Assembly: GCF_028737195.1 (NCBI RefSeq) | Contig: NZ_JAQZAJ010000006.1 | Coordinates: forward strand, 1 to 64,000 | Source of the DNA: Pseudovibrio exalbescens | GTDB lineage: Bacteria > Pseudomonadota > Alphaproteobacteria > Rhizobiales > Stappiaceae | DNA length: 64,000 nt | Reading direction: 5' to 3' | Part shown: positions 1-64,000 of the stretch, piece after piece | Position numbering within the stretch: the first letter of the stretch is position 1 | Layout of the letters: every line of letters starts with the position of its first letter | Made by a program: the position numbers and the translations under genes | Notes under the pieces: model-generated | What the model was told of the DNA's origin: nothing | The model's database searches: none | Seen by the model: the letters and a program-made list of their open reading frames with translations, nothing else

Positions 1-733
1 AACAAAAACGAGCAAAATGGAAACGGAAAAGTACAAGAAAAACAACAAAATCGATCACAAAAATTCCTCTATTTATCAAGGGGATGGCTCAAGCTCCTTG
101 GGTTGCCCTGATGGCAATGAGGTTTGAAATCGGCTTCTGCGGCCATTTGGCTCGTCGTCAGTTTCCAACTGGAAATCACTGTAAAAAAATAGATTTTCTC
201 GCTGCTGGGCCCATTCGGGACAAAATTTGTGAATCGGTTTGTATTTCACTGATTGGGTTTACCGCGCGGGTTGATTTGGACGTAAATTGGATCACCTGAG
301 ATGATTGGTATTGATCATTTAAGATATATCACGCGTTCACGAGGCCGTAGTCGGCGCTTGGACCTTATGGGTTGCGGCTGTTGGCATGGCCGAGCATTGG
401 TGTGCTGCTCGTTGTAATCTTTGGGGAAGCCAATACGTGCTTTTGATTCATCTGTTGAGGTCAGGTCAGGCATTGTGCGGCGCACATAATTCACAATCAC
501 CCGCAATCTTGGCTGTAATTAATCGTCGATTGAAAGGCGGCTTGTGAAATATAAAATGGCAAAAGCGCATCTCAGGCTAATAAAATAACTTTAAGTATTG
601 CCCTTCGGGGTTTAGGTATTAATACCGGTGCTGTTTTAGATATATTTGAGTTGACAGTTTCGCCATTTGTTTATTGAATGGAACTCATCTGCTGGCGTTC
701 TTTCTACGAGACGCAAGATGTGAGGAGCAGGTT
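1..733. other. AT-rich non-coding region upstream of the tna operon
   Basis: No convincing gene is visible. Two open frames (84-299 plus, 315-506 minus) are short, lack good ribosome binding sites and resemble no family I know. The last 80 bases hold the probable tna promoter and the leader-peptide ribosome binding site. The rest may carry upstream regulatory sites, but I could not identify a convincing CRP- or FNR-type palindrome. Confidence 0.6.
651..679 (+). promoter_or_regulatory. Candidate sigma70-type promoter of the tnaC-tnaA operon
   Basis: A perfect -35 hexamer TTGACA (651-656) is followed after 17 bases by TTGAAT (674-679), a 4/6 match to the -10 consensus. It lies 55 bases upstream of the leader-peptide start at 734, a sensible distance for a short 5' leader. 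This is read from sequence only; the transcription start is not known. Confidence 0.6.
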
Positions 734-838
734 ATGAGATCCGCAGAGCTTTTTGCTCAGAAGAATGTATATTTTTACAAGGCGTGGTTTACGCAAGACA
801 TTATGCTTGCCTACGACTTCCCACGTCGCGCGGTCTAA
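734..838 (+). CDS. tnaC: TnaC-like tryptophan-sensing leader peptide
   Basis: A 34-residue ORF begins 6 bases after a GAGGAG ribosome binding site (722-727) and ends with TAA. It contains K-A-W-F-T-Q-D-I-M-L-A-Y-D-F-P-R-R. The key residues of TnaC arrest peptides are present with exact spacing: Trp18, Asp22 (+4) and Pro30 (+12), matching W12/D16/P24 of E. coli TnaC. The W-F-x-x-D-x-x-L-A-(aromatic)-x-F-P-(basic)2 pattern is even closer to the Proteus peptide. In those systems free tryptophan stalls the ribosome at the end of tnaC, blocks Rho and lets transcription reach tnaA. The tryptophanase gene starts 255 bases downstream, a spacing like that of E. coli. The function is inferred from motif and position; arrest in this organism is untested. 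Confidence 0.9.
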   Translation: MRSAELFAQKNVYFYKAWFTQDIMLAYDFPRRAV

Positions 839-1093
839 TCATTTAAAGCCCCCAATCAATACATAGCGATTACTAGAGATTCATGAGTCCATGAAGGCTG
901 CTTTGCGTCTTTGCACGTTGGTACGCCCTGAGGCTTGGAAAATCTGCGCTGCGTGTTGATGCGCGATGGGAAGTAAATCCAACAATTTGACTGAGTAACC
1001 ACGCCACTCGCGTGAAGAAAATTAAATGAATTCTCGCATTTCTGTGCTGTGGGAGCAGTACATTGATGCTTGATCTTCGACGAGGATAGTAAG
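839..1093 (+). promoter_or_regulatory. tnaC-tnaA transcribed leader, probable Rho-dependent attenuation region
   Basis: These 255 bases separate the leader peptide stop from tnaA. A C-rich, G-poor patch directly after the stop (about 846-862, including CCCCC) could act as a rut-like entry site. I see no strong intrinsic terminator, which fits Rho-dependent attenuation as in E. coli tna. The assignment rests mainly on the analogy. Confidence 0.5.
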
Positions 1094-2494
1094 ATGAAGC
1101 GCATTCCTGAGCCATTCCGCATCAAGATGGTTGAACCAATCAAGATGACAAATCGCGATGATCGCGAAAAGGCCCTTGCAGCAGCGGGCTACAACCCGTT
1201 CTTGCTGAAGAGCGATGATGTGTACATCGACCTTTTGACTGACTCCGGCACTGGTGCCATGTCCGATTACCAATGGGCAGGCATGATGATGGGTGATGAG
1301 GCTTATGCCGGTAGCCGCAACTACTACAACCTTGAGGCTGCTGTTCATCACTTCTTCCGCTACAAGCACGTGGTTCCAACACACCAGGGCCGTGGCGCTG
1401 AGCAGATTTTGTTCCCAGCGCTGATCAAGCGTATGCGCGACGTGCGTGGCGGTGAGAACCCAGTTTTCATCTCCAACTACCACTTTGATACCACGGCTGC
1501 GCATATTGAATTGAACGGCGCGAAGGCCATCAACGTGGTCACGGAAAAGGCTTATGACACCACTTCCTATTATGACTGGAAGGGTGACTTTGACCTGGAC
1601 AAGTTGGAAGCGGAAATCAAGAAGCACGGTTCGAAGAACGTTGCGGCGATCATCACCACAGTGACGTGTAACTCTTCCGGTGGTCAGCCTGTTTCAATGG
1701 CCAACATGCGTGCGGTATATGAACTTGCTGCCAAGAACGACATTCCGGTCGTGATTGACTCCGCACGCTATTGCGAGAACGCCTACTTCATCAAAAAGCG
1801 TGAAGCTGGATACGAAAACCACTCCATTACCGACATCATCCGCGAAATGTACTCCTACGGCGACATGCTGACCATGTCCGCCAAGAAGGATCCGCTGGTG
1901 AACATCGGTGGCATGTGCGCGATCCGTGAGAAGGAAGATCTGTTCCGTGCGGTTCAGACCCTGTGCGTGCCAATGGAAGGTTTCGTAACTTACGGCGGTC
2001 TGGCCGGTCGTGACATGGAAGCGTTGGCTCGCGGCATGCATGAAGGGGCTGACGAAGACTTCTTGCACTACCGCATCTCACAGGTTGAGTACCTGGGTGA
2101 ACGCCTGCGCGCAGGTGGCGTGCCGATCCAGTATCCAACGGGTGGTCACGCTGTGTTTGTTGATGCGCGTAAGATCGTGCCGCACATTCCTGGCGATCAG
2201 TTCCCAGCGCAAGCGCTTTGTAATGCGCTTTACCTGGAAGCCGGTGTGCGTCCGGTGGAAATCGGTTCCTTCTTGTTGGGCCGTGATCCAGAGACCGGCA
2301 AGCAGAAGGAGTCACCGCTTGAACTGATGCGTCTGACCATCCCACGCCGTGTCTACACCAACGACCATATGGACTACATCGCTGACGGTCTCATCGAGGT
2401 CGTCAAGAATGCCGAAAAGCTGAAGGGCCTGGACTTCGACTATGAACCGCCGGTCCTGCGTCACTTCACCGCTCGGTTAAAGCCTGTGAAATAA
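1094..2494 (+). CDS. tnaA: Tryptophanase (tryptophan indole-lyase)
   Basis: A PLP enzyme of 466 residues that cleaves L-tryptophan to indole, pyruvate and ammonia. The sequence follows the beta-eliminating lyase family throughout: N-terminal [14 protein letters not shown] near 48-54, P-T-H-Q-G-R-G-A-E near 95-103, D-S-A-R at 222-225, and the PLP lysine in M-S-A-K-K-D (Lys265, equivalent to E. coli Lys270). Its close relative tyrosine phenol-lyase has Arg in M-E-R-G and Phe in R-F-F-T-A. Here they read V-E-I-G and R-H-F-T-A, as in tryptophanase, so substrate assignment is firm. The start at 1094 has GAGG nine bases upstream and matches the family N-terminus. The tnaC-like leader and tryptophan permease on either side agree. 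Confidence 0.95.
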
Positions 2495-2503
2495 GGCACT
2501 TAG

Positions 2504-2535
2504 GGGAGGCACCTATGGGAATGTGCCTCCCTTTT
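2504..2535 (+). terminator. Intercistronic terminator/attenuator between tnaA and the permease
   Basis: A perfect 9-bp stem (GGGAGGCAC 2504-2512 with GTGCCTCCC 2523-2531) and a 10-base loop are followed by TTTT. It probably lowers downstream transcription relative to tnaA or stabilises the tnaA 3' end. The next gene starts only 36 bases later and has no obvious separate promoter, so partial read-through is likely. Confidence 0.75.
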
Positions 2536-2570
2536 CATTATCAATCATTACTTCATGGGAGAGAAGTAAG

Positions 2571-3842
2571 ATGACCGACGTTACTGAGGCCAAAGCTGCT
2601 GGCCAATCCAAAGTAAGTCCATCGTTTCTGGGAGGTGCGATGATCATTGCCGGTACGGCGGTAGGGGCAGGCATGTTCTCTGTTCCAACCGTGAGTGCGG
2701 GCATGTGGAGCATTTGGGCGATCTTCGCGCTCGTGTTCACTTGGTTTTGTATGCTGCATTCAGGTCTGATGATCCTGGAAACCAATCTGAACTACCCAGT
2801 CGGTTCGAGTTTCGACACAATGGTGAAAGACACCCTCGGGAGCGGGTGGAACATCATCAACAACCTTTCTGTGGCCTTCGTCGGCTACATTCTGTGCTAC
2901 GCCTATATTTCTGGCGGCGGGTCCATCGTGAACCACACATTGATGGCAACCGTCGGTGTTGCGCCTCCGCAGATAATTGCGGGCTTCATCTTTGCTTTGG
3001 GCCTTGGGGCATTCGTGTGGTACTCCACCAAGGCTGTTGACCGGTTCACCACCATTCTGATTGGCGGTATGGTCATCACCTTCGTGATGTCCGTATCTGG
3101 TTACACCTTTGAAATGAAGGCCGATGTCTTCTTTGATACCGGCAACGATCAGAGTGTTCTCAGCTACTTCCCGTATATGTTTGCGGCGCTGCCATTCTGC
3201 TTGGCCTCCTTCGGTTTTCACCACAATGTGCCGAGCTTGATGAAGTACTACGGCAAAGAGCCGCGCAAGATTGTCAAGTCACTGGCATTGGGCACCGGTC
3301 TGGCGCTGTGTCTTTACATCGTCTGGCTGTTTGCCACCTTAGGTAACATTCCTCGGCCTGAGTTTGCACAGGTCATTGCAGAGGGCGGCAACATCGGTGT
3401 TCTCGTGGATGCTCTGGGCCGGACCGTAGAGAACGTCTCTGCTTCCAACCTTCTGTCTGCTTTCGGCAATATGGCCGTAGCCAGTTCGTTCCTCGGTGTG
3501 GCGTTGGGCCTTTTTGACTTCCTCGCCGACTTCTTCAAGTTCGACAATAGCCGGGCGGGCCGGACGAAAACGGCTGCGGTGACTTTGATCCCGCCGATCA
3601 TCGGTGGCCTGTTCTTCCCGAACGGTTTCATCATCGCAATTGGTTTTGCCGGTCTGGCAGCAACAATCTGGGCTGCAATTGTGCCTGCTTTGATGGCCAA
3701 GGCCAGCCGCGAGAAGTTTGGTAACCCACAGTTCCGTGTGTGGGGTGGTACGGCATTGATCTACCTGATCGTCGCATACGGCCTGCTGATCGCAGTCAGC
3801 CATATCCTTGGCATGATGCACCTGCTGCCGGTCTATCCATAA
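2571..3842 (+). CDS. mtr: Tryptophan permease of the HAAAP family (Mtr/TnaB type)
   Basis: A 423-residue inner-membrane proton symporter for tryptophan or indole. It follows E. coli Mtr/TnaB nearly end to end: the first helix G-G-A-M-I-I-A-G-T-A-V-G-A-G-M-F-S, then T-W-F-C-M-L-H-S-G-L-M-I-L-E, L-P-F-C-L-A-S-F-G-F-H, V-P-S-L-M-K-Y-Y-G-K, S-S-F-L-G-V-x-L-G-L-F-D, and the C-terminal L-L-P-V-Y. About eleven hydrophobic segments are visible. The start at 2571 is chosen because GGGAGAG lies upstream and the encoded N-terminus matches the family; a longer frame to 2523 would overlap the terminator hairpin. Its place after tnaA matches the tnaCAB arrangement. Whether it is orthologous to Mtr or to TnaB cannot be decided by eye. 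Confidence 0.9.
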   Translation: MTDVTEAKAAGQSKVSPSFLGGAMIIAGTAVGAGMFSVPTVSAGMWSIWAIFALVFTWFCMLHSGLMILETNLNYPVGSSFDTMVKDTLGSGWNIINNLSVAFVGYILCYAYISGGGSIVNHTLMATVGVAPPQIIAGFIFALGLGAFVWYSTKAVDRFTTILIGGMVITFVMSVSGYTFEMKADVFFDTGNDQSVLSYFPYMFAALPFCLASFGFHHNVPSLMKYYGKEPRKIVKSLALGTGLALCLYIVWLFATLGNIPRPEFAQVIAEGGNIGVLVDALGRTVENVSASNLLSAFGNMAVASSFLGVALGLFDFLADFFKFDNSRAGRTKTAAVTLIPPIIGGLFFPNGFIIAIGFAGLAATIWAAIVPALMAKASREKFGNPQFRVWGGTALIYLIVAYGLLIAVSHILGMMHLLPVYP

Positions 3843-3875
3843 GGAAATGGCTCTAGTGAAAAGGGGAGGTGTACT

Positions 3876-4745
3876 GTGAAGGGTGTTCTGTCTATTCAGT
3901 CTCATGTGACTTTTGGTCATGCCGGGAACAGTTGCGCCGTATTTCCAATGCAGCGCATGGGGCTGGAGGTCTGGCCAATCCATACGGTGCACTTCTCCAA
4001 TCACACCCAATACCCTGAAGGGTGGCGGGGGCAAGTGATGCCAACGGAACAGATTGCAGAGATTTTTGAGGGGCTTGTTGGGCTGGGTGTCCTGCAGAAC
4101 GTCTCTGCCATCCTTACGGGCTACATCGGCGATGCTTCACAATGTGATGTCATTGCCGACATTGTAACCCGTGTAAAAGCGGAGAACCCTGAGTGTCTTT
4201 ATCTGTGTGATCCCGTAATGGGCTCGCCAGAGAAAGGATGTGTGGTGAGTGAAGGCGTTGCTGAAAGCCTCATCCACACTTTAATGCCCCTGGCAGATAT
4301 CTTGGTCCCAAATCAATTTGAGCTGACGCAGTTTGTCGGTCGCCCAATTGCAACTTTAAAGGATGCATTTGAGCTATGCCAAAGCGCGCGTGAGCTGGGT
4401 CCGGATATTGTCGTTGCGAAGCATTTGCATTGCATGTCTGAGACGGAGTTCTCAATGGTCATGGCGACCGGCGAGGGAACCTATCTGGCGCAGCGACCGC
4501 ATTTGACCTTCGAACGCCAGCCTGTTGGCGTTGGGGATTTAATTTCAGCAGTTTTCATGGCCGGCTTGCTCACCGGCCGCAGTCCTCTGGCTGCTTTTGA
4601 GCATACCCATAACGCCGTTTACGGTGTCCTTAAAACTACTCAGGCGCTGGATGAATGGGAGCTTCAAACCATTGCGGCACAACGCGAATTTGATGTTCCA
4701 ACCAGCCAGCTCCGTGCACAAAACATAATGGAGACAACTTCATGA
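3876..4745 (+). CDS. pdxY: Pyridoxal kinase family protein (PdxY-like)
   Basis: A 289-residue ribokinase-fold kinase, predicted to phosphorylate pyridoxal to PLP in the cytoplasm. Family marks: an N-terminal S-I-Q-S-H-V-x-x-G-H-A-G-N-S, the H-T-V-x-F-S-N-H segment near 37-44, D-P-V-M-G-S near 112-117, and the C-terminal V-G-V-G-D-L anion-hole region, where the catalytic Asp sits in G-D. Translation starts at GTG 3876, preceded by GGGGAGG (3863-3869). Its stop overlaps the ridA start by four bases. Placement behind tryptophanase, an abundant PLP enzyme, suggests a dedicated supply of cofactor, which is unusual for tna loci. A separate role in general vitamin B6 salvage is also possible. Confidence 0.88.
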   Translation: MKGVLSIQSHVTFGHAGNSCAVFPMQRMGLEVWPIHTVHFSNHTQYPEGWRGQVMPTEQIAEIFEGLVGLGVLQNVSAILTGYIGDASQCDVIADIVTRVKAENPECLYLCDPVMGSPEKGCVVSEGVAESLIHTLMPLADILVPNQFELTQFVGRPIATLKDAFELCQSARELGPDIVVAKHLHCMSETEFSMVMATGEGTYLAQRPHLTFERQPVGVGDLISAVFMAGLLTGRSPLAAFEHTHNAVYGVLKTTQALDEWELQTIAAQREFDVPTSQLRAQNIMETTS

Positions 4746-5128
4746 TCTCAATCGATACTAAAGACGCCCCTGCCGCTATTGGTCCATATGTTCAGGGTGT
4801 AACTCTGGGCGATCTGGTCATCACTTCTGGTCAGCTGCCAATTGATGTCGCTACCGGCGAAATGCCTGCGACTGTTGAAGAGCAGACCCTTCAGTCTCTG
4901 AAGAACGCTCTGGCAATCGTTGAAGAAGGCGGCCTGACCGTACGCGATATCATGAAGACAACTGTTTTTGTGAAGGATCTCAACGACTTTGCAAAGGTGA
5001 ACGAAGTTTACGGCAAGTTCTTTGAAGACCGCGAAGCTCCGTTCCCAGCACGTTCTTGCGTGGAAGTTGCACGTCTTCCAAAGGATGCTCTGGTCGAGAT
5101 CGAAGTTCTGGCATACCCACGCGGCTAA
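4742..5128 (+). CDS. ridA: RidA enamine/imine deaminase
   Basis: A 128-residue member of the YjgF/YER057c/UK114 family that hydrolyses reactive 2-aminoacrylate and related imines to ketoacids. Diagnostic features are I-G-P-Y-V-Q-G-V near the N-terminus, the S-G-Q-L-P region near 29-33, and R-S-C-V-E-V-A-R-L-P with the conserved Arg104 that binds the substrate carboxylate. It is translationally coupled to pdxY (ATGA overlap). Tryptophanase releases 2-aminoacrylate as an enzyme product that decays to pyruvate and can damage PLP enzymes, so RidA in the same operon is metabolically sensible. Its codon use is biased towards a few codons, suggesting high expression. Confidence 0.92.
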   Translation: MISIDTKDAPAAIGPYVQGVTLGDLVITSGQLPIDVATGEMPATVEEQTLQSLKNALAIVEEGGLTVRDIMKTTVFVKDLNDFAKVNEVYGKFFEDREAPFPARSCVEVARLPKDALVEIEVLAYPRG

Positions 5129-5215
5129 TCCGCTTGTCGGTATGATGAGGCGTCAGGCTCCAAGATAGCCCTTTGGGCTGGCGTTGGTCGGTAAAGCCTG
5201 ACAGCTTTGATGGGA

Positions 5216-5250
5216 AGTCTCCGCCATTTATTATGGCGGGGACTTTCTTT
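5216..5250 (+). terminator. Intrinsic terminator of the tna-pdxY-ridA operon
   Basis: A 12-bp stem (5216-5227 with 5233-5244, one G-T wobble), loop TTATT, is followed by TTCTTT. It lies 88 bases after ridA and ends the operon before the convergent monooxygenase gene. Confidence 0.75.
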
Positions 5251-5392
5251 GCATATCTCAAGAGAGCGCGCTGACGATGTGATGCTCCACTAAGCAGCAT
5301 CCGTTCACTGGTCAGCAGCGCAGGTGTCGGCGAACGACCAATGACCCGCACGGGTCGCGGGAGGCCTGTCTACCGGTGTGACCTCTAAGACT

Positions 5393-5707
5393 TTAGCGCT
5401 TCTCTGTCAAAATGACCTCGAAACCTTCAAAGTGCGGCCCTTCAAGGTACATGTGCTTGCGATCGCCCGCTCCCTTATGAGCGGCGCGGAAGGCTTCAGA
5501 ACGGGTCCAGGCAATGAAGTTCTCTTCGCTGTCCCAAACAGTGTGTGATGCATACAGCGTATGGTCCTCGTGTACCGCGCCCTTCAGCATGTTGAACTCA
5601 AGGTAGCCTGGTACCGTGTTGAGGTGCCGCTCGCGGGATTTCCAAACGTCTTCAAACTCTTCTTCATGCCCACGGACAACCTTGAAGCGGTTCATTGCGA
5701 TGTACAT
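5393..5707 (-). CDS. Heme-degrading monooxygenase, IsdG/HmuQ type
   Basis: A 104-residue ABM-domain protein. The three catalytic residues of IsdG-type heme oxygenases are at the expected positions: Asn6 (M-N-R), Trp67 (I-A-W-T) and His77 (A-A-H-K). The V-W-D-S-E-E-N-F-I-A-W-T-R-S-x-x-F motif is typical. These enzymes open the heme ring with a reductase-supplied electron source and free iron in the cytoplasm. The gene faces away from hmuTUV and shares the 293-bp promoter region with it, so co-regulation by iron is likely. The general ABM family also includes antibiotic biosynthesis monooxygenases, but the triad plus context favour heme. Confidence 0.82.
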   Translation of the reverse strand: MYIAMNRFKVVRGHEEEFEDVWKSRERHLNTVPGYLEFNMLKGAVHEDHTLYASHTVWDSEENFIAWTRSEAFRAAHKGAGDRKHMYLEGPHFEGFEVILTEKR

Positions 5708-5911
5708 GCCTAAATTCCTATTTCATTGATCGGTTGATGCTGGCAACAGGGCGAAGTGATGTACCATCCCGGTTAGCTGGCGTTCCCTCTAACAGGGTTC
5801 AAGGGGTTTTGGTGATGTGTGCTGCGCCCATGGTCCAGCGGGTATTGTGTTTGAGGCTCAACAAGGGCGTTGATTTCTTATTTAAATATGAGTACTAAAG
5901 TCAAGAAATAA

Positions 5912-5930
5912 CTTGCGAGCGACTCGCAAG
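5912..5930. promoter_or_regulatory. Inverted repeat in the heme-locus promoter region, possible Fur-family operator
   Basis: CTTGCGAG (5912-5919), CGA, CTCGCAAG (5923-5930) is a perfect 8-bp inverted repeat between the divergent monooxygenase and hmuT genes. Its core TTGC-N9-GCAA (17 bp) agrees with the alphaproteobacterial Fur/Mur-type pattern TTGCAAATGATTTGCAA at 12 of 17 positions. I see no ICE (Irr) box. The regulator is therefore a guess. Confidence 0.5.
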
Positions 5931-6000
5931 AGAGTGCGTAGGTGCGAGTTGAGGCTTCTCAAATCAACCCCAAGCTGGAAACAGATTGTGAGGACGATTT

Positions 6001-6897
6001 ATGAGACCTTTTACTGCCTGCGCCCTTTTCAAAAGATCAGCAGCATTTGGTTTAGTGGCCATCCTTGTTCTGCTTGCGCTTCCTCAGGCTTCATTCACCG
6101 CGAACGCGCAATCAGAATCAAGGGTGGTCGCTATCGGTTCCTCTGCCACGGAGATTGTTTATGCTCTGGGCGAAGAGGACCGCTTGGTCGCAGTCGACAC
6201 CACCAGTTCCTACCCAGAGGCGGCAGCAAAGCTGCCAAATGTGGGCTACATTCGTGCCCTGAGTGCTGAAGGTCTGCTTTCCGTTGAGCCGGAGCTGGTG
6301 TTGATGATGGAAGGGGCCGGTCCTGCGGCAACGCTGGATGTGCTGAAAGCGTCGGCAGTCCCACTCATTTCCATTCCAGAGGGCTTTTCCAAGGCCGCAA
6401 TCATCGAAAAGATCCGCGTGATTGGTGAAGCGCTTGAGGTTGAAGATAAGGCGCAGGTACTCGCCGCTAAGGTGAGTGCTGATATGGATGCAGCAATCAA
6501 CGATGCAGCCCAAAGCGGTGCAAAGCCCAAGGTGATGTTCGTGCTCTCAATTGCTGGTGACCGGCTGACCGTTGCCGGAACCGACACGGCGGCAGAGGCA
6601 ATCATAGAGCTGGCCGGCGGAGAAAATGCCATGACAGGTTTTTCTGGCTATAAGCCTGTGGTCACTGAAGCTCTGCTTTCCGCTAAGCCTGACGTGGTCT
6701 TGATGATGGACCGTCACGGCGGCGCAAACATGAAGGAAGCCCTCAACAGCTTCGCGGCTTTGAAGCAAACTCCAGCGGGCCAGAACCAAGCCTTTATTGC
6801 CATGAACGGCGCGTATCTGCTGGGCTTTGGTCCGCGCACAGCCGATGCCATTCGTGAGCTTTCTGCGCAACTCAAAGCCTTCGCGCCAAAGGGTTAG
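6001..6897 (+). CDS. hmuT: Hemin ABC transporter substrate-binding protein
   Basis: A 298-residue periplasmic protein that takes hemin from the outer-membrane receptor to HmuUV. It has a signal peptide (hydrophobic stretch about 14-30, likely cleavage near A-N-A-Q). The class III binding fold begins R-V-V-A-I-G-S-S-A-T-E-I-V-Y-A-L-G, followed by V-G-Y-I-R-A-L-S-A-E-G-L-L-S-x-x-P-E-L-V. The tyrosine in G-Y-I-R fits the heme-ligand position of HmuT/ShuT proteins. The C-terminal half has G-Y-K-P-V-V-T-E-A-L-L and M-M-D-R-H-G-G. It is first of three genes, with 14 bases to hmuU. No TonB-dependent heme receptor or HmuS is present in the window. Confidence 0.9.
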   Translation: MRPFTACALFKRSAAFGLVAILVLLALPQASFTANAQSESRVVAIGSSATEIVYALGEEDRLVAVDTTSSYPEAAAKLPNVGYIRALSAEGLLSVEPELVLMMEGAGPAATLDVLKASAVPLISIPEGFSKAAIIEKIRVIGEALEVEDKAQVLAAKVSADMDAAINDAAQSGAKPKVMFVLSIAGDRLTVAGTDTAAEAIIELAGGENAMTGFSGYKPVVTEALLSAKPDVVLMMDRHGGANMKEALNSFAALKQTPAGQNQAFIAMNGAYLLGFGPRTADAIRELSAQLKAFAPKG

Positions 6898-6911
6898 GGA
6901 GGTTTGCAGCT

Positions 6912-8015
6912 ATGGCATCTGTTGCAGAGAGCTTTGAAAATTCATCGGAATTTGGGCAAGGAGCAACCAGGAGCCCGAGAGACTTTTGGAAGTCGATCTG
7001 TTTGCCATCGCTTGCTGTCGTGTTTGCTGTCGTGATGATTTTGTCCGTCGCCATTGGGCCCACGTCGGTGAGTTTTGGCGCGCTCGGACGTTGGCTGGTC
7101 TCTTTTGTTGGCGGTGAGGCGCTTTCTCTTAGAGATCAGGTGGTGCTGTTTGATATTCGGATGCCGCGAACGGTACTGGGTGCGTTGATTGGTGCGTCGC
7201 TGGGGGTAGCGGGTGCCATGATGCAGGGGTTGTTCCGCAACCCTCTTGCAGATCCGGGTCTTATCGGCGTTGCTTCCGGATCCAGCCTGGCCGCTGTTTC
7301 AGTCATTGTGTTGGCGAGCCATTTGCCGGTGGCTCTGGCGGTGCACGCTGGTACCTATCTGCTTCCACTTGCAGCGTTCTTTGGGGGGCTGGTCACCACC
7401 CTTGTTCTCTACAAGGTGTCCACCCGCGGCGGCGAGACATCCATCGCAACCATGTTGCTTGCAGGGATAGCTCTGGGCGCGCTGACTGGAGCGGTAACTG
7501 GGCTTTTGATCTTCAAGAGTGATGATGCTCAGCTGCGTGACTTCACGTTCTGGAGCATGGGCAGCTTGGGGGCTGCGACATGGCAACGGGTGCTCTCGAT
7601 CTTGCCATTCGTTCTGGCATTGTTGTTCTCAATTCCGTTTCTTTCCAAAGGCTTGAATGCACTTTTGTTGGGGGAGGCAGAAGCCTTCCACATGGGCTTC
7701 AACACGCAGAAACTGAAGCGAATTTTGATCATCGTGGTCGCCGCGGCGACGGGTGCGGCGGTTTCTGCGGCTGGCGCAATCGGGTTTGTCGGCATTGTGG
7801 TGCCGCATCTGTTGAGGCTTCTGATCGGACCGGATCACCGCTTGCTGTTGCCTTGTTGCGCCTTGCTCGGCGCGGCGTTGTTGGTGGCGGCGGATATGGT
7901 GAGCCGGAGCATCGTTGCGCCTGCGGAGCTGCCGATCGGCATCATCATGGCGGTGATAGGGGCGCCCGTATTCCTATCCATCTTGCTCGGCCGACGTTCA
8001 TTGATCAGTCTTTAA
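6912..8015 (+). CDS. hmuU: Hemin ABC transporter permease (FecCD family)
   Basis: A 367-residue inner-membrane permease with about ten transmembrane segments. The FecCD signature is clear: F-D-I-R-M-P-R-T-V-L-G-A-L-I-G-A-S-L-G-V-A-G near the first quarter, Q-G-L-F-R-N-P-L-A-D-P-G-L-I-G, then W-S-M-G-S-L-G-A-A-T-W in the middle, and F-V-G-I-V-V-P-H-L-L-R-L-L-I-G near the C-terminus, the coupling region for the ATPase. The protein has an unusually long hydrophilic N-terminus of about 30 residues before the first helix; a later start is possible, but AGGGAGG lies before 6912. Confidence 0.9.
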   Translation: MASVAESFENSSEFGQGATRSPRDFWKSICLPSLAVVFAVVMILSVAIGPTSVSFGALGRWLVSFVGGEALSLRDQVVLFDIRMPRTVLGALIGASLGVAGAMMQGLFRNPLADPGLIGVASGSSLAAVSVIVLASHLPVALAVHAGTYLLPLAAFFGGLVTTLVLYKVSTRGGETSIATMLLAGIALGALTGAVTGLLIFKSDDAQLRDFTFWSMGSLGAATWQRVLSILPFVLALLFSIPFLSKGLNALLLGEAEAFHMGFNTQKLKRILIIVVAAATGAAVSAAGAIGFVGIVVPHLLRLLIGPDHRLLLPCCALLGAALLVAADMVSRSIVAPAELPIGIIMAVIGAPVFLSILLGRRSLISL

Positions 8016-8027
8016 CGGGGCAGATGC

Positions 8028-8801
8028 ATGTTTTCTACACAAGGAATTACGTTGGTGCGCGGCGGCAGAACCTTGCTGAGCCAAGCCACCCTTGCCGCGC
8101 CAGCGGGCGTATTCACCGCTATCATCGGCCCAAACGGAGCCGGAAAGTCCACACTTCTCAAATGCTTAAGCGGCGAGCTGCACGCGGATCAAGGCTCCGT
8201 CATGTTGGATGGCAAGCCGCTCTCCAGCTATCGCAGTGAGGAAATTGCCGCGCGCCGGGCCGTGTTGCCTCAGACTTCGACCTTGTCGTTTCCCTTCACG
8301 CTTCGCGAGGTTGTTGCCCTCGGCATTCGGTCCGGGGCTTCATCGCAACCTATTTACGATGTGGGTCGGCGCGTTAGCGAAGCGCTGGAGCGTGTTGGGC
8401 TGGGGCATTACCCCGATCAGCTTTATGCCTTGCTTTCCGGAGGAGAAAAGCAACGTGTGCAGTTAGCACGTGTTCTTTGTCAGGTTTGGGAGCCTGTGAA
8501 GGATGGAATACCTTCGGCGTTGTTCCTGGATGAGCCGACCTCGAGCCTTGACTTGAAGCATCAGATTGGCGTTCTGGAGCTGGCGCGGGACTATGCGTCA
8601 GCGGGGGGCTGTGTCGTTGCTGTTCTCCATGATATTGATTTGGCTAGTGTTTATGCCGATCACGTGGTGGTCTTGAAGCAGGGGCGCGTTCATGCTTCCG
8701 GCGCGCCTGAGGTGGTTGTAACGCGGAAAATGTTGAGCCAGGTCTATGGCCTCAGTGACGAGATGATCGAGCTGAAATGGGGCATGAAGCAGCTCGCCTG
8801 A
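8028..8801 (+). CDS. hmuV: Hemin ABC transporter ATPase
   Basis: A 257-residue ATP-binding subunit. Walker A G-P-N-G-A-G-K-S-T is at 34-42, the signature L-S-G-G-E-K-Q-R at 136-143, Walker B L-F-L-D-E-P at 165-170, and a switch histidine in L-H-D-I-D-L. It powers hemin import through HmuU. It completes a compact hmuTUV operon. No clear terminator follows. Confidence 0.92.
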   Translation: MFSTQGITLVRGGRTLLSQATLAAPAGVFTAIIGPNGAGKSTLLKCLSGELHADQGSVMLDGKPLSSYRSEEIAARRAVLPQTSTLSFPFTLREVVALGIRSGASSQPIYDVGRRVSEALERVGLGHYPDQLYALLSGGEKQRVQLARVLCQVWEPVKDGIPSALFLDEPTSSLDLKHQIGVLELARDYASAGGCVVAVLHDIDLASVYADHVVVLKQGRVHASGAPEVVVTRKMLSQVYGLSDEMIELKWGMKQLA

Positions 8802-8970
8802 GGCGCTTCCTTGTTTGCGTTGACCATACGTAGGTTTTGCACGGAATTGAAAGAAAACGTGATTTTTTGCATGATTGCCTGTCTGGCCTGAAACGGCTTA
8901 AAACAGGCGGGCGGTTCGGAGCGCGTTGCGGCGTCGGATTGTCGAGCGAAATGCAAGAAACGACCGGACA

Positions 8971-10653
8971 ATGATGTCGCTTATTCTCTTACTCACCCAG
9001 CAGATGTGCGTGTACCTGGTGATCGTCTACCTGGTGAGCAAGACGCCGTTCTTCAAGGTGCTGACAGAGGCCTCGCCGCGTCTGCCGCACAAGGTCGTCA
9101 TCTACATCGTGTTCTCCGGCTTCGGGATCATGGCCACCTATTTCGGTGAACAGATCAACGACGCCATCGCCAACACACGTGTGATGGGTGCCATCATGGG
9201 CGGTCTGTTGGGGGGCCCGGTGACGGGTTTCCTAGTGGGGCTGACTGCGGGCATCCACCGCTATTCATTCGGCGGCTTTACTGATCTGGCCTGCGCAATC
9301 TCGACCACCATGGAAGGCCTTTCCGCGGGTCTGATTGCCTATTACTTCCGCAGTATTGGCCTTAACGCCTTGCGGTTCAAACCCCTGTTCGTGTTCTGGT
9401 TCACCGTGTTCATGGAGATGATGCAGATGGCCATCATCCTGCTGGTGGCCAGACCGTTCGACCAGGCGCTGGATCTGGTGCTGCAGATCGCACCGTCGAT
9501 GCTGATCGTAAACTCCATCGGAACGGCCTTGTTCATGAGCATGGTGCGTGACCAAAAGGCCATGTACGACAAGCTGTCTTCTTCCTTTACCAATCAGGCC
9601 ATGCGCATTGCGGAGCGCTGCGTCGGGGTGCTGGCCAAGGGGTTTGATGAAAAGTCCTCAGCAAAAGTCGCGCAGATCATCATTGAAGAGACCAAAGTGG
9701 GCGCTGTTGCGATTACCGATCGCAAGAAGCTGCTGGCTTTCATCGGCATAGGTGATGATCACCACATCCCCGGTCGCCCGATCTCCTCTCAGCTGACCAT
9801 CGACTGCATGAAGTACAACCGCGTGATGTTTGCTGATGGCGTGGACTTTCCCTACAGCTGCTCGCTCTCGTGGAACTGCCGTCTTGGTTCCTGTCTTGTC
9901 ATTCCGCTTACCAGTGACAGTGAGGTGATTGGCACCATCAAGCTGTATGAAGCACGCAACAAGATGTTCTTGAACATCAACCGCACGCTGGGAGAGGGGA
10001 TCGCCAAGCTTCTCTCCAACCAGATCCTATACGGCCAGCTGGAAGAAAAGCAGCACCTGTTAACGCAGTCGGAATTGAAACTGTTGCAGGCGCAGGTCAA
10101 CCCGCACTTTCTCTTCAATGCGCTGAACACCATCGCCATCATTACGCGACGCGACCCTGAAAATGCGCGTAAACTGTTGCTCCAGCTTTCCAAATACCTG
10201 CGCATCAATTTGAAGCGAACCACCGGTCTGGTGTCCTTGTGCGATGAACTGGATCACATCGATTCCTATTTGAACGTGGAGAAAGCGCGTTTCAGCGACC
10301 GCCTGGAAATCAACTTTGATATTCCCAACGAGCTGCATTTGGTCAAACTGCCAGCGTTCACGCTGCAGCCGATCATTGAAAATGCGGTCAAGCACGGCAT
10401 CTCACAAATGATGGGGCCGGGCACGGTAACCGTAACTGGGGCGCAGCACGACGATGTGCTCGAGTTGTGTGTGGAAGACAATGCTGGTTTGTTTCAGCAC
10501 AAGCCGCAGAGCGAGGGGCTAGGGCTCAATCTGGTTGATAAACGGCTGAAAAATCAGTATGGCCCAGAATATGGGTTGGAGATTGAGTGTGAGCCTGATG
10601 TGTCTACAAAAGTGCATATCAGACTGCCGATGACTGTGCCGGAGATGGCTTAA
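8971..10653 (+). CDS. btsS: LytS/BtsS-type sensor histidine kinase
   Basis: A membrane sensor kinase of about 560 residues that follows E. coli BtsS (YehU), a pyruvate sensor, along its whole length. The N-terminal 5TM-LYT domain (about 1-190) includes L-L-x-Q-Q-M-C-V-Y-L-V-I, N-T-R-x-x-G-A-I-M-G-G-L-L-G-G-P-V and the G-x-H-R-Y-S-x-G-G segment. A GAF domain has I-G-D-D-H-H-x-P-G. The His_kinase domain has Q-A-Q-V-N-P-H-F-L-F-N-A-L-N-T with phospho-acceptor His379, and the HATPase has F-T-L-Q-P-I-I-E-N-A-V-K-H. The start at 8971 is preferred over an upstream TTG (8926), as it gives the family N-terminus. It overlaps btsR by one base (TAATG). Confidence 0.88.
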   Translation: MMSLILLLTQQMCVYLVIVYLVSKTPFFKVLTEASPRLPHKVVIYIVFSGFGIMATYFGEQINDAIANTRVMGAIMGGLLGGPVTGFLVGLTAGIHRYSFGGFTDLACAISTTMEGLSAGLIAYYFRSIGLNALRFKPLFVFWFTVFMEMMQMAIILLVARPFDQALDLVLQIAPSMLIVNSIGTALFMSMVRDQKAMYDKLSSSFTNQAMRIAERCVGVLAKGFDEKSSAKVAQIIIEETKVGAVAITDRKKLLAFIGIGDDHHIPGRPISSQLTIDCMKYNRVMFADGVDFPYSCSLSWNCRLGSCLVIPLTSDSEVIGTIKLYEARNKMFLNINRTLGEGIAKLLSNQILYGQLEEKQHLLTQSELKLLQAQVNPHFLFNALNTIAIITRRDPENARKLLLQLSKYLRINLKRTTGLVSLCDELDHIDSYLNVEKARFSDRLEINFDIPNELHLVKLPAFTLQPIIENAVKHGISQMMGPGTVTVTGAQHDDVLELCVEDNAGLFQHKPQSEGLGLNLVDKRLKNQYGPEYGLEIECEPDVSTKVHIRLPMTVPEMA

Positions 10654-11363
10654 TGATCACATGCCTGATTGTCGACGACGAGCCCTACAGCCGCGAGGAG
10701 CTTGCGGACCTGCTCTCTCAAACCCCGGACATCGAGATCATCGGCCAGTGCGGCAATGCCATTGACGCGCTGTCGGTAATTAACAAGGAAAAGCCGCAGC
10801 TCGTTTTTCTGGATATTCAGATGCCTCAGATTTCGGGCATTGAACTGATCGCCATGCTCGACCCCGAGACCATGCCCCGCATTGTCTTCGCCACTGCCTA
10901 TGATGAATACGCCATCAAGGCCTTTGAGCACCACGCTTTTGATTACCTCCTCAAGCCGATTGATGAAGAACGGCTGGCGAAGACCTTGCAAAAGGTGCGC
11001 CGGGATCTGGCCCCTCGCGTCATGGCGGAGATCGTGCCGCAAACCCTGACACACCTGCCGTGTTACCTTGGCAACAAGCTCAAGGTCGTACCGGTGTCAG
11101 CGGTTGAGTACATCTTTACAGACCTGAGCGGCGTTCATGTTGCGACCAGTCAGGACTACGTCCATACCCAGCTTACCTTGAAGGTTCTGGAAGAAAAAAC
11201 GCCGCTCGTGCGCAGTCACAAGCAGTACCTGATCTCGCCGGAAGCCATTTCTGAAATTGTCCTTTTGGAGTCCGGCGCAGAGGCCATTACACACTCTGGA
11301 ACCAAAGTTCCCATCTCTCGTAGATACTTGAAATCACTTAAGCAATTGTTCGGTTATCACTGA
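10653..11363 (+). CDS. btsR: LytTR response regulator (BtsR-like)
   Basis: A 236-residue cytoplasmic regulator. The receiver domain has the acidic pair in V-D-D-E (8-10), phospho-acceptor Asp54 in F-L-D-I-Q-M-P and T-A-Y-D-E-Y-A-I-K-A-F. The LytTR DNA-binding domain (about 130-233) includes T-P-L-V-R-S-H-K-Q-Y-L-I-S and ends with V-P-I-S-R-R-Y-L-K-S-L-K, as in E. coli BtsR. It is partnered with the adjacent sensor kinase. The likely target is the transporter gene directly downstream, whose promoter region carries direct repeats at the spacing LytTR proteins favour. Confidence 0.9.
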   Translation: MITCLIVDDEPYSREELADLLSQTPDIEIIGQCGNAIDALSVINKEKPQLVFLDIQMPQISGIELIAMLDPETMPRIVFATAYDEYAIKAFEHHAFDYLLKPIDEERLAKTLQKVRRDLAPRVMAEIVPQTLTHLPCYLGNKLKVVPVSAVEYIFTDLSGVHVATSQDYVHTQLTLKVLEEKTPLVRSHKQYLISPEAISEIVLLESGAEAITHSGTKVPISRRYLKSLKQLFGYH

Positions 11364-11403
11364 TTAGTAGATTCTACTAGGCGCGATTCCAGCCAATTTT
11401 CGC

Positions 11404-11480
11404 CGACCGCTTAGGCCCTATTTCGACCGCTTAAGGGCTCTTTTCGACCACTCATGAGATCCTCCAAACCCCGCTAGATA
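11404..11480 (+). promoter_or_regulatory. Three direct repeats (LytTR-type operator) plus candidate -10 for the transporter gene
   Basis: CGACCGCTTA occurs at 11404-11413 and 11424-11433, and the variant CGACCACTCA at 11445-11454. The periods of 20 and 21 bases place the copies on the same DNA face, as is usual for LytTR regulators. The third copy would overlap the -35 region of a possible promoter with -10 TAGATA (11475-11480), which suits an activator. E. coli BtsR is described as binding a differently arranged site, so the sequence differs while the logic may be kept. Confidence 0.65.
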
Positions 11481-11525
11481 AACCTTGATAAAAAATGCGT
11501 GAGGTTTTCATTAGGAGGATGAAAG

Positions 11526-12968
11526 ATGCTGTACTTTCTCGTGTGTATCGCGCTGCTGATAGGCGGATACTTCATCTACGGCGCATTTGTTGAAAAAGTG
11601 TTTGGTGTCAAGCCTGGTCGTCAGACACCGGCATTTGCCCAAACGGACGGCGTGGACTACGTCCCGATGTCCAAAAAGAAGGTTTATCTGATCCAGCTTC
11701 TGAACATCGCTGGCGTGGGCCCAATCTTCGGCCCGATCCTCGGTGCCATGTATGGCGCATCTGCCATGCTCTGGATCGTTGTCGGCTGTATCTTCGCTGG
11801 TGCAGTACACGACTACTTCTCAGGTATGCTTTCTGTTCGTAACAACGGTCAGTCTGTACCAAACCTGGTCGGCAAGTATCTTGGCACAAACGCAAAGCAT
11901 TTCATGAACGTCTTCGCGATCGTTCTGCTGCTGCTCGTTGGCGTGGTCTTCATTTCCGCTCCAGCAGGTCTGCTTGCCAAGCTCACCGGCATGGACATGA
12001 TGATCTTCCTTGGCGTGATCTTCGTGTACTACCTGGTCGCAACAATCGTTCCTGTCGACAAGATCATCGGTCGTCTGTACCCATTCTTCGGCGCACTGCT
12101 GCTGTTCATGTCTGTTGGTCTGACGCTGGCACTCGTATTCTCTCCTGACCACACTCTGTTGCCAGGTGTTGAATTGGGTAACTTCTTCCAGAACAACCAC
12201 CCAAGTGACATGCCACTGTGGCCAGCGCTGTTCATCACCATTGCTTGTGGTGCGATCTCTGGCTTCCACGCAACTCAGTCTCCTTTGATGGCACGTTGCA
12301 TGGAGAATGAATCCAACGGTCGGTTCGTATTCTACGGCGCAATGATCGGTGAAGGCATCATCGCTCTGCTGTGGTGTGCGATTGCCCTGTCTTTCTTCGG
12401 CGGCGTCGAAGGTCTGCAGGCAGGCATGGGTGGTAGCCCAGCTAACGTAGTGTACGAAGCATCTAACGGCCTGCTTGGCGCAGTTGGTGGCGTGCTGGCG
12501 ATCCTCGGTGTGATCGTACTGCCAATCACTTCTGGCGATACTGCATTCCGCTCCGCACGTCTGATCCTCTCTGAGTTCTTCAACATGGACCAGAAGGTAA
12601 TTGCAAAGCGCCTGATGCTTGCTATCCCACTGTTCATCCTGGGCGGCATCCTGACCCAAGTGGACTTCGGTGTGATCTGGCGTTACTTCGGTGTTGCTAA
12701 CCAGGCAACCGCTGCAATGATGCTCTGGACTGCTGCTGCATACCTGCTGCGTCATCACAAGCTGCACTGGATCTGCACCATCCCAGCAACCTTCATGACC
12801 ACCGTTGTCGTCAGCTTCATCGCAAGCTCTGCAACCCTCGGCTTCGGCCTTCCAATCGGCGTTGCAACAGCAATCGGTGTTGTCTCTGCAATCGCAATCG
12901 CCGGGCTGGTCATTGCGAAAGCAAAAGGCAAGGTAGTGGACCCAGAGGACGTTGCAGAAACTGCATAA
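11526..12968 (+). CDS. btsT: CstA/BtsT-family transporter (probable pyruvate symporter)
   Basis: A 480-residue inner-membrane carrier with about 13 predicted helices. Family marks: Y-F-I-Y-G-A-F near residue 15, D-Y-V-P-M near 45-49, H-D-Y-F-S-G-M-L-S-x-R-N-x-G in the third segment, and I-S-G-F-H-A-T-Q-S-P-L-M-A-R and I-T-S-G-D-T-A-F-R-S-A-R-L in the core. At 480 residues it is the short CstA form, lacking the C-terminal extension of E. coli CstA and BtsT (about 700). Context with BtsSR-like genes points to pyruvate uptake under carbon limitation. Codon choice is strongly biased (GCA for Ala, CTG for Leu), suggesting high expression. AGGAGG (11513-11518) supports the start. Confidence 0.85.
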   Translation: MLYFLVCIALLIGGYFIYGAFVEKVFGVKPGRQTPAFAQTDGVDYVPMSKKKVYLIQLLNIAGVGPIFGPILGAMYGASAMLWIVVGCIFAGAVHDYFSGMLSVRNNGQSVPNLVGKYLGTNAKHFMNVFAIVLLLLVGVVFISAPAGLLAKLTGMDMMIFLGVIFVYYLVATIVPVDKIIGRLYPFFGALLLFMSVGLTLALVFSPDHTLLPGVELGNFFQNNHPSDMPLWPALFITIACGAISGFHATQSPLMARCMENESNGRFVFYGAMIGEGIIALLWCAIALSFFGGVEGLQAGMGGSPANVVYEASNGLLGAVGGVLAILGVIVLPITSGDTAFRSARLILSEFFNMDQKVIAKRLMLAIPLFILGGILTQVDFGVIWRYFGVANQATAAMMLWTAAAYLLRHHKLHWICTIPATFMTTVVVSFIASSATLGFGLPIGVATAIGVVSAIAIAGLVIAKAKGKVVDPEDVAETA

Positions 12969-12992
12969 GCCCCAGTCCATTCACCAAAAAAC

Positions 12993-13025
12993 GCAGCGCG
13001 CCGGTCATCGGTGCGCTGCTTTTTT
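12993..13025 (+). terminator. Intrinsic terminator after the CstA/BtsT gene
   Basis: GCAGCGC (12993-12999) pairs with GCGCTGC (13013-13019), with an inner CCG/CGG extension, followed by six T residues. This is a strong rho-independent terminator. Confidence 0.85.
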
Positions 13026-13108
13026 GTATCTAGGCTCTATGTTTCATTGCGCGCCCATGCGTTTGGCTGCATGTTGCACGCTATCTCTATCAAGAATTGA
13101 AAGTTGTC

Positions 13109-14155
13109 ATGAACATAGATCTGCTACGCCGCCTTTGTGAAACACCGGGTGTTCCTGGTCATGAACATAGAGTTCGCGAGCTCATCCTGAAGGAAATCGA
13201 GGGCCTGTTTGATGAAGTGCATACCGATGCGCTGGGATCCCTCATTTGCCGTCGTGCTGCACGCAAGCCTGCGGCCAATGGCGAGATGCCAAAAAAGGTA
13301 ATGCTGCTTTGTCATATGGACGAGATCGGCTTCCTCGTCTCCCACATCACTGACAAGGGCTTTATCTATGTTCAGCCGGTTGGTGGCTTTGATCCGCGTA
13401 ACCTGTTTTCCCGCCGTGTGCTGGTCTCGACGGACGAAGGGGACCTGAAAGGGGTGATGAACCCGGGCGGGCGCCCCATTCACACCGCAAGCGCAGAAGA
13501 GCGGAAGAAGATTCCGGAAGTGACCGAGTTCATCATCGATCTGGGCCTTGGAGAAAAGGCAAAGGACGTGGTCAAAGTCGGTGACATGGTGACACTTGAT
13601 GAACCGCTGATCGAAATGGGCGAAAAGGTCGTTTCCAAAGCGCTGGACAATCGTGTTGCCTGCTGGCTTGGCATCGAGGCCATCCGGGCTCTCGGAGAAG
13701 CGGAGCACGCCTGCGAGATTTATGTTGCCTTCACCTGCCAGGAAGAAGTTGGCCTGCGGGGTGCAAAAGCGGCGGCCTATGCGGTGAAGCCGGACATTGG
13801 CTTTGGCGTTGATATAACGCTGTCTTGCGACACGCCGGGTGTGGCCGAGCAGGAGCAGACCACTCAGCAGGGCAAAGGGTTCGGATTGCACGTGAAAGAC
13901 AGTGCGTTCATTGCGGATCTGGGGCTTGTGAAGGACGTGGAACAGATTGCCATTGAAGAAGAGATCCCGTACCAGCGCACCATGTTGAAGGGCGGCGGCC
14001 AGGACGGCGCGGCCGCTCAGCAGGCTGCAGCAGGCGCAAAAGCTGTCGGTATCATGGTGGGCACCCGCTACGTTCACACCGTGACGGAAATGATTGATCG
14101 CACAGACCTGCTTGCAGCGCGGGACATTCTGGCGGCCTATCTCAAGCGCCACTAG
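13109..14155 (+). CDS. M42-family metallo-aminopeptidase
   Basis: A cytosolic aminopeptidase of 348 residues of the FrvX/YpdE/TET type. Metal-site motifs are in order: C-H-M-D-E-I-G (His ligand), A-L-D-N-R-V-A (bridging Asp), C-Q-E-E-V-G-L-R-G (catalytic Glu and Glu ligand), G-V-D-I-T (Asp ligand) and T-R-Y-V-H-T (last His). It probably removes N-terminal residues from short peptides. The ATG at 13109 is preferred over a TTG at 13097, although no strong ribosome binding site is visible. It stands alone, between two similar terminators. A link with the upstream transporter (uptake of peptides) is conceivable but unsupported. Confidence 0.88.
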   Translation: MNIDLLRRLCETPGVPGHEHRVRELILKEIEGLFDEVHTDALGSLICRRAARKPAANGEMPKKVMLLCHMDEIGFLVSHITDKGFIYVQPVGGFDPRNLFSRRVLVSTDEGDLKGVMNPGGRPIHTASAEERKKIPEVTEFIIDLGLGEKAKDVVKVGDMVTLDEPLIEMGEKVVSKALDNRVACWLGIEAIRALGEAEHACEIYVAFTCQEEVGLRGAKAAAYAVKPDIGFGVDITLSCDTPGVAEQEQTTQQGKGFGLHVKDSAFIADLGLVKDVEQIAIEEEIPYQRTMLKGGGQDGAAAQQAAAGAKAVGIMVGTRYVHTVTEMIDRTDLLAARDILAAYLKRH

Positions 14156-14211
14156 CAGCGAAAGAGAGACGCCTACGGGGCGGATTTCTCTGCAGCTTAT
14201 TAAATGGAGCG

Positions 14212-14243
14212 CAGCGCATCGGCTACCGGTGCGCTGTTCTTTT
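14212..14243 (+). terminator. Terminator after the M42 peptidase gene
   Basis: An 11-bp stem (CAGCGCATCGG 14212-14222 with 14226-14236, one G-T pair), loop CTA, is followed by TTCTTTT. It separates the peptidase from the convergent LysR gene and resembles the terminator at 12993. Confidence 0.75.
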
Positions 14244-14248
14244 ATGGC

Positions 14249-15127
14249 TCAGGCGCGCTTGTTCACTTCAAAGAAGCGTTTGAGAGGCGGGAAGCTCATG
14301 GCGGCCTTGCGGCACACCAGATACTCGCTGGCAATGTCCTTGCTGTCCTTGATGGGAATGCTCTTCAGCCTTGCGTCTGGGGTGAGTTCCCGGTGCAGCA
14401 CAATGCCGTAGCCAAACCCTTGGGCTGATGCTTCCTTGACGGACTCACGGCCAAAAATTTCCAGCGCGATGTTGGGCCGGACGCCCTGTTTGTTGCAGGC
14501 ATCCAAGAAGGACTGGCGGGTGTAGGAGCCCTTTTCGCGCAGGACCATCGGCAGTCCCTCCATTTCTGCAATCGATATTTCGGCGAGATGGCTCAAAGGA
14601 TCATCAACGCGCATAAGAACGTGCAAGGTTTGACGGGCGAATAGCTGGTAGTAGTAGTCATCGGAGGGGTTGTTGATGCCGATGCTGATCAGATCGACCT
14701 GATAGTCATCCAACATGTCAAAGAGCGTTGAGGTGTTGGCTGCATGGAACTCCAGCGGCACAAGCGGATCGACCAGCTGAAACTTGCGGGCGGCGGTGAG
14801 CACCAGCTGAGGTGCCGTATAGCCAATGCGCAGGGGGGCGACTGTGTTGCCGACGGCGTACTTCACGGTGTCCAGAAGGCGACTCGTTTCGTGAAGCGTG
14901 TTGCGGGCCGCGCGCTCTACTTTCTTGCCCGGAGTGGTGAGGAGCATCTTGCGACCGATGCGACGAAACAGGGCGGTGCCCATTTCTTTTTCGAGGGTTT
15001 TTATCATGTTTGTGACAGCGGGCTGGCTCACGCCCAGCTTTCGCGCGGCACCGCTGACGCTCTCCTCGTCAATTACCGCAATGAATACCTGAAGTTGGCG
15101 AATGGTAGGTGCCTGAGCTGCTCTCAT
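14249..15127 (-). CDS. LysR-family regulator of the adjacent AEP-type operon
   Basis: A 292-residue LysR-type regulator. The N-terminal winged helix-turn-helix (about 8-66) reads T-I-R-Q-L-Q-V-F-I-A-V and S-G-A-A-R-K-L-G-V-S-Q-P-A-V-T, followed by L-F-R-R-I-G-R-K. The C-terminal part is a substrate-binding-like effector domain (about 92-290). It is divergent from the ABC transporter operon, with 129 bases between, and a T-N11-A palindrome lies in that gap. It is therefore the likely activator of the operon. The effector could be AEP, its aldehyde or an ester, but the sequence does not show which. Confidence 0.87.
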   Translation of the reverse strand: MRAAQAPTIRQLQVFIAVIDEESVSGAARKLGVSQPAVTNMIKTLEKEMGTALFRRIGRKMLLTTPGKKVERAARNTLHETSRLLDTVKYAVGNTVAPLRIGYTAPQLVLTAARKFQLVDPLVPLEFHAANTSTLFDMLDDYQVDLISIGINNPSDDYYYQLFARQTLHVLMRVDDPLSHLAEISIAEMEGLPMVLREKGSYTRQSFLDACNKQGVRPNIALEIFGRESVKEASAQGFGYGIVLHRELTPDARLKSIPIKDSKDIASEYLVCRKAAMSFPPLKRFFEVNKRA

Positions 15128-15146
15128 GAATTCGGCTTATCTCATT

Positions 15147-15173
15147 CTATAAGGTCATGTTATGCTTTTATAG
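15147..15173. promoter_or_regulatory. Candidate LysR-type operator
   Basis: ATAA-N7-TTAT (15149-15163) has the T-N11-A form of LysR boxes. It is nested in a wider dyad CTATAA-N15-TTATAG (15147-15173). It lies 20 bases upstream of the LysR start and 84-110 bases upstream of the binding-protein gene. Confidence 0.5.
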
Positions 15174-15256
15174 TAACAATAATATTTGTCATTCGCCTTT
15201 CGCAAGCGGTCCCTATGTGTTTTTGCGGCCTCGGTCTTACAAGGAGGAATGCCGCA

Positions 15257-17290
15257 ATGAAATACCTCGTTTCCGCAAGCTTGATTGTTCTTTCATCGGC
15301 TGCCATGGCTGCCGAATGCCCGCAGATCACAGTGGCTGATGCCCAGGATCTGGCTGGCAAGTACCCGCAGCAGTTCGAACTGGTTGAATTTGAATCAGCA
15401 GCCAACTGCGAGCTGACTTTCTCTCAGAACCCTGAAATCGAAGAGCTGAACGCTCGCATCATCGGCAACAAGGACCTTGCGCCGGTTGAGCAGCGTTTGC
15501 CGGAAGAGCCACTTGTTGTGGCACCTTACCAGCAGATCGGGAACTACGGCGGCGTTCTGGACGGCATGTCCAATGCGACCGAAGCGGGCTCCTCTGACCT
15601 TCTGTCTGTTCGTCACGTGAACCTTGTTCGCTTTTCGGACGACCTCGTGACAATCGTTCCCAATGTGGCCAAGGACTACAAGTGGAACGACGACTACACC
15701 GAGCTGACCTTCACCTTGCGCAAAGGCCACAAGTGGTCTGACGGTGAGCCCTTCACCGCCCATGACATTGCGTTCTGGTACAACAACATGACCATGGATC
15801 CGCAGGTCGTTGAAAAGCCGAAGGATCTCTGGAGTGCTGGCGGCGAGCCGATCGAAGTGATTGCAACCGACGACCAGACTGTGGTCTTCAAGATGAAGGC
15901 TCCGAAGCCTGGCCTTCTCTCCGCGCTGGCAACCAACTACGCGCAGCCGTTCCAGCCGAAGCACTTCCTCGGCCAGTTCCACCCAGCCATCAACCCGGAA
16001 GCGGATGCACTGGCGCAGGCTGCTGGTTTCGAAAACGGCTATGAAGTCATCAACTTCTACTATGGCGGGTCTGACTGGAAAGACGTTCCGTCCCCACTCC
16101 TGAAGGATGCTTCTAAGGTCGAAAAGCTGCCACGCGCAGTTGTGCCAACTCTGGAAAGCCACGTGGTTGTTGAAGACACCACTGAAGGTCGCCGTGTTGT
16201 TGCAAACCCATACTTCCATATGGTCGACACCGCCGGCAACCAGTTGCCTTACATCAACGAAGTGAACGAGTCCTACGTTTCTGACAATGAAGTGCGTGTT
16301 CTCAAGCTGGTAAACGGCGAAATGGACTACAAGTCTCAGTCCGTAAACCTGCCAGACGCACCGACCCTTCTGGATGGTCAGGAAAAGGGTGACTACACCG
16401 TTGAACTGCGCCCAACCATTGGCCTGCCAACCTTCTCCTTCAACGTGACGTCCACGGACGACGACAAGCGGGCAATCTTTGGCAACAAAGACTTCCGTCT
16501 TGCCATGTCTTACGCGATCAACCGCGATGAGATCAATTCCGTTGCCTACTTCGACCTCGGCGAGCCAATGGCCTACATCGCGTTCGATCCGGCTCCAGAG
16601 TTTGCAACGCCAGAGCAGCGGAAGTTCGCAACCGAGTTCGACCCGGTCAAGGCGGGCTCCATGCTGGACGCGATCGGTCTGGTGGACAAGGACGGCGACG
16701 GCTGGCGCGACCTGCCATCTGGCAAGAAGCTGACCTTGAACATGCAGTTCTCCACTCAGGGCGTTCCGACCACTGTTGCTGAACTGGTGGCTCAAGACTG
16801 GTCCAACGTTGGCGTACAGACCACCATCAAGGAAGTTACTTCCGATGAATACCGTTCGGCTCAGTCCGCGAATGAACTGGATGTTCTGGCATGGACCAAG
16901 GGGCAGCCGATCCCTGTGATTCAGGGCACGGCGAAGGACTTCATCGTTCCTTTCGATGACTTCTTCGGTCTGCGCAACGGCATGCTATGGGCTCAGTACA
17001 AGGACACCAACGGTGCTGAAGGCATGGAGCCGCCAGCATGGACGAAGGAACTGGAAGCCAAGATCACCGAATGGCAGTCTTTGGTTCCCGGCACGGATGC
17101 CTCCAACAAGGTTGGCAACGAGATCATCCAGATCTTCCACGACAACTTCCTGATGATCGGTACCGTGAAAGCTCCTGCACCAATTTACCGCTCCAACAAG
17201 CTGCAGAACTTCGAAACGCCGAAGACGTCTTCCTACGACTACTACCGCACCTATCCATACCGCGCTCAGCAGTGGTTCCTGAGCGAGTAA
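15257..17290 (+). CDS. ABC transporter substrate-binding protein, peptide/opine/nickel (SBP_bac_5) family
   Basis: A 677-residue periplasmic binding protein with an 18-residue signal peptide ending A-M-A. The SBP_bac_5 fold is recognisable by L-T-F-T-L-R-K-G-H-K-W-S-D-G-E-P-F-T-A-H, D-F-R-L-A-M-S-Y-A-I-N-R and the C-terminal oligopeptide-type lobe. At 677 residues it is much longer than DppA or OppA (about 530), placing it in a long subgroup of unknown ligand. AAGGAGG (15241-15247) lies nine bases before ATG 15257. A reading frame continues upstream to 14744, but that part overlaps the LysR gene and is not coding. As first gene of an operon with phnW and phnX, its ligand may be an AEP conjugate. 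Simple peptides cannot be excluded. Confidence 0.88.
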   Translation: MKYLVSASLIVLSSAAMAAECPQITVADAQDLAGKYPQQFELVEFESAANCELTFSQNPEIEELNARIIGNKDLAPVEQRLPEEPLVVAPYQQIGNYGGVLDGMSNATEAGSSDLLSVRHVNLVRFSDDLVTIVPNVAKDYKWNDDYTELTFTLRKGHKWSDGEPFTAHDIAFWYNNMTMDPQVVEKPKDLWSAGGEPIEVIATDDQTVVFKMKAPKPGLLSALATNYAQPFQPKHFLGQFHPAINPEADALAQAAGFENGYEVINFYYGGSDWKDVPSPLLKDASKVEKLPRAVVPTLESHVVVEDTTEGRRVVANPYFHMVDTAGNQLPYINEVNESYVSDNEVRVLKLVNGEMDYKSQSVNLPDAPTLLDGQEKGDYTVELRPTIGLPTFSFNVTSTDDDKRAIFGNKDFRLAMSYAINRDEINSVAYFDLGEPMAYIAFDPAPEFATPEQRKFATEFDPVKAGSMLDAIGLVDKDGDGWRDLPSGKKLTLNMQFSTQGVPTTVAELVAQDWSNVGVQTTIKEVTSDEYRSAQSANELDVLAWTKGQPIPVIQGTAKDFIVPFDDFFGLRNGMLWAQYKDTNGAEGMEPPAWTKELEAKITEWQSLVPGTDASNKVGNEIIQIFHDNFLMIGTVKAPAPIYRSNKLQNFETPKTSSYDYYRTYPYRAQQWFLSE

Positions 17291-17316
17291 GCGACGTAGT
17301 CCTTTGAAAACTAACG

Positions 17317-17346
17317 GCAAGGGCGACCACAGGCGATTGCCCTTGC
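17317..17346 (+). other. Intercistronic hairpin after the binding-protein gene
   Basis: GCAAGGGC (17317-17324) pairs perfectly with GCCCTTGC (17339-17346) over a 14-base loop, with no T-tract. Such hairpins after binding-protein genes often protect the upstream mRNA and so raise binding-protein levels over permease levels. Confidence 0.6.
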
Positions 17347-17366
17347 TGCCTCACAGGAGCGAAAAC

Positions 17367-18371
17367 ATGGCAGCATTCCTGAAATTTGTCGGAATCCGAT
17401 TAAGCGCCGCCGTCGTGACGATGTTGTTGGTGTCCTTGATCGTCTTCACTTTGATGGAGCTGGTCCCGGGCAACTGCGCAGAGCGCTACATCGCCTACAA
17501 GACAACGCAGGGCCAGATGATCACCGAAGCCGACGTGCTGGCCGAAGAGATCCGCATGGGGCTCGACCGACCCTACCTGGAACGGTGGGCCAAGTGGGTG
17601 ACCAACGCGATCCTCCATTTTGACCTTGGTGAAAGCTGCCTGTGGCGCGTGGATGTAACCCAGCTGATTGGCGACAAGGTCGCGATCTCCCTTGGGCTGT
17701 CCTTCGCTGCGCTCATACTCACGTACATTATTGCTGTTCCGGTTGGCATCCTGTCCGCAAGCCTGCGGGACAGTTGGTTCGACAGCTCCCTGCGCGTTGT
17801 CAGCTATCTGGGCCTCGCCCTGCCTAACTTCCTTCTGGCGCTCGGCGTCATGCTGGTTGCTACCATCTACTTTGGTGACACCATGACGGGCTTGTTCAGC
17901 GAACAGTACCGCGATGCCCCGTGGAGCCTTGCCAAGTTTGGCGACATGATGAGCCGGGCGTGGCTGCCGATCGTCATTCTGGGCTGGTCTGCCACCGCCA
18001 TTCAGCTTCAGACCATCCGCGCGCTCATGTCCGACGAGCAGGGCAAGCTCTACGTGACGGCTGCACGGGCACGGGGCATTTCCGGTTCTGCGCTGCTGCT
18101 GCGCTATCCCGCCCGTCACGCCCTGGGGCCGGTGATCAACTCCATCGGGTTTGACTTGAACCGCATTTTCAATGACTTGCCGATTGTGGCTGCCGTTCTG
18201 GCGCTGACTGATGCAGGGGCGCTGCTTCTGGACGCGCTGGCCCGCTCAAACGACCAGCAATTGGCCGGTGCGATCATTTTGATCATGACCGCAACAATCG
18301 TCTCTTTGAATTTCATCACCGACATCATTCTCGCGATCATTGATCCGCGCGTACGCCGGGGGTTCTTCTGA
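17367..18371 (+). CDS. ABC transporter permease, DppB/OppB type
   Basis: A 334-residue inner-membrane permease with six predicted helices and a large periplasmic loop after helix 1, as in DppB-like proteins. The coupling EAA-type loop reads Y-V-T-A-A-R-A-R-G-I-S-G, and L-G-L-A-L-P-N-F-L-L-A-L falls in the third helix. The start at 17367 has AGGAG upstream, and an earlier in-frame start (17304) lies in the hairpin region. It overlaps the next permease by one base (TGATG). Confidence 0.88.
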   Translation: MAAFLKFVGIRLSAAVVTMLLVSLIVFTLMELVPGNCAERYIAYKTTQGQMITEADVLAEEIRMGLDRPYLERWAKWVTNAILHFDLGESCLWRVDVTQLIGDKVAISLGLSFAALILTYIIAVPVGILSASLRDSWFDSSLRVVSYLGLALPNFLLALGVMLVATIYFGDTMTGLFSEQYRDAPWSLAKFGDMMSRAWLPIVILGWSATAIQLQTIRALMSDEQGKLYVTAARARGISGSALLLRYPARHALGPVINSIGFDLNRIFNDLPIVAAVLALTDAGALLLDALARSNDQQLAGAIILIMTATIVSLNFITDIILAIIDPRVRRGFF

Positions 18372-19492
18372 TGGGTCTTTTCTCTGCCAAAACCGTCAAG
18401 AAAGAAGACTACTACACCGCGTCCCAGATGCAGCTTGTCTGGGCCCGGTTCAAAAAGAAGCGCTCTGCCATGGTGGCGGCGGGTTTCTTGGTCTTCTTCA
18501 TCCTGTGCGGGGTGTTCGCCGCCTTCATTGGCCCTTACGAGCCCACCGCTGCGGGCCGCAATGCGGATTACACCAATGGGGCACCACAAGTTCCCCAGTT
18601 CTGTGATGACAATGGCTGTTCGTTGGTTCCGTTCATTCACAAGGTGGAACGCTACCGCGGAATGGACACGAACTTTCGCTGGGTAACACGCCAGACCGAC
18701 GAGCGAAACTACATGACCTTCCTGCCGAAGGTGGAGCCCTACAGGATGCTTGGCATCCCGATGGAACACCGCCTGTTTGGCGTGGAAGAAGGCTTCATTC
18801 ACCTGTTTGGCACCGATGCGGCCGGTAAAGACATCTTCTCCCGTACGCTTCACGCCATCGGCATCTCTCTTGCGGTTGGAACAATCGGCGTTCTGATCTC
18901 CTTTGTGCTGGCGCTGATTATTGGCGGTGTTGCGGGTTACTTCGGTGGCTGGGTGGACACAGTGCTGCAAGCCTTGATGGACACGGTGAAGACGACGCCG
19001 ACCATCCCGCTGTTCATGGCGCTCGCAGCCTTCATTCCAGACGAATGGTCTGCCGAGATGCGCTTTGCATTCATCTCCATGATCCTTGGCTTTCTGGGCT
19101 GGGGAACGTTGGCACGCCGTATCCGCACCCATGTTCTGGCGGAGCGCACCGCTGATTATGTGCTGGCTGCCAAGCTGTCATCCGCCGGTCCGGCCCACAT
19201 TATCGGGCGTCATTTGCTGCCCAGCTTCACCAGTTACATCATCGTGGATCTGGTGATCTCGTTCCCCTACATGGTGCTCGCCGAAACCTCCCTCAGCTTC
19301 ATCGGGCTGGGCTTGAAAGACCCCGTGAACTCGCTGGGTGTTCTGCTCCAGAACGTGACCAAGGTAGACGTGCTCCTCAACTACCACTGGTACTTCATTC
19401 CGGTGCCTATTTTCGTGGCCATCGTGTTGGCGTTTGTGTTCGTCGGCGATGGCTTGCGCGATGCGGCTGACCCTTACTCGGAGCGACACTGA
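18371..19492 (+). CDS. ABC transporter permease, DppC/OppC type
   Basis: A 373-residue inner-membrane permease. The N-terminal OppC region has K-K-R-S-A-M-V-A-A-G-F-L before helix 1. The periplasmic loop has H-L-F-G-T-D-A-A-G-K-D-I-F-S-R, the DppC signature. The coupling loop reads Y-V-L-A-A-K-L-S-S-A-G. The loop between the first helix and the D-A-A-G-K-D motif is about 60 residues longer than in E. coli DppC, which fits the enlarged binding protein. It overlaps both neighbours by one base (TGATG), so translation is coupled through the operon. Confidence 0.88.
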   Translation: MGLFSAKTVKKEDYYTASQMQLVWARFKKKRSAMVAAGFLVFFILCGVFAAFIGPYEPTAAGRNADYTNGAPQVPQFCDDNGCSLVPFIHKVERYRGMDTNFRWVTRQTDERNYMTFLPKVEPYRMLGIPMEHRLFGVEEGFIHLFGTDAAGKDIFSRTLHAIGISLAVGTIGVLISFVLALIIGGVAGYFGGWVDTVLQALMDTVKTTPTIPLFMALAAFIPDEWSAEMRFAFISMILGFLGWGTLARRIRTHVLAERTADYVLAAKLSSAGPAHIIGRHLLPSFTSYIIVDLVISFPYMVLAETSLSFIGLGLKDPVNSLGVLLQNVTKVDVLLNYHWYFIPVPIFVAIVLAFVFVGDGLRDAADPYSERH

Positions 19493-20493
19493 TGACCCTT
19501 TTGACCGTCAAAGACCTCGAGGTGAAGTTCGCAACCGCTGAGGGCGAAATCACCGCCGTTGACAAGATCTCGTTTGAGCTGGAGCCGGGAGAAGTGCTTG
19601 GCCTTGTTGGGGAAAGTGGTTCCGGCAAGTCCGTTACCGCCCGTTCTCTGATGCGTCTCAACGCAGGCAACACACGCTATGGCGAAGGCTCCTCCATGAT
19701 CCTGCGCAGTGGTGAGGAGGAAGTGGACATCCTTCGCCTGAAGACGCCAAAGCAACTGCGCAAGGTGCGCGGGGATCTGGTCTCCATGATCTTTCAGGAG
19801 CCCATGGCGAGCTTTGCGCCCGCCATCACCATTGGCAAGCAGATGACCGAGCAGCTGATGCTGCACCGGAAAATGACCAAATCCGAAGCACGAGAGCTTT
19901 CCGTTGATCTGCTGAACCGGGTTGGCATTTCTGAAGCGTCAAAACGGTTCGATCAATATGCCTTCGAACTGTCCGGCGGCATGCGCCAACGCGCAATGAT
20001 TGCCATGGCGCTTTCCACCAAGCCGAAGCTGCTGATCGCCGATGAACCCACGACCGCTTTGGACGTGACCATTCAGGCGCAGGTGATTGATCTCATGAAG
20101 GAGATTGTCGCTGAGTTTGGCATGGGCATCATCTTTATCACCCACGATCTGGGCGTGATTGCCCAAACCGCTGACCGGGTGGCGGTCATGTATCTGGGCA
20201 AGATCATCGAAACCGGCCCTGTTCGTGAAGTGATCCGCAATCCGGCCCATCCCTATACGCAGGGCCTGCTTAACGCGCTGCCGAAACTGGAAAATCTGGA
20301 CGCGCCGCTAACGCCAGTGCCGGGCGATATTCCCAGCCCGCTGGAGCGGCCAAGCGGCTGCGTGTTCCATACACGTTGTCAGCGCGCCATCGAGGGCAAA
20401 TGCGCCCAGATGGTGCCGCCTGAAGTGCAGGTGGTTGCGGGGCACACCTCAGCCTGTTTCTTGAGTGAAGAGCGCCAAGGAGTAGCGGCATGA
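19492..20493 (+). CDS. ABC transporter ATPase, DppD/OppD type
   Basis: A 333-residue ATPase. Walker A is [10 protein letters not shown], followed by Q-E-P-M, the signature L-S-G-G-M-R-Q-R, Walker [13 protein letters not shown] and switch histidine in I-T-H-D-L-G-V. The C-terminal oligo_HPY extension has cysteines in G-C-V-F-H-T-R-C and C-A-Q-M, matching the iron-sulfur-binding cysteines of oligopeptide ATPases. It forms a heterodimer with the next gene product. Overlap with neighbours is one and four bases. Confidence 0.9.
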
Positions 20494-21521
20494 CCGACAA
20501 GAAAGTCGCGGTTTCCATCAAGGACCTTTCGGTTGAGTTCTCCATCGGCAAGTCAATGTTTGGCAAGCCGCCAATTCTGACGGCTGTGGGCGGTGTGTCC
20601 CTCGACATTCCGCGCGGCAGTTTCTTTGGTCTGGTGGGCGAGTCCGGGTCCGGCAAGACCACTCTTGGCCGGGCAACCCTTCATGCCGCGCCCATTTCAA
20701 AGGGCAATATCACCTTCACGGACAGTGAAGACCGTGTTTTTGACCTCGCTGAAATGGACCGCAAGGAAGAGAAAGACTTCCGCCGTCGCGCGCAGTTGAT
20801 CTTTCAAGACCCTTACGCTGCCCTTAGCCCGCGCATGACCGTTCGAGACATCATCGCCGAACCGCTGGAAGTGATGAAGTTGACCAAATCTCGCGCCGAA
20901 ACTGATGAGCGTGTGCGCGAGATTGCGGCCCGGTGCCGCTTGAACGTGGAGCATCTGCGCCGTTTCCCCCATGCCTTCTCAGGGGGGCAGCGTCAGCGCA
21001 TATCCATCGCCCGCGCGCTTGTAACTCAGCCGTCCTACATCGTGGCGGATGAGAGTGTGGCAGCGCTGGATGTGTCCATTCAGGCGGACATCTTGAACCT
21101 TCTGAAGTCGCTTCAGCGCGACATGGGGCTGACCTTCCTGTTTATCAGCCACGACCTTTCCGTGGTGGCGCACACATGTGACACGGTTGCCGTCATGTAT
21201 CTTGGCAACATTGTTGAAGTTGCACCGCCTCGCAAGCTGTTTGCAGCGCCGCGCCATCCCTACACCCAAGCGCTGCTCTCGGCGATCCCGTCCTTGGATC
21301 CTGATCACCAGAGCACGGCGATCAAGCTCAAGGGCGAGATCCCGAGTCCCGTCAATCCACCAGCGGGCTGCAAGTTCCATACCCGCTGCCCGCATGCAAC
21401 CGACCGTTGCCGTGTGGTGGAGCCGATCATGCGCGGTGATGCGGAGCACAAGGTGGCCTGTCACCTGGTTGACCTGCCCGTTCTGGCTCAAAGCACAGCA
21501 ACGCAATCGGTGAGTGCATGA
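20490..21521 (+). CDS. ABC transporter ATPase, DppF/OppF type
   Basis: A 343-residue partner ATPase. Walker A is G-E-S-G-S-G-K-T-T-L, the Q-loop Q-D-P-Y-A-A-L-S-P-R-M, the signature F-S-G-G-Q-R-Q-R and switch histidine S-H-D-L-S-V. Walker B reads Y-I-V-A-D-E-S-V-A-A-L-D; the usual D-E-P-x-S-A-L-D has Ser in place of Pro, which several DppF-like proteins also show. The oligo_HPY domain has cysteines in G-C-K-F-H-T-R-C and C-R-V-V. The start overlaps the previous gene by ATGA and its stop overlaps the GNAT start. Confidence 0.9.
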   Translation: MTDKKVAVSIKDLSVEFSIGKSMFGKPPILTAVGGVSLDIPRGSFFGLVGESGSGKTTLGRATLHAAPISKGNITFTDSEDRVFDLAEMDRKEEKDFRRRAQLIFQDPYAALSPRMTVRDIIAEPLEVMKLTKSRAETDERVREIAARCRLNVEHLRRFPHAFSGGQRQRISIARALVTQPSYIVADESVAALDVSIQADILNLLKSLQRDMGLTFLFISHDLSVVAHTCDTVAVMYLGNIVEVAPPRKLFAAPRHPYTQALLSAIPSLDPDHQSTAIKLKGEIPSPVNPPAGCKFHTRCPHATDRCRVVEPIMRGDAEHKVACHLVDLPVLAQSTATQSVSA

Positions 21522-22024
21522 GCAGTGCAGTGCTGAAAGTGGTGAAGCCTCACGAGGTGCAGGAAGCTGAACAGCTGCTTCATGCGGGGTTTGCTGAGTA
21601 TGCCCGAGGGGCGGGCCGTTCTCAAACCGGCCCGTACCCGTGGCTGGCGGATAGTGTCGACCGCGAAATGGTTCTGTTCTGGAAGGGCCGCGCGGGTATC
21701 GTTGTTTTGGACGGCGGGACAGCAGAGGGCCGCGTGACGCTCTCCATGCTCGCCCTTGCGCCCGACCAACAGGGTACCGGGCAAGGTGCCCAGATGATGG
21801 CGTCCGTGGTGGATGAGGTTGCGGCGCGTGGCTTCCATGTTCTGGAGCTGTACACGCTGGAGCAATATGGCCACCTGCGCCGCTTCTATGAGCGGCTGGG
21901 GTTCGTGCTGGAACGCAAAGGCCGACACCCAACCCAAAAAGACGATCTCACGAGAATATTCATGGCGAGAAAAGTGACTGAAAACGGCAGTGTGAAGCCG
22001 CTGTTTCAGGAGGCAGGTGAGTAA
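21518..22024 (+). CDS. GNAT-family N-acetyltransferase in the AEP operon
   Basis: A 168-residue acetyltransferase. The acetyl-CoA loop is visible as L-A-L-A-P-D-Q-Q-G-T-G-Q-G-A-Q-M-M (motif Q/R-x-x-G-x-G/A) and motif B as L-R-R-F-Y-E-R-L-G-F. The N-terminal part is divergent. It is coupled by four-base overlap to the transporter ATPase and by one base to the hydrolase. In other bacteria PhnO acetylates aminoalkylphosphonates, a role that would fit here, but the sequence is not clearly PhnO, so the substrate is inferred only from context. Confidence 0.75.
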   Translation: MSSAVLKVVKPHEVQEAEQLLHAGFAEYARGAGRSQTGPYPWLADSVDREMVLFWKGRAGIVVLDGGTAEGRVTLSMLALAPDQQGTGQGAQMMASVVDEVAARGFHVLELYTLEQYGHLRRFYERLGFVLERKGRHPTQKDDLTRIFMARKVTENGSVKPLFQEAGE

Positions 22025-23526
22025 TGCAGAAGCGCCCAAACATCTTGTTCATTACAGCAGACCAATGGCGCGGCGACAGCGTGGCTTATGCGGGAAACTC
22101 GGTGGTGCAAACGCCGAATGTGGACGCGCTGGCGGGCGAGGGACGTGCCTTCCTGCGCCACTACGCGGCGGCTGCACCGTGTTCGCCAGCCCGGGCGGCC
22201 ATGTATACCGGCCTTTACCAGATGAACAACCGTGTGGTCGCCAATGGTACACCGCTGGACAATCGGTTTGACAACTTCGCAAGGGCAGCGCGGCGCGCCG
22301 GTTATACGCCAACGCTTTTCGGGTATACCGATATTGCAGCGGACCCGCGCACGCTGGACCCCAACGACCCAGCCGGGCAGACTTACGAAGGGGTGCTTCC
22401 GGGATTTGAAGTGGAGCAGGCGCTGATTGGCGATGAAGCGCCATGGAAGGCTTGGTTGCGCCGCCGGGGGCATGCAAAAGAAGATGTAAGCCAGCCGTAC
22501 CTGCTGCCGAAGCAGGAAGGGCACACCATTCCAAATGGCCCGGCCGTATTCTCCGCAGAAGAAACCCAGACGGCCTATTTGACCGAGCGCTTCATGGAGT
22601 GGTTCGATGAGCAACCGGCTGAACGCCCATGGTTTGCGCATCTCTCCTACATTCACCCGCACCCGCCATTCGTGGCTCCAGCGCCTTACAACGACATGTA
22701 CGCGCCGGAAAACGTGCCGGGCTTCAAGGGCACTGGCCATGATGATCTGGTGGCGGCGTCGCATCCGCTTGTGGCGCTCATGCGCCGCAAGATGAGCGCT
22801 AGTGATTTTGTGCCCGGAACCGAAGGGCTGGTTGAGGACCTCGGTGAAGAGGATCTGCGGCGGATCAAGGCGGTTTACTATGGCTTGATCACTGAAGTTG
22901 ATGCGCAGCTTGGGCGCCTGTTTGATCATCTGAAAACCATGGGCGCCTGGGATAACACCGTAATTGTGTTTACCTCCGATCACGGCGAGATGATGGGCGA
23001 CCACGGCATGCTGGGCAAAGGCGGCTTTTACGATCAAAGCCAGCATATTCCGCTGATCATCAAGGTGCCGGGCATGGCACCGCAGGCCCCATGCAAGGCG
23101 ATGACTTCTGCTGTCGATCTGTTCCCCACGCTGCTGGAGATGACGGGCATTGAGGCGAAGAACGCGCTCGATGGGCAATCCCTCATGCCGCTGATGGCGG
23201 GTGAGACCCCAGTGGGCTGGCGCGATGCGGCGCTGTGGGAGTTTGACTTCCGCTACATGGTCGAGCCGGGTTGGCTGGACACGGAAGGTCGCCGGGTGAC
23301 CGATTATCAGCTGATGGTGCGCCGTGATGAGCGTTATTTGCTGGCGTATTCGCCCTCCGTTCCTCCGGTGTTGTTCGATCTGGAAACCGACCCTGATTGC
23401 ACGGTGAACCTGTTTGAAACCCCGGAAGGTCAGGAGATCGCCTACCCGCTTCTGGAAGCCATGATGACGGCGCGTATGCGGGCGGCGGACGACACCCAAA
23501 GCGCAAACAACGTTTTGCTCAAGTAG
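22024..23526 (+). CDS. Phosphonate monoester hydrolase-like protein (alkaline phosphatase superfamily, formylglycine type)
   Basis: A 500-residue hydrolase of the sulfatase fold. Asp13 in T-A-D-Q-W-R-G-D and Cys53 in P-C-S-P-A-R start the metal and nucleophile site, with Asp319-His320 in T-S-D-H-G-E. Cys53 should be converted to formylglycine (C-x-P-x-R). It is nearer to rhizobial and Burkholderia phosphonate monoester hydrolases than to choline or aryl sulfatases: it shares T-G-L-Y-x-M-N, the P-L-D-x-R segment, G-Y-T-x-x-x-x-D-P-R-T, H-P-P-F-V-A, Y-G-L-I-T-E-V-D and W-x-x-E-F-D-F-R. These enzymes split phosphonate monoesters and phosphodiesters. No signal peptide is visible, so it acts in the cytoplasm after import. 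Beside phnWX it probably frees AEP from an ester. Confidence 0.8.
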   Translation: MQKRPNILFITADQWRGDSVAYAGNSVVQTPNVDALAGEGRAFLRHYAAAAPCSPARAAMYTGLYQMNNRVVANGTPLDNRFDNFARAARRAGYTPTLFGYTDIAADPRTLDPNDPAGQTYEGVLPGFEVEQALIGDEAPWKAWLRRRGHAKEDVSQPYLLPKQEGHTIPNGPAVFSAEETQTAYLTERFMEWFDEQPAERPWFAHLSYIHPHPPFVAPAPYNDMYAPENVPGFKGTGHDDLVAASHPLVALMRRKMSASDFVPGTEGLVEDLGEEDLRRIKAVYYGLITEVDAQLGRLFDHLKTMGAWDNTVIVFTSDHGEMMGDHGMLGKGGFYDQSQHIPLIIKVPGMAPQAPCKAMTSAVDLFPTLLEMTGIEAKNALDGQSLMPLMAGETPVGWRDAALWEFDFRYMVEPGWLDTEGRRVTDYQLMVRRDERYLLAYSPSVPPVLFDLETDPDCTVNLFETPEGQEIAYPLLEAMMTARMRAADDTQSANNVLLK

Positions 23527-23624
23527 GCAGCAAGCAACTCGAATGCTGGACGCGGGCGTCACAGGACGCTTTTACGCGGATGGGCGGCTATTGCCGCATG
23601 GAACTCAAAACAAGGACAAAAAGA

Positions 23625-24386
23625 ATGTTGGAAGAGGCTCGGGAAATTGCGGCGGTGGCAGCTGACAAGGCACGTCACTACTTCCGCAAGCCCGTTCGCA
23701 TTGAGGTCAAATCTGACCTCAGTCCGGTAACCGAAGCAGATCGATCCATCGAAGACGAAGTCCGGGCCCTTCTTGCCTCAAAGTTTCCGGAGCATGGCAT
23801 CTTTGGTGAAGAGCAAGGCATCGAGGGCGGTGACCGCGACGAGATGTGGATCGTGGACCCTATTGATGGCACGCGCTCCTTCATGACGGGCCATCCGCTC
23901 TTCGGCTTCTTGCTGGGGCACCTGCACAAAGGGCAGCCGGATGTGGGCGTGATCTGCATGCCGGCGCTGGGAGAGGTGTTTTCCGCAAAAAAGGGCGGCC
24001 CTGCGGAGCTGAACGGCGGGGAAATCTCATGCTCGGGGCAGACCGATCTTTCTGAGGCGAACATCTACATCAACGAAGGCGAACGGCTCTACCGCGATCG
24101 CCCCGAGGTGTTCGAGCGGCTGCTTTGCGTGGGCAAGAACCGCCGCTTGGCCTTTGACTGCTACCCCCACGCCTTGGTCGCAGCGGGCTATGTGGATGCG
24201 GTGATCGACTACGGCCTTGAGCCCTATGACATTCTGCCGGTGTGCGTGGTGGTGGAAGCGGCTGGCGGTGTGATGACCGACTGGTCTGGCAACGCGCTGG
24301 ATGTGAAGTCACGCGGGGCGGTGGTCTCGGCGGCAACGCCTGAACTTCATGCTGCGCTTTTGAAAGTACTCAACGAGACCTCTTGA
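23625..24386 (+). CDS. Inositol monophosphatase/HisN-family phosphatase
   Basis: A phosphatase of about 253 residues. Lithium-sensitive phosphatase motifs are F-G-E-E-Q-G (metal Glu), I-V-D-P-I-D-G-T-R-S-F (two Asp ligands) and P-Y-D-I-L-P-V near the C-terminus, in place of the more usual W-D-x-A-A-G. F-x-x-G-H-P-L-F-G is closest to the HisN type of histidinol phosphatase. The start at 23625 follows AAGGA by eight bases; ATGs at 23598 and 23580 are possible but less well placed. Inside an AEP operon it may remove phosphate from the alcohol moiety left after ester cleavage, for example glycerol phosphate. That is inference; a housekeeping HisN role is unlikely in this context. Confidence 0.78.
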   Translation: MLEEAREIAAVAADKARHYFRKPVRIEVKSDLSPVTEADRSIEDEVRALLASKFPEHGIFGEEQGIEGGDRDEMWIVDPIDGTRSFMTGHPLFGFLLGHLHKGQPDVGVICMPALGEVFSAKKGGPAELNGGEISCSGQTDLSEANIYINEGERLYRDRPEVFERLLCVGKNRRLAFDCYPHALVAAGYVDAVIDYGLEPYDILPVCVVVEAAGGVMTDWSGNALDVKSRGAVVSAATPELHAALLKVLNETS

Positions 24387-24441
24387 GAATTGATGCCCGC
24401 TTCAGGGAGCGCGGGTGTTTTGCACGAAAAGGAACAAGAAC

Positions 24442-25638
24442 ATGAGCGATAACCGATTGAAAGCGCCACAGCTTGGTGAGCCCTATCTGCTCACCCCGGG
24501 TCCGTTGACGACGTCTTTCACTGTGAAGGAGGCCATGCTGCGCGACTGGGGCAGCTGGGACGACGATTTTCGCGCCATGACCCGTGATTTGCGCGCGCGC
24601 CTGCTGGCGCTGCTCGGCGAAGGCAAGGACGCGTTTGACTGCGTGCCCTTGCAGGGCAGCGGAACGTTTGTGGTGGAAGCCATGCTGGGTTCCTTCATCC
24701 CCAAGGATGGCAAGGCACTGGTGCTGGCAAACGGAGCATACGGCAAGCGCGCGGCGCAGACTCTTGACTATCTGGGCCGTGATTACACCCTGCTGGACAA
24801 GGGGGACTATCTGCCGCCACGCGGGTCAGAGGTCACCCAGATCCTGAGCGAAGATCCGGCGATTACCCATGTAATTGCTATCCATTGTGAAACCAGCTCG
24901 GGCATCTTGAACCCGATCAAGGAAATCTCCGAGGCAACCTACGCCGCAGGCCGCAAACTGCTGGTGGACAGCATGTCCGCGTTTGGCGCAATAGAGTTGA
25001 AGCCGGAAGACATTCGCTATGAAGCGGTGGTTTCTTCGGCCAACAAGTGCATTGAGGGCGTTCCCGGATTTGGTTTTGTGCTGGCCCGCAAGGATGAACT
25101 GGAAGCGGCAAAAGGCAACAGCAACTCCTTGTCGCTGGATCTGCATGCCCAGTGGGCCCACATGAACAAGACCGGCCAATGGCGCTTTACACCGCCAACC
25201 CACGTTGTTGCGGCGTTCATTCAGGCCCTGAAAGAGCACAGGGCCGAAGGCGGTGTGCGCGCACGCGGGGCTCGTTATGCCAACAACCGTGACGTCCTTG
25301 TGGCCGGAATGCGGGAGCTGGGCTTTGAGACCCTGCTGGACAACCAGTGGCTCTCGCCAATCATCGTGACCTTCTTCTGTCCGGAGCATGAGAACTTCGA
25401 CTTCACGCAGTTCTACGACCTGATGAAGAAGAAGGGCTTCATCATCTATCCGGGCAAACTCACCGTAGTGGACAGCTTCCGCGTCGGCTGTATCGGCCAG
25501 ATGGATGAGCACGTGATGCGCGACGTTGTGGTGGCCGCTTCCGAAAGCCTCTCCGAGCTTGGTGTCACCAGTGCCGCGCCACCCGCTGCGGCCTTGAAAG
25601 AACGTGCCGCATTGGCTGCATGGCCAGTTCAACCCTAA
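24442..25638 (+). CDS. phnW: 2-aminoethylphosphonate:pyruvate transaminase
   Basis: A 398-residue PLP enzyme (class V fold) that converts AEP and pyruvate to phosphonoacetaldehyde and alanine. The N-terminus [10 protein letters not shown] and the motif [10 protein letters not shown] are characteristic of PhnW, as are [10 protein letters not shown] near 70-80, D-S-M-S-A-F-G-A and the PLP lysine in [13 protein letters not shown]. About 30 residues beyond the usual C-terminus are rich in Ala and Pro. ATG 24442 follows GGAAC weakly, but the encoded N-terminus fits. Its product is the substrate of the following phnX gene, 12 bases downstream. Confidence 0.93.
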
Positions 25639-25650
25639 GGAAGAGAAAAG

Positions 25651-26433
25651 ATGACAAAGTTTAAAGCTGCCGTATTCGACTGGGCTGGCACCACCATTGA
25701 CTTTGGGTCCTTTGCGCCAATGGGCGTATTTGTGAAAGCCTTTGAAAAATTTGGCATTAACGCCACAATCGAACAGGCCCGCGGCCCCATGGGCGCGCCG
25801 AAGTGGGATCATATTCGCGCCATGATGGATGTGCCTGAAATCTCCGCGCAGTGGCAGGAAAAGTATGGCCGCACCCCAACGGATGCGGATGTGGATGAGG
25901 TCTACAAGATCTTCGTGCCGATGAATGAAGAGGTTGTGGTGGACTATGCCACGCTGGTTCCCGGTACCAGGGAAATGGTGGAGAGCTTGCGCGCCAAAGG
26001 CATGAAGATCGGCTCCACGACCGGATACGTGCGTTCCATCATGGAGCGTGTCCTTCCTGTAGCTGCGGAACAGGGCTATAGCCCGGACAACCTGATCTGC
26101 GCTGATGATCTGGCTGAAGGTCGACCAGGCCCGCTCGGCATGTATCAGACGTTTGTTGATCTGGCCGTTTATCCACCTTCTGCTGTGGTGAAAGTGGATG
26201 ACACGGCACCGGGTATCGCAGAAGGCGTCGCCGCTGGCTGTGTGACCGTTGGGGTCGCGCTGTCGGGAAATGCCGTTGGCCTGACGCCCGAGGAGCTGGC
26301 CGCGCTTCCAGAAGCAGACGTTGATGCCCTGCGCCAGAAGGCGACACGGATCCTGAAGGAAGCTGGTGCTGACCATGTGATTGATACGGTTGCCGATCTT
26401 CCAGCGCTTCTTGAAAAACTGGAAGCTGAATAG
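25651..26433 (+). CDS. phnX: Phosphonoacetaldehyde hydrolase (phosphonatase)
   Basis: A 260-residue HAD-superfamily enzyme that splits phosphonoacetaldehyde to acetaldehyde and phosphate. The nucleophile Asp10 is in V-F-D-W-A-G-T-T-I-D, and Lys51 in P-M-G-A-P-K-W-D-H is the cap-domain lysine that forms the Schiff base in phosphonatases. I-G-S-T-T-G-Y is the second HAD motif and V-K-V-D-D-T-A-P-G carries the acidic motif, where Bacillus PhnX has G-D-T. Length is typical (264-270). It ends the operon at a clear terminator. Together with PhnW it gives the cell phosphate, alanine and acetaldehyde from AEP. Confidence 0.93.
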   Translation: MTKFKAAVFDWAGTTIDFGSFAPMGVFVKAFEKFGINATIEQARGPMGAPKWDHIRAMMDVPEISAQWQEKYGRTPTDADVDEVYKIFVPMNEEVVVDYATLVPGTREMVESLRAKGMKIGSTTGYVRSIMERVLPVAAEQGYSPDNLICADDLAEGRPGPLGMYQTFVDLAVYPPSAVVKVDDTAPGIAEGVAAGCVTVGVALSGNAVGLTPEELAALPEADVDALRQKATRILKEAGADHVIDTVADLPALLEKLEAE

Positions 26434-26464
26434 AGCAATCGCTTAACCACGGTGATGAAGGCAT

Positions 26465-26492
26465 GAGGCAGTCCACGGGGCTGCCTCTTTTT
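26465..26492 (+). terminator. Intrinsic terminator of the AEP operon
   Basis: GAGGCAG (26465-26471) pairs with CTGCCTC (26481-26487) and is followed by TTTTT. It lies 31 bases after phnX. Confidence 0.85.
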
Positions 26493-26542
26493 GCAAGTGC
26501 CAGGCTGGCAGGTGCATCCAGAAGCGTTGCAGGTCCGTATGG

Positions 26543-27187
26543 ATGTGTGCGAGATTAGCGCAACATATTCAAAACACGCAGGAAACGGAGCCCGGTTTGC
26601 CGAAGATCGTCGATAGAGCCGAGATGCAGAACAGCATCCTTGACGCCGCCATGAAGGCATTCCGCGACAGTGGCTATCACAGCACGACCATGAATGACGT
26701 TGCAGGTGTGGCAGGGCTCGGCAAGGGCACGATTTACCTCTATTTCAAGAGTAAAGAGGCGTTGGCAACGGCGCTTGCGGAACGCCATTTTGCTGAGGCT
26801 GAAACTCTCTACATGAGGTCCGGTCAGACCGAGACCCTTGAGGCGTTCCTCGCGGTTGTGCGAAAGACGCTCTGCATCACGGATGAGCACGCACGCTCTA
26901 TTCCGGTATTCTTTGAGGTTTTGGGCCCCAGTTTCGGATCAGAGGCCTTTACGGGCAGCATCTCCGATTTCTTTGAGCGTCTTGGTCAGACGTACTCAGC
27001 ACAATTGAAGCTGCTGCAGGAAAAGGGGGAGGTGCGGTCCTCCATCGACCCTGATGTTATGGGACGGGCCTTGGCAGCTCAGGTTGACGGGCTTTTGTTG
27101 CATCGCGGCTTGTTCTCACTTGGCGAGGACCGGTACCGTGCGATGGTCGAGAGTTCTCTTGAACTGTTCCGCAGCGGCTTGAAGTAA
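26543..27187 (+). CDS. TetR/AcrR-family regulator
   Basis: A regulator of up to 214 residues. The TetR helix-turn-helix is clear: I-L-D-A-A-M-K-A-F followed by Y-H-S-T-T-M-N-D-V-A, G-L-G-K-G-T-I-Y-L-Y-F-K-S-K-E-A-L. The C-terminal ligand domain (about 80-210) is not assignable. The first 25 residues before the HTH are poorly conserved and have no good ribosome binding site, so translation may start at TTG 26597 or ATG 26624. It follows the phnX terminator and is convergent with the DMT permease; its target is not evident. Confidence 0.8.
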   Translation: MCARLAQHIQNTQETEPGLPKIVDRAEMQNSILDAAMKAFRDSGYHSTTMNDVAGVAGLGKGTIYLYFKSKEALATALAERHFAEAETLYMRSGQTETLEAFLAVVRKTLCITDEHARSIPVFFEVLGPSFGSEAFTGSISDFFERLGQTYSAQLKLLQEKGEVRSSIDPDVMGRALAAQVDGLLLHRGLFSLGEDRYRAMVESSLELFRSGLK

Positions 27188-27217
27188 CAGGCCGCTGAGG
27201 AACACTTGCGACTACCG

Positions 27218-28087
27218 CTAGGCCGGTTTTGGCGCTGGAGCTTTGCGCCCCGCCATCTGGCTGACCCAAATGCTTGCGAGCACAACCCCTACACCCAGCA
27301 TCTGCACTGGTGTCAGGCTTTCGTCCAGCAGGACCCAGCCCAGAATGACGGCCGTTGTTGGGCTCAGGAAGCCAAGCGTTGAGACCGCCGATGGGGCAAG
27401 CAGGCCGACGCCACGAAACCAGATGTAGTAGGTAAGCGCAGCACCGATAAGACCCAAATACGCAATGCCAAGGATGTTGGTGGAGGTCAGCGGCGGCAAG
27501 GCGGGCTCCATGAAATAGGCAAGGGGCAGCAGCAAGAGGCCGCCAGCGCTGAGTTGCCACGCAGTAAAGGTCAGCAAGGACACGGGCGGTTTCCATTTGC
27601 GGCTGAGAACCGTGCCGAACGCCATGGACAGTGCGCCAGCAAGCCCGGCGATAATGCCAATGGGGTCAAGAGCGGCGGATGGACCAAGCAACAACAACGC
27701 CACGCCGAAGATGCCACCTATGGCCGAAATCACAGCAAACAGAAAGATGGGTGTCTTGATGAGATAAAAGGCGATGAAGATGACGAAAAGCGGCTGCACG
27801 GCACCCACAATGGCGGCGACGCCACCGGGAAGCCGGTAGGCGGCGACAAACAGCATCACCCAAAAAATCGCGAAGTTGAATGCCCCGAGCAGGAAAATGC
27901 GCCCTACCCATTCGCGGGAGGGAAGGCGGCGCACCAGCAACAGGAGCAAAAGCCCGGCGGGCAGCGCCCGCAGGGCCGCCATAGTAATCGGGTAGCCCTG
28001 AGGCAAAAATTCCGTGGTTACATAATAGGTGCTGCCCCAAATTGCCGGGGCAAGCGCGGTTAAAAGAATGTCTGAGAGGCGAACCAT
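27218..28087 (-). CDS. DMT-superfamily transporter (EamA family)
   Basis: A 289-residue inner-membrane protein with ten hydrophobic helices arranged as two EamA repeats. Repeat 1 has A-P-A-I-W-G-S-T-Y-Y and R-A-L-P-A-G, repeat 2 A-A-L-T-Y-Y-I-W-F-R-G-V and F-L-S-P-T-T-A-V-I-L-G-W. These proteins usually export amino acids or metabolites. The start at 28087 is set by AGGAGAGGAAC just upstream; a longer frame to 28156 adds only a basic, Pro-rich stretch. The substrate is unknown. Confidence 0.85.
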   Translation of the reverse strand: MVRLSDILLTALAPAIWGSTYYVTTEFLPQGYPITMAALRALPAGLLLLLLVRRLPSREWVGRIFLLGAFNFAIFWVMLFVAAYRLPGGVAAIVGAVQPLFVIFIAFYLIKTPIFLFAVISAIGGIFGVALLLLGPSAALDPIGIIAGLAGALSMAFGTVLSRKWKPPVSLLTFTAWQLSAGGLLLLPLAYFMEPALPPLTSTNILGIAYLGLIGAALTYYIWFRGVGLLAPSAVSTLGFLSPTTAVILGWVLLDESLTPVQMLGVGVVLASIWVSQMAGRKAPAPKPA

Positions 28088-28191
28088 TGTTCCTCTCCTT
28101 TTCTGTTTCTTGTGTTTCTGGTGCCGCCCTGAAATTGGGGGTGGAGCGGGCGGCACCAGTGCCCTGCAGCTAACCTTGTAATCCTTAGTTG

Positions 28192-28836
28192 TTACAGAGC
28201 CAGACGCATGTTGGCCAATAGCTGTTCGCGCAAGTCTTCCAACGGCGTGTTGATGAGACGCATTCCCGTTTCGCGCACGATGACGGTTGGAACCGAGCGC
28301 ACATGAAGCTGCCGGGCCTGAAGTTGATCTGCGCTGACCGCTTCGGCAATTCGGTCACTTTGAATGTCGCGCTCCATCAACTCACCATCAAAGCCGATGG
28401 AAGCAGCCACATCCAAAACGGTTTTCGGGTCGGCAACATTGCGGGCATCCGTTAAGTGCGCTTGTTGGAGGGCATCAAACAACGCCCAATGGCCCTCCTG
28501 ACCGCCTTGCCGTTCCGCTGCCTTGCAGGCCTTGGCAGCAACGAGGCCCCACGGGTATTCGAAGGGCGCAGCCCGCATGGCGGCGATATTGATCCGCTCA
28601 GGCGTGTCCGAAGCGGCCTTGCAGGCTTGCCAATGGCCAAGGATTGTTTCCTTGGCCTCTGGCATGGAGCCGAACGCGGCAATCATCTGCTCTCTGGTTT
28701 CCTGCAGAACAAACGTGTGATGGATGATCTCCAGAGCAAACTCCGAGGACAGCGTGCGCAGGCGAGGTGACAGGTTGAAGCACCAGCCGCACACCACGTC
28801 ATGGAAGAAGTCGAGTGTCAGCATGGGGCGGGCCAT
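28192..28836 (-). CDS. DsbA-family thioredoxin-like protein (FrnE-like)
   Basis: A 214-residue cytoplasmic protein. The thioredoxin-fold active site is V-C-G-W-C-F at about 15-20, near the start of the first strand, and the cis-proline loop is S-V-P-T-V-I-V near 183-189. A helical insert lies between, as in FrnE and 2-hydroxychromene-2-carboxylate isomerase relatives. No signal peptide is present, which argues against a periplasmic DsbA. It starts two bases after the wrbA stop, so both are probably one transcript. A role in redox defence with the quinone reductase is reasonable; the substrate is unknown. Confidence 0.82.
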   Translation of the reverse strand: MARPMLTLDFFHDVVCGWCFNLSPRLRTLSSEFALEIIHHTFVLQETREQMIAAFGSMPEAKETILGHWQACKAASDTPERINIAAMRAAPFEYPWGLVAAKACKAAERQGGQEGHWALFDALQQAHLTDARNVADPKTVLDVAASIGFDGELMERDIQSDRIAEAVSADQLQARQLHVRSVPTVIVRETGMRLINTPLEDLREQLLANMRLAL

Positions 28837-28838
28837 GG

Positions 28839-29471
28839 TTACACCAGTTCAGGCTGTTCAGTGACAGATGGAGTGGCCACCAGACGTGCAGCTATTTGTG
28901 CGATGTGTGCGCCCTGAAAGCGAGCCCCGGCCAGATCGGTTTCTGTGGGCTGCAGTTCGCTCGCCCCGCCAGCGACAGTGCCTGCACCGTAAGGCGAGCC
29001 GCCGATGATGTGGTCAATCCGCGTTTGCTCCTGAAAGGTGTAAGGCATTCCGGCAATCAACATGCCCAAATGCTGAAGTGCAATCTGGAATGACAGGATC
29101 ACGCTTTCCTGGCCGCCGTGTTGAGAGCCGGTGGAGGTGAAAACGCCGCCGACTTTACCAACCATGGCGTTGCGCGCCCACAAGCCGCCGCACTGGTCGA
29201 TGAACTGCTTCATCTGTGCAGCCATGTTGCCGAAACGGGATGGGGTTCCGAAGATGATGGCGTCATAGGTTTCAAGTTCGGCAACAGTGGCCACGGGCAC
29301 TTCGAAGTCTTGATAACCAGCGTTATGGCGCACCTCTTGTGGCACGGTTTCTGGCACCTGTTTCACATCAACAGTGACGCCTGGCACTTGGCGCGCCCCT
29401 TCTGCAACAGCTTGCGCCATGGTGTGGATGTGGCCGTAGCTGGAGTAAAACAGAACAAGTACTTTAGTCAT
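28839..29471 (-). CDS. wrbA: NAD(P)H:quinone oxidoreductase, WrbA type
   Basis: A 210-residue flavodoxin-fold enzyme that binds FMN and reduces quinones by two electrons, avoiding semiquinones. Key motifs: the phosphate loop Y-S-S-Y-G-H-I-H near 9-16, the F-G-T-P-S-R-F-G-N-M segment near 75-84, and S-T-G-S-Q-H-G-G-Q-E near 115-124, a WrbA hallmark. It lies directly upstream of the FrnE-like gene and downstream of a LysR regulator on the same strand, which may control it. Confidence 0.92.
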   Translation of the reverse strand: MTKVLVLFYSSYGHIHTMAQAVAEGARQVPGVTVDVKQVPETVPQEVRHNAGYQDFEVPVATVAELETYDAIIFGTPSRFGNMAAQMKQFIDQCGGLWARNAMVGKVGGVFTSTGSQHGGQESVILSFQIALQHLGMLIAGMPYTFQEQTRIDHIIGGSPYGAGTVAGGASELQPTETDLAGARFQGAHIAQIAARLVATPSVTEQPELV

Positions 29472-29583
29472 AACACGCTCACTTGGTTGGTTGGGTTGTG
29501 ATCTGTGCTGACTATGAGGGAGAGCCGCGGCGTGAATAACCGTGTGAAAGTGAGAGGACTTTTTACGAGGAGTAAAAAATCAC

Positions 29584-30471
29584 TTAGGCGCTGAGTTCAC
29601 TTTCCAGAAACTCGATGAAGGTGCGGGCCTTGGCATCTGCCGCCAGACGACTGGCCAACACGGCGTAGATGTTGCGCGAAGGTAATGAATATTCGGGCAA
29701 TACCCGTTCAAGAACGCCGCTTCCTTCCAAAGGAGCCGACAAGAAACTTGGCAGAGAGCCAATGCCCTGGTTGGCAAGCAGCATGTCCCGAATGAAGAGG
29801 CTATTATTAACACTCACTTCGGGAGTGACCAGCAGCGTCGTGCCATCGGACGGGCCTTCCAGTTGCCACGTGTGTTCGTGATCGGCGAGGGAAAAGCCGA
29901 GCTTGCTATGAGCTGAAAGGTCTTCAGGGGAGGTTGGGCGGCCGCGCTCGGACAGGTATTTTGGGGCCGCAAACAGCGCTTGATCCGACCGGCCAATTCG
30001 GCGGGCGATCAGGGAGGAATCGGGAAGTTCCCGCAGCACCCTGATGGAGATGTCGAAGCCGCCCTCCACCATGTCGACAACCCGGTCATCCAATGTGATG
30101 CCGAGATGAAGGTCAGGATAAAGCTCCCGAAACTTTGCTGTGATGGGGGCAAGAACGGCGATGCCGAAGGACAGGGGCGCATTGACGCGCAAGGTGCCTT
30201 TGAGCTGCTGCGCGCGGGCCTGAATGCCGGTTTCCAAGGCCTCCACTTCAGAAAGCAGGCGGTGGGCCTCTTCGTAGTAGTGGGCGCCGTGCTCGGTGAG
30301 CGTCATGCTGCGGGTGGTGCGCGTGAGCAGCACACAGCCGAGACTTTCTTCAAGCAGCTTGGTCTCTCGGCTCAAAATGGCGGGAGAAAGACCAAGATCC
30401 TTTGCGGCCTTTGAAAAGCTTTTCAGCTCCACAATCCGGCAAAAGGCACGCATGACACTGAGTTTATCCAT
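29584..30471 (-). CDS. LysR-family regulator upstream of wrbA
   Basis: A 295-residue LysR regulator. The HTH has M-D-K-L-S-V-M-R-A-F and S-F-S-K-A-A-K-D-L-G-L-S-P-A-I-L-S-R, then L-L-T-R-T-T-R-S-M-T-L-T-E-H-G, typical of the CrgA/YafC subgroup often found next to oxidoreductases. The start at 30471 matches the subgroup N-terminus; the frame is open for 53 more codons with no family similarity. The effector and target are unknown, but wrbA is 112 bases downstream in the same direction. Confidence 0.85.
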   Translation of the reverse strand: MDKLSVMRAFCRIVELKSFSKAAKDLGLSPAILSRETKLLEESLGCVLLTRTTRSMTLTEHGAHYYEEAHRLLSEVEALETGIQARAQQLKGTLRVNAPLSFGIAVLAPITAKFRELYPDLHLGITLDDRVVDMVEGGFDISIRVLRELPDSSLIARRIGRSDQALFAAPKYLSERGRPTSPEDLSAHSKLGFSLADHEHTWQLEGPSDGTTLLVTPEVSVNNSLFIRDMLLANQGIGSLPSFLSAPLEGSGVLERVLPEYSLPSRNIYAVLASRLAADAKARTFIEFLESELSA

Positions 30472-30721
30472 AGTGAGTTTTCTTGGGCTTGAGAAAGGTG
30501 GCAGCTTGAAGGGGAGCAACCAAACGAACAGGTAGCACAGCCACTTAAGGAATGCCAAATGGAACGGCTCAATGGTGGTAAACGTGTGTCGCGTTAAAAG
30601 GTAGGCCCATTTCGCAGCTTGTTTCACCAACGGCCACGGTCCAAATCGTCGTTTTGATAGGCTTTACCTGCGTAAGTGGATATCGTAATACCTCGCTATT
30701 ACGCATTTTGAGCAGGCGGAA

Positions 30722-31030
30722 ATGGTAGATCTGGGCGAAGCCCTCAAGGCAATCAACAATCCGGTTCGTATGGATATCTTGAAGTGGTTGAAAGAGCCAC
30801 TCGAGAACTTCGATGTTGCGCGTCAGCAAGTGGATGCGGGCGTAGAGGGCGTTTGCGTGAGCCTGATTCAGGAGCGCTCCGGGCTGTCTCAGTCGACGAT
30901 CTCTTCTTACCTGGCAACGCTGCAACGGGCCCAATTGGTTGTGTCAAAGCGCATTGGTGCCTGGACCTACTACAAGCGCGACGAGGAGAATATCGCGGCA
31001 TTTCTTCAACAGTTGAAGCGCGATTTGTAA
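30722..31030 (+). CDS. ArsR-family HTH regulator
   Basis: A 102-residue winged-helix protein. It opens with A-L-K-A-I-N-N-P-V-R-M-D-I-L-K-W-L, the usual ArsR first helix, and the recognition helix reads S-G-L-S-Q-S-T-I-S-S-Y-L-A-T-L. The dimer C-terminus has W-T-Y-Y-K-R-D-E. There is no C-x-C metal site of the ArsR/SmtB type, so it may sense redox state or a small molecule; Cys45 (V-C-V) is the only cysteine. It is divergent from the LysR gene, with 250 bases between them. No target can be named. Confidence 0.82.
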   Translation: MVDLGEALKAINNPVRMDILKWLKEPLENFDVARQQVDAGVEGVCVSLIQERSGLSQSTISSYLATLQRAQLVVSKRIGAWTYYKRDEENIAAFLQQLKRDL

Positions 31031-31256
31031 GGAGCCTGCTCATCTTAGCTTAGATGTTGTCAGGCCTTCATTTTCGCTTGCGTGCACAGCACAATTTTCG
31101 CCCGGCATGATTGTTGCGATGCAGCAATTTTGTTGACATGCCCCTGCGGTATTCGTTATTCCTTCCCCTTAGGCACTACCTATGCGTCAGAGCTGCAAGC
31201 TGAACCGCTACAGTTGAGTCACGGCGCATCGCGCCAGACCGGGAGGAACTTGGACG

Positions 31257-33089
31257 ATGCGGAATTTCTCGAAATCATCAGCCCAATTTGAACATGCGGA
31301 TGGACGCTCAGCTGCCGCCAGCGGTGCGCGCGGCAAGCCTGTTGCCAAAATACAGGCACCTGCCGACATGGAAGGTGCGGCGGACGTGATCGACAAGGCG
31401 TTCAAGTCCAGCATTGCCCATATGACCAAAGGCCTGTCGCCAGCGGGCATGGCGACCAAAGGCTTTTCGTGGGCAGCACACTTGGCTCTTTCTCCCGGCA
31501 AGCAAATGTTGCTGGCGCAAAAGGCGCTGAAAAACAACATGCTGCTGTGGAGCCATTTGGGTGACGCAGCGATGGGGGCAAAAGCAGAGCCTTTTGCCAA
31601 GCCCCAAAACGGCGATCGTCGTTTCTCCAGCGAAGACTGGCAGAAGTGGCCCTACAACTATCTCTATCAGGCTTTTCTTCTGAACCAGGAATGGTGGCAG
31701 GAGGCGACCACCAATGTGGATGGCCTTTCCTCAAAAGACGAACGCGAGGTGTCTTTTGTTGCCCGTCAGTTGCTGGACATGTTTGCTCCTTCGAACGGCA
31801 TTGCAACCAATCCGGAAGTGCTCAAGACTGCACTGAAGGAAGGCGGCATGAACTTTGTGCGCGGCGCAGAGAACTTCGCTGAAGATTTTGAGCAATATGC
31901 GTCGGGCAAGCGACCGGAGAGTCTGGACCAGTTCAAGCCGGGTGAAGCGGTGGCCGCTACCGAAGGCAAAGTGGTCTTCCGCAACCATCTGATTGAACTC
32001 ATTCAATATAGCCCGGCCACGGAAACTGTATATCCAGAGCCGATCTTCATCGTTCCTGCGTGGATCATGAAGTACTACATTCTTGATCTGTCTCCAGAAA
32101 ATTCTTTGGTGCGGTACCTGGTCGAGCAAGGACACACCGTGTTCATGGTGTCCTGGCGCAATCCTACTGCGGAAGACCGCGAACTTGGCATGGACGACTA
32201 CCGCCAGCAGGGCGTCATGGACGCGCTGGATGCCATCTCCACCATTGTGCCGGATCAGAAAATTCACGGCGTGGGCTATTGCCTTGGCGGCACCATGCTC
32301 TCGATCGCTGCAGCGGCGATGGCCCGTGATGGCGATGACCGTTTTGCCTCTCTGACCACGCTGGCCGCGCAAGTGGACTTTACCGAAGCGGGTGAGCTGA
32401 TGCTGTTCATTCGCGACAGTGAAATCGCGTTCCTGAGCAACATGATGTGGGAGCAGGGCTATCTGGACGGGATGCAGATGGCAGGTGCTTTCCAGATTTT
32501 GCGGTCAAACGATCTGGTATGGTCTCGCCTCGTGCATGACTACTTGATTGGCGAACGCACTGGCGTGAACGACCTGATGGCTTGGAATGCGGATCTGACG
32601 CGCATGCCGTATCGCATGCACAAGGAGTATCTGACCAAGCTGTTCCTTCACAATGATCTGGCAAGTGGGCGCTATATGGTTGGAGACCGCCCAATTCATA
32701 TCGCAGACATTCGCGCACCGATCTTTGCGGTCGGTACGGTGAAGGATCACGTGGCACCATGGCGCTCCGCCTACAAAATTACCGCGCATCCGGCAACAGA
32801 TGTGACCTTCCTGCTCACCAGCGGGGGGCACAATGCGGGCATCGTGAGCGAGCCGGGCCATCCACGTCGCCACTATCAGGTGCAGACCATCAAGTCTGGC
32901 GACCCTTACGTGGATCCAGACACTTGGCAGGCACAGGCCCCAACCAAAGAGGGTTCCTGGTGGCCTGAATGGCACGCTTGGCTGGCCGAGCGGTCTGGTG
33001 AGAAGGGCAAGCCGCCGACAATGGGCGCACCGCGCAAGGGCTACAAGGTGCTCTGTGATGCGCCGGGTGAGTACATTCACCAGCTGTAA
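31257..33089 (+). CDS. phaC: Poly(3-hydroxyalkanoate) synthase, class I
   Basis: A 610-residue enzyme that polymerises (R)-3-hydroxyacyl-CoA on granule surfaces. The catalytic Cys342 is in the lipase-like box G-Y-C-L-G-G-T, with Asp in G-T-V-K-D-H-V-A-P-W and His in G-G-H-N-A-G-I-V. The conserved V-P-A-W-I-M-K-Y-Y-I-L-D-L and V-S-W-R-N-P blocks and the N-terminal domain (about 1-220) are those of class I synthases. GGGAGG lies upstream of ATG 31257. No phaA, phaB, phasin or phaZ gene is adjacent. Confidence 0.93.
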   Translation: MRNFSKSSAQFEHADGRSAAASGARGKPVAKIQAPADMEGAADVIDKAFKSSIAHMTKGLSPAGMATKGFSWAAHLALSPGKQMLLAQKALKNNMLLWSHLGDAAMGAKAEPFAKPQNGDRRFSSEDWQKWPYNYLYQAFLLNQEWWQEATTNVDGLSSKDEREVSFVARQLLDMFAPSNGIATNPEVLKTALKEGGMNFVRGAENFAEDFEQYASGKRPESLDQFKPGEAVAATEGKVVFRNHLIELIQYSPATETVYPEPIFIVPAWIMKYYILDLSPENSLVRYLVEQGHTVFMVSWRNPTAEDRELGMDDYRQQGVMDALDAISTIVPDQKIHGVGYCLGGTMLSIAAAAMARDGDDRFASLTTLAAQVDFTEAGELMLFIRDSEIAFLSNMMWEQGYLDGMQMAGAFQILRSNDLVWSRLVHDYLIGERTGVNDLMAWNADLTRMPYRMHKEYLTKLFLHNDLASGRYMVGDRPIHIADIRAPIFAVGTVKDHVAPWRSAYKITAHPATDVTFLLTSGGHNAGIVSEPGHPRRHYQVQTIKSGDPYVDPDTWQAQAPTKEGSWWPEWHAWLAERSGEKGKPPTMGAPRKGYKVLCDAPGEYIHQL

Positions 33090-33105
33090 AACGCCGAGAG
33101 AAAGG

Positions 33106-33131
33106 AAGGGTTGGGCTAAGCCCTAGCCCTT
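33106..33131. terminator. Bidirectional hairpin between phaC and the MarR gene
   Basis: AAGGG-TT-GGGC (33106-33116), TAA, GCCC-TAG-CCCT (33120-33130) forms an interrupted dyad between the convergent genes. The T-run is weak in the plus direction, so this is a moderate call. Confidence 0.5.
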
Positions 33132-33608
33132 TCACTTCGGCACTGAGGCGACTGTCAAGATTGCGGAGGCATCCAGTTTGTGGGCGTTCATCATTTCAGC
33201 GATCTGCTCAATTGCAGCACACAACGCCTCCCGATCCGCCTCCGAGCACTGGGCCAGTTCATCCTTGAAATCTTCGTGGAGCAGCGCGGGTGCGCTCTGC
33301 AATACCGCCGTGCCGTCGTTCGTCAGACGCGTGTGAACGATTCGCCGATCCTTGCCGGAGCGGTAGCGTTCCACAAGTTGTTTCTTCTCCAGCGCATCCA
33401 AAATTGTCACAATGGTAGCTGACGATAGGTCAGCATGTTGGGCAAGGGTTTTTGAAGTGACTTCTCCAAGATCATTAATCCCTTGCAAAACAACAATTTG
33501 CGGAATTGTAAGACCGCTGGCACGGGCTACTTCACGTGAGCGAAGATCAATGGCCCGCACGATGCGCCGGATCGATTTAAAAATCCGGTCTGAGTGTTCT
33601 ATTGCCAT
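33132..33608 (-). CDS. MarR-family regulator of the NAGGN operon
   Basis: A 158-residue winged-helix regulator. The DNA-binding domain (about 30-110) has L-T-I-P-Q-I-V-V-L-Q-G-I, S-K-T-L-A-Q-H-A-D-L-S-S-A-T-I-V-T-I-L-D and the wing R-S-G-K-D-R-R-I-V. It is divergent from the NAGGN genes, with 85 bases between, containing a perfect 17-bp palindrome. It therefore most likely represses osmolyte synthesis until osmotic stress or a ligand releases it. The effector is unknown. Confidence 0.87.
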   Translation of the reverse strand: MAIEHSDRIFKSIRRIVRAIDLRSREVARASGLTIPQIVVLQGINDLGEVTSKTLAQHADLSSATIVTILDALEKKQLVERYRSGKDRRIVHTRLTNDGTAVLQSAPALLHEDFKDELAQCSEADREALCAAIEQIAEMMNAHKLDASAILTVASVPK

Positions 33609-33626
33609 GGTTCGAGTTCCGATAAT

Positions 33627-33655
33627 TTGACCTCTAATGATTAGAGGCCTATGTA
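33627..33655 (+). promoter_or_regulatory. Operator palindrome within the NAGGN operon promoter
   Basis: CCTCTAAT-G-ATTAGAGG (33631-33647) is a perfect 17-bp palindrome. A possible promoter, TTGACC (33627-33632), 17 bases, TATGTA (33650-33655), brackets it, so a bound MarR dimer would block polymerase. The -10 match is poor (3/6); the palindrome itself is certain. Confidence 0.7.
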
Positions 33656-33693
33656 AAGCGCGTCAATCTGAATGTATGGAGGTAGAATTAGGT

Positions 33694-35469
33694 ATGTGTG
33701 GTATTTGTGGTGAGTTTGTATTCGGAGCCGAAGTCGCGAATACCGCGCGTGTCGAGAGGATGGCTCACCAGATGGCGGCACGCGGTCCGGACGCCATGGG
33801 TGTTACCACCAGAGGCCGGGTTTCCTTTGGCCACCGACGCCTGACTATCATCGATCTGAGCGAGCGCGGCACCCAGCCCATGCAGGACCCGGACTTGGGC
33901 CTGACGCTGGTGTTCAACGGCTGTATCTACAACTACAAAGAACTGCGCGAAGAGCTGAGCGCCAAAGGCTATCGTTTCTTCTCCTCCTCCGATACGGAAG
34001 TGATCCTGAAGTCCTGGGCTGAATGGGGTGACAAGGCTCCCGAGAAGTTCCATGGCATGTTCGCTTTTGCCGTTCACCACCATGAGACCGGCGAGGTTCA
34101 CCTCGTGCGAGACCGTTTTGGCATCAAGCCGCTCTACTATTCACAGAGCAACGGCCGTGTTGCATTTGCCTCCACTTTGCCGGCGTTGCTGGCTGGCGGT
34201 GAGATTGACACCAGCATCAACCGCATCGCATTGAACCACTACATGAGCTGGCATGCTGTTGTACCCGCACCCCACACCATTCTAAACGGCGTCAAAAAGC
34301 TGCCTGCAGCAACCATCCGCCGCTACGACCGCGACGGAAACGTCACTGACCGCGTCTACTGGGCTCCAAGCTTTGAGCGTAGCGTTGAGGATGAAGAGCG
34401 TAGCATGGAAGAATGGCGCGACATGGTGTTGTCAGGCCTGCGCACTTCTGTGGACCGCCGCATGATTGCAGACGTACCGGTGGGGGTCCTCCTGTCTGGC
34501 GGCGTGGATTCAAGCATGATTGTCGGGTTGCTGGCAGAGCAGGGGCAGCAAGGGTTGGCCACGTTCTCCATCGGCTTTGAAGCAGCGAACGGCGAGCGCG
34601 GCGACGAGTTCGTCTACTCTGATCTGATCGCCAAGCACTATGGCACAAACCATACCAAGATCTTCATTGAATCCAGTGAGATGCAGAAGCATCTGCCAGA
34701 TGCTATCGCCGCCATGTCAGAGCCAATGGTGTCCTATGACAACATCGGCTTCTATCTGCTGTCCCGTGAAGTTTCCAAGCACATTCGCGTGGTGCAATCC
34801 GGGCAGGGTGCGGACGAGGTCTTCGGCGGGTATCACTGGTATCCAAAGATGGTTGGGGCCAACAGCCCGGTAGAAGCTTATATGGACGCGTTCTTCGATC
34901 GCTCGTTTGATCAGATGCGCGCGCATCTTTCCAAGGACTATTGGACCGATCGGGATGAGAGCCGCGCGTTTGTGGAGCAACATTTCGCGTTGTCCGGGGC
35001 GACCGACCCGGTAGACAAAGCATTGCGGCTCGACACCAACGTGATGTTGGTGGATGATCCGGTCAAGCGCGTGGACAGCCACACCATGGCATGGAGCCTT
35101 GAAGCTCGGGTGCCGTTCCTTGACCACGAACTGGTGGAGCTCGCCAACCGGATTCCTTCGCGCCACAAGCTGGCGCACGAAGGCAAAGGCGTTTTGAAGG
35201 AAGCAGCCCGTCTGGTCGTGCCGAGCGAAGTGATCGACCGTCCGAAGGGATACTTCCCGGTTCCGGCACTGAAGTATCTGGAAGGCAGCTATCTGGACAT
35301 GGTGCGCGATGCGCTTTCCAGCCAGTCGGCTCGTGAGCGCGGTCTGTTTAATCAAGGCTATTTGGATCAACTTTTCGCTAACCCAAGCGACCACATTACC
35401 AAGCTTCGTGGCTCGGAACTGTGGCAGGTTGCGCTTCTCGAAATGTGGCTGCAGTCACAGGAGGTATAA
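33694..35469 (+). CDS. asnO: N-acetylglutaminylglutamine amidotransferase
   Basis: A 591-residue asparagine synthetase-like enzyme. It transfers glutamine-derived ammonia to N-acetylglutaminylglutamine in the last step of NAGGN synthesis. The glutaminase domain starts with nucleophile Cys2 (M-C-G-I-C-G), so ATG 33694 is the true start although the frame is open earlier. R-G-P-D-A-M-G and F-N-G-C-I-Y-N-Y follow. The synthetase domain has the pyrophosphate loop L-L-S-G-G-V-D-S-S and G-Q-G-A-D-E-V-F-G-G-Y-H-W-Y. Length and neighbours match the NAGGN-type family, not AsnB. Three bases separate it from the synthetase gene. Confidence 0.92.
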   Translation: MCGICGEFVFGAEVANTARVERMAHQMAARGPDAMGVTTRGRVSFGHRRLTIIDLSERGTQPMQDPDLGLTLVFNGCIYNYKELREELSAKGYRFFSSSDTEVILKSWAEWGDKAPEKFHGMFAFAVHHHETGEVHLVRDRFGIKPLYYSQSNGRVAFASTLPALLAGGEIDTSINRIALNHYMSWHAVVPAPHTILNGVKKLPAATIRRYDRDGNVTDRVYWAPSFERSVEDEERSMEEWRDMVLSGLRTSVDRRMIADVPVGVLLSGGVDSSMIVGLLAEQGQQGLATFSIGFEAANGERGDEFVYSDLIAKHYGTNHTKIFIESSEMQKHLPDAIAAMSEPMVSYDNIGFYLLSREVSKHIRVVQSGQGADEVFGGYHWYPKMVGANSPVEAYMDAFFDRSFDQMRAHLSKDYWTDRDESRAFVEQHFALSGATDPVDKALRLDTNVMLVDDPVKRVDSHTMAWSLEARVPFLDHELVELANRIPSRHKLAHEGKGVLKEAARLVVPSEVIDRPKGYFPVPALKYLEGSYLDMVRDALSSQSARERGLFNQGYLDQLFANPSDHITKLRGSELWQVALLEMWLQSQEV

Positions 35470-35472
35470 GGC

Positions 35473-37251
35473 ATGGCTGATCAGGTGAACCACCGTCTCA
35501 AGGCTGCCTATGATCATCGTTTGCGCCGGATGCGTGACAACGCGATGCCGCATGAACTGCGAGAAGGCGAAGAACAGACGCTTGAGAATGTCAGCGTTGA
35601 TTGCGGTTGGGGTAGTTTGATCCTCGGCAGTACCTTTATGGAGCCAGAGCCTCTTCTGGAGACAATCAGGCAAGAGCGACGTGACAGGCGCGATATCGCG
35701 TTTTACGTGCGCGATCCGCATGTGCTGATCGCGTCCGCGCCGCAGGAGTTGTTTCTCGACCCGTCTCACACCTACCGGTTGATGCTTGCCACGTATCGCG
35801 CGGGACGCAATCGCCGTCGTGGGTTCACGATCCGGCGCCTGTCTTCCCGTGAGGATGCCGAAGCGCTGAATGTGCTGTACGCGGCGCGGGGGATGGTCAC
35901 CATCCCGCCGGATTTCTTCTGGGATGCCATGGACCCCAAGGTGCTGGCTGTGCTGGTTGCGGAAGACGATGACACCGGTGAAATCATCGGCACCGCGATG
36001 GGCGTGGACCACAATCGGGCGACCAAGGGCGGTGATCCCGGTTCGTCGCTCTGGTGTCTTTCTGTCTCCCCGCAGGCACGACCTGCCGGTGTGGGGGAGG
36101 AGTTGGTGCGTCGCTTGGCAGAACTGTTTCAGGCCCGCGGCAACCCGCACATGGACCTGTCTGTCATGCACGACAACGACAAGGCCATCAGTCTCTATGA
36201 AAAGCTGGGCTTTACGCGTGTGCCGTTCTTCGCCGTGAAGCACAAGAATCCGATCAACGAGTCCTTGTTTATCGGCAAGACGAAGGGGCATGGCCTTAAT
36301 CCCTACGGTGCCATCATCGTCAATGAAGCGAGCCGGCGTGGCATTCACACGGAAATCATCGATGCCGAGGGAGGCTTCTTCAGCCTGACCCATGGCGGGC
36401 GAACAATCCGCTGTCGGGAGTCCTTGAGCGAGATTACCAGTGCTGTCGCTCTCTCCATTTGCGATGACAAGACAGTGACGCGCAGACTTGTCGAGCAGGT
36501 CGGCATTCATGTGCCGGAACGGTTGGGCAGTGAAGACAACGAGGCGATTGAAGAGTTCTTGACCCGGCATCGTGCGGCGGTGGTGAAACCGGCAAGCGGC
36601 GAGCAAGGCAAGGGCGTTTCCGTTGGACTGACGACCTTGGATGAGGTGAATGCTGCCATCGAAACCGCACGGCAATACTGTTCTGATGTTCTCATTGAAG
36701 AGTTTGTCGAAGGGCAGGATCTGCGCCTTATCGTAATCGATTACCGTGTGGTGGCTGCTGCCGTGCGCAGACCAGCGGAGGTGACCGGAGACGGACGCAG
36801 CTCCATCAAGGAGCTGATTACGGCGCAAAGCCGCCGCCGCTCCGCCGCCACGGGCGGGGAATCCCAAATCCCGATTGACGAGGAAACGGAACGCTGTTTG
36901 AGCGCTGCGGGATACACGTTGGAAAGTGTGCCGGATGCAGGCCAAAGTCTGTTCGTAAGGCGGACTGCGAATCTGCACACTGGAGGCACCATTCATGACG
37001 TGACTGGTGAGACCAACCGCGAGCTGATAAATGCGGCCATAGAGGCGGCGAAAGCTATTGGTATTCCGGTAACAGGCATTGATCTGATGGTGAAATCACC
37101 GCGCGAGCCGGAGTATCGCTTCATCGAAGCCAATGAGCGTCCGGGTCTTGCAAACCACGAACCACAGCCAACTGCAGAAAAATTTATCGACTTTTTGTTT
37201 CCCTTGACCAAAACTTCAATCGAGACGGCTCATCAAGCGAGGGATACGTGA
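35473..37251 (+). CDS. ngg: N-acetylglutaminylglutamine synthetase (GNAT plus ATP-grasp)
   Basis: A 592-residue two-domain enzyme. The N-terminal GNAT domain (about 100-260) has L-W-C-L-S-V-S-P-Q-A-R and S-L-Y-E-K-L-G-F and would acetylate glutamine. The C-terminal ATP-grasp domain (about 300-580) resembles cyanophycin synthetase/glutathione-synthetase-type ligases, with V-V-K-P-A-S-G-E-Q-G-K-G-V-S-V-G, E-E-F-V-E-G-Q-D-L-R and F-I-E-A-N-E-R-P-G-L. It joins the second glutamine. This fusion is specific to the NAGGN compatible-solute pathway. It overlaps the peptidase gene by four bases (GTGA). Confidence 0.92.
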   Translation: MADQVNHRLKAAYDHRLRRMRDNAMPHELREGEEQTLENVSVDCGWGSLILGSTFMEPEPLLETIRQERRDRRDIAFYVRDPHVLIASAPQELFLDPSHTYRLMLATYRAGRNRRRGFTIRRLSSREDAEALNVLYAARGMVTIPPDFFWDAMDPKVLAVLVAEDDDTGEIIGTAMGVDHNRATKGGDPGSSLWCLSVSPQARPAGVGEELVRRLAELFQARGNPHMDLSVMHDNDKAISLYEKLGFTRVPFFAVKHKNPINESLFIGKTKGHGLNPYGAIIVNEASRRGIHTEIIDAEGGFFSLTHGGRTIRCRESLSEITSAVALSICDDKTVTRRLVEQVGIHVPERLGSEDNEAIEEFLTRHRAAVVKPASGEQGKGVSVGLTTLDEVNAAIETARQYCSDVLIEEFVEGQDLRLIVIDYRVVAAAVRRPAEVTGDGRSSIKELITAQSRRRSAATGGESQIPIDEETERCLSAAGYTLESVPDAGQSLFVRRTANLHTGGTIHDVTGETNRELINAAIEAAKAIGIPVTGIDLMVKSPREPEYRFIEANERPGLANHEPQPTAEKFIDFLFPLTKTSIETAHQARDT

Positions 37252-38429
37252 CGAACCTTCCAGTGATCGACCTTGAGTATTTGGCGGCGACGCTCAAGGA
37301 TCTGCTGCATCTGCCAAGCCCGACCGGTTATACAGATGAAATTGCGCATCGGGTTGGTAAAGAACTCGACCGGCTGGGGATTCCCTATCAGCTCACCCGG
37401 CGTGGGGCGATCCGTGCCCGTATCAAGGGACAGGCCAGCAAGCCCGCGCGTGCAATGGTTTCCCATCTCGACACGCTCGGTGCTCAAGTCAAATCCTTGA
37501 AGGAAAACGGTCGCTTGGAGCTGGTGCCGATCGGGCACTGGTCCGCCCGTTTTGCAGAGGGCGGCCGGGTGACACTGTTTAGTGAGCGCGGTTCCTACAC
37601 GGGAACCGTCCTTCCGCTTCGCGCTTCAGGACATACCTATAACGACGGCGTCGACACCATGCCGATCGGTTGGGATTATGTGGAGCTGCGGGTAGATGCC
37701 TATGCCAACACCGCCAGCGATTTGGAAAAGCTTGGTATTGAGATTGGTGACTTTGTTGCCTTCGATGCGCAGCCAGAGTTTCTGGAGAACGGGTACATCG
37801 TCTCTCGCCATCTCGACAACAAGGCCGGGGTTGCCTTGATGTTGGCGGCCATGAAGGCGCTCGTTGAGTGCGACCGAAAGCCGACAGTGGATGTTTATTG
37901 GCTCTTCACGATCGCCGAGGAAATCGGTCACGGCGCTACGTCCATCTTGACGCCGGAAATTGCTTCCATGGTGGCTATTGATAACGGCACCACCGCGCCG
38001 GGGCAGAACTCTGCCGAGTTCGGGGTGACGATATCCATGGCAGACCAGACTGGTCCGTTTGATTATCACCTCACTCAAAAGCTGGTGCACCTCTGCAAGG
38101 AGCATAACATCAAGGTGCGTAAGGATATTTTCCGCTACTACCGCTCTGATGCGGCCTCTGCCGTAGAAGCGGGCGCGGATGTACGCACGGCACTGGCGAC
38201 CTTTGGTGTTGATGCCAGTCACGGTTATGAGCGCATTCACATGCATGCTCTCCGGTCTTTGGCGGAGTTGTGCGTGAGTTATGCGCTCAGTCCGGTGGAA
38301 ATTGCCCGCGATGCGCGCGAGTTTGCCAGTATCAAGGGCTTTACCCACCAGCCAACTGGTGAGGCGGATCAAGAACTTGTGCCCGAGGTCAATGAGCCGG
38401 ACAAGCTGGCAGCGGATGCTCAAAGCTAG
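37248..38429 (+). CDS. NAGGN-system M42-type peptidase
   Basis: A 393-residue metallopeptidase-like protein starting with GTG 37248. Motifs: V-S-H-L-D-T-L-G-A near 68-76 (metal His/Asp), S-R-H-L-D-N-K-A-G-V (bridging Asp), A-E-E-I-G-H-G (catalytic Glu) and A-I-D-N-G-T. The terminal ligand His lies in S-H-G-Y-E-R-I-H. It has M42 architecture with conservative changes (H-L-D for H-M-D) that mark the subfamily found only in NAGGN operons. It likely degrades the dipeptide after stress or trims side products; the real role is not established. Confidence 0.9.
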   Translation: MTNLPVIDLEYLAATLKDLLHLPSPTGYTDEIAHRVGKELDRLGIPYQLTRRGAIRARIKGQASKPARAMVSHLDTLGAQVKSLKENGRLELVPIGHWSARFAEGGRVTLFSERGSYTGTVLPLRASGHTYNDGVDTMPIGWDYVELRVDAYANTASDLEKLGIEIGDFVAFDAQPEFLENGYIVSRHLDNKAGVALMLAAMKALVECDRKPTVDVYWLFTIAEEIGHGATSILTPEIASMVAIDNGTTAPGQNSAEFGVTISMADQTGPFDYHLTQKLVHLCKEHNIKVRKDIFRYYRSDAASAVEAGADVRTALATFGVDASHGYERIHMHALRSLAELCVSYALSPVEIARDAREFASIKGFTHQPTGEADQELVPEVNEPDKLAADAQS

Positions 38430-38474
38430 GCGGCTCAGGCTGGTCGCCTAGGGGGCGAAGGCGAGGGGGAGCCG

Positions 38475-38963
38475 ATGCAAGACGCATCTTTTGGGCGATT
38501 GCTGGATGCCGACTTGGCTTTGCAGGTCCATGTTGGGGCGGCTGTTGCCGCCGTCATCTTCCTGCCCGCTATTCTGGGGCGCCGGAAGGGAGACACGCTG
38601 CACAGACTGTTGGGCTATAGCTGGGTTCTGGCAATGGCCGTGCTTGCCGTTAGTTCTTTTGGGCTGCAAGGCTTTCAAATCGTTGGGCCTTTCAGTCCGA
38701 TCCATCTGCTGTCCATCTACACGCTGATCCAGCTGACTCGCGCTCTCTTTCAGGCGCGGCGCAAGCAGATCGACCTGCATAGCAGCACCATGCGCCAGCT
38801 TGCGGCCTACGCGCTTGGCGGGGCGGGTGTTTTGGCATTCCTGCCTGGCCGGCTGATGAACGAGATGCTCTTTGGCGGTAGTTGGCTGGGCTTCATTGGG
38901 GTGGGTGTCATCACACTTGCCGTGATCCTTTACGCGGCACGACGACAGAAGGCTATGGCTTAG
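38475..38963 (+). CDS. DUF2306-type membrane protein
   Basis: A 162-residue inner-membrane protein with four or five hydrophobic segments. It resembles the DUF2306 family, with paired histidines near membrane surfaces (Q-V-H-V-G, L-H-R-L-L-G-Y, P-I-H-L-L-S, D-L-H-S-S-T-M-R), a pattern suggesting heme or metal binding. It starts 45 bases after the NAGGN peptidase and could be the operon's last gene. No function is known. Confidence 0.7.
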   Translation: MQDASFGRLLDADLALQVHVGAAVAAVIFLPAILGRRKGDTLHRLLGYSWVLAMAVLAVSSFGLQGFQIVGPFSPIHLLSIYTLIQLTRALFQARRKQIDLHSSTMRQLAAYALGGAGVLAFLPGRLMNEMLFGGSWLGFIGVGVITLAVILYAARRQKAMA

Positions 38964-39069
38964 CTGCTCTCATGAATAACGCACGGCTGACGGTTGCTGC
39001 GCGGTGGCGCTTCAGGTGCTGGTTCTCGGCCGGTCGCTTTGCGTTGGTTTTGCGTTGCTCTGAAAGAAT

Positions 39070-40104
39070 TCAGGATCTTCTGAGCGTGGAACTGCGCTCA
39101 ATGAGCTCAAAACCCAGATTACAGTTTCTGTCCTCAACCGAGCCCGGTGATTTGATCTCGTCCAGGATCATCTGGATGGCGCGGCGTCCGATGTCATAGC
39201 GCGGTGTGGATACAGAGGTCATCTCTGGGACCATGTTGCGAGCGATCTCGATGTCGTTAAAACCGCAGACGCCAAAATCCGTCGGGACGGTAATATTCCG
39301 CCGTTGGGCCTCCATGAGAACGCCGATGGCCAAGTCATCGTTGTTGCAGAAAACGGCATCCGTATCCGGCGCGCGCGAGAGCAGCAGCTCGAACAGCTGG
39401 CGTCCCATGCCCACGTTGGAGGGTTGTCGTGTAGTTACTATGCGTGCCTCATCCATAATTTCTGCTGCACGGCACACATCCTTGAAGCCTTCCAGGCGCG
39501 CTTGGGAGCGTGGGTCCATCCGGGCACCCAGAAAGCCGGGTTTCTTGTAACCGCTATCCAAAAGATGTTGTGTTGCGGCTCGCGCTGCGTCACGATGCTC
39601 AAAGCCAATGGCCATATCCGCAGGCTCGGGTCCGAAGTCCATGATCTGAACCACCGGACAGGGCGCAGTGCGCAGCAGGTCGCAAGCTTGTGCGGTTTGG
39701 TCAAAGCCAGAGACGATCAGACCTGCAGGCTTTTGGCGAAGGAAGACCCGGAGCAGATCTTCTTCTTTCAAGGCACTGTATCGGAAGTTTCCGATCTGGA
39801 CGAAATAGCGTGTCCCTTCAATGCCGTCATAAACCCCGCGCACCACATCGGCAAAAACGTTGTTGGTGAGTGAAGGTACAAGCAAGCCGATGGTTGAAGT
39901 CGTTTTGGACGCCAGAGCAGATGCCGCCGGATCCGGCGCATAGCCGAGCTTGGCGATGGCCGCCTCAACCTTTTTTCTGGAAGCTTCTGAAACAATTTCA
40001 GGGCTGCGGATCGTGCGCGACACTGTGATAGCGCTAACACCTGCTTCTTTCGCTACATCCACCAGCGTTATGCTGCCGGGAGACAGATCCGCATTTTTTT
40101 TCAT
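39070..40104 (-). CDS. LacI-family repressor of the TRAP/sugar-acid operon
   Basis: A 344-residue LacI/GalR regulator. The HTH reads V-A-K-E-A-G-V-S-A-I-T-V-S-R-T-I and the hinge A-S-A-L-A-S-K. The periplasmic-binding-like effector domain starts at T-I-G-L-L-V-P-S-L and has N-N-D-D-L-A-I-G-V. It resembles the gluconate GntR branch, consistent with a sugar acid as inducer. The start at 40104 gives a normal length; 28 further codons are open upstream. It is divergent from the dctP gene and an operator-like palindrome lies between. Confidence 0.88.
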   Translation of the reverse strand: MKKNADLSPGSITLVDVAKEAGVSAITVSRTIRSPEIVSEASRKKVEAAIAKLGYAPDPAASALASKTTSTIGLLVPSLTNNVFADVVRGVYDGIEGTRYFVQIGNFRYSALKEEDLLRVFLRQKPAGLIVSGFDQTAQACDLLRTAPCPVVQIMDFGPEPADMAIGFEHRDAARAATQHLLDSGYKKPGFLGARMDPRSQARLEGFKDVCRAAEIMDEARIVTTRQPSNVGMGRQLFELLLSRAPDTDAVFCNNDDLAIGVLMEAQRRNITVPTDFGVCGFNDIEIARNMVPEMTSVSTPRYDIGRRAIQMILDEIKSPGSVEDRNCNLGFELIERSSTLRRS

Positions 40105-40155
40105 AGCTAATACAAGGCCTAACCGTTCTGAAACATCAGTACGCAGTATACACCT

Positions 40156-40184
40156 TTGACAAATGATAGCGCAATCATTAATGT
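40156..40184 (+). promoter_or_regulatory. dctPQM promoter with LacI operator in the spacer
   Basis: A perfect -35 TTGACA (40156-40161) and a 17-base spacer are followed by TAATGT (40179-40184). The spacer and its edge are occupied by AATGAT-AGCGCA-ATCATT (40162-40179), a near-perfect 18-bp palindrome with the central CG typical of LacI-family operators. A repressor bound here would exclude RNA polymerase. Confidence 0.75.
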
Positions 40185-40275
40185 GCAAATACTCGCGTTG
40201 TTCAGGGGCCGATTCATAGAGTTCTTGGCGGACTGATCACTGAGGCACTTGTGGAGACCAGGGAGGAAAGACGAC

Positions 40276-41301
40276 ATGTTTTCCAAGATGAAACTAATGG
40301 TACTGGGTGGCGTTGCAGCCAGCTTGATGGCTTCAAGCGCTATGGCGCAGGAATATCTGTTCCGCATTCAGTCATCTGACCCCGCAGGCAACACCAACTA
40401 TCAGCTCCAGCAGGAATGGGCTGAGATGGTGAAGCAGAAGACAGATGGCCGCGTTGAAATTCAGATGTTGCCGGTTGGCACAATCGTGGCGCATAGCGAA
40501 ACACAGGATGCCGTTGCTGCGGGCATTCTGGATGGTCACTTTACTGACACCTCGTATTTCGCAGGTAAAGATCCAGCGTTCGGCCTGATCGCAAACCCAG
40601 TGGGAGCTTGGTCTTCGCCTCAGGAAATGTTTGACTTTATCAATACTGGTGGCGGCAAGGAGCTGATGAACGAAATGCTTCAGCCGTATGGCCTGCATTT
40701 CATTGGTGCAACGACACCGGGTCTTGAAGCGTTCGTCTCCAAGGTGCCGCTTGATGGCGTTGACGACCTGAAGGGCCTCAAGCTTCGCGCGCCGGAAGGC
40801 ATGGTGCAGAAGGTATTTGCGGCAGCAGGCGCTGCTCCGGTAAACCTGCCGGGTTCTGAAGTGTTCACGGCTCTGGACAAAGGCGTCATTGACGCTGCTG
40901 ACTACAGCGCCTTTTCAACGAACCAGGCGCAGGGGCTGCACGACATCGCCTACCACCCTGTTTATCCAGGTTTCCACTCCATGCCGCTGGTTGAAGTCAG
41001 CGTGAACAAGGCAAAGTGGGACGCGCTGCCTGAGGAACTGCAAAACGCGCTGACAGAAAGTGTTGTCGAGTTCTCTTCCTATCAGTCCGACACAATCAAC
41101 GAGCGCGATCTGGCGGCTGTCGAAGAAGCAAAAGCTGCTGGCAAGGTGACCGTTCACGATTGGTCTGCTGAAGAGCGCGCAAAGTTCCGTTCTATCGCCC
41201 GCACCCAGTGGGAGGAAGCTGCGAAAGCCTCCGCAAACTCTCAGAAGGTCTACGACACTCTGATTTCTTACCTTGAAAAGAACGGCATGCTGGCAAACTG
41301 A
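40276..41301 (+). CDS. dctP: TRAP transporter substrate-binding protein
   Basis: A 341-residue periplasmic protein with a signal peptide of about 24 residues ending S-S-A-M-A-Q. The DctP fold shows in G-T-I-V-A-H-S-E-T, L-K-G-L-K-L-R-A-P-E-G with the conserved carboxylate-binding Arg in K-L-R-A-P, and D-A-A-D-Y-S. The ligand is probably an acidic sugar derivative, as the next genes end in a xylonate-type dehydratase. GGGAGG (40259-40264) precedes ATG 40276. Codon use is biased, as expected for an abundant binding protein. Confidence 0.9.
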   Translation: MFSKMKLMVLGGVAASLMASSAMAQEYLFRIQSSDPAGNTNYQLQQEWAEMVKQKTDGRVEIQMLPVGTIVAHSETQDAVAAGILDGHFTDTSYFAGKDPAFGLIANPVGAWSSPQEMFDFINTGGGKELMNEMLQPYGLHFIGATTPGLEAFVSKVPLDGVDDLKGLKLRAPEGMVQKVFAAAGAAPVNLPGSEVFTALDKGVIDAADYSAFSTNQAQGLHDIAYHPVYPGFHSMPLVEVSVNKAKWDALPEELQNALTESVVEFSSYQSDTINERDLAAVEEAKAAGKVTVHDWSAEERAKFRSIARTQWEEAAKASANSQKVYDTLISYLEKNGMLAN

Positions 41302-41321
41302 TCGCCACCTTGTGATCGTTC

Positions 41322-41348
41322 GTCCTTCCGGCGCCCCGTCGGAAGGAC
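41322..41348 (+). other. Intercistronic hairpin after dctP
   Basis: GTCCTTCCG (41322-41330) and CGGAAGGAC (41340-41348) form a perfect 9-bp stem with a 9-base loop but no T-tract. It probably stabilises dctP mRNA over the membrane-subunit part. Confidence 0.7.
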
Positions 41349-41379
41349 ACTTTGAGGGCATGAACAAGGGGTGGTTGAT

Positions 41380-41943
41380 ATGTCCGAGCCTTCCGAAAAA
41401 AAAGAATTACTGCATCACGATCCCGATCGCGCCATCCCAGAAGCCGGCATCTTGGGTGCCGGGATTGTCAAGGTCGGTCTGGTTTTTGCCATCGGCATCG
41501 TGATTTCCGCGCTGATCCTGTTTTGGGAAGTGATCATGCGCTATGTCTTCAACGCGCCAACCGTTTGGGCGCATGAGACGGTTGTATTCCTCAACGCCTC
41601 CGCCTTCATTTTCGGCGGCCTTTATGCTGCATCGCTGAACAAGCACATCCGTGTCGTGCTGTTCTACGACAATCTGAGCCCATGGCTGCGCCGGACCTTC
41701 GACGTGGTGATCTCAGGTGTTTGCATGATTGCCTCCGGCTTTTTTGCCTGGGCGGCATGGCAGAGTGTCAAGCGTGCCGTGTGGACGCCAACTGGCGACC
41801 TGCACTTCGAGACCAGCGGAAGTGCCTGGAACCCGCCGTTTCCGGGTTATCTGAAGGTGTTTCTCTTCTTCATTCTTATCGTTCTGGCGATTCAGTTTTT
41901 GGTGCTGGCGTTCAACTACGCGCGGCGCAAGGTAGCTGACTGA
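41380..41943 (+). CDS. dctQ: TRAP transporter small membrane subunit
   Basis: A 187-residue inner-membrane protein with four hydrophobic helices. E-V-I-M-R-Y-V-F-N-A-P-T-V-W-A-H-E in the second third is the DctQ signature. The soluble N-terminus is about 25 residues. ATG 41380 is preferred to an upstream GTG (41371). Its stop codon shares a base with the dctM start. It supports the large subunit in sodium-driven uptake. Confidence 0.88.
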   Translation: MSEPSEKKELLHHDPDRAIPEAGILGAGIVKVGLVFAIGIVISALILFWEVIMRYVFNAPTVWAHETVVFLNASAFIFGGLYAASLNKHIRVVLFYDNLSPWLRRTFDVVISGVCMIASGFFAWAAWQSVKRAVWTPTGDLHFETSGSAWNPPFPGYLKVFLFFILIVLAIQFLVLAFNYARRKVAD

Positions 41944-43265
41944 TGGATATGTCCTTCCTCTTTGACCTGCAGTCCCTCGGCATCGAGGGTGCGACGCTGG
42001 CGATGTTCGCCGCGCTGTTGGCACTGCTTCTCACCGGCATGCCTTTGGCGTTCGTGACGCTTCTGGTTGCCTTGATTTTTGCTTTGGGCTGGTTCGGCCC
42101 CATGGCGCTGCCCTTGATCACAAGCCGTATCTTCAGCTTTGTGAACTCGTTTGTGTTCGTCTCGGTGCCAATGTTCGTGCTGATGGCAGCCATTCTCGAC
42201 CGCTCGGGCATTGCCCGCGACCTGTTCGACGCCATGAAGGTGCTTGCTGGCCGTATCCGTGGCGGTGTGGCGATCCAGACCCTTCTGGTGGCGGTAATTC
42301 TGGCGGCCATGTCCGGCATTATTGGCGGCGAAGTGATCTTGCTCGGCTTGCTCGCTCTGCCGCAGATGCTGCGCCTGGGCTATGACCGCCGGCTTGCGAT
42401 TGGCGTGTGCTGTGCCGGTGGAGCTCTTGGTACCATGGTGCCGCCTTCCATCGTGTTGATCATCTACGGCCTGACGGCAAACGTTTCCATTGGGGATCTG
42501 TTCACTTCGGCTTTCGTGCCGGGTCTCATGTTGGCCAGCTTTTATGCCGCATACATTTTGATCCGCGCCTACATGAACCCGGAGCTGGCCCCGATTGCGG
42601 AGCCAGAAGAGATCAGCGCACGCGAAAAGATGCGCCTGCTCAAAGGTTTGTTCCTTCCGGTTCTGGTGGTGATCTTTGTGCTTGGCTCAATCTACGGCGG
42701 GATCGCCTCGGTGACGGAAGCCTCTGCAATTGGTGTTATCGGCGTTACGCTCTCCACCATCATTCGTGGTGAGTTCTCCAGAGAGTTGGTAATCGGCGCA
42801 GCCAAGCAAACCTTGCGGACCGTTGGCATGATCGTGTGGATCGGCATTGGTGCATCAGCTCTGGTTGGCGTGTTCAACCTGATGGGTGGCATCAACTTCG
42901 TTTCCGGTCTGATCACTGGCATCTCCGAGGAGCCGATCATCGTGATCCTGTTCATGATGGCGATCTTGTTTGTGCTTGGCATGTTCCTCGACTGGGTCGG
43001 GATTGCGCTGCTTTGCATGCCGATCTTCGTGCCGATCGTGAAAAGCCTTGGCTATGATCCGATCTGGTTCGGTGTTGTGTTTGCCATGAACATGCAGGTG
43101 AGCTTCCTGTCCCCACCATTCGGACCGGCGGCGTTTTATCTGAAGTCCGTGGCACCGGATGACATTTCCCTTGGTGAAATCTTCCGGTCTCTGCTGCCGT
43201 TCATCTGCCTGCAAATCCTTGCTCTCGCTGTGCTCATCATGTTCCCCGGCATCACGGGTCGCTGA
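41943..43265 (+). CDS. dctM: TRAP transporter large membrane subunit
   Basis: A 440-residue inner-membrane carrier with about 12 helices. Typical motifs: L-L-T-G-M-P-L-A-F-V, F-V-S-V-P-M-F-V-L-M-A, G-G-A-L-G-T-M-V-P-P-S-I-V-L-I-I-Y-G, and near the C-terminus S-F-L-S-P-P-F-G-P-A-A-F. It is the transport subunit, driven by a sodium gradient, and joins dctQ by a one-base overlap. Confidence 0.92.
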   Translation: MDMSFLFDLQSLGIEGATLAMFAALLALLLTGMPLAFVTLLVALIFALGWFGPMALPLITSRIFSFVNSFVFVSVPMFVLMAAILDRSGIARDLFDAMKVLAGRIRGGVAIQTLLVAVILAAMSGIIGGEVILLGLLALPQMLRLGYDRRLAIGVCCAGGALGTMVPPSIVLIIYGLTANVSIGDLFTSAFVPGLMLASFYAAYILIRAYMNPELAPIAEPEEISAREKMRLLKGLFLPVLVVIFVLGSIYGGIASVTEASAIGVIGVTLSTIIRGEFSRELVIGAAKQTLRTVGMIVWIGIGASALVGVFNLMGGINFVSGLITGISEEPIIVILFMMAILFVLGMFLDWVGIALLCMPIFVPIVKSLGYDPIWFGVVFAMNMQVSFLSPPFGPAAFYLKSVAPDDISLGEIFRSLLPFICLQILALAVLIMFPGITGR

Positions 43266-43311
43266 GCCTGCTTTCAGCAGGCCAGTTCCCTCCGCCGGAA
43301 AGGAGTAGACA

Positions 43312-45111
43312 ATGACAACAAGAACGCCCAAGAAGCCTCTGCGCTCAGAGGCGTGGTTCAACGACCTCAGTGACCCGGAAATGACTGCGCTCTACATCGA
43401 GCGCTACCTTAACTACGGCTACACACTGGAAGAACTGCGCTCTGGCAAGCCGATCATCGGGATCGCGCAAACTGGGTCAGACCTGTCACCGTGCAATCGA
43501 CATCACCTTGAACTGGCCAAACGGGTGCGCGAAGGCATTCGCGATGCAGGCGGCATTGTTCTGGAGTTCCCGGTTCATCCAATTCAGGAAACCGGCAAGC
43601 GGCCGACCGCCATGCTGGACCGGAACCTTGCCTATCTGGGTCTGGTGGAGTCTCTGTTTGGCTATCCGATTGACGGTGTTGTGCTGACAATCGGCTGTGA
43701 CAAGACCACGCCAGCGCTGCTGATGGCGGCGTCCACTGTCAACATTCCAGCGCTGGCATTCTCTGTGGGCCCCATGCTCAATGGCTGGCACAAAGGGGAG
43801 CGTGCCGGTTCCGGATCGGTGATCTGGAAGGCGCGCCAAATGCATGCCGCAGGTGAAATTGATGGCGAGCAGTTCTTGCAGATGGCTGCGTCTTCTGCAC
43901 CTTCCGTTGGCTACTGCAACACAATGGGGACCGCCTCCACCATGAACAGCCTTGCCGAGGCGCTTGGCATGCAGTTGCCGGGGTCTGCGTCCATTCCCGC
44001 GCCATACCGTGAACGTGCGCAGATGGCGTACTATACCGGCAAGCGCATTGTGGAGATGGTGCGCGAAGACATGAAGCCCTCCGAGATCATGACCCGCCAG
44101 GCCTTTGAAAACGCCATTGCGGTGAACTCCGCCATTGGCGGCTCGACAAACGCACCGATCCACCTGAATGCCATCGCGCGTCAGCTTGGCATCGAGCTGA
44201 CCAACGCAGACTGGGAGAAATTTGGCTATGAGGTGCCGCTGATTGCCAATGTGCAGCCAGCAGGTGAGTACCTGAGTGAGGATTTCCATCTGGCAGGCGG
44301 TTTGCCTGCGGTGATTGGCGAGCTCTTGCGCAACAACAAGATCCCGCACCCGTCTGTTGTAACGGCCACCGGCGAGACGTTCGAGAGCCTCTACAGCGAC
44401 TGTGAAATTGAGAATACAGAGGTGATCAAGCCGCTGGATCAGCCAATGACGGCTCACGCAGGCTTCCTGAACATGACTGGAAACCTGTTTGATACGGCGA
44501 TCATGAAAACTTCCGTCATCAACGACGAGTTCCGCGATCGGTACCTGTCCAATGCCGCCGACCCCTTGGCTTTTGAAGGCCCGGTGTTTGTGTTCGAAGG
44601 CCCGGAGGACTTCCACAAACGCATTGACGATCCAGCACTTGGCATTACGCCGGACAGCATTCTGGTGATGCGCGGGGCGGGGCCAAAGGGCTATCCGGGC
44701 GGCGCGGAAGTGGTGAACATGCGGCCACCGTCCTACCTGATCAAGCAGGGGGTACACACACTTCCTTGTATTGGCGATGGCCGACAATCCGGCACATCCG
44801 GTTCGGCGTCCATTTTGAATGCATCCCCGGAAGCGGCGGATGGCGGCAATCTCGCGATCTTGATGGATGGGGACCGGCTGCGCGTTGATCTGAAGCTGCG
44901 AAAGGTGACGTTGCAGCTCAGCGCTGAAGAGATTTCAGCGCGGCACAAGGCGCTGGAAGAGCAAGGAGGTTTCGCTTGCCCGGACAGTCAGACCCCGTGG
45001 CAGCAGATCTTCCGTCAGCACGTGCGTCCATTCAGCGAAGGCATGATCCTGGAGGATGCCGACAAGTATCGTGATATTGGCAACGCCATCATGCCGCGCC
45101 ACAGTCACTGA
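43312..45111 (+). CDS. Sugar-acid dehydratase of the IlvD/EDD family (D-xylonate type)
   Basis: A 599-residue iron-sulfur enzyme that removes water from an aldonic acid to give a 2-keto-3-deoxy acid. It follows Caulobacter xylonate dehydratase closely: R-S-x-x-W-F, M-T-A-L-Y-x-[15 protein letters not shown]-x-S-P-C-N-R-x-H-L, G-C-D-K-T-T-P-A and S[14 protein letters not shown]. The three cluster cysteines are in S-P-C-N, G-C-D-K and G-Y-C-N-T. Substrate could be D-xylonate, L-arabonate, D-gluconate or a related acid. No downstream aldolase or dehydrogenase is in the window, so the pathway is incomplete here. Confidence 0.87.
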
Positions 45112-45147
45112 CCCGGCACGAATACGAACAGTCTTGATGAATGAATG

Positions 45148-45171
45148 CGGCGCGGTCGGTGGATCGCGCCG
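45148..45171. terminator. Hairpin between the dehydratase and rutR genes
   Basis: CGGCGCG (45148-45154) pairs with CGCGCCG (45165-45171) across a 10-base loop between convergent genes. The dyad extends weakly outward (ATGAA and TTCAT) but the T-tract is poor; probably a bidirectional terminator. Confidence 0.55.
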
Positions 45172-45180
45172 TTCATATGT

Positions 45181-45807
45181 TCACTCGGGCTGCAATGCGC
45201 TGCGGAACAAGTGGTCGAGGAACTTGGAGGCGTCGGTGAAGCGGTGCTTTGCGCGTTTGCCCATCAGCTTTGTGACCTGCACGTCGAAGTCTGCATAGTG
45301 CTGGGTAGTGGACCAGATGGAAAACAGAAGATGGTAGGCGTCCACATCGGCGATCTTGCCCGCCTTTGACCAGCTTTCGATAAGGGCCGCTTTCTCATCC
45401 ACCATGGTTTTCAGCGGACCGGAGATCATCGGGCCAATGCGCGGTGCCCCTTGCAACATCTCGTTGGCGAACAGGCGGCTTTCGCGAGGGTAGTCACGTG
45501 CCATCTCCAGCTTGCGCTGGACGTAGGCGCAGATCTCCTCAATGGGGTCCCCTTCTTCACGGACCTGATGAAGCGGATCAAGCCAGATATAGAGCATGCG
45601 CTTGATCAGTTCGGCGTGGATCGCTTCCTTGTTGTCGAAGTAGTAGAGCAAGTTGGGTTTGGACAGGCCTGCCCGCTCGGCCACCTGATCAATGGTGGAG
45701 CCGCGAAAGCCGTAGGCAGAAAAAACATCCAGAGCGGCAGCAAGGATCTTCTCCGTCTTTTCCTGTTGAATGCGGGTTCTGCCCTTTGAGTTCGCAGCGC
45801 GTGCCAT
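45181..45807 (-). CDS. rutR: RutR-type TetR regulator of pyrimidine catabolism
   Basis: A 208-residue regulator that aligns with E. coli RutR throughout. The HTH is I-L-A-A-A-L-D-V-F-S with G-L-S-K-P-N-L-L-Y-Y-F-D-N-K-E-A. The ligand domain (about 80-200) has R-D-Y-P-R-E-S-R-L-F-A-N-E-M-L-Q-G-A-P and I-W-S-T-T-Q-H-Y-A-D-F, two blocks lining the uracil/thymine pocket in RutR. RutR leaves DNA when it binds uracil. It is the last gene on this strand, 282 bases beyond the F420-dependent oxidoreductase. RutR-like sites lie upstream of cofG and of the aminotransferase. It may have its own promoter. Confidence 0.9.
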   Translation of the reverse strand: MARAANSKGRTRIQQEKTEKILAAALDVFSAYGFRGSTIDQVAERAGLSKPNLLYYFDNKEAIHAELIKRMLYIWLDPLHQVREEGDPIEEICAYVQRKLEMARDYPRESRLFANEMLQGAPRIGPMISGPLKTMVDEKAALIESWSKAGKIADVDAYHLLFSIWSTTQHYADFDVQVTKLMGKRAKHRFTDASKFLDHLFRSALQPE

Positions 45808-46051
45808 GCCGGTTTGTCGTCCCGTTGGTTTGTTGTCAGGCCATATAGTACGGTGAAGTCTACATCCCGGTTCTCTTTATGAGAGCGTGACCAACGGTTG
45901 CAGGCCCAAAGTTGAACCTGCTGCACTCAGTCGCTCTCACCGCACAGTGACCTTTGAAGGAGCAAATAGCAGATCGTTCTGCCGCTGCCAAACGAACCTT
46001 CTGGGACGACCAAGGGTGAGGGCTCCAAGCTGTGCCCAACAGGGCAAGGCA

Positions 46052-46075
46052 ACCCGGCCCTGAGAAGAGCCGGGT
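46052..46075 (-). terminator. Hairpin at the end of the F420 operon
   Basis: ACCCGGC and GCCGGGT (46052-46058, 46069-46075) form a 7-bp stem just beyond the oxidoreductase stop. The U-tract is weak (TGCCTTGCC on the transcript), so it is a possible terminator or a stabilising hairpin before rutR. Confidence 0.45.
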
Positions 46076-46089
46076 GCATTCGCCAAGGA

Positions 46090-47118
46090 TCAGGCGGCGG
46101 CTTTCACCTTTGCCTTCTCGTTGAAGACCGGAATGATCTTGTCGCCATAATCCGCGATGATCTTCTCCTCGTCGCCGCTGTCCAGATAGATGTTGAACTG
46201 GGTAACGCCAGCAGCTTCAAGCTCGTTGAGCTTGGCGATGTGCTCATCCGGTGTGCCCAGAACACAGAACTCCTTCACGATGTCTTCCGTGATGAAGTCC
46301 AGATACGGGTTGTCGCTCTGGCCGTGCTTGGAATAGTCATAGCCGCGACGGTTCTCGATGTAGGAGGTCAGGCTGGAAGGGATGTCCTTGTTGTCGGTGC
46401 CGTATTTCTCGACAATGTCCGCCACGTGGTTGCCCACCATGGCCGGGAACCAGCGCACTTTCTCAATCGCCTCATCCAGCGGGCCGGTGTGAGCTGGGGC
46501 GGCAGCCATGACACGGAAGCCGGACATGTCGCGGCCCTCGGCGTTTCCAGCCTCTTTTGCCTGATCGGCAAGCCACTTGCAGATCTTTGGTTCCGCGATT
46601 TGCAGGATGAGACCATCGCCGACGCGGCCTGCCGAAGACAGCGCCTTTGGACCGTACGCTGCGACCCATACGGGCAGCTCGTACCCGGTGGCCCAAGGGA
46701 ACTTCACCGGCTCCGGACACTCGCCGTATTGCGCTTCGTCACCGCGCACCAGCGCCTTGACCACATGGGTGAATTCTTCAAGGCGTTTCAGCGGGGCAGG
46801 CTTCTTGCCCATGACGCGCACCGCGCTATCGCCGCGGCCAAGGCCAATGTCAAAGCGGCCGCCCGACTGCTTGGCGAGCGAGCCGAACATGGACGCGGCC
46901 AGCGACCAGTCGCGGGTGTTCGGATTGGTGACGCAGGGACCGAAGCGCATCTTTGTTGTGTGCTCCATGCACATAGCCATGGCCATGTAGCTCTCACGCC
47001 AAAGAATGTGGCTGTCGTAGAACCAGCAATAGGTGAAACCGGCGTTTTCGGCCTGACGTACAAGTGCGCGAGCGCGCTCAGGCTCTACAAAGCCCTTAAA
47101 GCAAATCCCAAACTCCAT
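46090..47118 (-). CDS. F420-dependent LLM-family oxidoreductase (CPS_4043 type)
   Basis: A 342-residue TIM-barrel protein of the luciferase-like family, F420 branch. It shows M-E-F-G-I-C-F-K-G, F-Y-D-S-H-I-L-W, R-F-G-P-C-V-T-N-P-x-T-R-D and the F420/substrate segment G-G-R-F-D-I-G-L-G-R-G-D-S-A-V-R, as in Mer-like enzymes. I place it near the proteobacterial CPS_4043 family, whose reaction I know to be unassigned. It is distinct from RutA, an FMN oxygenase of the same superfamily. It is the only LLM enzyme here, ends the F420 operon, and has a strong GAGGAG site. With RutR and reductive pyrimidine genes next door and no dihydropyrimidine dehydrogenase, reduction of the uracil C5-C6 bond by F420H2 is a plausible role. 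Function is otherwise unknown. Confidence 0.85.
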   Translation of the reverse strand: MEFGICFKGFVEPERARALVRQAENAGFTYCWFYDSHILWRESYMAMAMCMEHTTKMRFGPCVTNPNTRDWSLAASMFGSLAKQSGGRFDIGLGRGDSAVRVMGKKPAPLKRLEEFTHVVKALVRGDEAQYGECPEPVKFPWATGYELPVWVAAYGPKALSSAGRVGDGLILQIAEPKICKWLADQAKEAGNAEGRDMSGFRVMAAAPAHTGPLDEAIEKVRWFPAMVGNHVADIVEKYGTDNKDIPSSLTSYIENRRGYDYSKHGQSDNPYLDFITEDIVKEFCVLGTPDEHIAKLNELEAAGVTQFNIYLDSGDEEKIIADYGDKIIPVFNEKAKVKAAA

Positions 47119-47168
47119 AGTGCTACTCCTCTGGCAAGGTGTTGTTTTATATGGTTTTATCTAGATTT

Positions 47169-47837
47169 TCAGTGATCTGGTGCCCAGATCTTGATCCCGG
47201 CGTGGGTGAAGGGAACGGTCTTGGAAATGTTCTGGCGGATAAGGATGGGCGTGATGGCCTCAATGCAGCGTGCCGCCTGGGCGTTACCGGCGTTGTAGGT
47301 TTGCACCTCCAGTTTATCGACCAGCGCCATCACCTTCTTGCGCGCATCCAGCGAGTTGCCGCAGATGAGAATGTCGCAGTTGATCTTCCACTCCAGATTG
47401 TTGAGCGTGACCGCTGAAACGTTGTGCAGCGCGCCAATGACCGGAATGTCTGGGCCGAGCAGAGCTTGAGCCGCTTCGGTGGCTGAGCCTTCCGGTGGCA
47501 TTTCCACGAGCTTTGGATCGTTGGGCGCAAGCGGGACCACGATATCAACGAGGATCTTGCCCTCAAGCGCAGGCTTCAAAGCCTCAAGGGTGGCGTTGTG
47601 GGCTGCGAATGGCACGGCGAGAATGACGAACTCTTCCGCCGCTTCAGTTGCCGCCAGATTGTCCATGCCGGCAATTTCGGCAGAACCAGCAGGCAGTTTA
47701 GCTGCAAGTTCGCTCGCGATTTCCGCCGCGCGGGCCCCGTCACGGGAGCCGAGCACAACGCGCACACCGGCGCGGGCAAAGCGAAGCGCGAGACCCTGGC
47801 CTTGTGGGCCGGTGCCTCCGAGTATCGCAATGGTCAT
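47169..47837 (-). CDS. npdG: NADPH:F420 oxidoreductase
   Basis: A 222-residue Rossmann-fold enzyme that moves hydride between NADPH and F420. The dinucleotide loop [11 protein letters not shown] is at 7-17, followed by V-V-L-G-S-R-D near 27-33, with the Arg suited to NADPH phosphate. The family motif A-V-P-F-A-A-H sits near 74-80, and V-V-P-L precedes the F420-binding region. In this locus it would recharge F420H2 for the adjacent LLM enzyme. It overlaps cofE by four bases and ends 50 bases before the LLM gene. Confidence 0.9.
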
Positions 47838-48646
47838 TTGAACATGTCCTCCTTCTGGGCGCGAAGCAGATGCGCCGCGCTGCTTGTTGTTTCCTGCCAG
47901 TCCAGCCCCCGGAACAGCACCACCGGGGTTTGGGCTGCTTTGCGAATGACGAGGCCAGAAGCGGCGGCAAGTTCGTCGGCAAAGGCGGGTTCGGTGACAC
48001 TGAGCAGGCGGCCGTAGGCGTCTTCATTGCCTTGCTCCTTGATGGTTGCAGGAACGCCCGCAAGCCCGACGGCCACGTTGACCTGCCCAAGGCGCCATGG
48101 GCGGCCAAAGGTGTCCGTGATGGCAACACCGATCCGCGCCCGGAAGCGCCTTGACAGCGCATCACGCAGCGCACGGGCGCTGGCATCCGGGTCTTTGGGC
48201 AGGAGAATGAGCGCGCCATCCTCCCCGGTGTTGGACTCATCAACGGCGGCATTCGCCGACTTGAAACCGAGCCGGTGCTCGCAGATCATGGTGCCTTCGC
48301 GCTGCGCAGGGTGCTTGAAGGCTTTGACCACGGACCGGCTCTCGCGCAGGATGACCTCCACCTTGCGCGGATCCTTGTTCAGCATTGCAGCGTAACGGTG
48401 GGCCTCTTCCCCGGGCGTGACGTCGGCCATGTTCACCACACAGCCCTCAGCCTTTGAGAAGATCTTGTGCGCGGAGGTGATGACATCCCCATCCACCAGA
48501 TGCAGGCCCGCGCGTTCCAGGCAATCGCCAATGATCTGAGGGAGATTGTCCCCCTCATGGATTTCCGGGATGCCCGGTACCGCTGCCATCTGTAGGGTGC
48601 ACAGCCCGGACTGGGGCGCGAACGGGTTGGGGATCGCTGAGTTCAT
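47834..48646 (-). CDS. cofE: Coenzyme F420 gamma-glutamyl ligase
   Basis: A 270-residue ligase that adds glutamates to F420-0 with GTP. CofE motifs: [17 protein letters not shown] near 52-68, [22 protein letters not shown] near 130-138, [10 protein letters not shown] and [10 protein letters not shown]. It has the single-domain size of archaeal CofE and lacks the C-terminal FMN domain of actinobacterial FbiB. So the final dehydro-F420 reduction, done by that domain in actinobacteria, is not covered by it. It overlaps cofC and npdG by four bases each. Confidence 0.92.
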
Positions 48647-49335
48647 GATGGTGACCTCACAACACTGCCGGTTGCACCTCGACCCGCCGCCGGTTTTCCT
48701 TCAGAGAAACCGGGCAGGTGGAGGGCCAGATCCGTTGAGGTGTCAATGTCCTGCGCAATGCCCGGTAACGGCAGAATGCGCGTGGAAAGGCCAAGGCGCT
48801 CTGCATGGGCAAGATGGCGGTGGAACGACTTGTTGCCGTATGCAAACGGCAGCGCGGTTGGAGGGGACACCAGCAGCGCGTTGGTGCCCTGATCGTGCGC
48901 AGGACACAAAACCACGCTGCGCTCTGCCATCTCGCAGGAAAGCAAGCGGGTGAACTCGGCCTCATCATGATCAGCGATATCAGCTGGCACTACACAAAGC
49001 GTGTGATAGCCACTGGCGGCGGCCCACTGTGCTGCGGCACTTACTGCGCCATTGAGCCCCTCGCAAGCATCCTCTGGCAATGTGTAGGCGCCGTGAGCGC
49101 GCGCCAAATCAGCAACCTGCTCACTGCCGGTGACAACAAGAAGATCGTAGCGAATACCTGACGTTTTCCGAAAGGCGCTGAAGAAGGCAAGTGTCTGTTT
49201 GTAAAGGCCCATGGCAAGACGCTTGCGCGCTTCCTCCGGCAAGACGGTTGCCAGACGGGACTTGGCAAACTGCGGGTCCTTCATGGGGATGGCAATCAGC
49301 AGTCTTGATTGGGGGAGCGCCTGATGCGGTGTCAT
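48643..49335 (-). CDS. cofC: Phospholactate/phosphoglycerate-type guanylyltransferase
   Basis: A 230-residue nucleotidyltransferase. It opens L-L-I-A-I-P-M-K-D-P-Q-F-A-K-S-R-L, the CofC/FbiD nucleotide loop, and has G-L-N-G-A-V and V-V-P-A-D-I-A with the metal Asp, then G-T-N-A-L-L-V. It activates a three-carbon acid phosphate (2-phospholactate, phosphoenolpyruvate or 3-phosphoglycerate in different organisms) with GTP for CofD. Which acid is used here cannot be read by eye. It overlaps both neighbours by four bases. The C-terminal 20 residues are low in similarity. Confidence 0.88.
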   Translation of the reverse strand: MTPHQALPQSRLLIAIPMKDPQFAKSRLATVLPEEARKRLAMGLYKQTLAFFSAFRKTSGIRYDLLVVTGSEQVADLARAHGAYTLPEDACEGLNGAVSAAAQWAAASGYHTLCVVPADIADHDEAEFTRLLSCEMAERSVVLCPAHDQGTNALLVSPPTALPFAYGNKSFHRHLAHAERLGLSTRILPLPGIAQDIDTSTDLALHLPGFSEGKPAAGRGATGSVVRSPS

Positions 49336-50312
49336 GGCAAGGCCTCCACATGGTAGTCCGACATGGCAAACCCATAGTCCAGAACCGCATGAGCAAGACG
49401 GATCTTGTCTTTTTTGGAGCGCATGAGGATGTCTTCGCTGAAGGCCGCAATGCCGAGGGCCTCAATGTTTTTGGCGCTGTCAGCGTCCTGCCGATCAATC
49501 ACCAACGCATCAATGATCTGCGCATAATGACGGGCAATGCCCAGGGCGCTGGCCTCTAGCCCAAGGGATGCCATCATTCTGTCTGCAGGGCCTTTCACCA
49601 CACCGCCTGCAATGATTGGGCTGACAGCAATCTTGCGGGCAGGGGCATTGAGGAGCGCCTCCTTGATGCCCGGAATTGCCAGAATGGGCCCAATGCTCAC
49701 AAGCGGGTTGGATGGTGCAAAGACGATCAGGTCCGCCGCCTCAATTGCAGCCAAGGTTTCCGAAGTGGGCCTTGCCTGCTCTACTCCCTCAAACGAAAGT
49801 GCGCGCACATCTGGTGCGCACCTCAGTTTGACGAAGTACTCCTGAAACGAAATAGATCCGTCGTCGGTCTGGACGCGGGTTTGAACCACGTCGTCGGTGG
49901 GCAGCAGAAGAGGAACTGAAACGCCAAGTGACGTGGCTATGTCTGCTGCGATTTGTGAGGGGCGATCACCCTTTGCCCGGCGCGCCGTGCGGTAAATGTG
50001 CAGGCCGAAGTCCTTGTCGCCAAGGAACATCCAGGTATCTGCGCCCAAGGACTTGAGCATTGTGAGTGCGCGGTCGCCCTCATCGGCAAGCCCCCAACCC
50101 TGCTGCCGATTGATGACGCCAGCCAGAGAGTAGGTCAGGGTGTCAATGTCTGGAGAGACCCAAAGACCATGGAAGGCCTCATCATCTGCAATGTTGCCGA
50201 TGATCTTCAAGTCGATGCCCGCAATCCCTGCAAGGCCTTCTGCCATCTTGGCACCGCCGACGCCGCCAGCAAGCAGAACAACCTTGGGCTTTTCGAGCAG
50301 TTGGCAACACAT
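49332..50312 (-). CDS. cofD: 2-phospho-L-lactate transferase-type F420 synthesis enzyme
   Basis: A 326-residue enzyme that transfers the activated acid to Fo. CofD marks: V-V-L-L-A-G-G-V-G-G-A-K near the N-terminus, I-G-N-I-A-D-D-E, the S-P-D-I-D-T-L-T-Y-S-L-A-G block, T-D-D-x-V-x-T, F-A-P-S-N-P-L-V-S-I-G-P-I-L and V-S-P-I-I-A-G-G-V-V-K-G-P. The start at 50312, four bases after the cofH stop, gives the family N-terminus; the frame is open further inside cofH but is not coding there. It is coupled to cofC by overlap. Confidence 0.92.
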   Translation of the reverse strand: MCCQLLEKPKVVLLAGGVGGAKMAEGLAGIAGIDLKIIGNIADDEAFHGLWVSPDIDTLTYSLAGVINRQQGWGLADEGDRALTMLKSLGADTWMFLGDKDFGLHIYRTARRAKGDRPSQIAADIATSLGVSVPLLLPTDDVVQTRVQTDDGSISFQEYFVKLRCAPDVRALSFEGVEQARPTSETLAAIEAADLIVFAPSNPLVSIGPILAIPGIKEALLNAPARKIAVSPIIAGGVVKGPADRMMASLGLEASALGIARHYAQIIDALVIDRQDADSAKNIEALGIAAFSEDILMRSKKDKIRLAHAVLDYGFAMSDYHVEALP

Positions 50313-50316
50313 CAGC

Positions 50317-51624
50317 TCATGCTCCTGTTGCAGTCTGTGGGGCGACTTCTGGGAACATCTCCAAAAAATCCAGTGGTTGATGCTGGGCCTTCCGCTCCAC
50401 CAAAGGCTTCTGCTCTTTGGGGTCGTGATGCTCGAAGCATTCCAGCTCCCGGTAGACCGTGTTGCGCTGATAGGGGACGCGTCCTGCGCTGCGGATGATC
50501 TGCACCATTTCGTGGGCGGTGATTTCCTGACCATGGTCTGACCCCGCGGCCCGAGAAATGCTCTCGTTCATCAAGGTGCCGCCCAGATCATTGACGCCGT
50601 AGGCAAGCAAAGCGCGGGCGCGTTCTGCGCCGAGCTTGGTCCAAGACACCTGAATGTTGTCGATCCAGCCATGCAGCATGATGCGGCTCACCGCGTGCAT
50701 CTTGTCCACCTCGTTGGCGGTCGGCCCCTGACGCACCTTCTCCGGGTTCTCCAGATAAAGCGGGCTGTCCGTATGAACGAAACTGAGGGGAACCAGCTCC
50801 GTGAAACCGCCCGTGTCTTTTTGAATGTCGCGCAGCAAGGCGATGTGGGCGGCCCAATGTTCCGGACCATCAATGTGGCCGTACATGATGGTTGCAGTGG
50901 TCGGAATGCCAACACTGTGGGCGGCGCGGATGATCTCTATCCAGTTCTCTGTGCTCAGCTTGTTGCGGGTCAGCTGCCTGCGAATTTCCGTATCAAGGAT
51001 TTCGGCGGCAGTGCCGGGCATGGAGCCAAGGCCGCATTCTTTGAGATCCTGCAGGAAGTCGGCAAACGACATGCGCCGTTTTTGCGCCCCATACCAGACC
51101 TCATAGGGGGAGAAGGCATGAAGGTGCATATCCGGCAGAGCTGCCTTGATGGCGAGACAGATATCCCGGTAGTAGGTGCCATCCATTTTCGGATGGAGGC
51201 CTCCTTGAATGCACAGCTCTGTTGCGCCCCGGTCCCATGCTTCCTGAGCGCGGCCCACGATCTGCTCAAGCGTTAGCCACTCTGCCCCCGCATCTTCCGT
51301 GCGCTTGGCAAAGCCACAGAACCTGCAGCCCATGTAGCATACATTGGTGAAGTTGATGTTCCGATTGACAACGAAGCCAACCCGATCGCCATTGGTACGC
51401 GCGCGCAGGGCATCCGCTGTGCGCAAAATAGCCTGCAAGTCAGCGCCTTGTGCTTCAAAAAGCGTTTTGCCCTGCGCTTGGGACACTTCGCCGTCATCAA
51501 GAACCAGCTCCAAGGCGCTGCGCACGGGCGCGGACAGCCCGGCGCTGTCGACCCCAAGACTTTCAAGAGAAACGTTGTGCCGGGTGGATGCCAAAGGCAC
51601 CACATTGTCAAAAGCGTGGGTCAT
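50317..51624 (-). CDS. cofH: Fo synthase subunit 2, radical SAM
   Basis: A 435-residue radical SAM enzyme that, with CofG, makes the deazaflavin Fo from tyrosine and a ribitylaminouracil. The cluster motif is C-Y-M-G-C-R-F-C (Cys96, Cys100, Cys103) and L-C-I-Q-G-G-L-H-P and H-A-F-S-P-Y-E follow. Actinobacteria fuse CofG and CofH as FbiC; here they are separate, as in archaea and cyanobacteria. It overlaps cofG by four bases. The extra C-terminal tail of about 40 residues is not conserved. The Fo precursor is itself a pyrimidine, an interesting but probably accidental link to uracil metabolism. Confidence 0.93.
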   Translation of the reverse strand: MTHAFDNVVPLASTRHNVSLESLGVDSAGLSAPVRSALELVLDDGEVSQAQGKTLFEAQGADLQAILRTADALRARTNGDRVGFVVNRNINFTNVCYMGCRFCGFAKRTEDAGAEWLTLEQIVGRAQEAWDRGATELCIQGGLHPKMDGTYYRDICLAIKAALPDMHLHAFSPYEVWYGAQKRRMSFADFLQDLKECGLGSMPGTAAEILDTEIRRQLTRNKLSTENWIEIIRAAHSVGIPTTATIMYGHIDGPEHWAAHIALLRDIQKDTGGFTELVPLSFVHTDSPLYLENPEKVRQGPTANEVDKMHAVSRIMLHGWIDNIQVSWTKLGAERARALLAYGVNDLGGTLMNESISRAAGSDHGQEITAHEMVQIIRSAGRVPYQRNTVYRELECFEHHDPKEQKPLVERKAQHQPLDFLEMFPEVAPQTATGA

Positions 51625-52760
51625 TGGGTGCCTCCTGCAACCTGGTGACGGGCAAGGCCATCGGCACGGGCCATGGCTGTTGCACGGGACACCAACTTTT
51701 CATCAAGAAATTGCTGTGGTTTCTTCAGATAGGCGGGATAGACCGTGAGCCGTTCCTGCAGGGTAAGGCCCGCCTCGGCGCTGGCCTGTGCAAGCCGGTC
51801 GATCTGCGGCCATTCGTGTTGGGGATTGATGTAGTCAATGGTGACGGGCGAAATGCCGCCCCAGTCATTGATGCCAGCGGCAAGATAATCGGCGTGGCGC
51901 TTGTGCAGGTTGGGCGGTGCTTGAATGCTGATCGTGGGCGAAAGCATGAGGCGGGCCACGGCCAATGTGAGCAGCATGTCATCAAGGGTGGGCTCAGGAT
52001 GGTTCGCCATGGCGATGTCCGGCTTACGCTGGAAGTTCTGAATGATGACTTCCTGTATATGGCCGTACTGCCTGTGCGCTTCGTTGATGGCGAAGAGGGC
52101 TTCAATACGCTCTTCCCAGGTTTCGCCGATGCCGATGAGCAGACCTGTTGTGAAGGGGACGCTTTTTTGACCCGTGCGCTCGAGCGTTCTGAGGCGTTGC
52201 AGGGGCACTTTGTCGGGGCAGGCGTAGTGCGCTTCCCCTTTTTTCGTCAGCCGCTTGCTTATGGTTTCAAGCATCATGCCCATGGAGGCGCTGACAGGGC
52301 GCAGCTGGTCGATCTCATCGTCTGCCAATGTGCCCGCGTTCACGTGGGGCAGCAGGGAGGTTTCATCCAGCACCAACTGGCACATTTCCGCCAGATAGGT
52401 CACCAAGGAGTCGTGACCGAGCATGTTCAGCGCCTTGCGCGCCTTCTCATAGCGCAGCTCCGGCTTTTCTCCGAGGCTGAACAGAAGTTCCTTGCAGCCT
52501 GCGGCCTCACCCCGCCTTGCAACGGCCAGCACCTGGTCCGGCGACATGATGGTTGCCTCTGGGTGATCCGGATGTTTGACAAAAGTGCAATACGCACAGG
52601 TGTCCCTGCACATATTGGTAAGAGGTACGAACACTTTGCGCGAATACGTCACGGTATCGCCCCAGTGGGCGCGGCGTACTTCGCAGGCCGCTTGCATCAG
52701 TTCCTCTAGGACAGCTGGTGAGGCATCAGCGAGCATTTTCGCGTCATGAAGTGAAATCAT
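51621..52760 (-). CDS. cofG: Fo synthase subunit 1, radical SAM
   Basis: A 379-residue radical SAM enzyme. The cluster-binding motif C-R-D-T-C-A-Y-C-T-F gives Cys51, Cys55 and Cys58. F-V-P-L-T-N-M-C precedes it, and K-E-L-L-F-S-L-G-E-K-P-E and T-T-G-L-L-I-G-I-G-E-T are CofG blocks. It is the first gene of the F420 operon. AGGAGG (minus strand, 52769-52774) lies eight bases before the ATG, and the promoter region carries a two-armed inverted repeat of RutR-like sites. Confidence 0.93.
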   Translation of the reverse strand: MISLHDAKMLADASPAVLEELMQAACEVRRAHWGDTVTYSRKVFVPLTNMCRDTCAYCTFVKHPDHPEATIMSPDQVLAVARRGEAAGCKELLFSLGEKPELRYEKARKALNMLGHDSLVTYLAEMCQLVLDETSLLPHVNAGTLADDEIDQLRPVSASMGMMLETISKRLTKKGEAHYACPDKVPLQRLRTLERTGQKSVPFTTGLLIGIGETWEERIEALFAINEAHRQYGHIQEVIIQNFQRKPDIAMANHPEPTLDDMLLTLAVARLMLSPTISIQAPPNLHKRHADYLAAGINDWGGISPVTIDYINPQHEWPQIDRLAQASAEAGLTLQERLTVYPAYLKKPQQFLDEKLVSRATAMARADGLARHQVAGGTQ

Positions 52761-52764
52761 AAAT

Positions 52765-52809
52765 TTTACCTCCTGATAAAAAATTTATCGGTAGGTAAAA
52801 ATCTGTCAA
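52765..52809 (-). promoter_or_regulatory. cofG promoter with two RutR-like sites
   Basis: On the minus strand TTGACA (52804-52809), a 16-base spacer and TAAATT (52782-52787, 4/6) form a likely promoter. Two 16-bp sites of the form TTTATC-N4-GGTAAA lie at 52784-52799 (plus strand) and 52765-52780 (minus strand), facing each other around AAA. One covers the -10 and spacer, the other covers the expected transcription start and the AGGAGG. This is standard repressor placement. The sites relate to the E. coli RutR box TTGACCANNTGGTCAA at about nine of 14 positions. Confidence 0.7.
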
Positions 52810-53443
52810 CTCGGATTTCGTGATGCGCGCAGCAAGATGACCCTAGGTTATTGAAATGGTTGAAAATAAAATTTTGCGCAATCAAAGTTTGAATATTACT
52901 GGAAAATATCACAATGATATCGAATTGATCAAAAAATAGAAGAATGATTAATGCATGTGCGACGGTTGAATATTTTTATTGCTTATACGAGATTCGGGTC
53001 TGAAGGTGCATGATTCATTGACTGGCGACAGTGATTGATGCCGGTGAGACTGCTCCAGCGAAAAAATTATTTGACCATAAGATAAAAATATATTCCCTTA
53101 TGACGCAAGGTGATGCGCGGGGAGGGGCCTTGACCTTTATGCTCATTGAAGCGGATGGCAGCAAGTTGCATGGTCCGAAACGAAAGATGAGCATTTGCGG
53201 GAGCGAAAATGCGAATCCGTTTCATCCATCGTGTTTTGTTTAAAGAGGAGCTGCCGACCCTACGAGAGTACATAATAATTCCGGGAGGAGGGTTTGTAGA
53301 GGGCTGAGATGCGCAAATTTTAGCGTATGCAGGCCAAATAATAACCATGCTTACCTGATTGAAATTCTAAATAAAAAACTTTGATGAGCCCAGAAAAAGG
53401 GCGTTGATACGCAGAGCAGCGCCAATCTGATAAATCAGGATTG
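52810..53443. other. AT-rich intergenic region with one internal RutR-like site
   Basis: More than 600 bases lie between the two divergent promoters. I find no credible gene. One site (53071-53086, TTGACCATAAGATAAA) matches the RutR box at 11 of 14 positions and, read on the other strand, is TTTATC-TTAT-GGTCAA. A short frame at 53031-53243 has no good ribosome binding site. A small RNA or far-upstream regulatory DNA is possible but nothing shows it. Confidence 0.55.
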
Positions 53444-53486
53444 TTGACTAGACTGCAAAATCCATCAGAATTTATCAAATGGTCAA
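53444..53486 (+). promoter_or_regulatory. Promoter of the pyrimidine operon with RutR-like box
   Basis: TTGACT (53444-53449), 16 bases and CAGAAT (53466-53471) make a candidate promoter. TTTATCAAATGGTCAA (53471-53486) matches the E. coli RutR box at 12 of 14 positions and would overlap the transcription start. The aminotransferase ATG is 20 bases downstream. Confidence 0.75.
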
Positions 53487-53505
53487 AAAAGGCCAGGAGG
53501 GGACT

Positions 53506-54834
53506 ATGAGTGAAGCTTCCACATCGGCACCAAATGACTTGAGCGCATTCTGGATGCCGTTCACGTCCAACCGCCAGTTCAAGCGTGAACCCCGCATGTT
53601 TGTTGCTGCTGAGGGCATGTACTATACCACGGCGGATGGGCGTCAGGTGCTGGATGGAACCGCTGGGCTTTGGTGTGTGAATGCAGGGCACAAACAGCCA
53701 AAGATTGTTGAAGCCATTCAGAAACAAGTGGCGGAACTGGACTATGCGCCCGCATTTCAAATGGGGCATCCGAAGGCGTTCGAGCTGGCAAACCGGCTGG
53801 CCGATTTGGCGCCGGGTGATCTGAACCACGTGTTCTATACCAACTCCGGTTCGGAGTCGGTTGAGACCGCGCTGAAAATTGCCATTGCTTACCATCGGGC
53901 CAAAGGGCAGGGCTCGCGCACCCGGCTGGTGGGCCGCGAACGCGGCTATCATGGTGTGAACTTCGGCGGCATCTCGGTAGGCGGGATCGTCAACAACCGG
54001 CGTCATTTCGGCAGCCTGCTGACAGGCGTTGATCACCTTCCGCATACACATCTGCCGGAGAAGAATGCCTTTACCCGCGGAATGCCGGAGCACGGTATGG
54101 AGCTGGCTGACGAGCTGGAGCGCATTGTTGCGTTGCACGGGCCGGAGACTGTGGCGGCGTGTATTGTGGAGCCGATGGCCGGTTCTACCGGGGTGCTGTT
54201 CCCGCCGAAGGGGTATCTGCAACGCCTGCGTGAGATCACCAAGAAGCATGGCATTCTGCTGATTTTTGACGAGGTGATCACTGCGTTTGGCCGCCTTGGC
54301 GCGCCGTTTGCAGCAGACTACTTTGGTGTCCAGCCGGACATGATCACCACGGCAAAGGGCCTGACCAACGGCATTGTGCCCATGGGGGCTGTGCTGGCGA
54401 GTGATGAAATCCACGACGCATTCATGAACGGCCCGGAATACATGATCGAGCTGTTCCACGGCTACACCTATTCCGGTAACCCGCTGGCTTCGGCGGCAGG
54501 TCTCGCCTCGCTGGACGTTTACAAGGAGCAGCAGCTTTTTGAGCGTGCGCATGAGCTGGCCCCTTATTGGCAGGAGGCGTTGTTCAGCCTGAAGGATCAT
54601 CCCTTTGTGATCGACATCCGCTGCGGGGGCTTGATCGGCGCGGTAGAGCTGGAGCCGATCGCGGGTGAGCCAACCCGGCGTGCGTTCAGCGCGTTCCTGA
54701 AGGCCTATGAAAAGGGTGTGCTGATCCGCACTACGGGCGACATCATTGCGATGTCACCGCCGCTGATCATTGAAAAGCACGAGATAGACACCTTGATCGG
54801 CACGCTTGGGGACGTCCTGAAGTCACTGGACTGA
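53506..54834 (+). CDS. Omega-amino acid:pyruvate aminotransferase (beta-alanine type)
   Basis: A 442-residue class III PLP aminotransferase. The N-terminal W-M-P-F-T-S-N-R-Q-F and D-G-T-A-G-L-W-C-V-N-A-G-H are those of beta-alanine:pyruvate transaminases. The cofactor sites are F-Y-T-N-S-G-S-E-S-V-E-T-A (near 110-122), F-D-E-V near 254-257 with Asp255, and Lys284 in T-T-A-K-G-L-T-N-G. It would convert beta-alanine, the end product of uracil breakdown, to malonic semialdehyde. AGGAGG precedes ATG 53506; an ATG at 53479 falls inside the operator and is not used. First gene of the plus-strand operon. Confidence 0.9.
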   Translation: MSEASTSAPNDLSAFWMPFTSNRQFKREPRMFVAAEGMYYTTADGRQVLDGTAGLWCVNAGHKQPKIVEAIQKQVAELDYAPAFQMGHPKAFELANRLADLAPGDLNHVFYTNSGSESVETALKIAIAYHRAKGQGSRTRLVGRERGYHGVNFGGISVGGIVNNRRHFGSLLTGVDHLPHTHLPEKNAFTRGMPEHGMELADELERIVALHGPETVAACIVEPMAGSTGVLFPPKGYLQRLREITKKHGILLIFDEVITAFGRLGAPFAADYFGVQPDMITTAKGLTNGIVPMGAVLASDEIHDAFMNGPEYMIELFHGYTYSGNPLASAAGLASLDVYKEQQLFERAHELAPYWQEALFSLKDHPFVIDIRCGGLIGAVELEPIAGEPTRRAFSAFLKAYEKGVLIRTTGDIIAMSPPLIIEKHEIDTLIGTLGDVLKSLD

Positions 54835-54986
54835 CACTCATTTTCGGTGGCGGGGAAACCCGCCGCCTAAAGCCGCACGCGACACTTATAACAACATCAC
54901 CTTCCGACGCGTGCAGACCGTGAAAATCATCAAGACGAGGGGCGCGCGCACGGCTGCCCGTGACCACTCACGTTTGGGGGAGAGCA

Positions 54987-56255
54987 ATGAGCAATCCAGG
55001 GTCCAACCACCGCATCGACGCAGACCGTCTATGGGACAGCCTGATGGCAATGGCCAAGATTGGCCCGGGTGTGCGCGGTGGATGCAACCGGCAAACCTTG
55101 ACCGACGAGGATGCGGAGGGCCGCCGCCTGTTCACCAAGTGGTGTGAGGAGGCGGGCATGACCATGGCCATCGACAGCATGGGCAACATGTTTGCCCGTC
55201 TTGAAGGGACCAATCCGGACCTTGATCCGGTCATGATCGGGTCGCACCTCGATACACAGCCAACAGGCGGCAAGTATGATGGTGTGCTGGGTGTTTTGGC
55301 AGGCCTTGAAGTGGTGCGCTCCATGCGCGATCAGGGCATCAAGACCGAGCGCTCCATTGAAGTGGTAAACTGGACCAATGAGGAAGGCACCCGCTTTGCC
55401 CCGGCCATGCTGGCCTCGGGCGTGTTTGCAGGCGTGCACAGCCAAGAGTGGGCCTACGACCGGGAAGATGCTGAAGGCAAGAAGTTTGGCGATGAGCTGA
55501 AGCGTATTGGCTATGTGGGCGAAGAGCCTGTGGGCCAGCGCAAGCTGCATGCAATGTTTGAGTTGCACATTGAGCAGGGCCCTATTCTGGAAGCGGAACA
55601 AAAAGACATCGGCGTTGTCACCCACGGGCAGGGCTTGTGGTGGCTGGAAGTGACGCTGACCGGCAAGGACAGCCACACCGGCTCAACCCCCATGGGCATG
55701 CGCAAGAATGCCGGTCTGGGAATGGCCCGCATCACCGAGCTGGTGCACCAGATCGCCATGGAAAACCAGCCGGAGGCTGTGGGGGCGATCGGCCATTGCG
55801 ACGTCTATCCCAACTCTCGAAACGTGATCCCGGGCAAGGTGGTGTTCACCATCGATTTCCGCTCCCCCCACCAGAACGTGCTGGATGGCATGAAGGCAAA
55901 GCTGGAAGCAGAAGCGCCGAAGATTGCTGCGGAGCTGGGACTGGGCATAGACATTGCGGTTGTCGGCCATTTTGATCCCGTGACCTTTGACCCTGCGTGC
56001 GTATCCAAGGTGCGGGAGGCAGCCGAACGACTGGGCTACTCGCACCAAAACATCATTTCCGGTGCGGGTCATGACGCCTGTTGGATCAATCGACTTGCGC
56101 CCACAGCCATGATCATGTGCCCCTGTGTGGATGGTCTTAGTCACAACGAGGATGAGGAGATCACCAAGGACTGGGCCAAGGCGGGGGCCGATGTTCTCTA
56201 CCATGCGGTGCTGGAAACGGCTGGCATCGTCGAGACAGCCGAGCTTGCGGAATAA
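54987..56255 (+). CDS. N-carbamoyl-beta-alanine amidohydrolase/hydantoinase-type carbamoylase
   Basis: A 422-residue metallohydrolase of the M20 amidase/hydantoinase family. It splits N-carbamoyl-beta-alanine to beta-alanine, CO2 and ammonia. Metal-site blocks: I-G-S-H-L-D-T-Q-P-T-G-G-K-Y-D-G-V-L-G, T-N-E-E-G-T-R-F-A-P and F-E-L-H-I-E-Q-G-P-I-L-E, and G-A-G-H-D-A near the end. The H-L-D-T-Q-P-x-G-G-K form is the usual carbamoylase type. Related allantoate and carbamoyl-amino-acid hydrolases cannot be fully excluded. The start at 54987 follows GGGGGAGAG; an upstream frame to 54960 is less likely. Confidence 0.88.
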   Translation: MSNPGSNHRIDADRLWDSLMAMAKIGPGVRGGCNRQTLTDEDAEGRRLFTKWCEEAGMTMAIDSMGNMFARLEGTNPDLDPVMIGSHLDTQPTGGKYDGVLGVLAGLEVVRSMRDQGIKTERSIEVVNWTNEEGTRFAPAMLASGVFAGVHSQEWAYDREDAEGKKFGDELKRIGYVGEEPVGQRKLHAMFELHIEQGPILEAEQKDIGVVTHGQGLWWLEVTLTGKDSHTGSTPMGMRKNAGLGMARITELVHQIAMENQPEAVGAIGHCDVYPNSRNVIPGKVVFTIDFRSPHQNVLDGMKAKLEAEAPKIAAELGLGIDIAVVGHFDPVTFDPACVSKVREAAERLGYSHQNIISGAGHDACWINRLAPTAMIMCPCVDGLSHNEDEEITKDWAKAGADVLYHAVLETAGIVETAELAE

Positions 56256-56259
56256 AAAC

Positions 56260-56299
56260 AGGGCGCTGCTCTCCCGAACGCGGGATGAGACAGCGCCCT
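56260..56299 (+). other. Intercistronic hairpin between amidohydrolase and dihydropyrimidinase
   Basis: AGGGCGCTG (56260-56268) pairs with CAGCGCCCT (56291-56299) over a loop that itself holds a small CCCG/CGGG dyad. Only three T follow, so it is likely a processing or stability element more than a full terminator. Confidence 0.6.
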
Positions 56300-56321
56300 T
56301 TCCATAGAAGGAGGGACAACA

Positions 56322-57776
56322 ATGACAACAGTTATCAAGGGCGGCACGATTGTAACCGCTGATCTGACCTATGAGGCGGATGTTCTGATTGAAGGCGATC
56401 GCATTGTGGAGATTGGCGAGAACCTGACTGGCGATACGGTGCTGGATGCCAGCGGCTGCTATGTGATGCCGGGCGGGATCGACCCCCACGTGCACCTTGA
56501 AATGCCCTTCATGGGGACTTTTTCTGCGGACAATTTCGAGAGCGGTACGCGCGCAGGCCTTGCTGGCGGAACGACCATGGTGGTGGACTTTTGCCTGCCT
56601 ACCCCGGACCAATCTCTGTTGGAGGCGCTGGAGATCTGGGAGCGCAAGTCGGGCGCGGCGAACTGCGACTACTCCTATCACATGGCGATCACCTCCTGGA
56701 ACGAGCAGATTTTCAACGAGATGCAACAGGTTGTCGATCGAGGCATCAACACCTTCAAGCACTTCATGGCCTACAAGGGGGCCTTGATGGTGGACGACGA
56801 CGAGATGTTTGACTCATTCCGTCGCTGCGCGGCCATTGGCGCCATGCCCTTGGTACATGCCGAGAACGGCGACGTGGTTGCCACCATGCAGCAAAAACTG
56901 CTGGAAGAAGGCAACAACGGTCCTGAGGCCCATGCCTATTCTCGCCCTGCTGAAGTGGAGGGGGAAGCCGCCAACCGCGCAATCATGATTGCCGACATGG
57001 CAGGTGTGCCGCTTTACATCGTGCATACATCCTGTGAGCAAGCGCATGAGGCCATTCGCCGTGCGCGCCAGAAGGGAATGCGCGTGTTCGGAGAGCCGTT
57101 GATCCAGCATCTGACACTAGACGAAAGCGAGTACAAGCACCCGGATTGGGACCATGCTGCACAGCGCGTCATGTCGCCGCCGTTCCGCAACAAGGCGCAT
57201 CAGGACAGTCTGTGGGCCGGCTTGCAGGCGGGGTCCTTGCAGGTGGTGGCGACGGACCACTGCGCTTTCTCCATTGAGCAGAAGCGCTTTGGCATTGGTG
57301 ACTTCACCAAGATCCCCAATGGCACCGGTGGCCTGGAAGACCGTATGCCCATGCTTTGGACCCATGGTGTGGGGACCGGCCGGCTCACCATGAACGAGTT
57401 CGTGGCCGTGACCTCCACCAACATTGCAAAGATCTTGAACATCTACCCTCGCAAGGGGGCCATTTTGGAAGGCGCGGATGCAGACATTGTGGTGTGGGAT
57501 CCGAACCGGTCCAAGACCATCAGCGCGACCAGCCAGCAATCGGTGATCGAATACAACGTGTTCGAAGGCAAGGAAGTGACCGGCCTTCCGCGCTTTACCC
57601 TGACACGTGGCCGTGTTGCCATTGAAGAAAACATGGTGAAGGCCGAACCCGGAAAGGGCGAGTTCATCGCTCGTGATGCCTATCCCGCCGTGCATTCGGC
57701 GCTCACAAAATGGAAGGAGCTAACTGCGCCGCGCAAAGTTGAGCGCAAGGCGGAGAACATGCCTGCGGGCGTATAA
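56322..57776 (+). CDS. Dihydropyrimidinase
   Basis: A 484-residue binuclear zinc amidohydrolase that opens dihydrouracil to N-carbamoyl-beta-alanine. Metal ligands: His56 and His58 in D-P-H-V-H-L-E, the carboxylated Lys152 in F-K-H-F-M-A-Y-K-G-A, His179 in V-H-A-E-N, His235 in V-H-T-S-C and Asp312 in A-T-D-H-C. The M-A-Y-K-G and Y-I-V-H-T blocks favour dihydropyrimidinase over allantoinase. D-hydantoinases are very close relatives, so activity on hydantoins is also possible. It follows the amidohydrolase and precedes the permease, giving a two-step ring opening and decarbamoylation unit. Confidence 0.92.
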   Translation: MTTVIKGGTIVTADLTYEADVLIEGDRIVEIGENLTGDTVLDASGCYVMPGGIDPHVHLEMPFMGTFSADNFESGTRAGLAGGTTMVVDFCLPTPDQSLLEALEIWERKSGAANCDYSYHMAITSWNEQIFNEMQQVVDRGINTFKHFMAYKGALMVDDDEMFDSFRRCAAIGAMPLVHAENGDVVATMQQKLLEEGNNGPEAHAYSRPAEVEGEAANRAIMIADMAGVPLYIVHTSCEQAHEAIRRARQKGMRVFGEPLIQHLTLDESEYKHPDWDHAAQRVMSPPFRNKAHQDSLWAGLQAGSLQVVATDHCAFSIEQKRFGIGDFTKIPNGTGGLEDRMPMLWTHGVGTGRLTMNEFVAVTSTNIAKILNIYPRKGAILEGADADIVVWDPNRSKTISATSQQSVIEYNVFEGKEVTGLPRFTLTRGRVAIEENMVKAEPGKGEFIARDAYPAVHSALTKWKELTAPRKVERKAENMPAGV

Positions 57777-57911
57777 AGACCCTGTGCGCACCCGCCGTCT
57801 TGGTGGTGCAAGAGACACTGTCAGGACGGCCTTGAACCGTGCCAGCGAATGACACCAGCAAACAACCAGAGGGGCGTTGGTTGGCACACGTTAGAAACGG
57901 GAGCATATCAA

Positions 57912-59414
57912 ATGACCAAATCTGCTGCGACGATGGGGCAGGATGCTTACACCACCGACGAGTTTGGCATTGTCCATCAAAAACTGAGCGGCATTGACGC
58001 CGAGCTTTACAATGAAGACCAGCTGCCAACTTCCATGCAGGCGCGCACTTGGGACTGGGTTTCCATCTCGGCCTTGTGGGTCGGCATGGTGGTTTGTATC
58101 CCAACCTATTTGCTTGCCTCCTATCTTATCGGTGCGGGCATGTCCTGGGATCAGGCGGTTTTCACCATCTTGCTGGCGAACGCCATCGTGCTCATTCCGA
58201 TGGTTTTGATTGGCCACGCGGGCACAAAATACGGCATTCCGTTCCCGGTCTTGCTGCGATCGTCCTTCGGCCCGGTGGGCGCAAAAATTCCCGCTGTTGC
58301 GCGTGGCATTGTGGCCTGTGGCTGGTTCGGCATTCAGACTTGGGTCGGCGGGTCAGCCATCTACGTGATCCTCAACACCTTGACCAGCGGCGGCATTGCC
58401 AGTGATCCGCTGCCCATTCTTGGCATCAATATTGGTCAGTTCATCTGTTTCCTCGCGTTCTGGGGTTTGCATCTGTACTTCATCCGCAATGGCACAGAGT
58501 CCATTCGCTGGCTCGAAACCTATGCGGCGCCCTTCCTGCTTTTGATGGGCTTTGCCTTGCTGGCATGGGCCTACTTCAGAGCCGGTGGTTTTGGCGAAAT
58601 GCTGTCCACGCCAAGCGCATTTGATCCGGGGCAACCAAAGGAGGGGCAGTTCTGGGCCGTGTTCTGGCCAAGCTTGACCGGCATGGTCGGCTTCTGGGCG
58701 ACATTGGCGCTGAACATTCCCGACTTCACCCGCTATGCCAAGAGCCAGAGGGACCAGTTCATGGGCCAAGCCATTGGTCTGCCTATCCCAATGGCGCTGT
58801 TTGCCTTCATCGCTTCTGCCGTGACATCGGCGACCGTCGTGATCTTCGGTGAGGCGATCTGGGATCCGATCCAGCTGGCAGAGCGCATGGGGGGTGCCAG
58901 CATCATCATCGCCTTGATCGCGCTTGTCGTTGCCACCTTGACCACCAATCTTGCGGCGAATGTGGTGGCACCAGCCCATGGTTTCTCCAACTTGGCTCCC
59001 AAGGCCATCAACATGCGTGTGGGCGGTTACATAACTGCCGGTATCGGCATTGTGATGTTCCCGTGGATACTGGTGAACCATATCGTTGGCTGGCTGATCG
59101 CATACTCGGCACTGCTGGGCCCGATCGCGGGTGTGATGTTGGCGGATTACTATCTTCTTCGGAAAACCAAGCTGAACGTGACGGACCTGTTCCGCATGAA
59201 GGGCATTTATGAAGGCTCAAACGGCTGGAACTGGGCGGGCATCGGTGCGTTGATCATCGGCATTCTGCCAAACCTGCCGGGCTTCATGGCGGGCGTGGGT
59301 CTGGTTGATGGAACCTCAGATTTGTTTGCGACCATCTATACCTATGCCTGGTTCGTTGGCTTGTTTGTGGCCGGGATCGCCTATCTGATCCTTGCCAAGA
59401 TCTTGAACAAGTAA
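57912..59414 (+). CDS. NCS1-family nucleobase/hydantoin permease
   Basis: A 500-residue inner-membrane symporter with about 12 helices. NCS1 features: a hydrophilic N-terminus, then W-V-S-I-S-A-L-W-V-G-M near helix 1, G-H-A-G-T-K-Y-G-I-P-F-P-V-L-L-R-S-S-F-G and G-W-F-G-I-Q-T-W-V-G-G, where the Trp/Gln residues form the nucleobase site, and N-I-P-D-F-T-R-Y-A near helix 8. Substrate is probably uracil, another pyrimidine base or a hydantoin. ATG 57912 follows GGGAG; the frame is open from 57849 but the extra part is unlike the family. Last gene of the pyrimidine unit before a terminator. Confidence 0.9.
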   Translation: MTKSAATMGQDAYTTDEFGIVHQKLSGIDAELYNEDQLPTSMQARTWDWVSISALWVGMVVCIPTYLLASYLIGAGMSWDQAVFTILLANAIVLIPMVLIGHAGTKYGIPFPVLLRSSFGPVGAKIPAVARGIVACGWFGIQTWVGGSAIYVILNTLTSGGIASDPLPILGINIGQFICFLAFWGLHLYFIRNGTESIRWLETYAAPFLLLMGFALLAWAYFRAGGFGEMLSTPSAFDPGQPKEGQFWAVFWPSLTGMVGFWATLALNIPDFTRYAKSQRDQFMGQAIGLPIPMALFAFIASAVTSATVVIFGEAIWDPIQLAERMGGASIIIALIALVVATLTTNLAANVVAPAHGFSNLAPKAINMRVGGYITAGIGIVMFPWILVNHIVGWLIAYSALLGPIAGVMLADYYLLRKTKLNVTDLFRMKGIYEGSNGWNWAGIGALIIGILPNLPGFMAGVGLVDGTSDLFATIYTYAWFVGLFVAGIAYLILAKILNK

Positions 59415-59440
59415 GGAAGCTGTCTTTCAGCGATCGCAGG

Positions 59441-59465
59441 GCGGGTGCCATGCACCCGCTCTTTT
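59441..59465 (+). terminator. Intrinsic terminator of the pyrimidine operon
   Basis: GCGGGTGC (59441-59448), CAT, GCACCCGC (59452-59459), followed by TCTTTT. Perfect 8-bp stem with a tight loop. Confidence 0.85.
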
Positions 59466-59496
59466 CCAAGTTTGCTCATTTCAAAAAGAGACCGTT

Positions 59497-59787
59497 ATGC
59501 CCAAAGCCTACTGGATTGCCCATGTTACCGTGAACGACCCAGAGCCCTATGCTCTTTATGCTGCAGGTGCGACGGAAGCCTTCAAGAAGTTTGGTGCGCG
59601 TGTTTTGGCGCGCGGCGGAAACTTTGAATGGCTGGAAGGCGAAAGCCACCCACGCAATGTGGTGATCGAGTTTGACAGCATGAAGCAGGCGCTGGCGTGC
59701 TACAACAGTGCGCAGTATCAGGATGCAAAGAAGCACCGGGAAGGTGCGGGCATCGCCAACATCATGATTGTTGAAGCCTCCGAATAA
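59497..59787 (+). CDS. DUF1330 protein
   Basis: A 96-residue ferredoxin-like-fold protein of the DUF1330 family, with Y-W-I-A-H-V-T-V near the start and the core R-N-V-V-I-E-F-D-S-x-x-x-A-x-x-x-Y-N-S-x-x-Y, and H-R-E near the end. The family has no settled function. It lies 32 bases beyond the terminator of the pyrimidine operon, so it may be read by partial read-through or its own promoter. Confidence 0.8.
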   Translation: MPKAYWIAHVTVNDPEPYALYAAGATEAFKKFGARVLARGGNFEWLEGESHPRNVVIEFDSMKQALACYNSAQYQDAKKHREGAGIANIMIVEASE

Positions 59788-59949
59788 ACCCTCTTGTTCC
59801 GAAAGTTGAGCCAGAACCTACGCTAAAACGTTGATCTGGCAGGGGATATACCTATTCAAAAACGCGGGTGCTGCACGTTAGAGTAGAATCCAGGTAGTCG
59901 CCGGAGCCAGCGCTGTTCCGGTTTTGGCGCATTGAACTGGGTTGTGTGG

Positions 59950-61071
59950 ATGCAAGTGACTGACGTTGTGGTGTTCCCCTGGAACAAGAATTTTGAGACA
60001 GGCATTGCCACCGTTGATGAGCAGCACAAGCAGTTGGTGAACCTGTTGAACCGGCTGGCCAGCACGCTTGTTTCCGATGACCCGGTTGGGGTCGCGGTCG
60101 TGTTCAACGAGCTTGCCGACTATGCTTCCTATCACTTCGCAGAGGAAGAAGAGGTCTGGGAAACCTACTTTGACGGCGCGGATGATTGGAAGAACGCACA
60201 CCTGAAAAGCCACGGCTCGTTCTTGCCGAGCGTTCTTCAAATCAAGGAAAAGGCCGCCGATGAACCCTGGCAAGAAGTGACAGAGAAAGTGCTGCGGTTC
60301 CTGATCCGCTGGCTGGCCTTTCACATTCTGGACGAAGACAAGAAGATGAGCTTCGTGGTTCAGGCCATGGACAGCGGGCTGAGTTTTTCCGAGGCCAAGG
60401 TGGCTGCAGATCAGCAGATGGGCGGTTCCATTCGTGTTCTGATCGAGACCGTCTTGAACATGTATGACGAACTGTCTCTTCACGCCATTGAACTCATTCG
60501 GGAGCGCCAACGCCGTATCCTTATTGAAGAAGAACTGAAGCAGCTCAACGAGAAGCTGGAAAAGCTCTCAATTACCGACGAGCTGACGGGGCTTTACAAT
60601 CGCCGCTACTTCAATGTGCTCATATCTGATGAACTGCGACGGGCTGCGGCTGCCAACAAGCAGGTGGCCTTTCTGTCGTTGGATCTGGACCACTTCAAGC
60701 GGGTCAACGACACCTACGGGCATTTGCAGGGCGACAAGGTGCTTCAGGACGTGGGGACCATTCTGGCCCGTCACAGCAAAACGGCAGTCGGTTCCGCGTT
60801 CCGCATGGGCGGTGAAGAGCTGCTGATCGTTAGTGTGGGGCATGGACAGGCGGAAGCAGTTCAGTTGGCTGAGCGCGTTCGTGAGGAAGTCGCGACAATC
60901 CTGATCCGGGATGAAGCGGGCGGGCCAGCGTGCCGGTTGACCACGTCGATTGGTGTTGTTGCCCGTGTGCCTGCATCTGGCGAGGGGCCTGAGCTGTTCT
61001 TGGAACAGGCGGACAAGGCACTTTATCAAGCCAAGCAAGATGGGCGGAACCGCGTCCGGTTCATGGACTGA
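59950..61071 (+). CDS. Bacteriohemerythrin-GGDEF diguanylate cyclase
   Basis: A cytoplasmic protein of about 373 residues. The N-terminal hemerythrin domain (about 10-135) has all seven di-iron ligands: His26, His62, Glu66, His84, His88, His125 and Asp130, in H-x3-E, H-x3-H and H-x4-D spacing. A helical linker (about 165-205) leads to a GGDEF domain with I-T-D-E-L-T-G-L-Y-N-R-R and the active-site signature G-G-E-E-L (287-291), a normal variant of GG(D/E)EF. No clear RxxD inhibitory site is visible. It should make cyclic di-GMP in response to oxygen or redox state. A TTG start at 59932 would add six residues. Confidence 0.9.
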   Translation: MQVTDVVVFPWNKNFETGIATVDEQHKQLVNLLNRLASTLVSDDPVGVAVVFNELADYASYHFAEEEEVWETYFDGADDWKNAHLKSHGSFLPSVLQIKEKAADEPWQEVTEKVLRFLIRWLAFHILDEDKKMSFVVQAMDSGLSFSEAKVAADQQMGGSIRVLIETVLNMYDELSLHAIELIRERQRRILIEEELKQLNEKLEKLSITDELTGLYNRRYFNVLISDELRRAAAANKQVAFLSLDLDHFKRVNDTYGHLQGDKVLQDVGTILARHSKTAVGSAFRMGGEELLIVSVGHGQAEAVQLAERVREEVATILIRDEAGGPACRLTTSIGVVARVPASGEGPELFLEQADKALYQAKQDGRNRVRFMD

Positions 61072-61077
61072 ACCCTT

Positions 61078-61980
61078 TTATGGGCCGCCTTCACCTGTGC
61101 GAAAAAAGCCGACAAAGGCACGCAAGCACGGATGGCCGCGATAGTCTTTGGGATAGTAGATGTAAAGGGCCGGATACTCGTAGGTAAACTCGGAGAGGGC
61201 GGCAACCAGCTCCCCACTAGCCAGTTCGCGTGCGACCAGCTGATCAGAGGTGAGAATGAGGCCGTGCCCTCGGCGGGCGCGATCCACCAAAACACCCAGG
61301 CTGGACGATGTGAGAGAGCCTGACACCGGTTGAACCTGTACTTCACCATCGATCTGAAAACGCCATTCCGCGGTCCGCCGGGAGTCCACGAACCGGTACT
61401 GCAAGCAATCGTGCGCGACCAGATCTTGCGGGACTTGCGGCACGCCATGGTCTTGAAAGTAATCTGAAGAGCCCAGCACGACCGTGCGGTGCGGTGGGGA
61501 GATCTGCGCTGCGATGACTTCATCATGCAATCTGTGGCCAAATCGGATGCCAGCATGAAACCCCTCTGCTGCAACAGAAACCATCTGATCGCTGAGGGTC
61601 AGGTCCAATGAGATGTCGGGATAGGTCGCGTAGAACTCGGCAAGTCGATCTGCGAGACAGACCTCATATGCGATCTCTGGCAAATTGAGCCGCAGCGTTC
61701 CGCGGATTTTCTGATCCCGTTCCTGCGTGTTTTCAATGGCGCGCCTGAGCTTTTCAAAAGCTGGAAGGCCCTGTTCCCAAAGCTCATGCCCTGCATCCGT
61801 GAGTGTGACAGAGCGTGTGGTTCGCACAAACAAGCGCACGCCCAACTGCTGCTCCAAGGCTCTCAATTGATGGCTGACGGTGGATGGCTGGAGGTTGAGC
61901 TCAGCCGCGGCAGCACGCACGGAGCCGCGCTTTGCAATGGTAAAAAAGAGCTCGAGACTGTTTAGAGGCATGCGCTGCAT
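61078..61980 (-). CDS. LysR-family regulator divergent from the alpha/beta hydrolase
   Basis: A 300-residue LysR regulator. The HTH region reads L-N-S-L-E-L-F-F-T-I-A-K-R-G-S-V-R and L-N-L-Q-P-S-T-V-S-H-Q-L-R-A-L-E, followed by L-F-V-R-T-T-R-S-V-T-L-T-D-A-G, placing it in the GcvA/CrgA region of the family. The start near 61980 gives the normal N-terminus; the frame continues to 62082 without similarity. It shares a 102-bp gap with the hydrolase gene, its probable target. The effector is unknown. Confidence 0.87.
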   Translation of the reverse strand: MQRMPLNSLELFFTIAKRGSVRAAAAELNLQPSTVSHQLRALEQQLGVRLFVRTTRSVTLTDAGHELWEQGLPAFEKLRRAIENTQERDQKIRGTLRLNLPEIAYEVCLADRLAEFYATYPDISLDLTLSDQMVSVAAEGFHAGIRFGHRLHDEVIAAQISPPHRTVVLGSSDYFQDHGVPQVPQDLVAHDCLQYRFVDSRRTAEWRFQIDGEVQVQPVSGSLTSSSLGVLVDRARRGHGLILTSDQLVARELASGELVAALSEFTYEYPALYIYYPKDYRGHPCLRAFVGFFRTGEGGP

Positions 61981-62082
61981 TGTTCGAAAAATGCCAGCAG
62001 TATCTTCGATTTTCAAGTTCTTATTTTCAGCAGTTCGTCCCTCTATTTTGACTGTAATGGGATCCGGACACTGGAGGTACAC

Positions 62083-62964
62083 ATGACGATCATCAGCAAA
62101 AAACTACAATTTTCCGTAGAGGGCGACGTTCTTCAGGCGGTGCTTTACACCCCGGAACGCGCCGGGGATGGGCCTTTGCCGGGCGTTGTCGTGACCGGAG
62201 CGTGGACCACCGTTAAAGAGCAAATGCCAACCACCTATGCCAAGGCCTTGGCGCAGCGCGGCTTTGCAGCACTGGTCTTTGATTTTCGCGGGTGGGGCCA
62301 GTCTGCGGGCGAGCCAAGGTATCTGGAAGATCCAGCACGCAAAACGGAAGACACCCGCCATGCAGCGCGCTTTCTTGCCTCCTTGCCGGAGGTGGATGAA
62401 GCATCTGTTTATGGCGTCGGGATATGCGCATCTTCGGGGTACATGGCAGACGCTGTTGCCACCGTGCCGGTTCTGCAAAAGCTTGCCCTTGTGGCTCCAT
62501 GGCTGCATGACCCGGAAATGGCGACACAGATTTATGGCGGCCCGGACATGGCGCAGTCTCTGATAGCGGCAGGGCGTGAAGCAGCCAGTGCGGCGGAGCC
62601 AACCTACATGGTTGCAGCCAGCGCGACCGATGAAAATGCGCTCATGTATCAGGCCCCATATTACACCGAGACGGACCGGGGCATGATTGCCGCTTATGAC
62701 AACAAGTTCAACGTTGCCTCCTGGGAGCCGTGGCTGTCCTATGATGCGCAGAAAATTGCCGAGAAGTTGTCGAAGGCGACCTTGATTGTGGCCTCGGAAG
62801 CAGCGGCTTTGCCCGCAAGCGCGCATGCGTTTGTAAAGCGCACCCATGCGCCAATTAGCGAAGTCTGGCTTGACGATGTTTCGCAGTTTGACTTCTACGA
62901 CAAACCGGCAGTGGTGGAGCAGGTTGCGGACGAACTTGCTGTTTTCTTTAAAAGCGAGGGCTGA
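62083..62964 (+). CDS. Alpha/beta hydrolase with altered catalytic histidine
   Basis: A 293-residue protein of the dienelactone-hydrolase/YcjY-like group. The core has V-F-D-F-R-G-W-G-Q-S and the nucleophile elbow G-V-G-I-C-A-S-S-G, giving Cys115 as nucleophile. Near the C-terminus the family normally has G-x-x-H-x-D-x-Y-D; here it reads V-S-Q-F-D-F-Y-D, so Gln268 stands at the place of the catalytic His. The enzyme may be inactive as a classic hydrolase or use other residues. It is coupled closely to the SnoaL-like gene, five bases downstream. Confidence 0.8.
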   Translation: MTIISKKLQFSVEGDVLQAVLYTPERAGDGPLPGVVVTGAWTTVKEQMPTTYAKALAQRGFAALVFDFRGWGQSAGEPRYLEDPARKTEDTRHAARFLASLPEVDEASVYGVGICASSGYMADAVATVPVLQKLALVAPWLHDPEMATQIYGGPDMAQSLIAAGREAASAAEPTYMVAASATDENALMYQAPYYTETDRGMIAAYDNKFNVASWEPWLSYDAQKIAEKLSKATLIVASEAAALPASAHAFVKRTHAPISEVWLDDVSQFDFYDKPAVVEQVADELAVFFKSEG

Positions 62965-62968
62965 GGTC

Positions 62969-63427
62969 ATGCAGGACTATCACGCTCTTTGCAATTTGGT
63001 GTCCAAGTTTTTTGCTGCGGTCGATCGTCTTGATTGGCCGCAGGTATGGAGCCTCATGGCCGAGACGGTTCGGCTGGATTACCGTTCCTTGACGGGGCAA
63101 CCGGCAGAGCTGTTGAGGCCGCAGCAGATCACAGAAGCATGGGGCATGATGATGCCCAACTACGACGCCATTCATCATCAGATTGGCAACCTGATTGTTG
63201 AGGTAGAAGGCGACGAGGCTACGGTGTCTTGCCACGGGATGGCGTCTCACTTCATAAAAGGAACTTCAGGAAGCGGGCACCAGCTCATCGTCGGCACTTA
63301 CACGTTCAGGTTGGTGCGTCAGGATAAGGTATGGCGGATCGAAGAAATGACCTTTCACTTCAAGTTCGCGGCTGGCGATCATACGGTTGGTGAAGAGGCA
63401 AAGGCCCGGTCCTCTGGCGTTTCCTGA
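62969..63427 (+). CDS. NTF2/SnoaL-like domain protein
   Basis: A 152-residue small alpha+beta barrel protein. W-P-Q-V-W-S-L-M-A-E-T-V-R-L-D-Y is the usual first helix and strand of SnoaL-like proteins, with D-Y in the pocket, and later H-H-Q-I-G-N, V-S-C-H-G and W-R-I-E-E-M-T-F-H-F-K. Several family members are isomerases, dehydratases or simply ligand binders, so the reaction cannot be named. ATG 62969 has GAGG upstream; the longer frame overlapping the hydrolase gene is not used. Confidence 0.75.
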   Translation: MQDYHALCNLVSKFFAAVDRLDWPQVWSLMAETVRLDYRSLTGQPAELLRPQQITEAWGMMMPNYDAIHHQIGNLIVEVEGDEATVSCHGMASHFIKGTSGSGHQLIVGTYTFRLVRQDKVWRIEEMTFHFKFAAGDHTVGEEAKARSSGVS

Positions 63428-63479
63428 AGACGCTTAAGGCACTGGGCCGTGATGTCACGCAAGCAGGGGAGGCCGCAGG

Positions 63480-64000
63480 ATGCATGACGTCAGTAAAGTG
63501 AACGCATGGCTAATAAATGAGGGGCGCACTAAGGGCGACCTGGAGTGGCTGGTTCGAGGCTATTGTGAAGCTCTCGTTGATCTTGGGGTGCCGCTGAACC
63601 GCGTTAGAGTGGGGCAGCACCTCGCCAGTCCGCTGCTTAGCGCATGGGGCGTTATCTGGACCCTGGAAGCCGGTACAGCGGCCTACGAGGTGCCGGTTGG
63701 GGCGCTCGATAGTGTCGCATGGAAGGGAAGCCCCTTTGAGTACATTGTGCAAGAGCGGAAACTGCTACGGGTACCAATTCATGAGCTCGACCTGGATCAG
63801 ACGCATAGCGTGTATCGGGAACAGGCAGAAGCGGGGGCGACTGACTTTCTCGCCATGCCATTAGAGTACGGGGATGGCACCGTTCAGGCCTCTAGTTTTA
63901 CAACGCGGCGGGAAGGGGGCTTTACAGCTGGTGATTTGGCTGCTCTGGGAGCCACACGGCACGCCCTCGCCGCAGCAGCTGAGCCGATGGCCATGCGGCG
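63480..64000 (+). CDS. N-terminal part of a probable class III adenylate/guanylate cyclase (cut by window end)
   Basis: An open frame of 173 codons starts at ATG 63480 and runs off the end of the window. The encoded segment has the GAF-like N-terminal region common in alphaproteobacterial class III cyclases: a first helix with W-L-V-R-G-Y-C-E-A-L, then G-V-P-L-N-R and S-P-F-E-Y-I, then G-A-T-D-F-L-A-M-P-L near 125-134 and G-G-F-T-A-G-D-L near 152-159. The catalytic domain is not included, so the call rests on the N-terminal pattern. GCAGGATGC surrounds the start. Confidence 0.6.
   Translation, partial: MHDVSKVNAWLINEGRTKGDLEWLVRGYCEALVDLGVPLNRVRVGQHLASPLLSAWGVIWTLEAGTAAYEVPVGALDSVAWKGSPFEYIVQERKLLRVPIHELDLDQTHSVYREQAEAGATDFLAMPLEYGDGTVQASSFTTRREGGFTAGDLAALGATRHALAAAAEPMAMR

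Follow-up and report, generated by a model that had tools for sequence, protein, structure and literature searches.

A putative F420-dependent locus for reductive pyrimidine catabolism in Pseudovibrio exalbescens

The window analysed in this study (the whole stretch of 64,000 nucleotides from Pseudovibrio exalbescens, contig NZ_JAQZAJ010000006.1) contains at 45181-59414 a dihydropyrimidinase gene and other genes of pyrimidine breakdown, divergent from a set of genes for the cofactor F420, and no dihydropyrimidine dehydrogenase. This raises the question of which enzyme would reduce the pyrimidine before its ring is opened. The locus very probably encodes a complete reductive pyrimidine pathway, in which an LLM-class oxidoreductase replaces PreTA as an F420H2-dependent uracil/thymine reductase and NpdG recharges the cofactor. 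All 12 genes named in the initial annotation were present on the strands claimed, as borne out by NCBIfam scores and an ORF check (Table 1). The same order of genes is found again at related loci and is thus more than a chance grouping.

Table 1. Features of the locus, with positions in the window.
Feature	Position	Strand	Evidence
RutR-like TetR-family regulator, 208 aa	45181..45807	-	TIGR03613 229.8 bits, cut-off 368; PF08362
LLM-class F420-dependent oxidoreductase of 342 aa (TIGR03842); putative F420H2-dependent reductase of uracil/thymine	46090..47118	-	508 bits, cut-off 295.45
NpdG, NADPH-dependent F420 reductase	47169..47837	-	TIGR01915 184.7 bits, cut-off 149.8
CofE, F420-0:L-glutamate ligase	47834..48646	-	TIGR01916 240.6 bits, cut-off 180.65
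CofC, guanylyltransferase of F420 synthesis	48643..49335	-	TIGR03552 143.5 bits, cut-off 105
CofD	49332..50312	-	TIGR01819 281 bits, cut-off 257; start corrected
CofH, FO synthase subunit	50317..51624	-	TIGR03551 507 bits, cut-off 374
CofG, FO synthase subunit	51621..52760	-	TIGR03550 471 bits, cut-off 213
RutR-type operator-like site TTTATCAAATGGTCAA	53471..53486		2 mismatches to E. coli consensus
AptA-type omega-aminotransferase	53506..54834	+	NF052567 762 bits, cut-off 500; start corrected
M20 N-carbamoyl amidohydrolase	54987..56255	+	TIGR01879 407 bits, cut-off 204; ORF listed from GTG 54960
Dihydropyrimidinase	56322..57776	+	TIGR02033 599 bits, cut-off 393
NCS1 nucleobase:cation symporter	57849..59414	+	TIGR00800 365 bits, cut-off 353; PF02133

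The mechanical ORF starts of CofD, AptA and the M20 protein appear to be too early. The more likely starts are 50312 for CofD (the mechanical ORF runs to 50534, and the TIGR01819 match begins at residue 85 of this long ORF), 53506 for AptA, with AGGAGG just before it, and 54987 for the M20 protein. The latter belongs to the M20 hydantoinase/carbamoylase family, and its role is presumed to be that of a beta-ureidopropionase; the presumed substrate of AptA is beta-alanine or beta-aminoisobutyrate.

The absence of a dihydropyrimidine dehydrogenase, initially noted for the locus, extends to the whole genome (99.96% complete). PreA was not found genome-wide, the best match to the PreA model scoring 124 bits (cut-off 335), and RutA (TIGR03612) was not found in this genome at E<=1e-60. 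As neither gene was found, the alternative first raised, a preTA pair elsewhere, is excluded in this genome; it was rejected by way of PreA, as only two DHO_dh proteins are encoded and neither is PreA. One of these is a class-1B PyrD (NF005574, 350 bits, cut-off 269) and the other, by reading of its sequence, a class-2-like PyrD. Being one of the only two DHO_dh proteins, the class-1B PyrD might act with its PyrK-like partner (C11) as the uracil reductase, a proposal to which we give almost no credence. This candidate was rejected because it scores as a dihydroorotate dehydrogenase and is flanked by what look like pyrC and pyrE, together with genes for an M20 amidase and a TRAP transporter. 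In addition, no such protein was among the matches listed for the ten other LLM genomes of genus g1, whose best PreA-model matches were at 1.6e-12 to 2.5e-8, compared with 6e-36 for C11.

The LLM protein scores above the curated cut-off of TIGR03842, a curated NCBIfam family labelled 'hypothetical'. Its domain content is PF00296 only, with no DHO_dh domain such as that of PreA/PydA. Its AF2 model has a mean pLDDT of 85, and its nearest solved relative is Mer, an F420-dependent methylene-tetrahydromethanopterin reductase, both by sequence profile (128 bits) and by Foldseek (1.3e-22, 27% identity), although its score lies below the Mer family cut-off (TIGR03555, 128.7 bits vs 348.7). The two proteins were compared by sequence mapping. 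Mer Asp96 aligned to LLM Asp97, and the Mer carboxamide position to LLM Gln173, in 24 of 24 aligned sequences each. The latter position (C) is given as Gln178 in an excerpt of PMC11094777 and is Asn in the aligned PDB chain, and the comparison there relies only on its carboxamide nature. In contrast, Glu6, named as the catalytic residue of Mer in the same excerpt, aligned to Cys (19/24) or Thr (5/24) in the LLM sequences.

RutA is also luciferase-like and acts on uracil, and the regulator of the locus is RutR-like, which might point to oxidative ring opening by the LLM protein as a monooxygenase of the RutA type. We consider this exceedingly improbable, given the lack of a RutA match in the genome at the threshold above. 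Moreover, 11 PDB sequences matched the LLM protein at E<=1e-5, the best of them F420 reductases and none of them RutA, and the linked dihydropyrimidinase takes a reduced ring.

The distribution of the LLM protein was assessed across the GTDB family, in a set of 87 genomes. It was present in 16 of them (15 above the cut-off, plus G017, where it is split in two frames). PreA was lacking in 15 of these 16 genomes and present in 67 of the 71 genomes without LLM, a mutual exclusion with a Fisher p of 2e-12 that ignores kinship, the counts not being phylogenetically independent. Dihydropyrimidinase (E<=1e-100) was found in 84 of the 87 genomes. In the co-occurrence check first proposed, LLM went together with dihydropyrimidinase and, within the family, almost never with PreA. 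Four genomes had neither reductase: G018, G020 and G027, which also lacked dihydropyrimidinase, and G076 (85% complete), where part of PreA lies at the edge of a contig. CofD, of F420 synthesis, was present in exactly the 16 LLM genomes and in none of the 71 others, and this coincidence, along with the Mer-like fold, is the ground on which the LLM protein is presumed to bind F420.

In genus g6, PreA was missing in 4 of 45 genomes, all four of which carried LLM (p=3e-5); LLM and dihydropyrimidinase are unlinked in this genus, being either separated by 380 kb or placed on separate contigs. For genus g1 alone, the exclusion was not significant (p=0.08). RutA (E<=1e-60) was found in only one of the 87 family genomes, G055, a PreA-positive genome that lacks LLM, and the Rut pathway was rejected as an alternative. 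In a sample of the phylum (E<=1e-60), LLM occurred in 3 of 397 genomes including the present one, too few for testing.

A set of 49 LLM genomes, drawn from 80, was also examined. LLM was present without PreA in 31 of them, and such genomes, like the 15 of the family, mostly have a single orthologous dihydropyrimidinase. The other 18, mostly roseobacters, also have PreA, with a pair of dihydropyrimidinases in 16 of the 18. With LLM taken as one per genome, the number of dihydropyrimidinase copies (>50% identity) equalled that of PreA plus LLM in 46 of the 49 genomes; dihydropyrimidinase was not found at E<=1e-100 in G516, which carries LLM, and a single copy accompanies the two reductases in G508 and in G514. 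Because 18 genomes keep PreA, LLM is not always the sole reductase and may have a distinct substrate there. Instead of acting on uracil in general, it might supply a similar dihydropyrimidinase with a related reduced ring, derived from thymine only, from a modified pyrimidine or from some other cyclic ureide. Such a role would account for the roseobacters with both PreTA and LLM loci, and the two dihydropyrimidinases in 16 of the 18 genomes fit it, but it seems unlikely in view of the many genomes with LLM as the only one of the two reductases and a single dihydropyrimidinase, and of the operator type common to LLM and preTA loci.

An exchange of the two reductases in the same slot was also observed. 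Five loci (L123, L125, L127, L139 and L140) contain PreTA with TetR, M20 and dihydropyrimidinase genes, and Ruegeria atlantica has both arrangements, preTA (L140) and cof-npdG-LLM (L080), each before TetR-M20-dihydropyrimidinase. The lack of PreA and RutA, the co-occurrence and this swap support F420-dependent reductive pyrimidine catabolism as first proposed, whereas the 18 genomes that keep PreA count against it. Among 25 genomes of genus g161, one (G547) was positive for dihydropyrimidinase and negative for LLM; as its contig begins at cofC, the expected cofE-npdG-LLM stretch would lie off the contig, and this genome was left out of the supporting counts.

The regulator, initially described as RutR-type, is RutR-like and carries the YcdC-type C-terminal domain PF08362, but it falls under both RutR cut-offs (TIGR03613, Table 1; PRK15008, 208 bits vs 230). 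Sites were sought with the E. coli RutR consensus. With this consensus, 40 RutR-type sites were found in 80 LLM loci, most loci being without a close site. In every second locus, 17 sites were counted, vs 0-7 for 12 permuted palindromes. Across the loci, such a site preceded cofG in 11/58, LLM in 6/80, TetR in 4/36 and M20 in 3/40, and none was upstream of AptA (0/19) or dihydropyrimidinase (0/34). All six sites upstream of LLM fall among the seven loci that lack NpdG and have the other cof architecture. The window site, TTTATCAAATGGTCAA, is identical to one approximately 100 bases upstream of LLM in Roseibium polysiphoniae (L075), and where the genes are unlinked, as in two genomes of Roseibium, RutR-type sites were present at both loci. 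PreTA loci share this type of operator-like site with the LLM loci.

LLM-class enzymes are diverse and the activity of this one is only predicted, and the LLM and F420 genes might simply serve an unrelated reaction (detoxification or redox balance, for example), with an unrecognised enzyme reducing uracil. We regard this as very improbable, since it is at odds with the PreTA slot swap, the unlinked exclusion in genus g6, the shared RutR-type sites and the exact coincidence of CofD with LLM.

In the preferred reading, that of an F420H2-dependent pyrimidine reductase, the NCS1 symporter would bring the base into the cell and the LLM protein would transfer a hydride from F420H2 onto the 5,6 double bond of uracil or thymine. 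NpdG would convert F420 to F420H2 at the expense of NADPH, and the cofactor itself would be made by CofC, D, E, G and H. The ring would then be opened by dihydropyrimidinase, the M20 amidohydrolase would yield beta-alanine (or beta-aminoisobutyrate), and AptA would transaminate this product. The RutR-like regulator would turn on the gene set when pyrimidine is present. For the family as a whole, TIGR03842 is probably an F420H2:pyrimidine 5,6-reductase, a single-polypeptide, non-homologous substitute for the iron-sulfur dihydropyrimidine dehydrogenase.

Among the matches listed from the open-licence literature, no paper connected pyrimidine breakdown with TIGR03842 or with proteobacterial F420. 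Passages of a 2021 review (PMC8498797) state that, among bacteria, experimental work had not covered any F420-dependent enzyme from beyond the Actinobacteria, that Paracoccus denitrificans makes only traces of F420, and that the reason why Proteobacteria make F420 was an open question. If true, the proposed pathway would explain why such bacteria make the cofactor, giving it a concrete and testable role, and would assign a function to a 'hypothetical' family. It might also explain the traces in P. denitrificans, which has an LLM homologue (L055) and in whose strain DSM 413 (G497) PreA was not found. As LLM loci occur in many kinds of marine bacteria (SAR116, roseobacters, Pseudovibrio and Marinomonas), the pathway bears on nucleobase turnover in seawater. 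F420H2-driven reduction by a luciferase-like protein would be a third attack on the pyrimidine ring, next to the reduction catalysed by the iron-sulfur flavoprotein PreTA/PydA and the oxygenation by RutA.

PreA is a DHO_dh-fold FMN/iron-sulfur protein with PreT as its partner. PreTA/PydA carry out the step predicted for the LLM protein, and their loci have the same neighbours (TetR, M20 amidohydrolase and dihydropyrimidinase, with the aminotransferase in some loci). They are, however, non-homologous to the LLM protein, a luciferase-like presumed user of F420H2. RutA shares the luciferase-like family with the LLM protein but is an FMN monooxygenase. The Clostridium PydAc, as described in an excerpt of PMC7332683, resembles the present case in using an alternative electron donor (ferredoxin) for uracil reduction, but it is a PydA homologue. 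Another parallel, by description, is the putative F420-dependent yanthine reductase of Chloroflexota, proposed from gene neighbourhood (PMC12507026). It belongs to the purine (uric acid) pathway of another phylum, and there too the place of a DHO_dh-type or YgfK enzyme in reductive ring-opening would be taken by an F420 protein of the luciferase family.

The genes of the locus form two divergent sets about an intergenic region, and the gene list that the initial annotation had placed on the two strands was borne out by NCBIfam and domain matches. Every gene reached the curated NCBIfam cut-off of its named family except the regulator, which has a YcdC-type C-terminal domain and scored under the RutR cut-offs. 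The NCBIfam status of TIGR03842, the family of the LLM-class F420 oxidoreductase (LLM), is hypothetical equivalog.

Coordinates of the features discussed (window positions unless a genome or locus is named)
Position	Strand	Feature	Remarks
33637-35469		N-acetylglutaminylglutamine amidotransferase, an osmolyte synthesis gene	TIGR03104, 964 bits (cut-off 570)
35473-38429		Two genes 3' of the amidotransferase gene	Look like its partners
	-	RutR-like TetR regulator, TIGR03842 LLM, NpdG, CofE, CofC, CofD, CofH, CofG	
	+	AptA-type omega-aminotransferase, M20 carbamoylase, dihydropyrimidinase, NCS1 nucleobase symporter	
~52761-53505		Intergenic region	Flanked by the two gene sets
53471-53486		Candidate RutR-type site	Identical to one upstream of LLM in locus L075
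G000:C11, L003:5715-13518		Class-1B PyrD gene run of the P. exalbescens genome	May serve to take up orotate and break it down reductively
L130:10672-17222		Mevalonate genes 3' of LLM in Roseibium	HMG-CoA reductase-like, mevalonate kinase-like, diphosphomevalonate decarboxylase
G017:C1:233351-243432		LLM and dihydropyrimidinase, both split over two frames	Genome 94% complete; sequencing errors or decay

The whole P. exalbescens genome (26 contigs, 99.96% complete) was searched for conventional uracil enzymes. PreA was not found, the best match to the model named 'NAD-dependent dihydropyrimidine dehydrogenase subunit PreA' scoring 124 bits where the cut-off is 335, and RutA was not found at E<=1e-60. 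Two DHO_dh proteins were present. The first reads as a class-2-like PyrD; the second, a class-1B PyrD, has as neighbours a PyrK-like subunit, an M20 amidase and genes that would encode PyrC, PyrE and a TRAP transporter.

In 87 genomes of the family, presumably Stappiaceae, the TIGR03842 cut-off was exceeded in 15, to which G017 adds one with the gene split over two frames, and the PreA cut-off in 68. LLM and PreA occurred together only in Roseibium sp. MMSF_3412 (G064); fifteen genomes had LLM without PreA, 67 had PreA without LLM and four had neither (Fisher p=2e-12, uncorrected for shared ancestry). An orthologous dihydropyrimidinase (E<=1e-100) was detected in 84 of the 87 genomes, and the three that lack it (G018, G020 and G027) are among the four with neither reductase. 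The fourth, G076, is 85% complete and carries a PreA fragment of ~41 residues at a contig end. LLM (including that of G017) or PreA above cut-off was present in 83 of the 84 dihydropyrimidinase genomes, the remaining one being that with the PreA fragment. The predicted association of LLM with dihydropyrimidinase and not with PreA was seen in nearly all family LLM genomes (15 of 16 without PreA). CofD had the same distribution as LLM, occurring in all 16 LLM genomes and in 0 of the remaining 71.

This exclusion could have reflected gene linkage. In the genus that is probably Pseudovibrio or close to it, LLM lay within ~10 kb of dihydropyrimidinase in all but one of 11 LLM genomes (the exception, G026 with ~980 contigs, has them on different contigs), and for this genus alone the exclusion gave p=0.08. 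Across the family, PreA was within ~14 kb of dihydropyrimidinase in 19 of 68 PreA genomes. In the genus taken to be Roseibium, none of the five LLM genomes had the two genes within ~10 kb, LLM being on a different contig from dihydropyrimidinase or 380 kb distant. PreA was missing in 4 of its 45 genomes and all four had LLM (p=3e-5), a pattern that linkage does not explain, because the two genes are unlinked there.

In a second genus (48 genomes, presumably Marinomonas), LLM was detected in 24 genomes (E<=1e-40), a local dihydropyrimidinase in 25 (E<=1e-80) and PreA in none. The 25 comprise all 24 LLM genomes and G547, in which the contig starts with cofC, immediately ahead of where cofE-npdG-LLM would be expected. 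This genus shows gain or loss of the whole locus, and no candidate for a reductive route other than LLM; it is no independent functional test since LLM and dihydropyrimidinase are linked there.

A wider collection scan was also performed, from which 80 of 197 loci were kept and searched for the window genes by tblastn (E<=1e-15). CofE was found in 72 loci, CofD in 71, NpdG in 69, CofC and CofH in 60 each, CofG in 58, dihydropyrimidinase in 41 (two at only 28% identity), M20 in 40 (three at 32-33%), TetR in 36, AptA in 19 and NCS1 in 15, absences meaning little because contig ends cut many loci. Fourteen of the AptA matches are not orthologues, as their identity is 33% or less. Seven loci with no NpdG found, which also have the cof genes in another arrangement, branch together in the LLM tree (SH-aLRT support of 98, from a quick method). 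The constant element is LLM; the F420 cluster is not. Eleven loci of uncultured marine Alphaproteobacteria (L092, L096, L099, L100, L101, L103, L104, L106, L107, L109 and L110) carry CofD-CofE-NpdG-LLM, followed by M20-dihydropyrimidinase in all except L106, which ends early. CofG, CofH and CofC gave no match within these eleven loci at E<=1e-15; FO may be taken up, or the three genes may lie elsewhere.

PreA and dihydropyrimidinase were compared in 49 of the 80 LLM genomes. Here the expected absence of PreA held for 31 genomes and failed for 18 with PreA above cut-off, which weakens a simple statement of replacement. The latter belong to Limimaricola, Leisingera, Epibacterium, Tritonibacter, Thalassovita, Shimia and Ruegeria, together with Roseibium MMSF_3412 and a contig set labelled Nocardioides. 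The locus labelled Nocardioides marinus DP1N28-1 (L053) falls inside Leisingera in the LLM tree and is likely a mislabelled record. Among the 18, a dihydropyrimidinase started within ~6.2 kb of PreA in 17, and two copies above 60% identity were present in 16; 30 of the 31 PreA-less genomes carry one copy above 50% identity. Assuming one LLM per genome, the dihydropyrimidinase count equalled PreA plus LLM in 46 of 49 genomes. The second copy was observed beside LLM in L042, L054 and L080, most other loci ending too early. Roseisalinus antarcticus (G516, L082) has LLM and F420 genes with no PreA above cut-off and no dihydropyrimidinase at E<=1e-100, and is an exception.

PreTA and LLM can occupy the same slot. 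In Ruegeria atlantica HKCCD9103, one locus (L140) reads preT-preA and another (L080) cofG-H-D-C-E-npdG-LLM, each followed by TetR(-), M20(+) and dihydropyrimidinase(+). L139 likewise holds PreTA beside these three genes, and L123, L125 and L127 hold it beside the three plus AptA; in the six other PreA neighbourhoods examined (L120, L121, L122, L124, L126 and L128) those pathway genes were not close by. M20 and dihydropyrimidinase directly follow LLM in L111 and L116.

Operator-like sites were scanned with the E. coli RutR consensus. At most two mismatches gave 40 sites in the 80 loci (1.47 Mb). A subset made up of every second locus had 17 such sites in total, with 11 lying upstream of a pathway gene; 12 permuted palindromes gave 0-7 and 0-1, respectively. 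By gene, cofG has a site upstream in 11 of 58 loci, LLM in 6 of 80, TetR in 4 of 36 and M20 in 3 of 40, and at this threshold AptA in 0 of 19 and dihydropyrimidinase in 0 of 34. The six LLM-upstream sites fall in six of the seven loci of other cof architecture. Among the PreTA loci examined, sites occur upstream of preT (e.g. in L121, L123 and L125), and L123 and L140 carry them in the gap that separates TetR from aptA or M20. Two Roseibium genomes in which the genes are unlinked (L130 with L144; L129 with L141) have a two-mismatch site at LLM and a perfect one at aptA-M20-dihydropyrimidinase. With up to three mismatches allowed, the whole window gave 11 matches versus 3.06 expected. A close site was missing from most loci, judged by the E. 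coli consensus; one study describes the RutR motif as changing by taxon (PMC5343134).

The locus would encode a new form of reductive pyrimidine breakdown in which the first enzyme is not homologous to the usual one. The role of LLM as the F420H2-dependent reductase has good support from comparative genomics and is a proposal as yet unproven by experiment. Pyrimidine breakdown by F420 or LLM was not stated among the matches listed from open-licence papers. An F420 review calls the role of F420 in Proteobacteria an open question (PMC8498797), and a Stappiaceae taxonomy paper reports genes for F420 synthesis in just one species. The nearest precedent is a proposed F420-dependent luciferase-family reductase in a Chloroflexota uric acid pathway (PMC12507026).

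The AF2 model of LLM (pLDDT 85, pTM 0.88) had Mer structures as its top PDB fold matches (E about 1e-20 to 1e-22, 26-29% identity), and profile comparison also pointed to Mer (128 bits). In Mer, Glu6 is the acid protonating its substrate (PMC11094777), and Asp96 touches the pterin at its pyrimidine ring. In LLM, Glu6 is replaced by Cys/Thr, whereas Asp96 corresponds to Asp97 and the carboxamide position to Gln173, both in 24 of 24 aligned sequences. LLM is therefore not a Mer, and, judging from this sequence alignment, may retain the part of Mer that would place a pyrimidine ring next to F420.
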